Below, one piece after another: positions 1 to 44,312 of a DNA stretch of 44,312 nucleotides. Below the pieces are notes generated by a model. The model did not search any database. It was not told the DNA's origin and saw only the letters and a list, made by a program, of their open reading frames with translations. Both the position numbers and the translations under genes were made by a program. Numbering within the stretch: position 1 is the stretch's first letter; the number at the start of each line of letters is the position of its first letter. Source of the stretch: Sulfurimonas sp. (lineage in GTDB: Bacteria; Campylobacterota; Campylobacteria; Campylobacterales; Sulfurimonadaceae); assembly GCA_026988315.1 (NCBI GenBank), contig JALSLJ010000077.1:1-44312 (forward strand). Direction: 5' to 3'.

Positions 1-1
1 A

Positions 2-1888
2 GATGATGCACATAGATGTTTTATGGCGAGCACTCAATATATCGATCTTTTATCAAATATATCTAAGGAGATGCTCTCTAACTATGTTCAAAAAACAAAT
101 GCTATATATAAGAGCTCTATATTATACCTGTACATAATAGTTATCGCTTGCATCTTATCCTTTGTTGCCATTATTATACTCGCTTATTTGCTTGTGCGAT
201 TGGTAAAAAAAGAGGAAAAAAACACAGAAGAGTTGAGAATAGCTTCGTATGCTTTTGAATCTCATGAAGCTATGACAATAACTGATACGAATGGAGTTAT
301 TATAAAGGTAAATAGTGCATTTACAGATATAACTGGTTATACAGCCTCAGAGGTGATAGGTCAAAATCCACGAGTGCTAAAATCACAAAAACATAATGAT
401 GAATTTTTCAAAACTATGTGGGATAAACTTTTACAAGAGGGAAGATGGCAAGGGGAGATATATAATAAAAGAAAAAATGGTGAAATCTATCCAGAGATGT
501 TGTCAATTACTGCTATTAAAGACGAGAATGATACAACGACGCATTATATAGGACAATTTTTAGATATATCTGAGATAAAAAAAGCAAAAGAGATAGCACA
601 GTACCAAGCAAGTCACGATTTTTTAACATCGCTTTTAAATAGACGCTCATTAATTCTAAGACTCAACGAGGAGTTTATAAAGGCAAAAAGACACCATCTT
701 GTTCATGCCTTTCTCTTTATAGATCTCGATAATTTTAAAAGTATAAATGACAACTATGGGCATAATGTTGGCGATAAACTTATCAAAGAAACTGCTAATC
801 GTATCAAAACCATAACAAGACAAGAAGATATAATTTCAAGGATTAGTGGAGATGAATTTGGAATAATTCTTGTAAATATTGGAGAAAACGAAGCAGAAGC
901 GGCAAAAGCTGTACAACAAGTTTGTAGAAAAATTTTAGATTCAATATCTCAAGAATACCAAATAGACGAACACAAGATAAATATGACACTAAGCATAGGG
1001 ATAAAAATATTTCCAGATACTGAAAAAAATATTGAAGATATTATGATTCATGCTGATAAAGCGATGTATAAAGCCAAAAAAATGGGCAGAAATAAATTTG
1101 TATTTTTCAATACTGAGATTGAAAATGAATTAAAAGAGTTTACTCTTTTAGAAAAAGAGATAAAAGAATCTATACAAAATAAAAATTTTATATTTCATTA
1201 TCAACCGAAGGTTGATGTACAAAATGGGAGCATTGTAGGTGCTGAATTACTAGTTAGATGGATCCATCCAGTAAAAGGTTTATTGTTCCCTGATTCATTT
1301 ATTGATGTGTCTGAAGAGATTGGGGTAACACATCATTTCTCAACACTCGCTTTAGAAAATGGGTGTAAATTTATCAACAATAATAAAGATACATTTACGG
1401 GAACACTAGCTATAAACATCAGTTCACATGAGTTACTTCACCCAAAATTTGAAAGTAAAATAACATCAATTATATCTAAGCATAACACTGATCCAACAAG
1501 AATCGAACTTGAGATTACCGAATCCATGGTTATAGATAAATTTGATTTAGTTGTCAAAAAGATTACATATCTTCAAGAGTTTGGAGTTCAATTCTCTATT
1601 GATGACTTTGGAACAGGCTATTCTTCTATCACCTATCTGCAAAAACTACCAGTAAATACACTTAAAATAGATAGAGAGTTTTTAAATATTAGTGAACAAT
1701 CCAATAAAGAGCTAGTAAAAATGATGGTAAACATTGCAAAAACATTCAAGATGCATATTGTAGCAGAGGGTGTTGAGACGAAAGAACATCTTGAATTTAT
1801 AAAAAAGATTGGCATTGAATCCTATCAAGGATTTTTCTATTCTAAAGGTGTTGATGAGCAAAGCTTTAAAAAGCTACTACTCAATTAA
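2..1888 (+). CDS. PAS-GGDEF-EAL membrane signalling protein, 5' end outside window
   Basis: Cyclic-di-GMP synthesis/degradation protein. The frame is open to the window edge, so the ATG at 23 is probably internal and an upstream sensor region is missing. From that ATG, residues about 30-62 form a transmembrane helix, followed by a PAS domain (about 72-190), GGDEF (about 195-360) and EAL (about 370-615). The GGDEF motif reads SGDEF (residues 275-279), with an RQED inhibitory site five residues before it, so feedback by c-di-GMP is likely. The EAL domain has ELL in place of EAL, but the catalytic Glu408 is kept, as are LEITE, DDFGTGYSS, LKIDRE and AEGVET. Both activities look possible from sequence; which dominates cannot be told. 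It overlaps the end of the convergent transglutaminase-like gene by 8 nt. Confidence 0.93.
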   Translation, partial: DDAHRCFMASTQYIDLLSNISKEMLSNYVQKTNAIYKSSILYLYIIVIACILSFVAIIILAYLLVRLVKKEEKNTEELRIASYAFESHEAMTITDTNGVIIKVNSAFTDITGYTASEVIGQNPRVLKSQKHNDEFFKTMWDKLLQEGRWQGEIYNKRKNGEIYPEMLSITAIKDENDTTTHYIGQFLDISEIKKAKEIAQYQASHDFLTSLLNRRSLILRLNEEFIKAKRHHLVHAFLFIDLDNFKSINDNYGHNVGDKLIKETANRIKTITRQEDIISRISGDEFGIILVNIGENEAEAAKAVQQVCRKILDSISQEYQIDEHKINMTLSIGIKIFPDTEKNIEDIMIHADKAMYKAKKMGRNKFVFFNTEIENELKEFTLLEKEIKESIQNKNFIFHYQPKVDVQNGSIVGAELLVRWIHPVKGLLFPDSFIDVSEEIGVTHHFSTLALENGCKFINNNKDTFTGTLAINISSHELLHPKFESKITSIISKHNTDPTRIELEITESMVIDKFDLVVKKITYLQEFGVQFSIDDFGTGYSSITYLQKLPVNTLKIDREFLNISEQSNKELVKMMVNIAKTFKMHIVAEGVETKEHLEFIKKIGIESYQGFFYSKGVDEQSFKKLLLN

Positions 1889-3308
1889 CCTGTATTATCT
1901 TTTGAGGCATTAAACCTTTATACTTTGGCATACTTTGCCCAATACTAGCATTTATATATGTTGGATCTGCAACAATAAACTTCTTTGACCCTTTTTGAAC
2001 ACTATCCCCTTCCATAGGAACATATAGTGCTGTTGCCATATGGTCTTTGTATTTTAAGCCAACAACACTAATGCCAAAAAGCTCCTTTATAAGATAGGAA
2101 TAAAGCACCGCTCTATCTTCACAGTCTGATTTATCATAATAGAGTGTTTCCTCTGCAAACATAACTTTTTCGCGTCCAAATTGCTGGTCATCTCTCTGAT
2201 ACATAAAAGCATTTTGTACAAAATGCAAAACAAAGTTCATAGCATCGCTCGCTTGCTTTCCATCTACATATTTCTTAAGAGATGTTGCTATTGATTTGTA
2301 TGTTCTGCTATCTACTGGTGCATTAAAGTATGTTTGATAATCTGCTTGAGGATATGAAGCCATAAAATCTATAAGATTTTGATTATATTTGTATGCAATA
2401 TTATAACTTTTATTCAAATATTCAAATTTCAAGGTTTTACTTTTCATATCGGAACTAAGATTTGGAAGTGTTTTTATAGATAAATCCAATGGCTTATCAG
2501 CATCTGGATAATCATGTTTGTAAGTGTATAAGCTCCCTACACTCCCTTTATTATAATTTGAAACAACATAAAATTTCTTTTTAGAAAAACTATAATTTGG
2601 TGTTGAGTAGATCGTTTTCTTTGAGTAATGCATCAATACTATATGCTTATTAGCAAGTCCAACTTTGACATTAAATCCAAGCTTATTAAATAAAAACCAA
2701 CTTAATAGTTTTGACTCATCTGGATTTGAAAAAACTGCATCTGAATACAATAAAACAAGTTGGTATATGCCCCAATCATTTAGATTCATAGCTTTACTCA
2801 CACTTAGCAACTCTTGTACTAAATTTTCATATTCACTACTAGCAGCACCTTCAAAAAACGAAGATATCCCCTTTTGGTTTTGCGGAGTAAATTTTGCATT
2901 TTTTATCCCATCTGGCATATTAAAACCCAAAGCCGAACCATAGAAATTAAAAGTTATATCTTTTTTTGCTTCTTTAACTTTTTCGATTACTATTTGTTGT
3001 GGAGGTTTCACTTCTGTATGTTTTATCTCTTTTACTTTAATAGTAGTTTTTGGACCAACACTCTTAGTCTTTAGAGGTTTTGCTTTAGCTATCTCTTTTG
3101 GTTTAGGTTTTTCATATATCACTATCCCCTGTGCAGCTTTATACGCTTTAAACTCTTCTTTAAGATACTTATTAAAAGCATTATCTCTTTCGTCTTTAAA
3201 CTGCTTAAATGATTCTGCTTGTTCTCTTTTAAAATCTTCAAAACTTCCAGCATCAAGTAAAGATATACAAAGTACTAAAAGTAAACTAAAACGGCCAAAT
3301 AGCCTCAA
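1881..3308 (-). CDS. secreted transglutaminase-like (papain-fold) protein
   Basis: Probable exported protein with a transglutaminase-like core. The frame is open up to an ATG at 3383, but a TTG at 3308 gives a clean signal peptide (MRLFGRFSLLLVLCIS), has GGGGAA about 8 nt upstream, and cuts the overlap with flgH to 23 nt, so I chose it (475 aa). After the signal peptide comes a charged coiled-coil stretch, then a Lys/Pro-rich linker, then the C-terminal catalytic-type core. The core shows the Cys in SDCEDRA, the His in KDHMATA and the Asp in VADPTY, the usual Cys-His-Asp order. It is downstream of and overlapping flgH, so probably co-transcribed with it. A role in envelope or flagellar-ring assembly is only suggested by position; substrate unknown. 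Confidence 0.75.
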   Translation of the reverse strand: MRLFGRFSLLLVLCISLLDAGSFEDFKREQAESFKQFKDERDNAFNKYLKEEFKAYKAAQGIVIYEKPKPKEIAKAKPLKTKSVGPKTTIKVKEIKHTEVKPPQQIVIEKVKEAKKDITFNFYGSALGFNMPDGIKNAKFTPQNQKGISSFFEGAASSEYENLVQELLSVSKAMNLNDWGIYQLVLLYSDAVFSNPDESKLLSWFLFNKLGFNVKVGLANKHIVLMHYSKKTIYSTPNYSFSKKKFYVVSNYNKGSVGSLYTYKHDYPDADKPLDLSIKTLPNLSSDMKSKTLKFEYLNKSYNIAYKYNQNLIDFMASYPQADYQTYFNAPVDSRTYKSIATSLKKYVDGKQASDAMNFVLHFVQNAFMYQRDDQQFGREKVMFAEETLYYDKSDCEDRAVLYSYLIKELFGISVVGLKYKDHMATALYVPMEGDSVQKGSKKFIVADPTYINASIGQSMPKYKGLMPQKIIQVN

Positions 3309-4011
3309 TGATTTTTGTTCCCCAACCTTGATTTGTTGCACGCTCAACATCCCCCTCTGTTTTGTAAAGAATTTTAGCATCACTCATCTGAACAGAATCT
3401 ATTTTATTATACTGATCTATGTCATATGGACGAATAACACCACTAATTTGAATAATCTGTTTTTGATCATCTACTAATATCTCTCTTTTTCCAGTAATAA
3501 AATAATTTCCATTTTGCAAAACTTTTACTATTCTAGCAGATACTGTTGTGGCAAATGACGCATCTTTAGTGGCACTACCCTGTCCAGAAAAAGAGTTGGA
3601 CGAAGTAGAATTAAAACCAACATCAGTTATAGCACTTAATTTATTTGCATACTTTTGTGTTGCTGTCCCACTTGCTGCTCCACCAGCGAACACACCACCA
3701 CCCAAACTTGTTTTACTATCTTTTGTGAGCTGTTTTGCACCGCTATTTGAGCTTTTTGCAGTCTCTGAAATCACTACTCTGACTATATCATTTACATGCA
3801 TAGCCTTATGATCTGAAAACAGTGGATTATCCCCTTGACCAAAAATACTGCCAGTTGAAGTAAAATCTTGTTTATCTTCACGAGCAGGCATCTGTTCAAC
3901 ATAAGCCGGCGGTTTAAAGTCTATCTCAGGCTCTGTTAAACTAGCACTACATCCACTTAAAAGTAGTATAACATAAAGTGGCATGAAAAATATTAAAGTT
4001 GTTTTTAGCAT
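3286..4011 (-). CDS. flgH: FlgH, flagellar L-ring lipoprotein
   Basis: Outer-membrane L-ring subunit of the flagellar basal body. The 241-residue length fits the family. The N-terminus is a lipoprotein signal with lipobox LLSGC (Cys at about residue 21). Family features are the SIFGQGDNPLFSDHKAMHVNDIVRV-type segment (residues about 53-80), a Gly/Ser-rich middle, and the region around NYFITGKREI and ISGVIRPYDI near the C-terminus. The start is ATG with a purine-rich AGAGAG just upstream. A TATAAT on the minus strand at 4052-4047 gives a short leader. No sigma-54 -24/-12 pair was seen. The gene is the first of a pair with the transglutaminase-like gene. Confidence 0.95.
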   Translation of the reverse strand: MLKTTLIFFMPLYVILLLSGCSASLTEPEIDFKPPAYVEQMPAREDKQDFTSTGSIFGQGDNPLFSDHKAMHVNDIVRVVISETAKSSNSGAKQLTKDSKTSLGGGVFAGGAASGTATQKYANKLSAITDVGFNSTSSNSFSGQGSATKDASFATTVSARIVKVLQNGNYFITGKREILVDDQKQIIQISGVIRPYDIDQYNKIDSVQMSDAKILYKTEGDVERATNQGWGTKIIEAIWPF

Positions 4012-4042
4012 TGTGCTCTCTTTTATAAGGGATAGATTTAGA

Positions 4043-4052
4043 TATAATTATA
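4043..4052. promoter_or_regulatory. Overlapping divergent -10 boxes for yqeY and flgH
   Basis: The 66-nt gap between divergent flgH and yqeY holds TATAAT on the plus strand at 4043-4048 and TATAAT on the minus strand at 4052-4047. They overlap, so RNA polymerase bound for one gene should exclude the other. No -35 boxes are evident, which is normal for sigma-70 promoters in this phylum. Sequence match only. Confidence 0.5.
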
Positions 4053-4077
4053 GCAAAAATAGTTCCAAGGAAATGAT

Positions 4078-4521
4078 GTGGATTTACGAGATACAATTAA
4101 TCAAGATTTAAAAAATGCTATGAAAGCAAAAGAGACTAAAAAAAGAGATGCTTTGCGTCTATTAACAAGTGCTTTCAAGCAAATAGAAGTAGATGAAAGA
4201 AAAGAATTAACCGATGATGATGTTATAAAAATCATCCAAAAACAAGTCAAAAGTAGAAATGATGCGGCATCTCAATATAAAGACGCAAATCGTGAAGATT
4301 TAATGCAAATAGAACTAGATGAAATTGCTATATATACACCTTATCTTCCTGTGCAACTAAGCGATGATGAACTAGCAGCATCACTTAAAGATATTATCTT
4401 AAAAGTAGGTGCTTCAAGCATGAAAGATATGGGAAAAGTGATGGGCAGTGCTTCAAAAGAGTTAGCTGGTAAAGCTGATGGAAAAAGAATTAATGAGTGT
4501 GTAAAAAAACTACTTGGTTAA
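4078..4521 (+). CDS. yqeY: GatB/YqeY domain protein
   Basis: Small soluble YqeY-family protein of 147 residues, the usual length. The family resembles the tRNA-binding tail domain of GatB and is often linked to amidotransferase or tRNA-related functions; its exact role is unsettled. It starts with MDLRDTINQDLKNAMKAKE, the conserved family start, and contains KRDALRLLTSAFKQIEVDER and the C-terminal MGKVMG...LAGKADG segment. The start codon is GTG: AAGG lies 7 nt upstream, and the two nearby ATGs (4073, 4076) are in another frame. The last codons lie inside a terminator hairpin shared with trpC. Confidence 0.9.
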   Translation: MDLRDTINQDLKNAMKAKETKKRDALRLLTSAFKQIEVDERKELTDDDVIKIIQKQVKSRNDAASQYKDANREDLMQIELDEIAIYTPYLPVQLSDDELAASLKDIILKVGASSMKDMGKVMGSASKELAGKADGKRINECVKKLLG

Positions 4522-4536
4522 TGCCCAAGTAGTTTT
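4506..4536. terminator. Bidirectional terminator between yqeY and trpC
   Basis: A perfect 12-bp inverted repeat (AAAACTACTTGG / CCAAGTAGTTTT) with a 7-nt loop. The plus strand ends in TTTT; the minus strand continues into seven T from the A-run at 4503-4509. It sits over the stop codons of both convergent genes, overlapping the last codons of yqeY and the end of trpC. It is the natural end for the long minus-strand transcription unit. Confidence 0.85.
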
Positions 4537-5320
4537 ATCCAAATTTTAGCTTTCTAAGTGCTTCTTCCTCATCATCTGTTCTCATTAAAGACTCGCCAAC
4601 AAGAAATGCATCTACGCCAGCTTTACTTAAGTCTTCTAACTGTCCATGCTCATAAATGCCACTCTCAGCTACGATGATTTTGCCGTTTGGAATAAGAGGA
4701 ATAAGCTCATAACACAGGTTCATATTCATCTCAAATGTTTGTAGATTTCTATGGTTTATCCCTATTATGTCACTTCCTGCATATATAGCTTTTACTAAAT
4801 CTGGCTTATCATGAACTTCTACTAAAGCTTCCATCCCTAAGTGTCTTGTATATGCTAAAAGCTCTTTTAACTCTTTTTTACTCAGTGCCGCTGCTATAAG
4901 CAAAATAAAATCAGCACCATGAACTGTTGCTTCTAAAATTTGATATTTTGAAACTATGAAATCTTTTCTTAAAAGCGGGATGCCAACATATCTTCTAATC
5001 CCACCAAGATAATCCAATGAGCCCTGAAAAAAATGAGGCTCTGTGAGTATAGATATTGCACTGGCTCCCCCTCGTTCATAGGCTTGAGCAATAGCTAATG
5101 GATCAAAATTTTCACGAATTACACCCTTAGAGGGTGAAGCTTTTTTCACTTCAGAAATAATTCTATATGGATCTTCCTCTGTTGCTTGAAGATACGGGTA
5201 AACATCCCTTGGTACTCTTGCATTAAAGGCTAAAGAGCGACCTAACCAATCAAGCGAAAACTCTTTCTCACGCTTTACTAAATCTTCTTTTGTTTTTTTA
5301 ATAATATCATCTAGGATCAT
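4535..5320 (-). CDS. trpC: Indole-3-glycerol phosphate synthase
   Basis: Converts 1-(2-carboxyphenylamino)-1-deoxyribulose 5-phosphate to indole-3-glycerol phosphate in tryptophan synthesis; cytoplasmic TIM barrel. It has 261 residues, the monofunctional length with no TrpF fusion. Signature segments are [13 protein letters not shown] (catalytic Lys), [34 protein letters not shown] and VAESGI. It starts by a 4-nt ATGA overlap with the TPR lipoprotein gene upstream, so translation is coupled. No other trp gene lies in the window: this is an isolated trpC at the 3' end of a long mixed operon, closed by the hairpin at 4506-4536. Confidence 0.96.
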
Positions 5321-6612
5321 TTTATACTTATACTCTCTTTATTTTTAATTTCTAAACATTTATTTATAATTTTAACATGAAAAACGACTTCTTCATCATC
5401 TCCACCCTCCAAATACACAACTTTATCCATTATTTCTTTTGCACGCTTGCATTCACCCAGTTTATAATAACCCCAGGCTAAAGAATCAAGATAAAAAAGT
5501 GATGTTGGTTCTCTCTTGAGAGCTTTTTTAACATATTCCATCCCTGCTTCTACATCTATCTCGTGATCAATCAATAGGTAACCTAAATAATTTAAAAAAA
5601 GTGGAGTTTCTTTGATTTGTACAGCTTTTTTTAGTTTTTTTATAACTCTATTTTGCATACTTGTGTCATTTTTATCTGCACTACTTTCATACTCATACAC
5701 TGCACTTTGAGCTAAAAATGTAACATCACCCCTCTCGAAGTATAGCTTTTGTGCTAATGGTGCAGCTTTTGCATAGTTTTGTGCATTTATGTATAGTTGC
5801 AACAATAGTTCGTCATCGCCACCACTTTTTTGCAAAAAAGCAATTAACTTCACATAATTTTTTTGATATGCATAAATTTGAATAATTCTTTTTGTGGTTT
5901 CATCATTTGGATCTATCTCATAGAGTCTTAAAGATGTAGATAAAAGTCCATCTATGTTATTTTCATCTGAATAAAATCCAAGAAGTCTTGAACATATAAG
6001 TTTTGAGCATCCATGCATTCTTGAATGTGTCTCTAACTGAGCTATCGCATCTTTTTTTCTTTGTAAATTGACATAAAGAATAATTGATATCTTATCCATT
6101 ATTTTTTCATTATACTCTTGTGCATAAGCACTTTCTAAATATTTTACAGCTGTATCAAACTTTTTTTGCTCAACATATATCCCACTCACTAAAAGATAAT
6201 CATCCACCTTTCGTGTTAGTGAAACGAGTTTCAGTGCTAGGTTTTTTGCTTCTTCCAATTTTTGGAGTTGAATCAATGCAATAATTTTCATACGCACCAA
6301 AGATAAATCTGATAATGTGCCCTTTAAAATTTCATCAATCCTTAAGACAACTTTTTCATTATCTTTAGCTGACAATTCATTTTGCAGTGAGCGATATAGA
6401 TACTCTTTTTTATCAGATTTTTCGTAAGTCATTTCAAATATTTTTGCAGCTGATTTATAATCTCCTATCTGTTCACTTCTAAGTGCTAAGAGTATATATG
6501 CGTCCTCCTCTTCAAAAGCTTTCTGATTTGGTTTTATTTCACTTTTTGGCTCAAGACCTAGACAACCAGCAAAGATAAAAATCAATACTAACGGTACGAT
6601 ACTTTTATACAT
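5317..6612 (-). CDS. TPR-repeat lipoprotein
   Basis: Probable membrane-anchored scaffold of 431 residues. The N-terminus is a lipoprotein signal ([12 protein letters not shown], Cys17), followed by serial helix pairs with tetratricopeptide spacing: a first set at about residues 35-200 (for example [21 protein letters not shown]) and a clear pair near 355-400 ([20 protein letters not shown]). TPR proteins hold protein complexes together; no partner can be named. It overlaps the YkgJ-type gene by 8 nt upstream and trpC by 4 nt downstream, so it sits in the middle of a coupled set. Confidence 0.85.
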
Positions 6613-6997
6613 CTCTCTTTCCTGTTATCACACCTGGACATTCTAAACTCAACTCATCAACTCTTGTTTTATAATAGTCCCAAAACGGAAAAGTCTTACA
6701 TTGTAAGGGTCTTGCATCATAAATTTTACATCCATTAGAGTCTCTGTTGTAAAATATACATTCATGTGAATCATTAAATATAATCTCTTTTATAGAGTAT
6801 TTATACCCTTTTTTAAAAAGGTATTGTTTAGTAAACTCATTCACTTGCATATGCAACAACTCAGCAATCTTTTCTATCTCACTCTTATTAACATAGATAT
6901 AGCCACTCTCACCCGTACAGCACCTTCCTTGACATGAGGAACAAGCAAGGGGATTAAAAGCAAATGAAAAACCATCTTTTTGTACTATATTTTGCAT
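6605..6997 (-). CDS. YkgJ-family cysteine cluster protein
   Basis: Small soluble protein (130 aa) of the YkgJ / UPF0153 type, a family predicted to bind zinc or an iron-sulfur cluster. The cysteine pattern is clear: CSSCQGRCC at residues 19-27, then HECIFYNRDSNGCKIYDARP and LQCKTFPFW in the second half. The function of the family is not firmly known. It overlaps the upstream methyltransferase by 13 nt and the downstream TPR gene by 8 nt. Confidence 0.85.
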   Translation of the reverse strand: MQNIVQKDGFSFAFNPLACSSCQGRCCTGESGYIYVNKSEIEKIAELLHMQVNEFTKQYLFKKGYKYSIKEIIFNDSHECIFYNRDSNGCKIYDARPLQCKTFPFWDYYKTRVDELSLECPGVITGKRDV

Positions 6998-7680
6998 TTA
7001 ATACTCTGAGTAGAAGCTTTTTTATAAATATTTTGAGCTTCACTAGAAAACTCATTCCCATCAAAACTAATAAGCGGTGGTAAAATCTTCATCAGTGATT
7101 TTGAACCATTCCTTACATGTATCATCACTAAAGAAGCCTTTTTATCTATTTTTGGATGTACAAATCGTACATCAACAACTCTTAATTTCACTCTATCAAG
7201 TGCAGCACAAATCAAACCAAATTGCGAAGCATCATAACAAAATATAAAATGTGCCTGCGGTTTTAACAGCCTTGTGATTTTTTTAAAAAAATCACCTATT
7301 GGCAAGTTACTATTATACCTTGCATTAAACAACATCTTATTATCACTTTTAGAAGCCCCATCATGATAAAAAGGGGGATTTGAAATTATATATTCATATT
7401 TATTACTTTCTTCAAGTTCTAAAAAATCACCCTCATGTATTGTACATGCAATTTTATTTACTCTTGCATTAGTAGTAGCATAACGAACAAAAATCTCTTG
7501 TTTTTCAACCGCTTCTAACTCTACACGGGGATTATCCCTCGCAACTAAAAGACCAACAATTCCACATCCTGCACCAACATCCAGAACTCTCCCTTTTGGA
7601 TTAAAAGAGCTTATAAAATCATATAAAAAAATTGAGTCACTATTGTAGCAGTACCCTGAATCAGGCTGGTAAAGTAGCAT
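6985..7680 (-). CDS. tRNA1(Val) (adenine-N6)-methyltransferase-like protein
   Basis: Class I SAM-dependent methyltransferase (231 aa) of the TrmN6/YfiC type, which modifies A37 of tRNA-Val1 in gamma-proteobacteria. The SAM-binding loop is VLDVGAGCGIVGLL (about residues 35-48) and the catalytic NPPF tetrad, typical of N6-adenine methylation, is at about residue 104. The early QPDSGYCYNSDS segment matches the family N-terminus. The exact tRNA substrate in this organism is inferred. It lies 14 nt downstream of the small 68-residue gene and overlaps the YkgJ-type gene. Confidence 0.8.
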   Translation of the reverse strand: MLLYQPDSGYCYNSDSIFLYDFISSFNPKGRVLDVGAGCGIVGLLVARDNPRVELEAVEKQEIFVRYATTNARVNKIACTIHEGDFLELEESNKYEYIISNPPFYHDGASKSDNKMLFNARYNSNLPIGDFFKKITRLLKPQAHFIFCYDASQFGLICAALDRVKLRVVDVRFVHPKIDKKASLVMIHVRNGSKSLMKILPPLISFDGNEFSSEAQNIYKKASTQSIKCKI

Positions 7681-7694
7681 CTAAATCTTTCTAA

Positions 7695-7901
7695 TTAGTT
7701 ATTTGGTGCTATGAAAATTTTAAAATCACCGAACTGTTCAGTAATTGTAAACTTATGCTTTTGACAAAAGTTAGACTTCATAATCCCTATCATATATTCA
7801 GCTTCTTTTTGAGCTTCCTCTTTCGTTTGAAACTCTTGAGATTCTACCATTCCACTTTTAAAAAAACATCTACATCCATTTTCAACCTTTACTTTATACA
7901 T
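7695..7901 (-). CDS. small conserved-looking protein, unknown function
   Basis: A 68-residue soluble protein that I do not recognise. It begins MYKVKVENGCRCFFKSGM, has three Cys, and a central amphipathic helix rich in Glu/Lys followed by a strand-rich end (HKFTITEQFGDFKIFIAP). The fold looks like alpha/beta without membrane segments. I accept it as a gene because it fits tightly between the last chemosensory gene (9 nt away) and the methyltransferase (14 nt away) and has a plausible AGGAGT site just ahead of its ATG. Confidence 0.7.
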   Translation of the reverse strand: MYKVKVENGCRCFFKSGMVESQEFQTKEEAQKEAEYMIGIMKSNFCQKHKFTITEQFGDFKIFIAPNN

Positions 7902-7910
7902 AGTAAACTC

Positions 7911-9209
7911 CTAAAAATCAAATATATCATCAAAATCATCGCCGCTATCTGCTGGCGCCTCATCCATTTTCAACATCCCACCAATTGTTTGACAATTTAC
8001 AACAATAGTATCATTCATAAAGTCAACACTTGGAGCACCCGTCTCAAATGACATCTCTATCCAATTTGACATATCATTACTAAAAGCCTTACACATTGGT
8101 CCAAGTTCTTTTGAGTATTTTATAAACTCAGGGATGTGTGTTGCCATATCGCTTGATAAAACAGCTAAAGCTTGTGAGATACTATATACTTCACTGTATG
8201 TAGAAAGGATAGAAGCCATTCTGTCTAAAAGTGTATATATTTCAACTATCTCTTCCTCTTGTATATCTCCACTTCCAACAATAAGCATTAGAGAATTAAG
8301 TTTACCAGCGTACTCCTGTAAATCACTTAAATCCTCCGCATCAAGATAGTCAAACACCTCTAAAACCTCTGCTGAAGCTTTATACTCTGTAGGTAAAACA
8401 GGCTCTTCTTGGGTAATAGCTACTGCTTCTAATTCTTCTATAGAAGACACCTTTTCTAGTTCAAAGGAGATTTTTGTATCTGCAACTTTATACTCACATG
8501 GAACACTGTTTTTCTTTAAAGTCAACTCTACAACTTTTGCTGGTAACTCATCTATTTTTGTAAGGGAAAAATAGATACAATCCTCAGAATCTTCTACATA
8601 TATTTCACTGATTATTGAGAGTCTAACTTGTATATCTGCTAAAGCAAATATAGCACGAACCACATCACTTAAATTATCATATTTCTCTTCAGCACTCAAA
8701 AGATAGTACTCCCAAAACTCTGAAAGTGCATCCTCCGAGTTTATTGAAAACTTAATATGTCTGCTAAAAATATTTGCTGTAAAAAGGTTTATTTTTGCTG
8801 TGTTAGCAACTTTTGCATGACTTCTTGCTTCAATTAATGTAAAATAATTCGCTATTCTACTTGTAAATATATCGGCGTTTACAGGCTTTGATATATAATC
8901 CTCTGCACCATTACTCAAAATAAGTTTTTGTCTCACGCTATCATCAACTGCAGAAACAGCGATAATCATAATTTTTTTATCATTTTCACGAATTAGTTTT
9001 GTAGCTTCAATACCATCCATATTTGGCATCATTATATCCATTAAGACTATATCGTAGGAGTTATCTTGACACATTTTAACAGCTTCCAACCCATCTTCAG
9101 CCTCATCGATTGAAATATTTACACCATCATTGTCATCCATATAATCTTCTAAAAGAAGTTTTAGTATCATTCTATTATTTTTATTATCATCCACAATTAA
9201 TATATTCAT
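7911..9209 (-). CDS. Response regulator with novel output region and acidic C-terminal tail
   Basis: Last of the chemosensory genes (432 aa). Residues 1-125 are an intact receiver: acidic pair VDD near the start, phospho-Asp in VLMDIMMPNMDG, and Lys in ISKPVN. Residues about 130-400 match no output domain I know; they are partly helical, lack a DNA-binding motif, and have no GGDEF or HD-GYP signature. The protein ends in an acidic-aromatic tail, SGDDFDDIFDF, resembling the tail of the CheZ-like protein in the same operon. Its start overlaps the histidine kinase gene by 4 nt (ATGA), so the kinase is its likely phosphate donor. Confidence 0.85.
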   Translation of the reverse strand: MNILIVDDNKNNRMILKLLLEDYMDDNDGVNISIDEAEDGLEAVKMCQDNSYDIVLMDIMMPNMDGIEATKLIRENDKKIMIIAVSAVDDSVRQKLILSNGAEDYISKPVNADIFTSRIANYFTLIEARSHAKVANTAKINLFTANIFSRHIKFSINSEDALSEFWEYYLLSAEEKYDNLSDVVRAIFALADIQVRLSIISEIYVEDSEDCIYFSLTKIDELPAKVVELTLKKNSVPCEYKVADTKISFELEKVSSIEELEAVAITQEEPVLPTEYKASAEVLEVFDYLDAEDLSDLQEYAGKLNSLMLIVGSGDIQEEEIVEIYTLLDRMASILSTYSEVYSISQALAVLSSDMATHIPEFIKYSKELGPMCKAFSNDMSNWIEMSFETGAPSVDFMNDTIVVNCQTIGGMLKMDEAPADSGDDFDDIFDF

Positions 9210-10726
9210 TGTTTAGTATCCTTTTTACCTCTAATTACCACTCGTGCTCCACCTAATTTTTTAGACTTTAGCAACTCTATTTTAAAACCCATTTTATCAC
9301 ACAACGACTTAACAATATAAAGCCCAACACCTGTTCCTTTTGCCGTTCTTGTCATATCATCTTCACTAGACTGTTCAAAAAGTAAAAACACATTTTTTTT
9401 GTTTAAAAATCCATCGCCATTATCTAAAACTTCAAGTACAAACTCTTTATGATTTGATTTTAGAGTAATAGCTATAATACCTCTCGAATACTTCACTGCA
9501 TTGGAAATCAAATTATTTAAAATTTGCAGCATCCTTTCCTCATCGCATGCGATTATACATTCAGTTTTATACGATTCAATCACCCTAATATCTTTTAAAT
9601 CATCACCATACTTTAAGAGAGCTCTTTGTATGAGATTATTTAACGAGAAACTAGAAATATTGAGTTCAATCTTTGAATCTCTAAGCTTAATAGCTTCTAT
9701 GAGGTTTGTTATCATATCTAACATATGCCAGCCACTTGCATGTATCTCTTTTACTTGCTCAACAAGCTTGTCCCTTTTTTTAAAATTTTCTTTTAAGAGA
9801 TGTTTTTTTACATATTCTGAAAAATTTATTATTGCATTTAAAGGTGTTTTAAGCTCATGTGTAAAAACAGTTAAAAAAGAATCTTTTATTTTGTTTACCT
9901 CTTTAATATGCTCAAGTTTTTGTAATTTTGTATCTATCTCTTGTTGTTTAATTTTTCTAGCAGAATATACAATCTCTGAGACATCATTACTAAACACTAG
10001 ATACTCATTTTCTTCATTATCATTTAAGATAGGAACAGCGATAACATCTATGATATTATCTCTCTTATCTTCAAATATAAAAGTTTGCCTATCTCTATAT
10101 ACCTTGTGTTCTTTTAATCTATCCCAGACAACTTTCATATCAATGTTTGAATTATTTAAAGGGTTTATTAGCCCTGCAATAGCCTGATCATAAGTGAGTC
10201 CTGTTGTTTTACAAAAAGAGTCGTTTACATCAAATATTTTACCATCTTTATCATGCTTACTTACACTAAATGAAATATCAATAGCATCTTTGTAGTTTTG
10301 AAGCATTTTTTTTTGATCTTCAAACTCTTTATGCCATAGTTTCTCTATAGCTAACTCCTCTATCACTCTAAACAACAGAGATGGCTCTACTGGTTTATTA
10401 AGATATTTATCTACCTGAAAATCAATGGAACGCTTAAAAACCAGAGAATCAACTTCATTTTCCATTATCAGTATAACAGCCTGAGAAGGATTTTTAATCT
10501 TTACCTTTTCAATAAACTCTATACCACTCAAACTTTTTAGCTCTTGTGATACCAAAACAATATCTGGACTTATTGCATCAAAAAGTTCTAATGCTATATT
10601 TCCATCATCACTAACATAAGTTTCATGTCCAGTAGTAACCACCCATGCTTCTAGTTTTTTTAGTAATTTACTATCCGCTTCGGTAATTAAAATATTTAAT
10701 TTTGAGTTTATAGAATTAGCTTTCAT
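9206..10726 (-). CDS. Histidine kinase with pseudo-receiver, PAS, HisKA and HATPase domains
   Basis: Soluble 506-residue sensor kinase without a membrane segment. Domains in order: a receiver-like domain (about 10-125) in which the phospho-accepting Asp is replaced by Ser60 (IVLVSQEL) although the distal Lys (NKP, Lys111) is kept; PAS (about 140-250); a short coiled coil; HisKA with phospho-His290 in THELKTP; and HATPase_c with NNLISNAVKY, DNGDGF and GTGVGLYIVKSL. The receiver cannot be phosphorylated normally, so it may serve for binding. It is translationally coupled to the response regulator downstream and 3 nt from parA upstream. Confidence 0.9.
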   Translation of the reverse strand: MKANSINSKLNILITEADSKLLKKLEAWVVTTGHETYVSDDGNIALELFDAISPDIVLVSQELKSLSGIEFIEKVKIKNPSQAVILIMENEVDSLVFKRSIDFQVDKYLNKPVEPSLLFRVIEELAIEKLWHKEFEDQKKMLQNYKDAIDISFSVSKHDKDGKIFDVNDSFCKTTGLTYDQAIAGLINPLNNSNIDMKVVWDRLKEHKVYRDRQTFIFEDKRDNIIDVIAVPILNDNEENEYLVFSNDVSEIVYSARKIKQQEIDTKLQKLEHIKEVNKIKDSFLTVFTHELKTPLNAIINFSEYVKKHLLKENFKKRDKLVEQVKEIHASGWHMLDMITNLIEAIKLRDSKIELNISSFSLNNLIQRALLKYGDDLKDIRVIESYKTECIIACDEERMLQILNNLISNAVKYSRGIIAITLKSNHKEFVLEVLDNGDGFLNKKNVFLLFEQSSEDDMTRTAKGTGVGLYIVKSLCDKMGFKIELLKSKKLGGARVVIRGKKDTKQ

Positions 10727-10729
10727 ACT

Positions 10730-11470
10730 TTACAATCTTTTGAGAAGTTCAGTTACGCATTGATTATAGTCTTTTAATCCTTTAGAACGCTTAGAATCTA
10801 AAACGATTGGAGACCCAGATTCAAACTGTTTTGCAAGTTTAATATCTACCCCGATTGGGGAGAGAAGTTTTGCCGAACCAAAAGAAGTTTTCACCTTAGC
10901 AACTGACTCTTTATGCTCATTTATATGTGGATTATACATCACTGGTAAGATCGATACATCTGCTATTTCACGCTCTAACGAAGAAGCACTCTGATACAGA
11001 GCACGAAGCATTTGTCCAACTGCTACAACTCCTAAGTGATGTGGTACAAAAGGGATAACGACACTATCTGCAACCTCCAAGGAATTTTTAAGAAGTGCGT
11101 CAAATGTAGGGGGAGTATCGATAACACAATAGTCAAAAAAATCTGCTATTTTTTCTCTTTTAAAACGGCTCTTTAATACTCCTCTTAAATCAGAAAACTC
11201 ATAAACATCAAAAAAAGCGAGGGCAGGAGAGAGAGTTAAATTTTCATGAACTGTTGGAATAAATGTTTCACTTAATGTGCTTCCACTAAAAATGGAATGT
11301 ACACCCAACTCCTCATTTGGTTCACAACCAACACCAATGGATGCATGCCCCTGTGTATCAAAATCAAGAAGCAATACCGATCCGTGTTTCGCTAAACCAC
11401 TCGCTAAATTAACAGCCGTTGTAGTTTTAGCAGAACCACCTTTACGATTACTGATTACAATGGTCTTCAC
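10730..11470 (-). CDS. ParA/Soj-family ATPase of the chemosensory operon
   Basis: ParA-type deviant Walker ATPase (246 aa). The frame extends to a TTG at 11479, but the GTG at 11470 is preferred: it gives MKTIVISNRKGG and places AGGA 10 nt upstream. Walker A is RKGGSAKTTT, with Ala where the last loop Gly is usual (KGGVGKTT); Walker A' is LLLDFDTQGHAS, and the B strand is YCVIDTPPT. It sits in a che operon without a ParB partner, which is typical of ParA proteins that place chemosensory arrays (ParC of Vibrio, PpfA of Rhodobacter) rather than segregate DNA. That role is inferred. It overlaps the 90-residue gene by 23 nt. Confidence 0.88.
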   Translation of the reverse strand: MKTIVISNRKGGSAKTTTAVNLASGLAKHGSVLLLDFDTQGHASIGVGCEPNEELGVHSIFSGSTLSETFIPTVHENLTLSPALAFFDVYEFSDLRGVLKSRFKREKIADFFDYCVIDTPPTFDALLKNSLEVADSVVIPFVPHHLGVVAVGQMLRALYQSASSLEREIADVSILPVMYNPHINEHKESVAKVKTSFGSAKLLSPIGVDIKLAKQFESGSPIVLDSKRSKGLKDYNQCVTELLKRL

Positions 11471-11720
11471 TAGAATCAAATCCTTTCAATACTACCTCAT
11501 AAAGCTTTTTGTTTTCACCAAACTCATATCTACAGCTATAACTTTTCTTATATGCCGTAATTAGTTGTATGATTGCAAGATGAATATCATCACACTCTAC
11601 AAAATTCATATTTACTTCATCTGGTGCTTTTTCTTGTAAAAAATCTCTAAAAGAGATCACCTCATCTTCATAAATGACTGATGAAAACACCGCTTTGTTC
11701 TCTTCATATACAATTGCCAT
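11448..11720 (-). CDS. small STAS-like protein of the chemosensory operon
   Basis: A 90-residue soluble protein between cheW and parA. Its length and pattern resemble a STAS domain: N-terminal strands, a central segment VNMNFVECDDIHLAIIQLI in place of the usual strand plus D-S-x-G-L helix, and a last strand before the C-terminal helix. The phosphorylatable Ser of anti-anti-sigma STAS proteins is not evident, so regulation by phosphorylation is doubtful. Assignment is by pattern only. Its place between an array adaptor and ParA makes it a candidate link between the two. Confidence 0.6.
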   Translation of the reverse strand: MAIVYEENKAVFSSVIYEDEVISFRDFLQEKAPDEVNMNFVECDDIHLAIIQLITAYKKSYSCRYEFGENKKLYEVVLKGFDSSEDHCNQ

Positions 11721-11729
11721 ATCATCTCC

Positions 11730-12161
11730 CTATTTTGGAATACTTACAGTTTTAATAACATTTACTAAAACACCATCTATATCTAATACGCCCTCGAGTT
11801 CTAAATATTGATTTTTACCATGCTCATCTTCGGAATGCATAATATCTGATTCTTCAATATGTGCAATATCTTCTATAGAGTCAACCTTTATGGCAAAATC
11901 ACTACCATCATTTTCATAAAACAATAATTTCAATGAGGAATCTTCAACCTTTACATTTTCATCTTCATGAGGGGGAAGTCCTATAAGTTTACGAAAATTC
12001 AATACTTTAATTATATTGTTTTCGTAAGACATCATCCCATCTACAAATTCGTGAGCATTTGGTATCTCTGTTAATTCAACTACTTGAATTATTCTGTGTA
12101 TATTTTCAATATTGAGAGCATAACTATTACTTCCAACTTTAAAAACAATTAAGTCTATCAT
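11730..12161 (-). CDS. cheW: CheW coupling protein
   Basis: Single-domain CheW (143 aa) linking receptor and CheA kinase in the array. It starts MIDLIVFKVGSNSYALNIENIHRIIQ and shows the typical ...IPNAHEFVDGMMSYENNIIKVLNFRKLIGL segment at about residues 33-63. It lies 10 nt downstream of cheA and 9 nt upstream of the STAS-like gene, within the same transcription unit. A second protein with three CheW folds is encoded at 18651-20009, so this one is probably the canonical adaptor. Confidence 0.93.
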   Translation of the reverse strand: MIDLIVFKVGSNSYALNIENIHRIIQVVELTEIPNAHEFVDGMMSYENNIIKVLNFRKLIGLPPHEDENVKVEDSSLKLLFYENDGSDFAIKVDSIEDIAHIEESDIMHSEDEHGKNQYLELEGVLDIDGVLVNVIKTVSIPK

Positions 12162-12171
12162 TATAAAACCT

Positions 12172-14940
12172 TTAAGCTACTTCAATATCTTCTTTTAACT
12201 TTTGAGAAATCCCTAAAAGCCCTATTGGATCCATTGCCATAATTATCTGTCCATTTCCAAGTAATGCTGTACCACTAAAGAGAGGATGCCCTTCCATAAT
12301 CCCTACAAGAGGTTTTTGCACTACATCTAATTGACCTAAGAACTTGTTAACAACTACAGCTAAAAGATTATCTTTAATATTTAACACAACGATTGAAAGG
12401 GGTTGTTCTTTCATAGCATCTTCATCAAGCATTGATTTTATAAATAGAAGTGGAATAACCTCACCTCTAATATACACAAATGGTTCATTATGCAAGTATT
12501 CTATCTCTTCTCTGTCAAGTTTAACAGTCTCTGAAACACTATCCATTGGGATACCATAGTGAATATCATTCATCTGAATATGGAGTAGAGATGTTACAGC
12601 TAAGGAAACAGGGATAGCCAAAGTGATTGTCGTGCCTTTATTTGCTTTAGTTTTTATACTAATACTACCACCAAAACTTTCTATAGACTTTTTAACAACA
12701 TCCATTCCAACACCACGACCACTAAATTCACTGATAACTTCCACTGTAGATAAACCTGGAATTAAAACTAATTCTGCCATCTCATCTTCGCTTAGTGCAT
12801 CAATCTGTTCATGAGTCATAAGCCCTTTTTCAAGAACTTTATTTGCGACGCGTTCAACATTAATACCAGCACCATCATCTACAATCTCTATGATAATTCT
12901 GTCAGATTGCGCAAAAGCTCTTAATTTTACAGTTCCACTACCGCTTTTACCCTTTTGCTCTCGTACTTCTGGTGTTTCAATACCATGATCTAAAGAATTT
13001 CTCATAATGTGTATCATCGGATCAGCTAACATCTCAATCATATTTTTATCAAGCTTTGTGTCACCACCATCCATCTCTAGCTTAACCTTTTTACCAAGTT
13101 TTTTAGCAATGTCACGAACAAGCTTTGGATACCTGTCAAATACATAAGAGATTGGTAACATTCTCATCCCCATGATTAAATCTTGAAGTTGTTCTGATAA
13201 GCGGTTTATAAAGATATACTTCTCCATAATCTCACGCTTAATCATATCGTGTGTCATTCCAACGACATTATCTGCCAAATAAGGTAAAGAGTTTTTAGCA
13301 ACAAGAAGCTCACCCACTACATTCATGAGTGAGTCTATAGACTCTTGATCAATTTTAACTGTTTTACCAACAACAGCTTTTTGAGGAGCCTCTTTTTTAG
13401 ATACACTCTTAACAGGTTTTGTAATCTCTGCGGCATCTGTTTTCATTGCAACTTTAGGATTTTCAACCTTTGGTGTAGCTGGAGCAATTTTTTCTATTGT
13501 AACTTTTTCAGCCTGAACCTCTTGCTCTTTAGTTTCAACAGCACTCTCTTTCACACTCTCTTTTGGTGCTAAAGCTAACTCAGTTTCTAAAAATTTTGCA
13601 ACATCCTCTTTAGAATCAAAACTTGGCATTGAAGCGTTGTATCTTCTCACCTTATCCATGATAAAAAGAACTCGCTCTAAATCATCATCGCCAGTAATCT
13701 CATCAAGTGCTTTATATTGTTGGTTCATAATCTCTGTTAGTATTATTTTAACATCTTCACTTGCTTCAATAGTGTTTTCACTTGCACTAGAACCGTCTTC
13801 TTTCTTATCTTCTTGAACTTTTTCAGCCTCTATAACTATCTCATTCTCATCACTAAGTGTTGGTACTGTATCACTATTAAATACTTCACCCTTATATAAG
13901 TTTTGAAAGAAAGGTGTTAATTTTGAGAGATCAGATTCTTCTATTAAACCTGCAATATCTACAAATCTTTTGAGTTGTGCAAACTGTAATGTATCATTAC
14001 CAACCAACTCCATAGATTTTGTTATTTTTTCAACTATTGTGACTATATCATTCTCATGAGTTATATTACTAAACTCTTTTAATAAATCTAATTGATGCCC
14101 TGCATCTCCAACATCTATAGACAAAAGAGTTGACACATCTAAAGGCAATAGTTGGAGTTCATCTATGAAGTTAAAAAGTGAATCTTCAATATCTTCATAT
14201 GTTGCATAAATATATGCAACCATATATGATTTTAATAGTAAACCCTCTTCATCTTCAGTACCACTTAAAACACATTTAGCGTTTTCTTCACTCATACATG
14301 AAAAAACACCCAACACTTTATCCTCCAAAAGAGAGAGTGTATAAACTGGATCATTTCCATAGACCATACAGGACTCATCAACATCAAACACTACAGCATA
14401 TAAATTCTCGCTAGAACAAAACTCTTCATTAATCTCTTGGTTTTTAAATAGAATTTTTTTAGAATCTATCCCTCTCAATGTAGATAATGGAATATTAATA
14501 ATATCTTGAACATTATTGACTTGTAAAAATGGAACTTCCCAGCTACTTTCAGTCACAGCAGATTTACCCATCTGATTGTTTAATTCTTCAATAATTCTAG
14601 ATACTGCTTCTTCATCAGCATCGACAATTTCCCCGCTCTCTTCAGCAGCTTCAATAAGGTTCATAACCTCATCAAATGCATCATAAAGTACAGCAGTCAT
14701 ACTATCAGCAAATTCAATTTTTTCAGCTCTTAACATATCAAGCAAATCTTCAGCATGATGTGTTATATCTTTCACAGATTCAAAACCAACGATCCCACTG
14801 CCACCCTTTAAAGTGTGAGCAGCACGAAATATAGAGTTTAAAAGTTCAGGGTCATCTCCACCTATCTCTTCAATATTTTGATCAATAAAGGCTAAATTTT
14901 CTCTTGCTTCACTTAAAAACTGTTCTAATAATGGATCCAT
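12172..14940 (-). CDS. cheA: CheA histidine kinase without fused receiver
   Basis: Array kinase of 922 residues. Domains: Hpt/P1 at about 1-125 with phospho-His42 in AAHTLKGGSG; a long region (about 130-500) with no recognisable P2, containing alpha/beta segments then a Glu/Lys/Pro-rich linker; P3 dimerisation around NVVGELLVAKN (about 540); kinase P4 with MRNSLDHGIE, DDGAGIN and SGRGVGMD (about 625-770); and a CheW-like P5 to the end. It stops soon after P5, so it has no C-terminal CheY domain, unlike the CheAY common in Campylobacterota. Its phosphate targets should be the two CheY proteins and CheB of the operon. Confidence 0.96.
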   Translation of the reverse strand: MDPLLEQFLSEARENLAFIDQNIEEIGGDDPELLNSIFRAAHTLKGGSGIVGFESVKDITHHAEDLLDMLRAEKIEFADSMTAVLYDAFDEVMNLIEAAEESGEIVDADEEAVSRIIEELNNQMGKSAVTESSWEVPFLQVNNVQDIINIPLSTLRGIDSKKILFKNQEINEEFCSSENLYAVVFDVDESCMVYGNDPVYTLSLLEDKVLGVFSCMSEENAKCVLSGTEDEEGLLLKSYMVAYIYATYEDIEDSLFNFIDELQLLPLDVSTLLSIDVGDAGHQLDLLKEFSNITHENDIVTIVEKITKSMELVGNDTLQFAQLKRFVDIAGLIEESDLSKLTPFFQNLYKGEVFNSDTVPTLSDENEIVIEAEKVQEDKKEDGSSASENTIEASEDVKIILTEIMNQQYKALDEITGDDDLERVLFIMDKVRRYNASMPSFDSKEDVAKFLETELALAPKESVKESAVETKEQEVQAEKVTIEKIAPATPKVENPKVAMKTDAAEITKPVKSVSKKEAPQKAVVGKTVKIDQESIDSLMNVVGELLVAKNSLPYLADNVVGMTHDMIKREIMEKYIFINRLSEQLQDLIMGMRMLPISYVFDRYPKLVRDIAKKLGKKVKLEMDGGDTKLDKNMIEMLADPMIHIMRNSLDHGIETPEVREQKGKSGSGTVKLRAFAQSDRIIIEIVDDGAGINVERVANKVLEKGLMTHEQIDALSEDEMAELVLIPGLSTVEVISEFSGRGVGMDVVKKSIESFGGSISIKTKANKGTTITLAIPVSLAVTSLLHIQMNDIHYGIPMDSVSETVKLDREEIEYLHNEPFVYIRGEVIPLLFIKSMLDEDAMKEQPLSIVVLNIKDNLLAVVVNKFLGQLDVVQKPLVGIMEGHPLFSGTALLGNGQIIMAMDPIGLLGISQKLKEDIEVA

Positions 14941-14949
14941 ACTATCTCC

Positions 14950-15315
14950 TTAGCTATTAATTAATATCTCTATATATGCCTGAAGTTGATTTGGCTTTAT
15001 TGGCTTTGTCTCAAAAATATTTGCACCAACCTTAAAAGCATTCACCTTGTCTTCTTCTTTTGCTTGAGTTGTAATCATAATAACTGGTACAGTCTTATGA
15101 TTCTCCTGTTTTCTTAAATCTTGGATGAAAGAGTAACCATCCATTATTGGCATATTAACATCCACAAGGTAAAGATCTATATTTGAATCTAAACTTTTCT
15201 CTAACGCTTCCATACCGTTCTCAGCTTCTACTACATCAATCCCCATAGATTTAAGTATAGAACCATGATAACTTCTCACTGTTTTTGAATCATCTACAAC
15301 CATTACTCTTGTCAT
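14950..15315 (-). CDS. CheY-type single-domain response regulator (first)
   Basis: Stand-alone receiver of 121 residues. The acidic pair is VVDDS, the phospho-Asp lies in LYLVDVNMPIMDG (about residue 53), Thr in VIMITTQ and Lys in ETKPIKP (about residue 103) are present. It has no output domain, so it acts by protein contact like CheY. It lies 9 nt from both cheA and the CheZ-like gene. Whether it goes to a flagellar motor or another target cannot be seen here. Confidence 0.92.
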   Translation of the reverse strand: MTRVMVVDDSKTVRSYHGSILKSMGIDVVEAENGMEALEKSLDSNIDLYLVDVNMPIMDGYSFIQDLRKQENHKTVPVIMITTQAKEEDKVNAFKVGANIFETKPIKPNQLQAYIEILINS

Positions 15316-15324
15316 CTTCTTCTC

Positions 15325-15717
15325 CTAAAAAAATTCTATCTCATCAAAGTCTGTATTATCTGTTGACTTACCAGAAAATCTATTTTTTTTATCTTTTGCA
15401 TCATTAATTGTTGTCGCAAGCTTTTCTTGTAATTTTTTTATACTATCTACTGCTAAAGTTTCATCAGTTTTATGTGAATGATTAAATCTATCAATATTAC
15501 TTTGAACACTATCAATTGCCTCTATAATAGCAGTAAGCTGTTGAGAAATAATATCTTGATATTGCAAAGCTTTTGCAACATCATCATCTACCTCAAGGTT
15601 ATTTTTTTCTATATAATTACTAATCATCAATAGTGAATCACTAGATAATTTAATAGCATCTATCTGAACATCTTTAATGTGTGTTAATAGTTCCTCTACT
15701 GATTCTAATATAACCAT
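15325..15717 (-). CDS. CheZ-like phosphatase
   Basis: Helical 130-residue protein between two cheY genes. The segment KALQYQDIISQQLTAIIEAID has the CheZ active-site arrangement QD-x3-Q (Asp55 and Gln59), equivalent to Asp143 and Gln147 in QDLTGQ of E. coli CheZ, in which the Gln positions the attacking water on CheY-P. After a flexible Lys/Ser/Asp-rich linker it ends DNTDFDEIEFF, an acidic-aromatic tail comparable to the C-terminal CheY-binding helix of CheZ. It is shorter than classical CheZ (about 210 aa). Role inferred from motif and position. Confidence 0.78.
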   Translation of the reverse strand: MVILESVEELLTHIKDVQIDAIKLSSDSLLMISNYIEKNNLEVDDDVAKALQYQDIISQQLTAIIEAIDSVQSNIDRFNHSHKTDETLAVDSIKKLQEKLATTINDAKDKKNRFSGKSTDNTDFDEIEFF

Positions 15718-15727
15718 CTTATGAACC

Positions 15728-16105
15728 CTACGCCGGTAGTCTTAAAACTCTAGTAATAGCTTGTTTTAACTGTGCTGGATTAAATGGTTTTACTATCCAT
15801 CCAGTCAACCCTAAAGCTTTACCTTGTTGCTTGAGTTCTGCTTTTGTCTCTGTTGTAAGCATTAAGCACGGTGTTCTCTGCGTCGCTGGAACTTTTCTCA
15901 GAGCCTGCAAAAACTCAAATCCGTTCATCACAGGCATATTGAGGTCAGTAATGATTAAATCTGGTGTCATCCCTGCTTCTATCTCTGCTAAAGCGACTGT
16001 CGCTTCTGTATATTGTTTTACCTCTATTGGCATAGAGTTTGTCACTATCCTAGTTGAAGCTAAAGCTGTTTCACTATCATCTACAAATATTACTAATGGC
16101 ATCAT
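15728..16105 (-). CDS. CheY-type single-domain response regulator (second)
   Basis: Stand-alone receiver of 125 residues with acidic pair VDDSE, phospho-Asp in LIITDLNMPVMNG (about residue 55), Thr in LMLTTET and Lys in IVKPFNP (about residue 107). The start has two tandem ATGs (16105 and 16102); AAGG lies 5 and 8 nt upstream, and the second has the more usual spacing. It differs clearly from the other CheY in this operon, so one may be the output and the other a phosphate sink. It lies 7 nt downstream of cheR. Confidence 0.92.
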   Translation of the reverse strand: MMPLVIFVDDSETALASTRIVTNSMPIEVKQYTEATVALAEIEAGMTPDLIITDLNMPVMNGFEFLQALRKVPATQRTPCLMLTTETKAELKQQGKALGLTGWIVKPFNPAQLKQAITRVLRLPA

Positions 16106-16112
16106 TTTTTCC

Positions 16113-16943
16113 TTATTTTTGATAAATTAATGTTTTGTCTATTTTTCTTGCTTTAAAAACAGATACTATTCTACTCATATATTCAGCATGGCCTAAAAGA
16201 ACATAACCACCTGGGTTTAACATATCGTAAAAAGTCATGGCAACCTCTTTTCTTGATGCATCATCAAAATAAATCAACATATTTCTTGAAAAAATAACAT
16301 CAAACTTACCTAGATTTCGCATCTGTGTTTTGTCAAATACATTTGCTACTTGAAAATCCACCGTTCCATTTAAATCATCACCCAATTGATAACCAATTTT
16401 TTTCTTCACAAACCACTTTTTTAAAATATTTTTTGGTATTGCATGAATCGCTCTATCACTATATTTTGCAATTTTAGCTTTTTCAATGACAGATGAGTCA
16501 ATATCGATACCTACAACTTCTATATCTCTCTCCTCAACAACTTTACCCTCTTCAACAATATGCAATATTATTGAGTATGGCTCCTCACCAGTCGAACATG
16601 GCGATGATAAAATTCTAATTGGTTTTGAGGCTGGCAATCTTTTATGCAACTCCGGCAAGATACTATTGACTAAAACTTCAAACTGGTCTTTCTCTCTAAA
16701 AAAGTAAGTTTCATTCACAGTTATTGCATTCATCAACTCCTGAAACTCTTCACCCTCTTTATCTTCAAAACGAAGCTTAAAAAAGTATTTTCTAAAGTTA
16801 TCTATCCCCAAGGCTTTAGCGCGGCTATCTACAAATTTTGCCAATTTGTCAAAATGTTTTTCCTCTTCAAGATAAATTCCACTTTTTCTGTAAATAAACT
16901 CCCCTATTTTAGAAAAGTTTTCTTTTGATAAAAGGTATCCCAT
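16113..16943 (-). CDS. cheR: CheR chemoreceptor methyltransferase
   Basis: SAM-dependent methyltransferase (276 aa) that methylates Glu side chains of the MCP for adaptation. The N-terminal helical CheR domain (about 5-75) contains VNETYFFREKDQF at its end; the C-terminal Rossmann domain has ILSSPCSTGEEPYS (SAM loop, about 110-125), VVGIDID and DVIFSRNMLIYFD. It ends NPGGYVLLGHAE plus a short tail. No receptor in the window carries a CheR-tethering pentapeptide. It is 3 nt from the HEAT-repeat gene. Confidence 0.95.
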   Translation of the reverse strand: MGYLLSKENFSKIGEFIYRKSGIYLEEEKHFDKLAKFVDSRAKALGIDNFRKYFFKLRFEDKEGEEFQELMNAITVNETYFFREKDQFEVLVNSILPELHKRLPASKPIRILSSPCSTGEEPYSIILHIVEEGKVVEERDIEVVGIDIDSSVIEKAKIAKYSDRAIHAIPKNILKKWFVKKKIGYQLGDDLNGTVDFQVANVFDKTQMRNLGKFDVIFSRNMLIYFDDASRKEVAMTFYDMLNPGGYVLLGHAEYMSRIVSVFKARKIDKTLIYQK

Positions 16944-16946
16944 CGC

Positions 16947-17570
16947 CTAACCTTTTATCGATTTGATGGCACTATCAACTGCAAACTCTGCATAAAAATC
17001 ACCATCAAATCTATCTTTTAAAGATTCTAAAAGTTCTATATCTTCCTCTTTACCAATCTCAGCCATATAATCAACAGCCGTCATAGCTACATTTATATCA
17101 TCTTCATGCTCTAAAAGCTCTATAAGCATATCTCTTGATTCTGCAAAATCAACATCACCCAATACATTAATAGCAAAAATTCTTAAGTCTCTATCATCAC
17201 CTATAAGAAATTTTACAATATAGTATTTTATAGCATTACCAAAATCTCTTAAGATAGAGATACCAAGATTTCTAACATAGGCATTATCAAGTTTAAGCAA
17301 ATCCATAATCTGCTCTATTGGAGCCTCTTGTGGGTCTAAATTTGCTAATATTGTGGCTATTTTAGTTGAAACCTCTTTGTTTGCATCCTCATCTTCAATA
17401 TACTTTATAAGGTAAGTCCATCCACCCTCTAACTTTGAAATCTCCTCTACAGCATAATCTTTTTTTTCTAACTCATCATTAGATTCAAAATACACTATAG
17501 CCTCTTCAAGGTTTGATAACTTTGGTAACTCTTCAATCTCTTGCTTTTGATGATTTTTTATTAAAGCCAT
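16947..17570 (-). CDS. HEAT-repeat protein
   Basis: Soluble all-helical protein of 207 residues made of HEAT-like repeats of about 31 residues: for example NAYVRNLGISILRDFGN, DLRIFAINVLGDVDFAE and DINVAMTAVDYMAEIG, each with the Asp/Asn-x-x-Val-R turn pattern. HEAT solenoids bind other proteins. It lies between cheB and cheR with gaps of 9 and 3 nt, so it probably acts with the adaptation enzymes or the array. No catalytic motif was seen. Confidence 0.85.
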   Translation of the reverse strand: MALIKNHQKQEIEELPKLSNLEEAIVYFESNDELEKKDYAVEEISKLEGGWTYLIKYIEDEDANKEVSTKIATILANLDPQEAPIEQIMDLLKLDNAYVRNLGISILRDFGNAIKYYIVKFLIGDDRDLRIFAINVLGDVDFAESRDMLIELLEHEDDINVAMTAVDYMAEIGKEEDIELLESLKDRFDGDFYAEFAVDSAIKSIKG

Positions 17571-17579
17571 ATGCCACTC

Positions 17580-18641
17580 CTACTTTAGTGTTGCTATTTT
17601 CTTTAGAATTTGAGAAAATGTAAGTTGTTCCATAACCCCTCCTCTATCATATGCCTCTTTTGGCATACCATAAACAGTTGCACTCTCTTCACTCTCACCC
17701 AAGGTATAGGAGCCAGATTTTTTTAATTTAACCATCCCATCTGCTCCATCATCACCAATCCCAGTTAATATAACTCCAACAAGCTGCGATGGATCAAATA
17801 CATCCAAAGCACTAAACAGCATCTCATTAACACTTGGTTGAAAAAAATTATCACCCTTTTCTTTATCTTCTCTTATTACTATTTTTCCAGATACTTTTTT
17901 TGCAAAATTCATATGAACACCACCACGAGCAACATATATATTGCCTGGCAAAAGTTCCATATTGTGGGAACTTTCATGTACATTAAGAGCACTTACTCGA
18001 TCTAGTCTAGTTGCAAACGCTGATGTAAACTGTGCTGGCATATGCTGCACTATGCAAACTGGATATTTATAGTTTGAAGGTAAAGCTGCACAAATCTGCT
18101 CTATAAGTCCTGGTCCGCCTGTAGAGGAACCAATCATTACCACCTTAGTGATATCTTTACTAGAGCTAAGCTCTTCTTTTTGTGTTGTTCGCTCAACTCT
18201 TTTTCTTTCACGCACTCTAGGTCTTGAGACCTGTTGCTTAAGTCTTCTTAATGGAATGCGGCTCAAAGATTTTACTTTTTGAATTATCTCTTCTCTATTC
18301 TCATTTTTACCTACATTCATTGTTCCAGGCTTAGAGATGTAATCAATCGCTCCTAAGTCCAGAGCTTCCATCGTTATAGTGGCATCTTCAGTTGTTAAAG
18401 AACTGACCATTAAAATCGCGGTTGGCTGTTTATTCATAATTTGCTTTACAGCTTCTATACCATCCATCACTGGCATATTAATATCCATAGTTATGACATC
18501 ATATTGAGTTTGTGTAGCTTTCTCTACAGCATCTTTGCCATTTCTAGCTGTATCAATTTCAAAATCTAATATCGAAATAATTTCTGTAAGCTGTTTTCTA
18601 ACAAGAGCTGAATCATCAACAATAAGTACTTTTTTCGCCAC
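17580..18641 (-). CDS. cheB: CheB methylesterase/deamidase
   Basis: Removes methyl groups from, and deamidates, MCP glutamyl sites (353 aa). N-terminal receiver: VDDSALVRKQL, phospho-Asp in VITMDINMPVMDG (about residue 55), Lys in ISKPG. A basic linker (about 140-160) leads to the esterase domain with the catalytic triad Ser in GSSTGGPG, His in VQHMPAQFT and Asp in GIGDDGADGM. All three residues are present. The operon has no CheD, so CheB and CheR are the only visible adaptation enzymes. Confidence 0.96.
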   Translation of the reverse strand: MAKKVLIVDDSALVRKQLTEIISILDFEIDTARNGKDAVEKATQTQYDVITMDINMPVMDGIEAVKQIMNKQPTAILMVSSLTTEDATITMEALDLGAIDYISKPGTMNVGKNENREEIIQKVKSLSRIPLRRLKQQVSRPRVRERKRVERTTQKEELSSSKDITKVVMIGSSTGGPGLIEQICAALPSNYKYPVCIVQHMPAQFTSAFATRLDRVSALNVHESSHNMELLPGNIYVARGGVHMNFAKKVSGKIVIREDKEKGDNFFQPSVNEMLFSALDVFDPSQLVGVILTGIGDDGADGMVKLKKSGSYTLGESEESATVYGMPKEAYDRGGVMEQLTFSQILKKIATLK

Positions 18642-18650
18642 TTTTTTCTC

Positions 18651-20009
18651 CTAATCTAAAGACAAAATCTTATCTATATCTATAGATAAAACTAATCTTT
18701 TTCCATTATCTAAATGCAATACACCCGTAAATGTATCATCCTCTTGCTCTTTAATATCATTGAAGTCAACCTCTAAAATATCACTTACACTATCTACTAT
18801 AAAGCCTATTTTTACATCGTTAATGCGGCAAATTATAATCTTTGAATCATCATTTATTTTTGTTGGTATTTTTAACTTTTTAAATAAAGAGACTATCGTA
18901 ACAATTTGTCCTCTTATGTTAATGATTCCATCGATCACTTCATCGGTATAAGCTATTTTTGTTGCATCCACAATATCAATAATTTCAGCTACATTCTCAA
19001 CTTCAAATGCATACTCTTTACCTGAAAGCTTAAATATAATAGCTTCCATTTTGCTTTTTTTCATCTCATCATCGATCAACACCAACTCAGTAGAGTCTAT
19101 AAATGCTTCATTCTCATTAAAAAGTCTCTCTAAAACTTCATGATCAAAAAATGAGATAAGAGAGTTTTCATCATGAATAACACCTGATATTTTATTGTCT
19201 TCAAAACTATCACGCATATATTCTACATCTTCAATGGTAAAATTTTTTATATCAATAATATTATCAACAAGCAATCCAATTCTTTTTCCAGAGTATGAAG
19301 CAATCAAAATACGGTTTTTATCACTTACTAGGGCTTTAAAACCATAATATTTTCGTAAATCAATTACCGTAATTAAATCTTCTCTTAAGGTGATAAGACC
19401 TAAGACCTCTTGCGATGCAGCAGTGATTTCTGTGTATTGAATATTTGCCAAAATTATCTCTTGAAGGTATTCAATATTTAAAGCAAACTTTTCGTTGGCC
19501 ATGGAAAAAATTAAAAATCTATTTGTATCTTCTTCCTGTTTAACTTCAAGCTTAAGCTTTCCATTCCTAATCTCTTTTGCTTCTATTTTGACACTATTTA
19601 ATTTTGAAAATAAAATATTCAAACTAAGCACTTGCACTAACTTATCGTTATGTTTGTATATTGCAATTACAGGGTCATTTTTTTTATCTACATATTCTAT
19701 TTTTTCTTGATCTATCTCTACGGTGTTATAAACTTCGCTCACTAAAAGGGTGTTGGATGAGTGCAAATCATTTAAACTTAAAATTCTAGCAGATTCAGCC
19801 TCGTAGTCAACCTCTTGCATATCAAGTAAAAGATTCATATCAATCACAGTAACTATATTTCCACTTACAGCACACAGTCCCCTTACCCCTGCAGGCTTGA
19901 GGGGTAATGGCATCAATGTCGGTACTCTAGAAATCTGGTTTATATTTTCAATAGGTATTCCATAACTTTCTAAACCATTTCTGATGATTAAGATCTCTTC
20001 TATTTGCAT
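18651..20009 (-). CDS. Triple CheW-domain coupling protein
   Basis: A 452-residue protein made of three CheW folds in tandem, about residues 1-145, 160-300 and 310-452. Each repeats the family pattern: IRNGLESYGIPIENINQI then VRGLCAVSGNIVTVIDMN; MANEKFALNIEYLQEII then VLGLITLREDLITVIDLR; LSGKEYAFEVENVAEII then IDGIINIRGQIVTIVSL. There is no receiver domain, so it is not CheV, and no kinase. It could bridge several CheA or receptor units in an array. It is 3 nt downstream of the MCP gene and 9 nt upstream of cheB. Confidence 0.9.
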   Translation of the reverse strand: MQIEEILIIRNGLESYGIPIENINQISRVPTLMPLPLKPAGVRGLCAVSGNIVTVIDMNLLLDMQEVDYEAESARILSLNDLHSSNTLLVSEVYNTVEIDQEKIEYVDKKNDPVIAIYKHNDKLVQVLSLNILFSKLNSVKIEAKEIRNGKLKLEVKQEEDTNRFLIFSMANEKFALNIEYLQEIILANIQYTEITAASQEVLGLITLREDLITVIDLRKYYGFKALVSDKNRILIASYSGKRIGLLVDNIIDIKNFTIEDVEYMRDSFEDNKISGVIHDENSLISFFDHEVLERLFNENEAFIDSTELVLIDDEMKKSKMEAIIFKLSGKEYAFEVENVAEIIDIVDATKIAYTDEVIDGIINIRGQIVTIVSLFKKLKIPTKINDDSKIIICRINDVKIGFIVDSVSDILEVDFNDIKEQEDDTFTGVLHLDNGKRLVLSIDIDKILSLD

Positions 20010-20012
20010 CTT

Positions 20013-21899
20013 TTAGCCTTGTTGCAGTTCATCCGCCATTACAGCCAACTCTTCTACACCTTCACTGATATGAGAAACAGTTTCGATGATAAGCTCACTC
20101 GCTTTACGAGACTCCATAGCATTTCTTGCAGATAGCTCTACTGCCTTTTGAATCTCATTAATGCCTATCATAACCTGATTCATACCTTCAATATTTTGAT
20201 CATTAATAGTTTTGAGTCCTGTATATCTATCCAGTAAATCAACAAGCATATCAGTAATTTTTATAATATCATTAATTAGAACATCTATTAATGCTTCCTC
20301 ATTTCCCTGTGAACTCAATAGATTATTCCAATCGCTTCTCACTGTATCAATTTCAGAATTCATAGACTCTACGATATCGTTGATTTTTTCAGTATTACTC
20401 TCTGAGTCTTTAGCAAGATTTCTAATATCTGCACTCACCACTGCAAAACCTTTTCCAAAATCTCCAGCACGAGCAGCTTCAATAGAACCACTAATAGCAA
20501 GCATATTTAACTGCACTATAGAATTAGAGATGTTCCCAACTGTTTTATCAACACTTTTAGTCTCTTTAACAATTACATTTAACTCTGTAGCTGCAGCATT
20601 TCCTTCTGCTATAGACTCTGAAAATGCTTCACGAATCTCTGTAACTGTATTTTTAACAACTGTAAAAGATATTTTTAATAAATCAAAGTTTCTTCGAGCA
20701 ATCTCTATCAACTTGTCTATATCTTTTGCGGCTATAATTCCAGCTTCTATCAACTCTTTATTATTTAATGCGCTCTGATTAGTAGTATGTGATGATGATT
20801 CAATCTGATTGAGAGCATTTGTAACATCCTCCAAGGCAGTTTGTATATCCTCCATTGAGCCACTTATTGTATCAGCAGAAAGTGCAATATCTTCAGCAGA
20901 CTTTATGGAGTCTGTAGAGTATTTCAACTCATCTGCCAAGCTAGAGAGATCTTTAATGTCATCTTCTGTTTGAGAGAGAGCATCTGATTGCACCTCTATA
21001 GAGTTTAAAGTTTTTTCAACTGAAAGGGCTATCTCTTGAGAATCAGTAGCAATATTTTGAGAACCGTCATTGATTTTTACAGCAAAATCACCAAGGTTTT
21101 GGGTATAAGTATTTACACTTCTTGCAGCTTCAACAGAGTAAACTGCAATTTTGGTAAGCTCTTCCATCTTAAGACTAAGACTATTCCCTTTTGAACCATT
21201 GTCAGCAATAATTGTTGTTGTTGAACCGATACTATTTATAATTTTGTCAATACTCCCTTGAATCTTATTTACAAGTTCGGAGATAAATTCGGCATTTTTT
21301 TCACTCTCACCAGCTAAAGCACGCGTCTCATCAGCAACTACCGCGAAACCCTTACCATGCTCTTTTGCTCTACTTGCTTCAATAGCAGCATTTAAAGCGA
21401 GTAAGTTTGTCTGATCAGCAATTTTAGCAATAAACCCAACAGCATCACCAATATTTTGTGATGATTCTTTAAGCTCTTCACTTTTTGTTGATGAAGCTTC
21501 GGCTACCACTACGGCCTTATCCATTCTAGTAACTGAATCATTCACCTTCTGCACAGATATCATGATATTATCACCTGTTGCTAATGTTGATGAGATAACA
21601 GTATCTATAGTTGTATTCATTTTGTTAATATTTGCACGAATGCCTTTAACATTAGATAGCGCCTGCTCACTTGCACCACTATTTTCTTCAGCAGCCGTAG
21701 CAATCTGCTCCATTGACGACTTCAACTCTTCTATCGCACTAACACTCTCTTGCGCATTTTCAAGTATAGTCATTGATACGCCAGCAATACTTTCACTTAT
21801 CTGTTGTTGCTTTGCTAATGTTCTTTGCTTACGCTTATCTCCACCAGAAGATACCATTGTAGAAGATATACCTGAAGTATTTTTTTTCACTAATGCCAT
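20013..21899 (-). CDS. Soluble methyl-accepting chemotaxis protein with two signalling hairpins
   Basis: A 628-residue chemoreceptor without transmembrane segment or sensor domain; nearly all helical coiled coil. Two MCP hairpin tips are present: the first (162-206) has the consensus [14 protein letters not shown]...[10 protein letters not shown]; the second (462-506) reads [18 protein letters not shown]...[10 protein letters not shown]. They are exactly 300 residues apart, as in an internal duplication, and the second has diverged at the kinase-contact tip. The signal is probably received from the Aer-type PAS protein encoded immediately upstream (19 nt). The gene ends 3 nt before the triple-CheW gene. 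Confidence 0.93.
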
Positions 21900-21918
21900 T
21901 ATAAAATCCTTTTAACTC

Positions 21919-22347
21919 TTAATCTAATGTTGCGTAAAGCGCTTGGGCTTTTTTTATATCTTCGCGTGATGGTTTAACTCTAATAGAAACATATTTTGTA
22001 TTTCCATTCTTATCAACTGAGCGTAAAACAGTTGCATATACCCAATAGTGCCCGCCACCTTTTCGTGCATTTTTTACCAACCCTGTCCAAAAACCTTTAC
22101 TCTGAACATCATCCCATAAAGACTTAAATGCTGCACGAGGCATCTCTGCGTGACGAACCACATTATGAGGTTGACCAATCAAGTCCTCTTCTCTCATATT
22201 TGCTATTTTCAAAAAAGAATCACTAGCATATTCTACTATTCCTTTTTCATCTGTTTCTGACAATAGGTACAAATCATTATATAAAACTTCACCATCTTCT
22301 AAAAATGTTAAGCCTTCAGTACTAATTTCATTATTATTATTTGACAC
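21919..22347 (-). CDS. Aer/CetB-type PAS sensor protein
   Basis: Single PAS domain (142 aa), first gene of the chemosensory operon. The core (VEYASDSFLKIANM, LIGQPHNVVRHAEMPRAAF, LWDDVQSKGFWTGLVKNARKGG, YWVYATVLR) is the Aer-type PAS that holds FAD in Aer of E. coli and CetB of Campylobacter jejuni, where it reads redox/energy state. FAD binding here is inferred. The start is GTG at 22347 with GGAGG 6 nt upstream. Like CetB with CetA, it is a separate protein beside its MCP, but here the MCP is soluble. Confidence 0.88.
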   Translation of the reverse strand: MSNNNNEISTEGLTFLEDGEVLYNDLYLLSETDEKGIVEYASDSFLKIANMREEDLIGQPHNVVRHAEMPRAAFKSLWDDVQSKGFWTGLVKNARKGGGHYWVYATVLRSVDKNGNTKYVSIRVKPSREDIKKAQALYATLD

Positions 22348-22593
22348 TGCAAACCTCCATAAAAATTCAAACTTTTACAAGCATACTATTTAAAGCTAAA
22401 AATAAATTAAAAATAATTGCTTTGTAGTGATATATTGTAAAAAATGTAATAAAAAAGTAATAAAGTTACACTTAAATGATAAAATAATTATATTGATAAA
22501 ATAAAATAAAATTATATTTATAGCTGCTGTGGTTTTAGAGGTGCAATCCTCAAGAAAAGGAATTGCGTTTGTAGAAGTTAAATTAATTAAAAC
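22348..22593 (-). promoter_or_regulatory. Intergenic region upstream of the chemosensory operon
   Basis: This 246-nt very AT-rich gap should hold the promoter of the chemosensory operon. Minus-strand -10 candidates are TACAAT at 22439-22434 and TATAAT at 22492-22487 and 22516-22511; none has a clear -35. No sigma-54 or sigma-28 promoter was seen. It also contains three copies of ATAAA (22496-22510) and an imperfect hairpin at 22543-22566 (GCAATCCT / AGGAATTGC, one bulge) 28 nt downstream of rpsO; the lack of a U-run makes it a weak terminator. Confidence 0.4.
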
Positions 22594-22869
22594 TTAGATA
22601 TTATCACGAATTCCTAAATTTTCTACTAGTTTAAGATATGCTTCTTTATCTTTTCTTTTGAAGTATTTCATTAAACGACGGCGTTTACCAACTAGTTTTA
22701 ATAAACCAAGTCTTGAAGCGTGATCTTTTTTGAATACTTTAAGGTGCTCAGTTAATTCTGCAATTCTTTCTGTCAAAAGTGCAATTTGAACTTCACTTGA
22801 ACCTGTATCACTCTCTGAGCGACCGTATTTTGTTACTATCTCTTGTTTTTTAGCCGAATCTAAAGCCAT
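22594..22869 (-). CDS. rpsO: 30S ribosomal protein S15
   Basis: Ribosomal S15, 91 aa, binding 16S rRNA in the central domain of the 30S subunit. The start is the ATG at 22869 ([12 protein letters not shown]), with AGGAGG 4 nt upstream; an upstream in-frame ATG at 22902 has no ribosome site. Family motifs [32 protein letters not shown] and RRRLMKYF are intact. The leader contains a 7-bp inverted repeat (22902-22922), possibly involved in autoregulation as for S15 in other bacteria. The rpsO/Rrf2/flhA neighbourhood is, as I recall, shared with Campylobacter. Confidence 0.97.
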
Positions 22870-23014
22870 AATAGCCTCCTGATGGGTATAATAATCTAAC
22901 ATTTATACGCAAAATGTATAAAGTTGAAATGGAATTCTAGCTAAACTTTTCTTTAACTTAATTGATTTTACAACAAAGATATTATTTAATCATGAAAATT
23001 TCAATTTCTTTAGA

Positions 23015-23020
23015 TATAAT
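23015..23020 (+). promoter_or_regulatory. -10 box for the Rrf2-flhA unit
   Basis: TATAAT 38 nt upstream of the ATG of the Rrf2-family gene, in a T-rich context (TTTCTTTAGATATAAT). Typical of sigma-70 promoters in this phylum, which lack a -35 box. Sequence match only. Confidence 0.5.
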
Positions 23021-23058
23021 AAACAAAAAATAATTTAATATATGAAAGAATTCTAACT

Positions 23059-23460
23059 ATGCTAATGACACGCGCCAGCGAATACGCCTTACTATCTCTA
23101 ATTGTTTTATCAAAAGCTTCATCACCTATGGATAGTGAAACACTCTCCCGTGAACTTGCTATTCCTAAAAGTTTTTTAGCAAAAATATTACAAACACTTG
23201 CTAAAAATAATATATTAAAATCTTATAAAGGTGTAAATGGAGGCTTTGCATTAGAAAAACCGCCAAAAGATATAAGTATGCTAGAAATAATATCTAGTGT
23301 TGAGGGTAAAGCACCAGCTGTATTTGAATGTGCACCTTCTCTCGAGAGTTGTCCATCAGATAAAGCAACCATGTGTTCTATATGGCCGTTTCTCAATAAG
23401 CTTCAAGGCAAAATAGATATGTTTTTAGCAGATTTAACATTAGCTGATATTTTAGAATAA
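23059..23460 (+). CDS. Rrf2-family transcriptional regulator
   Basis: Winged-helix regulator of 133 residues. It has the Rrf2 start (MTRASEYALLSLIVL), the recognition region (LAIPKSFLAKILQTLAKNNILKSYKGVNGGF) and a cysteine triad in the FECAPSLESCPSDKATMC stretch, the position where IscR and NsrR ligate an iron-sulfur cluster. Redox, NO or iron-sulfur sensing is therefore likely but not proven. It starts at 23059, with a second in-frame ATG at 23065. It lies 11 nt before flhA and is probably co-transcribed, so a redox regulator is linked to flagellar export. Confidence 0.9.
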   Translation: MLMTRASEYALLSLIVLSKASSPMDSETLSRELAIPKSFLAKILQTLAKNNILKSYKGVNGGFALEKPPKDISMLEIISSVEGKAPAVFECAPSLESCPSDKATMCSIWPFLNKLQGKIDMFLADLTLADILE

Positions 23461-23471
23461 GTAGTTTTACA

Positions 23472-25640
23472 TTGGCAAGAAAATTAAGCTTTAAACAACA
23501 AGTTGGCACTGGACTAAACTTTCTTCTTGGACAAAGAGATTTAAGTGTAGTTTTATTTGTGATGGCAATTTTAGCCATTATTATTGTACCTTTACCATCT
23601 GCAATGTTAGATGTTTTACTGACAATATCAATTGCTATTGCTGTTTTAATTTTACTCATTTCACTCTATGTACCAAAGCCAACTGATTTAACCACTTTTC
23701 CAACGCTTATACTTATTGTCACTCTCTTTAGGCTTTCTCTAAATGTCGCTACAACGAGAATGATTTTAAGTCATGGGCATGAGGGACCAGATGAAGTAAG
23801 TGATATTATTAGTAGTTTTGGTAACTTTGTTGTAGGTGGTAACTATGTGATAGGTATAATCGTATTTGCGATTTTAGTGCTTATAAACTTTATGGTTATC
23901 ACAAAAGGTTCCACTAGGGTTGCAGAGGTTGCAGCTCGTTTTACACTTGATTCAATGCCAGGGAAGCAGATGGCAGTTGATGCTGACTTGAATGCTGGAC
24001 TCATAGATGATGCAGAGGCGAAACAAAGACGCGCTGAAATTCTTCAAGATGCAAACTTTTATGGAGCGATGGACGGTTCTAGTAAATTTGTTAAAGGTGA
24101 TGCTGTTGCGGGTATAGTAATTACACTTATAAATATCATCGGTGGTTTTCTTATAGGAGTATTTCAACATAACATGTCTGTTGGAGATAGTGCTTCAACC
24201 TTTACACTCCTAACTATTGGGGATGGTCTTGTTGGTCAAATTCCAGCTCTTATCGTGTCAACGGCTACAGGGATTATGATTACTCGCTCTTCAAGTGATG
24301 GTGATAACTTCGCTGAGGGAACTATCAATCAGATGATGGGAAATGCAAAAATCATGATGATAGTTGGTTTTATCATGATTTTATTTGCTCTTGTACCTGG
24401 ACTTCCAACTGCGTCTATGGGACTTGTTGGTATTATATTTACACTTCTTGGATGGTCTATATATAAGTATGAAAAAGGTGAGCTAAGTATTCTTGATGTT
24501 GAAAATATCTTAGGAGAGAAGAACGCAACAGGGGAAGATCAAGATAAAGAGTCAACGAGACCTCAAAAAACAAATGAAGAGATAGCTAAAGAGGAAGAAA
24601 AAGCGTTAGAAGATATTCTAAAAGTTGAGATGTTAGAGTTAACCTTAGGCTATCAACTCATACGACTTGCAGACAACTCGCAAGGGGGTGATTTATTAGA
24701 ACGAATCCGCTCTATGCGAAGAAAAATTGCGTCTGACTTTGGGTTTTTAATGCCTCAGGTTAGGATACGAGACAACCTACATCTGCAACCAAACCAATAT
24801 CAAATTTTACTCAAAGGTATAGCAATTGGTGAGGGTGAAATCATGCCTGATAAATTTTTAGCAATGGATAGCGGTATGGCTACAGGTGAGATTAAAGGGG
24901 AAGCAACAAAAGAGCCTGCCTTTGGTCTGGATGCTATCTGGGTTCGTCCAGAACAAAAAGAAGATGCAATCATCAATGGATATACAGTTGTTGATCCAGC
25001 TACAGTAATATCAACCCATATGAGTGAACTCATCAAGAAAAATGCAGAAGATTTACTGACTCGTCAAGAGGTGCAAGTACTGATTGATAAAATAAAAGCT
25101 GACTTTCCTGTAATCATAGACGATGTACTCAAAGTTGCAAGTATTGGCTTAATTCAGAGAATATTAAAAGCACTGCTTCATGAAAACATCCCACTAAAAG
25201 ATATGTTAACTATCTTAGAAACAATTGCAGATGTTGCTGAATATACAAAAAATGTTAACCTTATAACAGAGCAAGTGAGAGCTAAACTAGCAAGAATTAT
25301 CACTCAAATGTATGCGGGCGAAGATGGTGTTATCAGACTTCTCACCTTTGACACAGCATCTGAACAGATGATGCTTGAGAAGTCTCAAGAACAAGATGGG
25401 ATAAAAAATCTTATGCTAAATGTTGGGGAGATAAACCAACTCATCCAAGCAACAAGCAAAAAAGCTTCAGAGTTATTACAAAAAGGTGTGTCACCTATAG
25501 TAATTATAGTTGACCCTCAATTACGCCGTGGTGTTGCTGAGATCTATGAAAGATTTTCATTAGACATTGTTACACTATCCCATGCAGAGATCGATTCAAG
25601 TGCAACTTTTGAAGTTATGGGTTCAGTCTCAATAAAATAA
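23472..25640 (+). CDS. flhA: FlhA, flagellar type III export gate protein
   Basis: Inner-membrane gate of the flagellar export apparatus, 722 aa. The N-terminal half has eight membrane helices (for example [19 protein letters not shown]), the conserved FHIPEP-type loop with [30 protein letters not shown]-like sequence at about 137-175, and the C-terminal cytosolic domain (about 360-722). The start codon is TTG at 23472; the downstream ATG would remove the conserved first residues, and no good Shine-Dalgarno precedes the TTG. Its stop lies in a five-fold AATAA repeat. Downstream is the DHH gene. Confidence 0.97.
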   Translation: [722 protein letters not shown]

Positions 25641-25655
25641 AATAAAATAAAATAA
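25631..25655 (+). repeat. Pentanucleotide repeat (AATAA)x5 over the flhA stop
   Basis: Five perfect AATAA units. The flhA stop codon (25638-25640) lies in the second unit, so a change in unit number would not alter FlhA; it would alter the spacing to the DHH gene, whose start is 13 nt beyond. A related (ATAAA)x3 run is at 22496-22510. Confidence 0.9.
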
Positions 25656-25667
25656 ACAAGGAATATA

Positions 25668-26744
25668 ATGTATAAAAAAATTTATCATTTATCACACATA
25701 GATTTAGATGGCTATAGCTGCCAACTTATAATGAAATATACTCCATATGCAACTTTTAATTATAACGCTAATTATGGTGCAGAGGTAAGACAAAGATTAG
25801 ATGAAATTCTTGAAGATATTAAAAAATCTAAAGATAGTGCTCTTATCTTAATAACAGACTTGAATCTAACAGCAGATGAATCAAGATGGCTACATTCTCA
25901 AGTAGCTCAACTCAATGAATCTAAGATAGATGTAAAGATAACCTTACTTGATCATCACGGTAGTGGGGAGGAGAGTGCTAAAAAATATGATTGGTATTAT
26001 TTGGATGTTTCAAGATGTGCTACTAAAATCACTTATGACTACGCAAAAGAAAATTTTGAACTAGATGAGCCCCAATGGCTAGAAAAATATGTCAATGTTG
26101 TAAACGCTGTTGATTTGTGGAAACAAGAGGAGGTTAAAAACTTTGAACTTGGAAAAGTTTGCATGAGACTTGTTACCGAGACGAGAGAGCTTAATCGTGT
26201 AATGTTCTCCAAAGAAGATACTAACTATAAACTCTCACTGCTCCTTGAGGCAACAAAATTTTTAAATAGCAAAGATGCTGCAATAGCTCTTGATGAAAAC
26301 ATCCATAAACTTAAAAAAGAGTTTTTCAAAATTGATGAGGACAATACCTTAGATAACCTTGCAACAAAATATGTGGTTAATCTTTTAGGTACAAAAAGAG
26401 ATAAGATGACTATCTACTATAAGGGATATAAAGGATTTTTAAGTTATGGAGTGGGTAATACTTCTATAGTTGGAAATGGATTTTTACTTGCATACCCTGA
26501 ATATGATTTTATTGTGGATGTAAGCTATAGAGGTGCAATGAGCTTACGAGCAAATAATCAGGTAAATGTAGCACAAATTTCTAAAGAGTGGGCAAATGGA
26601 GGGGGACATCCAAATGCAGCTGGAGGTAGGATAATGGGCTTTAAAGAACAATATCGTTATGACAAAGTGAAACAACAGATTGAAAAAATTATCTTTGACA
26701 AAGAGGCTGTTGCTGGTAATTTAGAGTATAAAAAAGGGGTATAA
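25668..26744 (+). CDS. DHH-family phosphoesterase
   Basis: Soluble DHH/DHHA1 phosphoesterase, 358 aa, of the group including NrnA-like nano-RNases and RecJ. Motif I is SHIDLDG (about residue 9), motif II ITDLNL, motif III LLDHHGSG (about 97), motif IV VNAVDLW, and the DHHA1 part ends with GGGHPNAAGGRI (about 309). All metal-binding residues appear present. The substrate (nanoRNA, pAp or cyclic dinucleotide) cannot be decided from sequence. A DHH gene next to flhA also occurs, as I recall, in Helicobacter. The ribosome site AAGGA is 7 nt upstream of the ATG. Confidence 0.88.
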   Translation: MYKKIYHLSHIDLDGYSCQLIMKYTPYATFNYNANYGAEVRQRLDEILEDIKKSKDSALILITDLNLTADESRWLHSQVAQLNESKIDVKITLLDHHGSGEESAKKYDWYYLDVSRCATKITYDYAKENFELDEPQWLEKYVNVVNAVDLWKQEEVKNFELGKVCMRLVTETRELNRVMFSKEDTNYKLSLLLEATKFLNSKDAAIALDENIHKLKKEFFKIDEDNTLDNLATKYVVNLLGTKRDKMTIYYKGYKGFLSYGVGNTSIVGNGFLLAYPEYDFIVDVSYRGAMSLRANNQVNVAQISKEWANGGGHPNAAGGRIMGFKEQYRYDKVKQQIEKIIFDKEAVAGNLEYKKGV

Positions 26745-26819
26745 ATAAAATAGCCAGTGCTAATAATCTGTGTCAGTATCGGATAATTCTTAAAATTGTA
26801 TCATAAATCAAGAGCTTTA

Positions 26820-27455
26820 TCATGGCGACTCAGAACCTAATGAGCTGAGTGCCTCTTTACAAAGTCTTGTGATACTTTTAAAATTCTTCTCTTTTATCGC
26901 TTCATTTGGTACAATCCACGAGCCCCCTACACACACAACATTTTTAAGGGCTAAAAAGTCATTTAGGTTACTTAACTTTACCCCTCCAGTAGGGCAAAAA
27001 TACATTGAAGAAAATGGTCCACTAAAAGCCTTGAGAGCATCTACACCACCGGCTACAGTTGCTGGAAAAAGTTTACAATAGGTAAAGCCGTTGTTCTGTG
27101 CCAACATAACTTCAGATGCTGTTGCTACACCTGGGATGAGTGCAACACCCAACTCTTTTGAAGTGCTCATCAACTCTTGGCTTATACCTGGACTAAAAAC
27201 AAACTGTGAGCCATGATTGAGGGCATTTATAAATCCCTCTGCGTTAACAACTGTTCCTGCACCTACATGCATCTCTGGCATAGATTTTGCAATGGCTTCA
27301 ATCGACTTTAAACCTGCTTGTGTTCTAAGAGTAATCTCCATAAGAGAGATACCACCCTCTAACAAAGCCTCTGCCAAAGGTAAAGCATCCGACACATTAT
27401 CTAATGCTATCACAGGAACTATCGGTGATATCTCCATAACCTCTTTTGCTGTCAT
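26820..27455 (-). CDS. eda: KHG/KDPG aldolase
   Basis: 2-keto-3-deoxy-6-phosphogluconate aldolase (211 aa), giving pyruvate and glyceraldehyde 3-phosphate as the last step of the Entner-Doudoroff route. Signature parts are PVIALDNVSDA, GGISLMEITLRT (catalytic Glu), VGAGTVVNAE, FSPGIS, CKLFPAT (Schiff-base Lys) and PTGGVKLSN. The start overlaps the edd stop by 4 nt (ATGA). It is the last gene of the zwf-pgl-edd-eda operon. It converges on the DHH gene with a 75-nt gap in which I see no hairpin. Confidence 0.96.
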   Translation of the reverse strand: MTAKEVMEISPIVPVIALDNVSDALPLAEALLEGGISLMEITLRTQAGLKSIEAIAKSMPEMHVGAGTVVNAEGFINALNHGSQFVFSPGISQELMSTSKELGVALIPGVATASEVMLAQNNGFTYCKLFPATVAGGVDALKAFSGPFSSMYFCPTGGVKLSNLNDFLALKNVVCVGGSWIVPNEAIKEKNFKSITRLCKEALSSLGSESP

Positions 27456-29281
27456 GCTCTCTCCTGCCCACTTACATCAAAGATAGTTGCTCCATCTTCT
27501 GCACTTCCAATATTTTGACGAACACTTACAAAAAGTTCACGCCCAAAACCATAACGAGTTTCGCTTAAATCTGGTGTATTTATCTCCCGTGATAATAGCT
27601 CTTCATTATCTATCAAAAGAGTTATCTCACCATTTTGAGCATCAAAACGGATCTTATCACCACTTTTTATTTTTGCTATCACTCCACCATCCATAGCCTC
27701 AGGGGAGATATGAATAGCCGAGGGAACTTTTCCAGATGCACCAGACATACGACCATCTGTAATGATGGCTACTTTAAAACCTTTATCTTGAAGCACTCCA
27801 AGAGATGGCATAAGCCCATGAAGCTCTGGCATCCCGTTCGCTTTTGGTCCTTGGTAACGCACAACAGCAATAAAGTCTTTTTCTAACTCACCTCTGCTAA
27901 ATGCACTTTTTAGTTCCTCTTGAGATTCAAATACAAGTGCAGGAGCTTCAATAAGAAGCTGATCTTCTTTAAGTGCAGATGTTTTAATCACACTTCGACC
28001 TATGTTTCCGCTTAGTAATTTAAGTCCACCCTCTTTGCTAAAAGGTGTTTTTGTACTAGCGACTACATCCTTATCTCTTGAGATTTTCGCACCATCTTCA
28101 AAACTTAAATTACCACTTTTTAAACTTGGCTCTACGACATAATTAGCTAAACCTTTTCCAACAACAGTTTCAACATCCTCATGAACTAAACCAGCATCTA
28201 TAAGCTGACTTATCACTACGCTCATCCCGCCAGCATCTCTAAAATGGTTCACATCCGCCTGACCATTTGGGTACATTTTACATAGTAATGGTGTGACTTT
28301 TGAAATAGCATCAAAATCATCCCAGTTTAAAATAATCCCTGCCGCTCTAGCCATTGCAATAAGATGGATAGTATGATTAGTTGAACCACCTGTAGCCATA
28401 AGACCCACTATAGCGTTCACAAAACTTCTCTCATCAATAATCTCTGCGATTGGTTTAAAACTGCCGCCAAACTCTGTCATTTGTAAAATAGTTTTTGCAG
28501 AGTGTGCAGTTAAAGCCTCACGAAGAGGTGTGTTAGTATTTACAAACGAACTGTTTGGAAGTTGTAAGCCCATCATCTCTAAAAGCATCTGGTTTGAGTT
28601 TGCCGTTCCATAAAAAGTACAAGTTCCACTACTGTGATATGAAGCTGACTCCACTTTAAGCAAAGCATCTTCACTCACATCTCCTTTTGCAAACTCTTGA
28701 CGCACTTTTGCCTTCTCTGAATTACTAATCCCCGATGGCATAGGACCTGCTGGAACAAAGATACCTGGAAGATGTCCAAAAGAGAGCGCTCCTATCACAA
28801 GCCCTGGAACTATTTTGTCGCAAGCACCAAGATATAAAGCTCCATCATAAACATTGTGCGAAAGTGCTATTGCCGTTCCCATTGCGATATTATCACGAGA
28901 AAAAAGACTCAACTCCATCCCTGGTTGAGACTGAGTTACCCCATCGCACATCGCAGGTACACCACCTGCCACCTGAGAAGTCGCCCCCGCATCACTCAGT
29001 GTTCTCTTAAGAAGTGCTGGGTAAAGCTTGTACGGCTCATGTGCGGAGAGCATATCATTATATGCGGTTACTATCGCAATATTAGGCGACTGCATTTGAG
29101 AAAGAGATGCTTTTTCATCCTCTTGCATTGGTGCCATTGCATGAGCGATATTACTACACCCTATCCCTTTTCTGTTGACACCTTGCACTTTTGCCTTAGC
29201 CATACGATTCAAATAAACCGCTCTACTTTTTTTTGAACGCTCTTGTATCTCTTGTGTAACTTTTAGAATCACTTCATTCAT
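27452..29281 (-). CDS. edd: 6-phosphogluconate dehydratase
   Basis: Dehydrates 6-phosphogluconate to KDPG (609 aa, the Edd length). IlvD/Edd family with iron-sulfur ligand cysteines in PAMCDGVTQ and LGACDKIVPG and in SGTCTFYGTANSNQ. The choice of Edd over IlvD (dihydroxyacid dehydratase) rests on full length, GTCTFYGTANSNQMLLEMMG and its place among zwf, pgl and eda. It overlaps pgl by 8 nt and eda by 4 nt. Confidence 0.95.
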   Translation of the reverse strand: MNEVILKVTQEIQERSKKSRAVYLNRMAKAKVQGVNRKGIGCSNIAHAMAPMQEDEKASLSQMQSPNIAIVTAYNDMLSAHEPYKLYPALLKRTLSDAGATSQVAGGVPAMCDGVTQSQPGMELSLFSRDNIAMGTAIALSHNVYDGALYLGACDKIVPGLVIGALSFGHLPGIFVPAGPMPSGISNSEKAKVRQEFAKGDVSEDALLKVESASYHSSGTCTFYGTANSNQMLLEMMGLQLPNSSFVNTNTPLREALTAHSAKTILQMTEFGGSFKPIAEIIDERSFVNAIVGLMATGGSTNHTIHLIAMARAAGIILNWDDFDAISKVTPLLCKMYPNGQADVNHFRDAGGMSVVISQLIDAGLVHEDVETVVGKGLANYVVEPSLKSGNLSFEDGAKISRDKDVVASTKTPFSKEGGLKLLSGNIGRSVIKTSALKEDQLLIEAPALVFESQEELKSAFSRGELEKDFIAVVRYQGPKANGMPELHGLMPSLGVLQDKGFKVAIITDGRMSGASGKVPSAIHISPEAMDGGVIAKIKSGDKIRFDAQNGEITLLIDNEELLSREINTPDLSETRYGFGRELFVSVRQNIGSAEDGATIFDVSGQERA

Positions 29282-29972
29282 AATAATATACCTCTACATC
29301 TAAAATATCTTGATTTAAAATCGCGCTTATTGGAGTTTGGTACATATCTTTAGAGTTAAGTGCCTCATTATAAACAGCTAACTTCTTTTTTCCCTCAAAA
29401 TGAAGATAAAGATGTTTTGCACTCAAAATTGCAGAACGAGTTAAGCTCATACGCATATGTGGTGCTGTTTGTGGTTCTATAGATATACATAACTCTTCAT
29501 TTTCTAGGTCATATGCTTCTTTTAGTTTTTTATTATTTGGAAAGAGTGAAGCAGTATGGGCATCCCCACCCATCCCTAAAATCACTACGGTAAAAGGAAA
29601 CAGTGTCTCTTTTATCTTTTTTGTACACTCAAGCTCTGCGTTTTCAGCTTGTACATTATCTATAAACATCCCAACAAATTTTGCCTTACTTGCTCTATCT
29701 TGTAAAAGATGCGTTTTCACTAACTTCTCATTACTGTCATCATCCGAAGGTGAAACCCATCGCTCATCACAAAGACCAATACTGACTTTTTCCCACTCTA
29801 TATTGGAGAGCCTAAGTTTTTCAAAAAGTGGCTTAGGAGTGCTTCCACCTGAAACTATGAGGGAGGCTTTACCATGGGTATCTATAGCATCTTGAAGTTG
29901 CTCTGAGATGCTCTGACTTAGTTTTTCTATCAGTTGAGACTGAGCTGTAAAGGGATGAATATTTCTACTCAT
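29274..29972 (-). CDS. pgl: 6-phosphogluconolactonase
   Basis: Hydrolyses 6-phosphogluconolactone (DevB/Pgl type, 232 aa from this start). Motifs are IVSGGSTPKPLF, GLCDERWVSP, FTVVILGMGGDAHTASLFP and the C-terminal RMSLTRSAIL. The ATG at 29972 (MSRNIHPF) has AGAAG 8 nt upstream and overlaps zwf by 8 nt; an ATG at 29990 would add six residues with a poorer site. Second gene of the Entner-Doudoroff operon. Confidence 0.93.
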   Translation of the reverse strand: MSRNIHPFTAQSQLIEKLSQSISEQLQDAIDTHGKASLIVSGGSTPKPLFEKLRLSNIEWEKVSIGLCDERWVSPSDDDSNEKLVKTHLLQDRASKAKFVGMFIDNVQAENAELECTKKIKETLFPFTVVILGMGGDAHTASLFPNNKKLKEAYDLENEELCISIEPQTAPHMRMSLTRSAILSAKHLYLHFEGKKKLAVYNEALNSKDMYQTPISAILNQDILDVEVYYYE

Positions 29973-31428
29973 CGTGCCAACTTCTACCATCTCTTGCTAT
30001 GAGTTGCATAGCGGCACTCGGACCATCAAGACCTGCACTGTAACTTTTCATAGAGACAATATTTTCCGCCCAACCCTCTAAAATAACATCAGCCCATTTC
30101 CATGCAGCCTCAACCTCATCTAAACGCATAAACAAAGTTGGATTAGAGCGTATAACATCAAGTAAAAGACGCTCATATGCATCTGGCTTATGTGTAGTTT
30201 GCAAGGGTGTATTTAGCTCTAAATCAACTTGCTGAAGTCTCATCTGATCACTTAACCCAGGGATCTTGTTCATCAGTTTTAACTGAATACTCTCTTTTGG
30301 TTGCAAAGATATAACAAGTTTGTTCTCTGAGATACAACTCCCTTTATTCGCAAAAATAGAGTGCGGTACATTTTTAAACTGTATAACTATCTCTGAGTTT
30401 CTTCCACGCATTCTTTTTCCACTACGAAGATAAAACGGCACACCATTCCATCTCCAGTTATCTATATCTACACGAAGAGCGGCAAAAGTCTCTGTTGTAC
30501 TCTCACTCATCCCCTCCCCTTCGAGATAACCGGGAACTGGTCCACCCTCACTAGAGCCTGCTGAGTATTGAGCACGAACTGTTTTTTGCTCTATATCTGC
30601 GGGGCTCATAAGACGAAGAGAGCGTAAAACTTTTACTTTTTCATCACGCACACTATCCGCTTCTAAAGAACATGGTGGCTCCATTGCTACAAGGCAAAGT
30701 AGTTGCATAAGGTGGTTTTGAATCATATCACGCATAGCGCCGTACTCATCATAATAACCCCAACGCCCCTCAACACCAACGCTCTCAGAGACGGTAATCT
30801 GAACATGGTCTATATTACTTGAATCCCAAAGTGGCATAAATAATCGGTTTGAGAAACGAAGAGCCATAATATTTTGAACTGTATCTTTACCAAGATAATG
30901 ATCAATTCTATATATCTGAGACTCTTGAAAATACTTTAGTACTTCCACATTGATTTTGCGTGATGACTTAAGGTCACGCCCAATAGGTTTTTCAAGAACA
31001 ACCCTACTTTGAGAAGTTATCAACTCAAACTTACTCAAAGATTTACAAATAGAGCCATAAAAACTAGGGGAAGTAGAGAGATAATTCACTCTTTCTCTAT
31101 CTGGGTATTCTTCTAGTAATGATTGCAGGTTTTTATAACTCTTCTCATCATCAAAATCAATCTCAACAACATGAAGTTTTTTTGAAAACTGCTCAAACTG
31201 AAGCTCATTAAAATCTTTTTTTGTTAAAAACTCCTGTAGTTTTACCTTGATTAAGTCAATATGCTCTGACCTACTCATATTTTGTCTAGCAACAGTGATA
31301 ATTCTACTTTCACTATTTAAATACTTGTCATTACATAAGTGATAAAAAGCAGGCATCAACTTTCTAAAAGCCAAATCACCATGACCACCAAAAATCGTAA
31401 TATCACATAAATTTTCTACTATTTCCAT
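29965..31428 (-). CDS. zwf: Glucose-6-phosphate dehydrogenase
   Basis: Oxidises glucose 6-phosphate to 6-phosphogluconolactone with NAD(P) (487 aa). The nucleotide loop is FGGHGDLAFRKL, where GASGDL is more usual; the active-site segment is YRIDHYLGKDTVQN, and EKPIGRD and LRSGKRM are conserved. It is the first gene of the operon, with a minus-strand TATAAT at 31465-31460 and an AGAAG just before the ATG. Cofactor preference cannot be read safely. Confidence 0.96.
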   Translation of the reverse strand: MEIVENLCDITIFGGHGDLAFRKLMPAFYHLCNDKYLNSESRIITVARQNMSRSEHIDLIKVKLQEFLTKKDFNELQFEQFSKKLHVVEIDFDDEKSYKNLQSLLEEYPDRERVNYLSTSPSFYGSICKSLSKFELITSQSRVVLEKPIGRDLKSSRKINVEVLKYFQESQIYRIDHYLGKDTVQNIMALRFSNRLFMPLWDSSNIDHVQITVSESVGVEGRWGYYDEYGAMRDMIQNHLMQLLCLVAMEPPCSLEADSVRDEKVKVLRSLRLMSPADIEQKTVRAQYSAGSSEGGPVPGYLEGEGMSESTTETFAALRVDIDNWRWNGVPFYLRSGKRMRGRNSEIVIQFKNVPHSIFANKGSCISENKLVISLQPKESIQLKLMNKIPGLSDQMRLQQVDLELNTPLQTTHKPDAYERLLLDVIRSNPTLFMRLDEVEAAWKWADVILEGWAENIVSMKSYSAGLDGPSAAMQLIARDGRSWHDE

Positions 31429-31459
31429 AAAACTTCTTTTTTTATTATTGATTTGAGGA

Positions 31460-31465
31460 ATTATA
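31460..31465 (-). promoter_or_regulatory. -10 box for the zwf operon
   Basis: TATAAT on the minus strand, 31 nt before the zwf ATG, would give a leader of about 25 nt. A TTGATA lies upstream, but its spacing of about 21 nt is too long for a normal -35. Sequence match only. Confidence 0.45.
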
Positions 31466-31499
31466 ACTTAATACTCTTACTTTTGTTATCAAAACTGGA

Positions 31500-31505
31500 T
31501 ATAAT
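31500..31505 (+). promoter_or_regulatory. -10 box for ssrA
   Basis: TATAAT ending 10 nt before the first base of mature tmRNA. It is divergent from the zwf promoter in the same 87-nt gap. Confidence 0.55.
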
Positions 31506-31515
31506 TTCACTGTAT

Positions 31516-31891
31516 GGGGACGACTTGGCTTCGACAGGATCAAGTAGCGTCTAATTGCATGTCGGACTGAGCATTTCCGTTACGCGGCTCACAATTGCTT
31601 AAACGCAAACAATACAAATTACCGCCCAGCTTTAGCAGTAGCTTAAGTTTTACCCCCTCTTAGAGGACGGGCTGCTTCACCTATGGACTCTAGATAAATA
31701 GGATTCGAAGTATAACCCCTATGTAGATATATATTGGGTCTGTCTCAGCTCAATACGAATCCCGAGACTCGTCTTGTGTAGCTTTGCAAGTTTGTGCGAA
31801 GCAAGATTAAACATAAACAACTTCTCTAAGCATGTAGAGATTAGGCGTAGCTTGGTTTTGGACTGCGGTTCGATCCCGCACGTCTCCACCA
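31516..31891 (+). ncRNA. ssrA: tmRNA (transfer-messenger RNA)
   Basis: One-piece tmRNA of 376 nt that frees stalled ribosomes. The 5' end GGGGACGACTTGGCTTCGACAGG and 3' end GGTTCGATCCCGCACGTCTCCACCA form the tRNA-like domain: GGGGACG pairs with CGTCTCC (one G-U), then A and CCA, with the T-loop GTTCGATCC. The tag frame is 31605-31646 and encodes ANNTNYRPALAVA then TAA, a 13-residue tag with a hydrophobic end as expected for ClpXP. CCA is encoded. Helices and pseudoknots between were not folded in detail. Confidence 0.97.
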
Positions 31892-31987
31892 TTCTTTTAT
31901 ATAAAAACTCTAACAAATTTTCTTTATCAATCAAAATAACTACTAAGTTGTGTTAAAATTCACAAATTTTATTTCAAATGGATACAA

Positions 31988-32794
31988 ATGTTTAAATTTA
32001 AAAAATGGATATATTTAGCAATAGTGTTGGTACTGTTTTATTATATATTTATCGTAAATATCTGGGTTACACTCTCAATTATTGCTTCTTTATATGTTGC
32101 ATTTAGACTTTATAAGCTTTATGCTAAAAATAAATTAAGAAAAATTTCAAGTTCTAAAGAGTTATTTAGAGAGAGTGAATTGGGACTTTTCATAGCACTT
32201 GTTGCAAAAGTAGCGAAAGCCGACGGAAGAGTTCAAGAGCTAGAAGCACAGCTTATTGGTATGATGTTTGATGATATTTCTAAAATTTTTCCAGATAAAG
32301 AGAGAACAAAAAATATCTTAAAAGAGATATTTAATGAAGAAAAAGAGAAAGATGATGATACGAAGGAGATTGCAGCTTCACTCAACAAACTACTTGGTCG
32401 CAGTAGATTAAAACGAAAACAGTTTGTAGAGTTTTTAATTCAACTTGCATTTATAGATAATGGGATTAGTTCCGATGAAGATAGAGTCTTGCGTGAAATT
32501 ATAGATGAGTTAAACATCACAAGTGATGAATATGCCACAATGCTGAGTAAATTTGAAAAAATGATGAAAAACAAGCACCAAACTATGAGCATTGAAGAGG
32601 CATATAAAATTTTAGGAGTTGATGAAAGCGATGAGATGAATCATATCAAAAAAACTTACAGAAAACTTGTTCGTCAATACCATCCAGATATTATAAAATC
32701 GCAAGATAAAGATGAGTTATATATGGAGGAAGCAACTGCAAAAACTCAAGAGATAAATCAAGCATATGAGAGAATCAAAGAGGGACGAAAATAA
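31988..32794 (+). CDS. DjlA-like membrane protein with TerB and J domains
   Basis: Membrane-bound DnaJ-type co-chaperone, 268 aa. Two hydrophobic stretches form a hairpin or one long segment (residues about 7-45); then a TerB-like helical domain (about 65-165: GLFIALVAKVAKADGRVQELE, FLIQLAFIDNGISSDEDRVL); then a C-terminal J domain (about 200-265) with the HPD motif in RQYHPDI. This is the DjlA domain order. It should stimulate DnaK at the inner membrane. The ribosome site is weak (TGGATACAA before ATG). Confidence 0.88.
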   Translation: MFKFKKWIYLAIVLVLFYYIFIVNIWVTLSIIASLYVAFRLYKLYAKNKLRKISSSKELFRESELGLFIALVAKVAKADGRVQELEAQLIGMMFDDISKIFPDKERTKNILKEIFNEEKEKDDDTKEIAASLNKLLGRSRLKRKQFVEFLIQLAFIDNGISSDEDRVLREIIDELNITSDEYATMLSKFEKMMKNKHQTMSIEEAYKILGVDESDEMNHIKKTYRKLVRQYHPDIIKSQDKDELYMEEATAKTQEINQAYERIKEGRK

Positions 32795-33035
32795 TAAAAC
32801 TCTAAAGTAATTTTCAATTTTTCGTACTTTTTACGCCAAACATCTAAAAAACGATATATTTTTCATAAAAATAGCTCTTAAAAACAAAAACAGTATAGAG
32901 ATAGATGGTGCAAAAATAAAAAATTTATATTCTTTGATATAATAATTATATCAAAGATAGTGAAACCAAATCGTAATATTAAATATGCTATTATTCGCAA
33001 TATAATTTGCGTAAAGGCAAAAGGGGATAAATAGA
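32795..33035 (+). promoter_or_regulatory. Leader of the ATP-grasp/two-component operon with an 11-bp palindrome
   Basis: A 241-nt AT-rich gap. It contains a perfect inverted repeat at 32931-32957 (TCTTTGATATA / TATATCAAAGA, 5-nt spacer). Its centre, TATAATAATTATA at 32938-32950, matches the core of the known PerR box TTATAATNATTATAA. Fur/PerR-type control is possible, though such matches arise easily in AT-rich DNA. The repeat has no U-run, so it is not a good terminator. Confidence 0.35.
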
Positions 33036-34463
33036 ATGGGACTAAGCAACAAGCAACTACCAAAAATCGGATTTTTATATCTTGATTATGTACTGAGATT
33101 TTTTGATCACTCAAACTTTAAGGGATGGCCAAATAAAATAGAGACTGTAACATACCATTGGAAAAATGATAAAGCTAGATTTATCAAAGAGGTGAAAAGA
33201 AAAAAAATCGATGTTCTTATCGGAAATATCCCTGCAACTGCTTATGAAACTTTTAGAGAGATAGCTAGAGAGCTTCCTCATGTAAGATTTATCCCATCTA
33301 TGGATACGCAGTTTTCTAATAAATCAAAAGAAAATGTTACAAGATTTGCTTGGAAATACGATCTTCCTATCCCTAAAACATACATCTACTACAACCACGC
33401 TAATGCTGATAAATTTTTAAAAAAATGTAGCTATCCTAAGATAATTAAAAAATCTTACGGACCATCAAATTATGGTGGATATTTTGTTCATAAAGTAGAT
33501 AGCTACAAAGAAGCTAGAGATTTGTATGATGATAGAAAATATCATCCTCAATACTTTCAAGATTTTGTACCTATGGAAGCTGACATTCGAGTAATGCTCA
33601 TAGGTCATAAACCTGTATGTGCATTTTGGAGACGCGCACCAGAGGGTGAATGGTTAACAAACACTTCACAGGGTGGAAGCATGGACTATATGGATGTACC
33701 AAAAAATGTTCTTGATTTAGCGGTTAAAGTATCTAAGGCAGCAAAAGCTGAGTATTGGGCTTGTGATGTAGCTTATGGTAAAGATGGAAAGGTTCGTATT
33801 TTAGAGTGTGCTACTGCATTTGCGGCATTCCCATACATCAGAGACTGGATTGGCCAGTATATCATGTGGAGTTTAAGTGAGGGTAGATTTAAAAAGCCTC
33901 ACACTCCAATGTTTAACTGGGAAGAGTTAGGAAAAATGGACAGTTCAATTTTGAGAACTCTAAGACATATTCACTTTGGTAAGTTTAGCCCTAGTTATGA
34001 TGGGGCTTATTTTGGTAAAAAGAAAAAATTATATGGCAAGAAAAAAGTACACTTGCATGAACTTGACACAGTATATAAGATGTATGATGTTAAAGAGAGA
34101 AAAACTGAAGAGTGGCCAAGTGAAAAATGGAACTACCAAGATAAACTAGCACTTAAGCCGTCAAAATCTTTAAATGCAAAAGGTCCTAAAAAGAAAGATG
34201 TTCCCCATCCAACAAAAGACGAATCAACTGAATCTAGCTCAACTAAAGTTACAATAACCAAAGATGAGTTAAGTGAAATTTTGACATCTGTAGATGGGAT
34301 AGGGAACAAAAAAGTTTCTAATATTTTAAATCACTACGCTAATACAGAAGAGGTTGTCGGCATCCTAGAACAAGATAGTACAATTTTAACTGAAGTAAAA
34401 GGTATCACTAAAAAACTAGCATCTAAAATAGCTAAAGCTTGGAACAAACTAAAAGGCAAATAA
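33036..34463 (+). CDS. RimK-like ATP-grasp protein fused to a helix-hairpin-helix domain
   Basis: A 475-residue fusion. Residues about 100-290 form a RimK-type ATP-grasp: IIKKSYGPSNYGGYFV (phosphate loop), MEADIRVMLIGHKPVCAFWRR, WLTNTSQGG, and ACDVAYGKDGKVRILECATAF, where the metal-binding Glu is kept but the Asn two residues later (E-x-N in the family) is Ala. After a basic linker, about 406-472 hold two helix-hairpin-helix motifs (SVDGIGNKKVSNIL, EVKGITKKLASKI), a DNA-binding fold. Substrate unknown; it could ligate an amino acid to a peptide or protein, or be a non-catalytic binder. Its TAATG junction couples it to the response regulator. Confidence 0.8.
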   Translation: MGLSNKQLPKIGFLYLDYVLRFFDHSNFKGWPNKIETVTYHWKNDKARFIKEVKRKKIDVLIGNIPATAYETFREIARELPHVRFIPSMDTQFSNKSKENVTRFAWKYDLPIPKTYIYYNHANADKFLKKCSYPKIIKKSYGPSNYGGYFVHKVDSYKEARDLYDDRKYHPQYFQDFVPMEADIRVMLIGHKPVCAFWRRAPEGEWLTNTSQGGSMDYMDVPKNVLDLAVKVSKAAKAEYWACDVAYGKDGKVRILECATAFAAFPYIRDWIGQYIMWSLSEGRFKKPHTPMFNWEELGKMDSSILRTLRHIHFGKFSPSYDGAYFGKKKKLYGKKKVHLHELDTVYKMYDVKERKTEEWPSEKWNYQDKLALKPSKSLNAKGPKKKDVPHPTKDESTESSSTKVTITKDELSEILTSVDGIGNKKVSNILNHYANTEEVVGILEQDSTILTEVKGITKKLASKIAKAWNKLKGK

Positions 34464-35137
34464 TGAGTGTTAAGATAGTTATTGTAGAAGATGAAGAAGA
34501 TTTACTAGAGTTGATTGAATACAACCTCTCAAAAGAGGGGTTTGATACTATAGGATTTTTAAATACAAAAACTGTTACTCAAATTTTAGAAGAGGAAGAT
34601 ATAGATCTGCTTATCATGGATAGAAATCTTCCTGGTGTTGAGGGAAGTGAATTTGTTCAAAATCTTAGAGAAGATGGCATCCTTACACCCGTAATTTACC
34701 TGAGTGCTAAGAATCGCGATTCTGATATAGAAGAGGGATTTAATCGTGGTGCTGATGACTATATAACAAAACCTTTTAATATGAAAGAGCTTATTTTAAG
34801 AGTAAAAGCACTCCTCAGACGAACAACAAAAAAACATAATGAAGGGCAACTGATTCACAGAGATTTGCTACTAGATAAAAGTACAAGAACACTTAGTGTT
34901 GATGGAGAAAACATCGACATCACAAAACTAGAATTTGATTTACTTTATGAGTTTATCGTCAATAAAAATAGCGTATTAGAGCGTGATTATTTACTTGAAA
35001 ATGTATGGAAAGATGCTGATACATATCAATACCGAACTGTAAATGTTGCCATCAACCGACTCAAAGAAAAAATAGACCCAGACAAGACTAAAGATTATAT
35101 ACAAACAGTTCGTGGAGTTGGATACAAACTGTGCTAA
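34463..35137 (+). CDS. OmpR/PhoB-family response regulator
   Basis: DNA-binding response regulator, 224 aa from the ATG at 34463 (MSVKIVIVEDEED), which overlaps the previous stop as TAATG. The receiver has the EDE acidic patch, phospho-Asp53 in LLIMDRNLPG and Lys in YITKPFN; the winged-helix output covers about 125-224 with LTLDGENIDITKLEFDLL-like and RTVNVAINRLKEKI recognition segments. Its cognate kinase is the next gene, which overlaps by 7 nt. The target genes are unknown. Confidence 0.94.
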   Translation: MSVKIVIVEDEEDLLELIEYNLSKEGFDTIGFLNTKTVTQILEEEDIDLLIMDRNLPGVEGSEFVQNLREDGILTPVIYLSAKNRDSDIEEGFNRGADDYITKPFNMKELILRVKALLRRTTKKHNEGQLIHRDLLLDKSTRTLSVDGENIDITKLEFDLLYEFIVNKNSVLERDYLLENVWKDADTYQYRTVNVAINRLKEKIDPDKTKDYIQTVRGVGYKLC

Positions 35138-36525
35138 AAATACATCATATCTTTATGCTAAAATTTGTGGGGCTTTTATTTGTCACACTGTTTATCTCAT
35201 CGCTCATCAGTTATGTTTCACTAAAATCTATCATAATAGAGCACAATAAAAATCATTTAAAAAATGCTATCGTTCTAATGCAATTTGAACTTGACAATGT
35301 AAATAACCTTGATACTTACGCCACAAAAATTAACCAAAGCACAAACCTAAGAGTTACAATCATCAATGAAAATGGAGTGGTCATTGCTGAATCAAGTGCA
35401 GATAAAAAAACTATGGATAACCATGCAAACAGATATGAAATTATGCATGCAAATCAAGAAGATTTTCCATATATAATAAGGTTCTCAAAGACATTAAAAG
35501 TTGATTTTTTATATATGGCACAAAAAACTACTTATAGGGATGAAAATATCTATATCAGACTTTCAATGAACCTTGGTCAAATCATGAGTGACTTTTATTC
35601 TCTATGGTCAAAACTTGCTTTTGCATTTATAATTGTTATCTTTATCTCTTTTTATATATCTAAAAAAATGAGTGAAAAGATATTTTATGATATAGAACAA
35701 ATTACAAAATATTTAGATGAAATCTCTAACAAAAATTATAAAGCGATTATAAAAACTAAAAATTTCTATGAATTTTTACAAATCTCTTTAATGCTAAAAA
35801 ATCTTGTAAAAAAACTGAGCAATCGGGATAAGCAAAAGAGAAAATATACAGCAAAACTTAGACTGATGAATAAACAGAGAAATGATATACTTTCTGCTAT
35901 CTCACATGAATTTAAAAACCCTATAGCATCTATAGTCGGTTATGCTCAAACACTGCAAGAAGAACCCGATATAGAACCAAAAATCCGTGATAGATTTTTA
36001 AGTAAAATCAACTCAAATGGTGAAAAAATATCTCAAATGCTTGATAGACTGGCTCTCTCTGTTAAGCTTGAAAATAATGATTTAGATATTAAGCCTAGCA
36101 CATTTGAACTAAACACTCTATGTGAAGAGGTGGTAGCAAATCTCCGACTCAAGTATAGAGACAGAGAGATAACGGTTGATGCAGAAAAAACCTCTATATA
36201 TGCCGATAAAACGATGATAGAGTTAGCCCTTATCAATCTTGTTGATAACGCACTAAAGTATTCCCAAACAACTGTTTCAGTAATTTTAAAAGATGATGTT
36301 GTTTATATACAAGACAAAGGGATAGGGATACAAGAGGAGTACATAGACAAGATAAGCTCCAAATTTTACCGTGTGAAAAAAAATAGCTGGGATAACTCTA
36401 TGGGGATAGGTTTGGCTATGGTTAGCTACATATTAAATGCTCATAGCTCCTCCCTAAATATACAATCAAAATTTGGTGAGGGTTCCACCTTTAGTTTTAG
36501 TGTTGAAAATATGCAAAAAAAATAG
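35131..36525 (+). CDS. Membrane sensor histidine kinase
   Basis: Two-component sensor, 464 aa from a GTG at 35131 overlapping the regulator by 7 nt; GGA is 8 nt upstream, and the next ATG (35155) has no site. TM1 is at about 9-30, a periplasmic sensor at about 31-150, and TM2 at about 160-180. HisKA has phospho-His259 in SHEFKNPIASIVGYAQ; HATPase_c has LINLVDNALKYS, DKGIGI and MGIGLAMVSYIL. The periplasmic domain is of no type I recognise. It works with the preceding OmpR-type regulator. Confidence 0.94.
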   Translation: MLKIHHIFMLKFVGLLFVTLFISSLISYVSLKSIIIEHNKNHLKNAIVLMQFELDNVNNLDTYATKINQSTNLRVTIINENGVVIAESSADKKTMDNHANRYEIMHANQEDFPYIIRFSKTLKVDFLYMAQKTTYRDENIYIRLSMNLGQIMSDFYSLWSKLAFAFIIVIFISFYISKKMSEKIFYDIEQITKYLDEISNKNYKAIIKTKNFYEFLQISLMLKNLVKKLSNRDKQKRKYTAKLRLMNKQRNDILSAISHEFKNPIASIVGYAQTLQEEPDIEPKIRDRFLSKINSNGEKISQMLDRLALSVKLENNDLDIKPSTFELNTLCEEVVANLRLKYRDREITVDAEKTSIYADKTMIELALINLVDNALKYSQTTVSVILKDDVVYIQDKGIGIQEEYIDKISSKFYRVKKNSWDNSMGIGLAMVSYILNAHSSSLNIQSKFGEGSTFSFSVENMQKK

Positions 36526-36599
36526 CACAGAGCAATATTTTTAAGCTTTTAGTTTTTCATTCGTTATATTTTCACTGTAATTTAATTATAGGAACAATG

Positions 36600-36812
36600 A
36601 TGAGAGACTTTCACGGAGTTATCCAAGAGTTAAAAGTATATCTTGCAAGTGATAAAAAGATAAAAATTTTAGACAAAGATGTAGCAAGTGCTCTGCAAAT
36701 ATCACAAGCTAATTTTGCTACCATTAAAAGAAGAAATTCAACACCATATGAAAACATATTAATATTTTGCAAAAGAGAGGAGCTTTGTTGCAATCAAATA
36801 TTTTTCGAATAA
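36600..36812 (+). CDS. small HTH (CI-repressor-like) protein
   Basis: A 70-residue protein with the pattern of a phage CI-repressor N-terminal HTH: LASDKKIKILDKDVASALQISQANFATIKRRNSTPYENILIFC, in which DVASALQISQANFATIKRR is the likely helix-turn-helix. It has no dimerisation or peptidase domain and no phage genes nearby, so it is a stand-alone DNA-binding protein, not evidence of a prophage. The ATG at 36600 is 6 nt from AGGA; an ATG at 36597 is too close. It converges on dnaX with a 3-nt gap. Confidence 0.65.
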   Translation: MRDFHGVIQELKVYLASDKKIKILDKDVASALQISQANFATIKRRNSTPYENILIFCKREELCCNQIFFE

Positions 36813-36815
36813 ATA

Positions 36816-38516
36816 CTAAATTTTAGACTGTATTGTTACCTTATTAGCTTCAAAGAGTTCGATAGCTTTTTGCACCATCGGTTCTTGGGTAATATCTGCA
36901 CTATCAAACTCTTTTGTTGACCCATCCGTCTCAGAGCAGTTTGTAACACAACTTGCATTTAAAACCTCAGCATCTTCCACCATAGAACTACTCTGAATGT
37001 TTGACATTACTGGTTGTTCTATATTTGGAGTATAACTCTCTTGTTGCGTTTCATTTTTTTTTTCACTCATCGGTTTCGAGCAGGCAACACCTTTAATAGC
37101 CGTCTCAAAACCAAAAATTTCTCTTACTAATTGCTTTATGGCAGAGTAACCGTGCTTTAGTATTTTTTTACCCTCATCATCTGCACAACTCTCCCATGTT
37201 AAAACATTTTTCTCATAAGATATAAAAGTAATACTCGATTCAAAACACTCACCGAGTTCATAACTTCTATCTTTTATGCGAAGAATCAAATCATGAAACA
37301 TATCCCTATTAGGATCAGTAATTTGGACTGGCTCACTTACAATTTCTGGTTCTGCTGCTTCTTGAGTGGGTGTAGGCTCTTGTATCTCCTGTGGAGCTTC
37401 AACTGTAGCTTCATGATTTTCATGAGCATTGATTAATTCTGGTCTTTGCACCTCTTTTTGTAAAGACTCTATCATCTGGTCAATCTCTTTGATGCGAAGT
37501 GCTTCAATCATTTTGAAAAAGATAAGTGAAAGGACAAAAGAACCATCAGCATTAATACTAAATAGATATTTAGCATCACTTAAAATTCTAAAAAACCTAT
37601 CTAAAACAAGGGTTGAGAAAAGTGCATCTTGATTATACATCCTCTCTTTTAGATAAGCGATAAGCTCATCAACAACCATCTCAGCTTCATAATCTTCTAA
37701 AATTTTTGTATATTTAACAAGCCCTGCGTAATCTTTTGCAAAAACTGCATTGAAAAGCTCTGTTATGAACTTAGGGTCAACAAGTCCTAGCATATCGGTT
37801 ACTGTGCGAACATCTACATGATTTTTAGAGTAAATAATCGCTTGGTCAAGTAATGTTAGGGTATCTCTAAGGCTTCCACTTCCACTTCTAGCAAGAATCT
37901 CTAAAGCATCATTTTCATATTCAATCTTTTCAAGGTGAAGAATATGCGCTAAATGATCAATCACTTTCTTTGTAGCGATACTTTTAAATCTAAAGTGTTG
38001 CGTACGGCTAAGTATTGTAGCAGGAAGCTTTAAGGGGTCTGTGGTTGCTAAGATAAACTTCACATACTCAGGCGGCTCTTCAAGGGTTTTTAAGAGTGCA
38101 TTAAAAGCCTCTTTTGTAAGCATATGCACCTCATCTATGATAAATATTTTATATCTAGCAGATGCAGGTTTATACTTTGTTTGCTCAATTAAATCTCGTA
38201 TATCATCTATCTTACGCGATGACGCGGCATCCATCTCCACAATATCCATATGTCGATTTTCAACTGCCAATATACAATTTTGACAAACTCCACAGGGCTG
38301 GTGTGACATCCCCTGCTCACAAATAAGAGCCTTTGCAAAAATACGAGCAGTAGATGTTTTACCACTTCCTCTAAGACCAGAAAAGAGATACGCATGAGAG
38401 AGACGGTTTGAATCAAGTGCGAGGGAGAGAGTTTGAGCTATAGTTTCTTGACCTATAAGCTCATCAAAATTAGATGGTCTATATTTTCTTGCTAATACTT
38501 CAGAAGACTCTTTCAC
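36816..38516 (-). CDS. dnaX: DNA polymerase III gamma/tau subunit
   Basis: Clamp-loader ATPase of 566 aa. The AAA+ domain (about 1-240) has Walker A GLRGSGKTSTA, a zinc-binding cysteine set (CEQGMSHQPCGVCQNC), Walker B IIDEVHML and the SRC-type ILSRTQHFRF; the collar lies at about 240-365. The tau-type C-terminal region begins after the Pro/Glu-rich linker (about 375-400), with a folded domain around 405-475 and a final helix EPMVQKAIELFEANK. Codons 485-488 contain ten A in a row; a -1 shift there reaches TGA at once, so a shorter gamma form of about 487 aa may be made. Confidence 0.96.
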   Translation of the reverse strand: MKESSEVLARKYRPSNFDELIGQETIAQTLSLALDSNRLSHAYLFSGLRGSGKTSTARIFAKALICEQGMSHQPCGVCQNCILAVENRHMDIVEMDAASSRKIDDIRDLIEQTKYKPASARYKIFIIDEVHMLTKEAFNALLKTLEEPPEYVKFILATTDPLKLPATILSRTQHFRFKSIATKKVIDHLAHILHLEKIEYENDALEILARSGSGSLRDTLTLLDQAIIYSKNHVDVRTVTDMLGLVDPKFITELFNAVFAKDYAGLVKYTKILEDYEAEMVVDELIAYLKERMYNQDALFSTLVLDRFFRILSDAKYLFSINADGSFVLSLIFFKMIEALRIKEIDQMIESLQKEVQRPELINAHENHEATVEAPQEIQEPTPTQEAAEPEIVSEPVQITDPNRDMFHDLILRIKDRSYELGECFESSITFISYEKNVLTWESCADDEGKKILKHGYSAIKQLVREIFGFETAIKGVACSKPMSEKKNETQQESYTPNIEQPVMSNIQSSSMVEDAEVLNASCVTNCSETDGSTKEFDSADITQEPMVQKAIELFEANKVTIQSKI

Positions 38517-38594
38517 TAATCACACTCCATATTTAAGTACAATGATTTTAGCATCTTAAGAGTTAAATTATCATCAAAATATATAATTTTTTTA

Positions 38595-40355
38595 CTAAGA
38601 TAGAAGACAACTTACACAGAGGTGACATGGTTCTTGTTTTGCCGTTTTTTTCTGCTTAGCTAAAATATGGTTTATACTATCAAGGGTTCTCCCTTTTGAG
38701 TTTTTATGAGTAAAAAGAACTGATCCACTCACACTTAACAAAGGAAATTTTTTGATATTATTATCTCTATCTTTTGAAACTATATATCCATTTTTTTTGT
38801 CCTCTGCTGAGTAAAAGCCCTTCACATCTATTGTGAATTTTGATATTATTTTTTTTATACACTCTAAGTAAAAATTTTCATTTTCTTCTGTACACTTTAC
38901 CCCTACAAAAAAGTCATCGCCACCTATATGTGCTTTAAAAAATTCCTTTTCTAAATGCTTCTTCAATAAATCTGCAAAAAGCTGAATCACTCTGTCCCCA
39001 TTTCTAAATCCATAAACATCATTGAAAGCTTTGAAGTTATCTAAGTCAAAATAACATAAAAGATAAGAATCTTGAGTCAAAATCGATTGTTCAATATACT
39101 TTTCAATCATTATATTTCCAGGAAGTTTTGTTAATGGATTTTGCTCCCTCGCTTGCAATATATTTTGCTCATTTATTATTGTAATAATTGCTCTGGCTGA
39201 TAAAAAACCATAATACTGAGAATTATTTGTTATTATTATCCCTACAGATTCTGAATCATTAGAAAAAATTTCTATTATCGTAAGTATGTCACTATTGATA
39301 TCTGCACTACCACATCTTTTTATGAGATTTTTTATCTTTGTTTTTTTACTGTCATTTAAAAGTAAAGCTCTCCCATATTGAGAGTAGAGATAGCCCTTGA
39401 TTTGACTTTCATTTATAATGCCAATAGGTTCATTATGTAAATTAACAATAGGCAGTATTGATGTCTCTTGATTAGTTCTAAAAAAATCTATAACACAACT
39501 CGCTTTGCTTTTTATATTGAGTGCCTCTGTTTTATCAAGGTGCATTTTTATCTGATAATTAGTGTCAGAGACTCTTCTATCGTCTCTTACTAAATCTACA
39601 ATGTGTGGATAAATCGGTAATATCTCTTTTGTATTTTTAGTTGGTTTTTGAACCAAATATCCTTGTAATAGATGACATCCTATATCCTTACATACTAATA
39701 GTTCTTCTCTTGTTTCAACACCCTCTGCCACAACTCTTACACCAAGCTGTATTGCTAAATGTGTAATATTTCTAACCATAAGTTTTTTCTTAAGATTTTT
39801 TTCTATATTGTTTAGAAAAAATCTATCTATCTTTAAAACATCTGGAGTGGAGTCATACAATAACTTATAGCCAGAATGTCCTATGCCAAAATCATCTAAA
39901 GCTATTGAAAAATTTTCATCTTGATAGTGACTAACAACTGTACCAATATCACACTCTTTAGCTATCTCTTGTCTTTCTGAAATTTCAAAGCAAATATTAT
40001 CTTTTTTAACACCATATTTTTTTAATATTTTTTCTGTATTGCCCTCTTTAAAGTTTTGCATTTCAAAGATTCTATTATCAAGATTATAAAATAGTTTTAT
40101 ATTTTCATGCCTCTCAATAGTTGTAAACTTCTTTATAGCCTTTTCTCTTAAGTATATGTCAAAAGTATAAAGTAAATTTTCTTGATATACTTTATCAAAG
40201 AGGGAAAATATTGACTGGAATCCAATCTCCTGAAAGTTTCTTAAAAGAGCCTCAACTGCATATAGTTTACCTGTATGAATATTCAATATTGGTTGAAAAG
40301 CTATATCTAGCATCTCTAAATTTTTTTGCCATCTTTTAGGTAATTTATTTTTCAT
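38595..40355 (-). CDS. EAL-CBS-GGDEF protein with degenerate GGDEF
   Basis: Soluble c-di-GMP protein (586 aa). Order: EAL domain (about 10-250), a pair of CBS domains (about 265-400) and GGDEF (about 410-570). The EAL part keeps EALLRN, FEISER, LDDFGIGHSG, LKIDRF, AEGVET and LQGY, so phosphodiesterase activity is likely. The GGDEF motif is GGDDF (478-482), where Asp replaces the metal-binding Glu, so synthase activity is doubtful. CBS pairs usually bind adenosyl nucleotides, which could couple energy state to the enzyme. The C-terminus carries CHLCVSC, a possible metal site. No membrane helix. Confidence 0.92.
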   Translation of the reverse strand: MKNKLPKRWQKNLEMLDIAFQPILNIHTGKLYAVEALLRNFQEIGFQSIFSLFDKVYQENLLYTFDIYLREKAIKKFTTIERHENIKLFYNLDNRIFEMQNFKEGNTEKILKKYGVKKDNICFEISERQEIAKECDIGTVVSHYQDENFSIALDDFGIGHSGYKLLYDSTPDVLKIDRFFLNNIEKNLKKKLMVRNITHLAIQLGVRVVAEGVETREELLVCKDIGCHLLQGYLVQKPTKNTKEILPIYPHIVDLVRDDRRVSDTNYQIKMHLDKTEALNIKSKASCVIDFFRTNQETSILPIVNLHNEPIGIINESQIKGYLYSQYGRALLLNDSKKTKIKNLIKRCGSADINSDILTIIEIFSNDSESVGIIITNNSQYYGFLSARAIITIINEQNILQAREQNPLTKLPGNIMIEKYIEQSILTQDSYLLCYFDLDNFKAFNDVYGFRNGDRVIQLFADLLKKHLEKEFFKAHIGGDDFFVGVKCTEENENFYLECIKKIISKFTIDVKGFYSAEDKKNGYIVSKDRDNNIKKFPLLSVSGSVLFTHKNSKGRTLDSINHILAKQKKTAKQEPCHLCVSCLLS

Positions 40356-40448
40356 TCTAAACTATACTATTTTTTCATTACATAATGGATACTTTTAATA
40401 GAGAGAATTGCTATATAATATTTGAACAAAAAATGATAACTATCATCA

Positions 40449-41192
40449 CTAAATAGGCAACCATGCAGATGCAATTTTTTTAAGTGCATCTGGATTTTCT
40501 GAAGCAAAAAATTTCAATGTTGGTTCCTTGTATTTACGGGTAAAATCAAACTTTTTTTCTAGGTACTCAACTATCGCTTCACCAGAATGTATAAAGATAG
40601 TGCCTTTATCAAAGTAATTTTGTAAAGCAGGTAAGATAATTGGGAAATGGGTACACCCTAAAATGATAGCATCTGGAGTTTGCATCTCTTTAAAGTAGTG
40701 CTCAAATGTCGCTTCTAAAATATCACCGCTGTAAATCTTCTCCTCTACAAGAGGAACAAAAAGTCCTGTAGCTTTTGCTTGAAGATTATTAAACCCAAGC
40801 TTATTGAGGTTTTTTTCATATGCTTTTGAGTTTATAGTTGCATTGGTACCTAATATTAAAATATTTGATTGTTTGTTTTTAAGTGCATTTGCCGTAGCTA
40901 ATGCTCCAGCTTCAACCACCCCGATAACTGGACAGTTTGAGCTTTCTCTCATCTCATCAAGAGCATAAGCACTTACAGTATTACAAGCAACTATAATAAG
41001 ACTTAGCTCAAAGTTTTTAAAAAACTCAACTGCCTCTATAGCATAGCGAATAATGGTGTTTTTATCTTTAATCCCATAAGGGACACGGGCTGTATCTCCG
41101 AAGTAAATTATCTCTTCAAATAACTCATGCTCAAGCATAGATTTAACAACAGTTAAGCCACCAATCCCACTATCAAATACACCAACTTTCAC
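40449..41192 (-). CDS. murI: Glutamate racemase
   Basis: Converts L- to D-glutamate for peptidoglycan synthesis (247 aa). It has VFDSGIGGLTVVKSM at the start, the catalytic Cys pair in VACNTVSA and LGCTHFP, and GVVEAGALA. It is 9 nt downstream of rho and probably co-transcribed. Upstream and downstream gaps show no terminator. Confidence 0.97.
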   Translation of the reverse strand: MKVGVFDSGIGGLTVVKSMLEHELFEEIIYFGDTARVPYGIKDKNTIIRYAIEAVEFFKNFELSLIIVACNTVSAYALDEMRESSNCPVIGVVEAGALATANALKNKQSNILILGTNATINSKAYEKNLNKLGFNNLQAKATGLFVPLVEEKIYSGDILEATFEHYFKEMQTPDAIILGCTHFPIILPALQNYFDKGTIFIHSGEAIVEYLEKKFDFTRKYKEPTLKFFASENPDALKKIASAWLPI

Positions 41193-41201
41193 AATCTGCC
41201 T

Positions 41202-42548
41202 TTAGTTGGTATTCATACTTTCTAAGAACTCTTCGTTTGTAGCTTTTTTGCCCATGGTGTTGTAGATAAATTTAAGTGCTTCAACTTCATTATCTTGTTT
41301 ATGCAACATCTGACGAAGGATAAATACTTTTTGTAGCACCTCGGGACCAATAAGAAGCTCATCTTTTCTTGTTCCAGATTTAAGAATATCAATCGCAGGG
41401 AAGATTCTTCTCTCAGCGATTTTTCTATCAAGAACAACTTCAGAGTTACCTGTACCTTTAAACTCTTCAAAGATAACTTCATCCATACGACTTCCTGTAT
41501 CTACAAGCGCTGTAGCAATGATAGTTAAACTGCCACCGTTTTCAATGTTACGAGCAGCCCCAAAGAAGCGTTTTGGTTTATGAAGAGCGTTTGCATCTAC
41601 ACCACCTGAGAGTACTTTACCGCTTGAGGGTGTTACGGTGTTGTAAGCGCGTGCAAGACGGGTGATAGAGTCAAGTAAAATTACAACATCTTTTCCTAAT
41701 TCAACTCTTCTTTTTGCTTTTTCTATCACCATCTCTGCAACTTTCACATGGTTTTTTGCAGGCATATCAAAAGTTGAGCTGTAAACTTCGCCCTTAACAC
41801 TTCTTTCCATATCAGTTACCTCTTCTGGTCTCTCATCAACTAGAAGAACCATCAAGTCAATTTCTGAATGATTTGCAGTTATACCATGAGCAATCTCTTT
41901 TAAAAGTTCGGTTTTACCAGATCTTGGAGGTGCAACAATAAGACCACGCTGACCTTTACCAATAGGTGAGAAAAGGTCCATCATTCGTCCAGTAAGACCT
42001 TTTTCTCTATACTCTAATTTAATCTGATCTAGTGCATAAAGCGGTGTAAGGTTTTCAAAAAGAGGTCTTTTTTTACTCTCTTCTGGTGGTAAACTATTTA
42101 CAGCTTCTATCTTAATTAGAGCATAATATCTCTCTTGATCTTTTGGAGGGCGAACTTGACCAGTTACAACATCTCCATTTCTTAGTGCAAATCTACGAAT
42201 TTGTGTATTTGAGACATATGCATCATTTATACTCTCATTAAAACTTTTATCAATTGAGCGGATAAATCCATAACCATCTTGCATTATCTCTAAGATACCA
42301 CTAAAAAGGATAAAACCACCTTGAGCAGTTTGTGCTTTTAAGATCTCAAAAATAACATCTTGACGCTTTAACTCATTTGGATGTTCAACTTTTAACTCAG
42401 TTGCTATTGTTACTAAATCTTCAATACTTTTAGTACGAAGTTCATCAATCGTTGTACCTTTAACAGGCGTATGTGATCTTGTTTTATTGTTTTGCTTATT
42501 CTGTGGTTTAGAATTTTTGCGAGGTTGGTGTGAATTGTTTTCACTCAT
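41202..42548 (-). CDS. rho: Transcription termination factor Rho
   Basis: Hexameric RNA helicase, 448 aa. The N-terminal 40 residues are an Asn/Lys/Gln-rich, likely disordered extension, followed by the helical Rho_N, the RNA-binding cold-shock domain ([15 protein letters not shown]), and the ATPase with Walker [30 protein letters not shown] and [14 protein letters not shown]. The start is ATG with AAGGTAG 7 nt upstream. The leader contains a T9 run (42599-42607). Expression is presumably autoregulated as for rho elsewhere. Confidence 0.97.
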
Positions 42549-42705
42549 AAAGTAACTACCTTAATGTTTTTGGATTTTGTTCAGGAGGGAAGTAAAAGTT
42601 TTTTTTTGTTGATGTTATTTTACACTATTAGTTAAGCAAAAGTCAAGTTTACGCTAATTTTATAGTTAGTTTTCGTATTTTATACATTTAAAAGTTAGTC
42701 TGTAT

Positions 42706-42711
42706 TATAAT
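42706..42711 (+). promoter_or_regulatory. -10 box for the unknown gene at 42735
   Basis: TATAAT 23 nt before the ATG, followed by a very strong GGGGGAG ribosome site. A short leader is implied. Confidence 0.5.
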
Positions 42712-42734
42712 TAAAGAAAATAAGGGGGAGTTTC

Positions 42735-43223
42735 ATGTTTGTTTCATCGTACAGTACATATATCAGCACCAACTCCTCCAATAAGAGCACTAAAGATAAG
42801 GTTCAAACCGCACAAAACTCTTCTACATATACTTCAAAACCCGAAGAGACTCCAAAAACTACACTTGCAAGTTCTGCTATACAAATTGATTATATTTCAA
42901 AAAGTAAAACATTTCACAATAAACTAGAAGCCCAGCTACAACAGCGCCAACTTCAAAATCCAAATGACAAAGAGATTGCAGAAACTAAAAACAGAGTTAC
43001 AGAGTTTAGCACTCACAAATCCCTACAAAGTGCAAAACAGGCATATAGTGAAAACTCCAAAATCTTTTCTCTTTTTAAAATACCACAACCTACTCTCGAC
43101 CAAACACCAAAAACAGATAAGAGAACTTCTCTTGAGATACAAGAGATACAAGAGCAAAACTTACGCCATGTTATGGTAAATACTTACATACAAAATGACA
43201 AGTATTACCAAATAACGGCATAA
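42735..43223 (+). CDS. unknown Ser/Thr/Gln-rich protein
   Basis: A 162-residue protein I do not recognise. The first 50 residues are Ser/Thr/Asn-rich and probably disordered; the middle (about 60-100) is a charged coiled coil (FHNKLEAQLQQRQLQNPNDKE); the C-terminus has a helix (EIQEIQEQNLRHVMVNTYIQ) and ends NDKYYQITA. No signal peptide or membrane segment. Expression looks strong: TATAAT at 42706-42711 and GGGGGAG 7 nt upstream. It converges with the fibrinogen-like gene, with 1 nt between stops. Confidence 0.75.
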   Translation: MFVSSYSTYISTNSSNKSTKDKVQTAQNSSTYTSKPEETPKTTLASSAIQIDYISKSKTFHNKLEAQLQQRQLQNPNDKEIAETKNRVTEFSTHKSLQSAKQAYSENSKIFSLFKIPQPTLDQTPKTDKRTSLEIQEIQEQNLRHVMVNTYIQNDKYYQITA

Positions 43224-43224
43224 A

Positions 43225-44082
43225 CTATTTCATAAAAATACTAAATTTTTTCTCGCCACATCTAACTGTGTTATATGCTTCTTTTGATGTATTACAAAAG
43301 TCTTTTTCATTATGATTAAAACTTGCATAAAAAGGTGCCTTAGTAGCACTAATACAAACTTTACCCCAATCACCACCTTTAAAATTATCTGAACATAAAC
43401 TAGAAAAATTTTCAAAACCGTAGTACAAACTTCTATGTCCATATTTTTTATTAGTATAGGAATCAAAAGCATCTATTATTACTTTTCCTCGACTATAGGA
43501 CATCGGGTGTTGCACTTTCCAGTCACTTGGTGTTTTAAAATTATATGCTGAGAGTTGTCTATTTCTATTATCATATGAAATCATGGTATATGTGGAGTTT
43601 TCTATAAAACTATACGGCAAGTCATAATCAAACTGAGTTTGCTTATAGTTTTCATTATCTGCTTGCCATACTCTAGTCCAACCACCACTAGCTAATCTCA
43701 TCTCACAATATACATTGTATTTCTTATTGTCAATAAATATATCGTAGTAGCCACTTTTAGCATGTGGTAAGCTATCTTTTATCTCTAAACATGAAGAGAA
43801 GGTGCCAGCAACTTCTTGTGCAACTTTTTTAGCTTCTGCAGGTCTATCTCTATATACTATCTTTTCTTTTACAATTACTTTTTCAACAACTACTGGTCTG
43901 TCTTTATAAACTACTTTCTCTTTGATTATTACTTTTGGAGCAGGAGGAACTTCCTCTTTACAATCTCCAAAATCACAATCCAGATCATCAAAAGCTTCTG
44001 CTGCTGCAGAGTTAGCACGCTCATAATAAGAAGCTTGAGCAATAGTAAAAACACTTAACATAACTAAAATAATCTTTAACAT
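43225..44082 (-). CDS. secreted fibrinogen-like (FReD-type) protein
   Basis: Exported 285-residue protein. Signal peptide MLKIILVMLSVFTIAQAS, then a short acidic part, then two imperfect copies of VI[IV]KEK[VI]VY[KR]DRP (about 51-83), and from about 93 a domain resembling the start of fibrinogen-C/ficolin modules: SCLEIKDSLPHAKSGYYDIFI, then YNVYCEM and SGGWTRVWQ. Later cysteines (SLCSD, KVCIS, DFCNTS, VRCGEK) could form disulfides. Such modules bind glycans or proteins in animals; the bacterial role is unknown. AAGGA lies 6 nt before the ATG. Confidence 0.78.
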   Translation of the reverse strand: MLKIILVMLSVFTIAQASYYERANSAAAEAFDDLDCDFGDCKEEVPPAPKVIIKEKVVYKDRPVVVEKVIVKEKIVYRDRPAEAKKVAQEVAGTFSSCLEIKDSLPHAKSGYYDIFIDNKKYNVYCEMRLASGGWTRVWQADNENYKQTQFDYDLPYSFIENSTYTMISYDNRNRQLSAYNFKTPSDWKVQHPMSYSRGKVIIDAFDSYTNKKYGHRSLYYGFENFSSLCSDNFKGGDWGKVCISATKAPFYASFNHNEKDFCNTSKEAYNTVRCGEKKFSIFMK

Positions 44083-44145
44083 TTATTTTCCTTTGTAACC
44101 TAATAGCTCATAATATAATATTTATAATTAATTAAAGATAAATAC

Positions 44146-44312
44146 TTACTCTTCCTCTATCCAAGCATCCGTTTTAAAAATTCTTCCATCATCAAAATAC
44201 TTGAGTTTAAAAGCCTTAGTACACTTGCCATCACTAAAATCCATAACCGCTATTTGGAGAATCTTTTTACATGATTTAGGTATATCAAAATGCCCTTTCA
44301 TCCCTGTGAGGA
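44146..44312 (-). CDS. 3' end of an unknown gene, cut by the window edge
   Basis: An open minus-strand frame enters from the window end and stops with TAA at 44148-44146, giving about 55 residues that include HFDIPKSCKKILQIAV and KLKYFDDGRIFKTDAWIEEE. An alternating hydrophobic pattern and two Cys suggest a beta-rich exported or soluble protein. I do not recognise it. It is 63 nt upstream of the fibrinogen-like gene in the same direction and may share its operon. Confidence 0.5.
   Translation of the reverse strand, partial: LTGMKGHFDIPKSCKKILQIAVMDFSDGKCTKAFKLKYFDDGRIFKTDAWIEEE

Follow-up and report, generated by a model that had tools for sequence, protein, structure and literature searches.

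What kind of chemosensory system is encoded by the gene block at 7911–22347 of this Sulfurimonas sp. contig, and what might it sense and control? In the window (the whole stretch of DNA analysed, 44,312 nucleotides), 15 ORFs, all on the minus strand, form a single unbroken chemosensory block, with intergenic gaps of 3–19 bases and, elsewhere, overlaps of 4 and 32 bases. The order of Pfam matches is PAS, MCPsignal in two stretches, CheW in three stretches, CheB, HEAT_2, CheR, CheY, CheY, CheA, CheW, AAA_31 (ParA-type), REC-PAS-HisKA-HATPase and REC, in agreement with the initial annotation, which had listed fifteen contiguous chemosensory genes including a ParA, a HEAT-repeat protein and a kinase/regulator pair. 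Two small ORFs (15325–15717 and 11448–11720) gave no Pfam match at E 0.001 and no NCBIfam match; that they are spurious was ruled out by the conservation of both in relatives. A search of Rfam returned a tmRNA as its sole match. Comparison of neighbourhoods, together with Pfam, placed the block in an insertion site with rpsO (S15; 22594–22902, minus strand) as its conserved edge and a small methyltransferase gene (6985–7680, minus strand) at the opposite edge. The peak 19-residue Kyte-Doolittle mean was 1.66 in CheA (the highest of the 15 proteins), 1.36 in the receptor and 0.39 in the PAS protein. This simple hydropathy scan indicates that all 15 proteins lack a membrane helix, as had been proposed for the receptor and the PAS sensor, and the receptor has the character expected of a cytoplasmic one.

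We assign the cluster to class F9 because it carries both hallmarks by which the class is defined in section 8 of PMC9321776, as excerpted: DosM, a soluble receptor of 628 aa with two tandem signalling domains (20013–21899; two MCPsignal stretches), and CheW3, a 452-aa protein of three concatenated CheW domains (18651–20009; CheW, E 6.2e-68). The cluster also has its own full set of CheA (922 aa; 12172–14940; Hpt, a long middle region, H-kinase_dim, HATPase_c and CheW), two CheYs (CheYa, 15728–16105, and CheYb, 14950–15315; both Response_reg), CheB (receiver plus methylesterase, GTG start; 17580–18641) and CheR (16113–16943; E 1.1e-51). Receptors of the F9 class belong to the 44H length class, and its arrays are flat, double-layered and cytoplasmic, ~35 nm thick. 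An ordinary F3 system was ruled out, since the F3 set sits elsewhere in the genome: a CheAY with receiver domain, CheV and CheW are encoded on contig C56, and the F3 cheY lies in front of prmA on contig C79. The cheV-cheA-cheW arrangement with a receiver on CheA that defines F3 is absent from the window cluster, whose CheA has no Response_reg domain by Pfam. The claims that this CheA lacks a fused CheY and that the system is distinct from the CheAY system therefore held. Of the separate cytosolic system that had been postulated, the separateness and the apparent solubility stood, but its membership of an established class, given by DosM and CheW3, had gone unrecognised. We put at roughly 0.6 the probability that the cluster is a complete F9-class system that exists in addition to the flagellar F3 system and has the array, inputs and non-motor output proposed below. 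At the level of gene sequences we demonstrate DosM, CheW3, CheA, two CheYs, CheB, CheR, HEAT, STAS-like and ParA proteins, and a core order common to other phyla.

The expectation that the same gene order would recur in other Campylobacterota was borne out. Among 42 loci of the phylum gathered by a DosM scan, 20 had exactly the window order from PAS to ParA, and 32 had all eight core genes, so the arrangement is not due to chance. A complete, kinase-bearing F9 core in 32/42 Campylobacterota loci is new; earlier surveys of the phylum, in the portions of PMC9321776 and PMC9239204 available, have F9 only as partial sets without a kinase of their own, and our literature searches did not find a report of such an array in Campylobacterota. 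Outside the phylum, DosM, CheW3, CheB, CheR and CheA occurred together in 29/38 loci, and two signalling tips were found in 36/37 receptors tested. F9 has been reported in zoospore-forming Actinomycetia (PMC10746217, in excerpt), the group to which several of the other-phylum loci belong.

Could the cluster instead represent a new chemosensory class that has only DosM and CheW3 in common with F9? The CheAs of Campylobacterota DosM clusters do form a well separated clade, and the lineage adds genes for a stand-alone PAS protein, a CheZ-like protein, a second CheW (with an inserted CZB domain in 17/31 loci) and a response regulator that ends in an acidic/phenylalanine tail. However, the core gene order and the HEAT and STAS-like genes are common to Alphaproteobacteria, Actinomycetota and one Eremiobacterota locus, and we regard a new class as improbable. 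In a quick CheA tree, whose rows include no named reference for each class, the DosM-cluster rows of Campylobacterota and of other phyla grouped together against F3 and a 670-residue class (SH-aLRT 99). Slightly less probable still is that the cluster supplies DosM and CheW3 as scaffold to the F3 kinase, the role suggested for the partial F9 sets found in Nautilia and Nitratiruptor. Half sets do occur in the phylum, both in the literature (PMC9321776 and PMC9239204, in the parts concerned) and among our loci (L086 and possibly L085, which is ended by a contig edge), but the window cluster encodes CheYs and a CheA of its own, the latter with domains for phosphorylation and ATP binding. The Nitratiruptor and Nautilia sets, from the same phylum, share dosM, cheW3, cheB and cheR with the window, whereas cheA and cheY are missing from their clusters as described in the relevant text of PMC9321776.

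With respect to input, no Pfam family other than MCPsignal, and thus no sensory domain, was found in DosM, for which reason we infer that separate proteins supply the signal. The foremost candidate is the stand-alone PAS protein of the Aer/CetB type (142 aa, GTG start; 21919–22347; PAS_3/PAS_9), whose gene accompanies dosM in 39/42 Campylobacterota loci. It matched the solved PAS domain of E. coli Aer (8dik) with E 1.9e-27, and its Arg65, His66 and Glu68 correspond to the Arg-His-x-Glu predicted to contact FAD in CetB (residues as in the excerpted PMC2628428). The protein is thus an Aer homologue with CetB-type FAD-contact residues that probably binds FAD, which lends support to the earlier guess of a redox input. 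The same source describes the closest parallel, CetA/CetB of Campylobacter jejuni, in which a stand-alone PAS gene likewise sits beside a receptor gene and Arg, His and Glu replace the FAD-binding Arg, His and Asp of Aer; CetA, however, is a membrane receptor, whereas DosM is soluble. A second input may exist in relatives. The second CheW of the window is plain (11730–12161; Pfam) and has no CZB, while a CZB domain is inserted in its counterpart in 17 of the 31 loci scored, over the Pfam cut-off in 2/3 tested; these domains would be expected to bind zinc.

The output was approached through the CheYs. W58, Y106 and K119, the FliM-contact residues used by Mo et al. (section 9, as excerpted) to distinguish motor CheYs, are all kept by the F3 CheY of the same genome and all missing from CheYa and CheYb. 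Among 81 F9 CheYs, located by alignment after removal of duplicate genomes (G361 = L045, G357 = L052), W58 and K119 were found in 0/81 and Y106 in 2/81; T87 is retained, as is part of the 91/92 lysine region. With the chief FliM-contact residues gone from both CheYs, the output most likely lies elsewhere than at the flagellar switch, and the earlier suggestion of a non-flagellar output thereby gains support. The contrary reading, in which the F9 array steers the flagellum as a redox taxis branch, with its CheYs reaching the motor by non-classical contacts or competing with the F3 CheY for the F3 kinase, is unlikely but deserves the most weight among the alternatives. FliM is present in 40/41 F9-bearing genomes, as would also suit a motor output, and section 8 of PMC9321776, in excerpt, gives 97% of published F9 species as flagellated. 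The flagellar genes FlgH (3286–4011) and FlhA (23472–25640) lie near the cluster, but FlhA adjoins rpsO also in genomes without PAS-DosM there, so this neighbourhood is not evidence for a motor output. The loss of W58 and K119 from 81/81 and of Y106 from 79/81 F9 CheYs argues against steering of the motor.

Between the two cheY genes lies the ORF for a 130-aa protein (15325–15717) ending in EIEFF. It contains A50-x-x-Y53-Q54-D55-x-x-x-Q59, in line with the catalytic signature of CheZ, AxxF/YQ adjoining DxxxQ (PMC7750401, in excerpt). Among 39 distinct sequences of relatives (the gene is absent from G357, and L058 and L069 lay outside the scoring), QDxxxQ was conserved in 39/39 and the full AxxF/YQDxxxQ in 29/39. 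An AlphaFold2 model (mean pLDDT 82) gave a helical hairpin with the motif in its second helix. The protein shares with CheZ the position of the motif in a predicted hairpin, a disordered linker and a hydrophobic C-terminal end. It differs from CheZ in its length (130 aa vs 214 in E. coli), its EIEFF tail and the lack of a profile match: hmmscan against Pfam CheZ (PF04344) gave none. The PF04344 search of the genome itself returned nothing above the cut-off and one weak match below it, in a protein with hydrophobic stretches, and the family probably misses the flagellar CheZ of this genome too. PDB searches with the sequence and with its profile did not find CheZ. With the model as query, Foldseek (best E 0.14, unrelated) and VIA-align (unrelated helical bundles) each had no CheZ among the 50 matches listed. 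By its catalytic signature, the protein is a candidate CheZ-like phosphatase.

Downstream of parA are a hybrid kinase (REC-PAS-HisKA-HATPase; 9206–10726; Pfam), found only in this genome and G266 among nine genomes compared closely, and a response regulator (7911–9209; Response_reg) with two further parts of unassigned family, a middle one (150–252) and a C-terminal one (291–413), and an acidic/phenylalanine C-terminal tail, DDIFDF. This receiver protein is a candidate for the output. Its model was of low pTM (0.36), and in a fold search the matches listed were taken up by the receiver domain; the alpha/beta order of the middle part presumably resembles that of anti-sigma-type ATPase folds. 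EIEFF followed by a stop occurs at 3 sites in the genome and at 0 in a reversed control: in the CheZ-like gene, where a second response regulator ends, and out of frame inside a flagellar ATPase gene.

Three further proteins may have a part in positioning the array. ParA (10730–11479; AAA_31, E 1.8e-29) has a listed TTG start and overlaps the gene of the small STAS-like protein (11448–11720). The STAS label given earlier is only partly borne out: for 3/4 counterparts at the same position in other phyla the matches to STAS_2 are weak (E 1.8e-5 to 0.0065, short of the Pfam cut-off), and the window protein aligns with them and has in common with other phyla a Cys-x-x-Ile-His-x-Ala stretch, but has no Pfam match of its own, so that the assignment is a weak one. 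The HEAT-repeat protein (207 aa; 16947–17570; HEAT_2) was present in 9/397 genomes of the phylum and occupies the same position in F9 clusters of other phyla. A viral-contig scan with this protein alone yielded 10 stretches that fit a pattern, 0 of which were confirmed as relatives.

Double-layered cytoplasmic F9 arrays are already known from V. cholerae (PMC7534058 and PMC3964821, in excerpt), and the type of array is therefore a known one. By description rather than by sequence, the operon has in common with V. cholerae cluster I (DosM VC1403, triple CheW VC1402, CheA VC1397) a soluble receptor with two signalling domains, a triple CheW, CheA, CheYs, CheB and CheR (PMC7534058 and PMC11940527, in part). 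It differs in adding the Aer/CetB-type PAS protein, the CheZ-like protein, a second CheW and a multi-domain response regulator, whereas cluster I has further receptor genes, mlp13–16, in the corresponding part of PMC11940527. As in the cytoplasmic cluster of Rhodobacter sphaeroides, soluble receptors are accompanied by an operon ParA, there PpfA; PpfA works via the N-terminus of TlpT (PMC3964821, in excerpt), and the likeness to the window lies in gene content.

The best reading, in our judgement, is a redox-fed cytoplasmic array that does not act on the motor switch. By analogy with V. cholerae, DosM would span two opposed CheA/CheW3 baseplates to give a flat, membrane-free, double-layered array. 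Input would come chiefly from the FAD-type PAS protein, acting on DosM as CetB does on CetA, with a zinc/redox CZB domain, lodged in the second CheW, as a further input in relatives. Phosphate would pass from CheA to CheYa and CheYb, from which the CheZ-like protein would strip it; CheR and CheB would provide adaptation, and ParA would position the array, possibly with HEAT or STAS proteins as adaptors. A bolder extension, which we offer tentatively and would not bet on, is that the F9 lineage has detached sensing from the receptor. DosM would then be scaffold only, with the signal supplied by the soluble flavin PAS protein and, in relatives, the CZB in the second CheW. Resetting of the array would fall to CheZ-like phosphatases that form a new, minimal family. 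Several proteins of different build (the CheZ-like protein, response regulators and, in relatives, one more protein) would use a common acidic-Phe C-terminal tail to bind a single partner, probably a CheY of the F9 system, and the output would again not be the motor.

These findings extend the published picture of the phylum, which, in the excerpts cited above, was seen with only half F9 sets borrowing another kinase. Even in V. cholerae the input and output of the F9 array are described as unknown (PMC7534058, in excerpt). Because this operon places genes for candidate sensors, a possible phosphatase and a possible output regulator next to those of the array, the questions of F9 input and output become testable in environmental bacteria.

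The window, contig C77 of a 2.19-Mb genome in 112 contigs, holds 15 minus-strand genes that fill 7911-22347 in its ORF listing, the complete chemosensory run proposed in the initial annotation. They are transcribed in the order Aer-type PAS protein, DosM (a soluble receptor with two MCP signalling domains), CheW3 (three CheW domains), CheB, HEAT-repeat protein, CheR, CheYa, CheZ-like protein, CheYb, CheA, CheW, STAS-like protein, ParA, hybrid kinase and response regulator. The 922-aa CheA carries Hpt, dimerisation, ATPase and CheW domains and ends without a receiver (Pfam), confirming that no CheY is fused to it; a simple hydropathy scan indicated no membrane helix in any of the 15 proteins, as had been said of the receptor and the PAS sensor. 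The DosM and CheW3 architectures are described as unique to chemosensory class F9 (PMC9321776 section 8).

The same genome encodes the ordinary flagellar class, F3. Contig C56 carries a CheA with C-terminal receiver, CheV and CheW; contig C79 has cheY immediately 5' of prmA, and contig C78 has FliM. This gene set agrees with the F3 class described for Campylobacterota (PMC9321776 section 6). The proposal of a separate array had been made to hinge on the block CheA not being ordinary F3 and on a second che system in the genome. Because a separate F3 set lies on C56, C79 and C78, with the receiver-bearing F3 CheA on C56, both points hold. Ten further receptor loci were found outside the window (12 genome matches, two being the halves of DosM).

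To define how widely the block is conserved, GTDB genomes were scanned with the second DosM tip, giving at least 595 stretches, 511 of them confirmed. The best 80 of the 511 were scored with profiles built from the window and eight relatives; 42 were taken as Campylobacterota (L045-L086; L052 counts here because its contig is that of G357, a genome from the genus of the window), and the other 38 (L087-L124) include one without a named group. The nearest named loci were Sulfurimonas, Sulfuricurvum, or assigned only to Campylobacterales or Helicobacteraceae. All eight core genes (DosM, CheW3, CheB, HEAT, CheR, two CheYs and CheA, a few counted as fragments and the L070 CheA in two frames) were present in 32 of the 42 Campylobacterota loci among these best 80. 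Eight of the ten incomplete loci stop at a contig end; L058 has no scored CheYa, and L086 has DosM and CheW3 only. The window's gene order was found exactly, from PAS to ParA (PAS-DosM-CheW3-CheB-HEAT-CheR-CheYa-CheZ-CheYb-CheA-CheW-STAS-ParA), in 20 of the 32 full loci.

Among the 38 other loci of the best 80, DosM, CheW3, CheB, CheR and CheA occur together in 29, HEAT was scored in 29 and ParA in 10, and the two commonest orders, DosM-CheW3-CheB-HEAT-CheR-CheY-CheA-(ParA)-CheY, account for 17; 36 of 37 receptors tested have two signalling tips. In these loci a small protein 3' of CheA aligns with the protein encoded at 11448-11720 in the region of a Cys and a His-x-Ala/Gly motif, and three of four tested matched STAS_2 weakly. 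The Actinoplanes loci agree with the F9 reported for zoospore-forming Actinomycetia (excerpts of PMC10746217). A quickly built tree with 102 rows for CheA separated Campylobacterota and other-phylum F9 from F3 plus a 670-residue class (SH-aLRT 99); given its long branches and lack of named references, it is no more than supporting evidence for the F9 placement.

DosM (20013-21899) in seven of eight genomes and the HEAT protein (16947-17570) in eight of nine begin MAL-hydrophobic-Lys/Arg, followed in DosM by a segment rich in Ser/Ala and then a further basic one; this start might be a ParA-contacting peptide.

Among the best 80, the second CheW was scored in 31 loci. In 17 of these it carries a CZB insertion showing a His, Cys, His-His pattern, presumably the ligand residues; five have a long kind without the pattern and nine a plain one like the window's. 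Pfam CZB scored above cut-off in two of three such proteins tested. CheW-CZB is already known: it accounts for 1.4% of CZB proteins and is commonest in Clostridia (PMC8262984, in part). Two second-CheW genes lie near the STAS-like gene in L039 (13448-14596), L060, L061, L067-L070, L072, L075 and L078, both with CZB in L067, L068, L072, L075 and L078. PAS accompanies dosM in 39 of the 42 Campylobacterota loci of the best 80; L080 and L085 are cut on that side and L086 is the partial set. The window PAS matches that of E. coli Aer, and its Arg65, His66 and Glu68 are the Arg-His-Glu set of CetB, where Aer has Arg57, His58 and Asp60 (PMC2628428, in part).

We asked whether the F9 CheYs resemble motor CheYs. 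They were aligned to the F3 CheY of the window's genome and given E. coli position numbers. Of the residues tied to FliM binding (PMC9321776 section 9), W58 and K119 are absent from all 81 F9 CheYs (41 CheYa, 40 CheYb) and Y106 from 79, whereas the F3 CheY keeps all three. The loss of FliM contacts is not clean, because 79 of the 81 retain Thr87 (the other two have Ser) and Lys occurs at 91 in 24/40 CheYb and at 92 in 33/41 CheYa; in the same alignment, position 91 of the F3 CheY is Gly and position 92 is Lys. CheA was matched in all 41 F9-bearing genomes (at least two in all but G417) and FliM in 40, the one without a match being a possibly incomplete draft genome (G425). The set is made up of nine G genomes and the genomes of 32 loci out of the 42. 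L045 and L052 were dropped because they duplicate G genomes, and L046, L047, L056, L057, L059, L066, L080 and L082 are mostly short contigs outside the set. With FliM in 40 of 41 and FliM-contact residues missing, F9 accompanies flagella, although its CheYs, judged by these positions, do not look like motor CheYs.

H13, Q52, Q54, D55, Q59, Q60, A63, A107, G116 and the two C-terminal Phe are invariant in 35 aligned CheZ-like sequences. With duplicates removed, QDxxxQ is found in 39/39 and the full AxxF/YQDxxxQ, described for CheZ (PMC7750401, in part), in 29/39. AlphaFold2 (mean pLDDT 82) predicts a hairpin whose second helix carries the motif, plus a tail that is disordered; profile and fold searches gave no link to CheZ. 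The gene is absent from G357/L052 and without score in L058 and L069. An I/V-EFF end is found in 36 of 37 long sequences (ILFF in L078). The regulator at 7911-9209, present in seven of nine closely studied genomes, always ends DDIFDF; G357 and G332 have no match, and their stretches may stop too early. EIEFF is the C-terminal end of a second regulator encoded elsewhere in the window's genome, and also of a 339-residue protein that G357 and G332 have. These acidic-Phe tails may bind a common partner. The second regulator (L043 1501-2565, contig C8), ending like the CheZ-like protein, resembles the 7911-9209 protein in its C-terminal part (25% identity over the whole alignment). The 339-residue protein (L040 6931-7950 and L038 5482-6501, two relatives) lies upstream of the HEAT gene and has no Pfam family above cut-off. 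Among the nine genomes, the hybrid kinase occurs only in the window and G266.

In the window, the F9 block is flanked by rpsO on one side and a gene for a small methyltransferase on the other (6985-22902). Searching 41 genomes of the genus gave 36 with an rpsO match, and 30 rpsO loci were examined. PAS-DosM directly follows rpsO in seven, window included; nine have the small methyltransferase less than 1.5 kb from rpsO and no PAS or DosM match, and 14 show neither arrangement. At this single site, then, some genomes have the block and others lack it, which may reflect either one gain with repeated loss or repeated gain. Elsewhere in the window are an Entner-Doudoroff run at 26820-31428 (KDPG aldolase, EDD/ILVD-family dehydratase, 6-phosphogluconolactonase-type protein, glucose-6-phosphate dehydrogenase), a tmRNA gene (31516-31891) and a 500-residue ORF without Pfam match (1881-3383) overlapping flgH (3286-4011).

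Since the HEAT protein was found in only 9 of 397 sampled genomes of the phylum (eight belong to the genus of the window and the ninth to a different genus of the family), the F9 system is uncommon in Campylobacterota. There, PMC9321776 (sections 6, 7, 8, 9 and 17) and parts of PMC9239204 describe F9 only as half sets lacking their own kinase and regulator. In the portions of main text covered, the literature found names no full set in the phylum, nor any DosM alongside HEAT repeats or STAS domains.

By analogy with V. cholerae, the F9 proteins would form a double-layered cytoplasmic array (excerpts of PMC7534058 and PMC3964821). Judging from their families, PAS would provide a flavin redox input and the CheZ-like protein would be the phosphatase, and ParA may position the array as PpfA does the Rhodobacter cluster (PMC3964821, in part).
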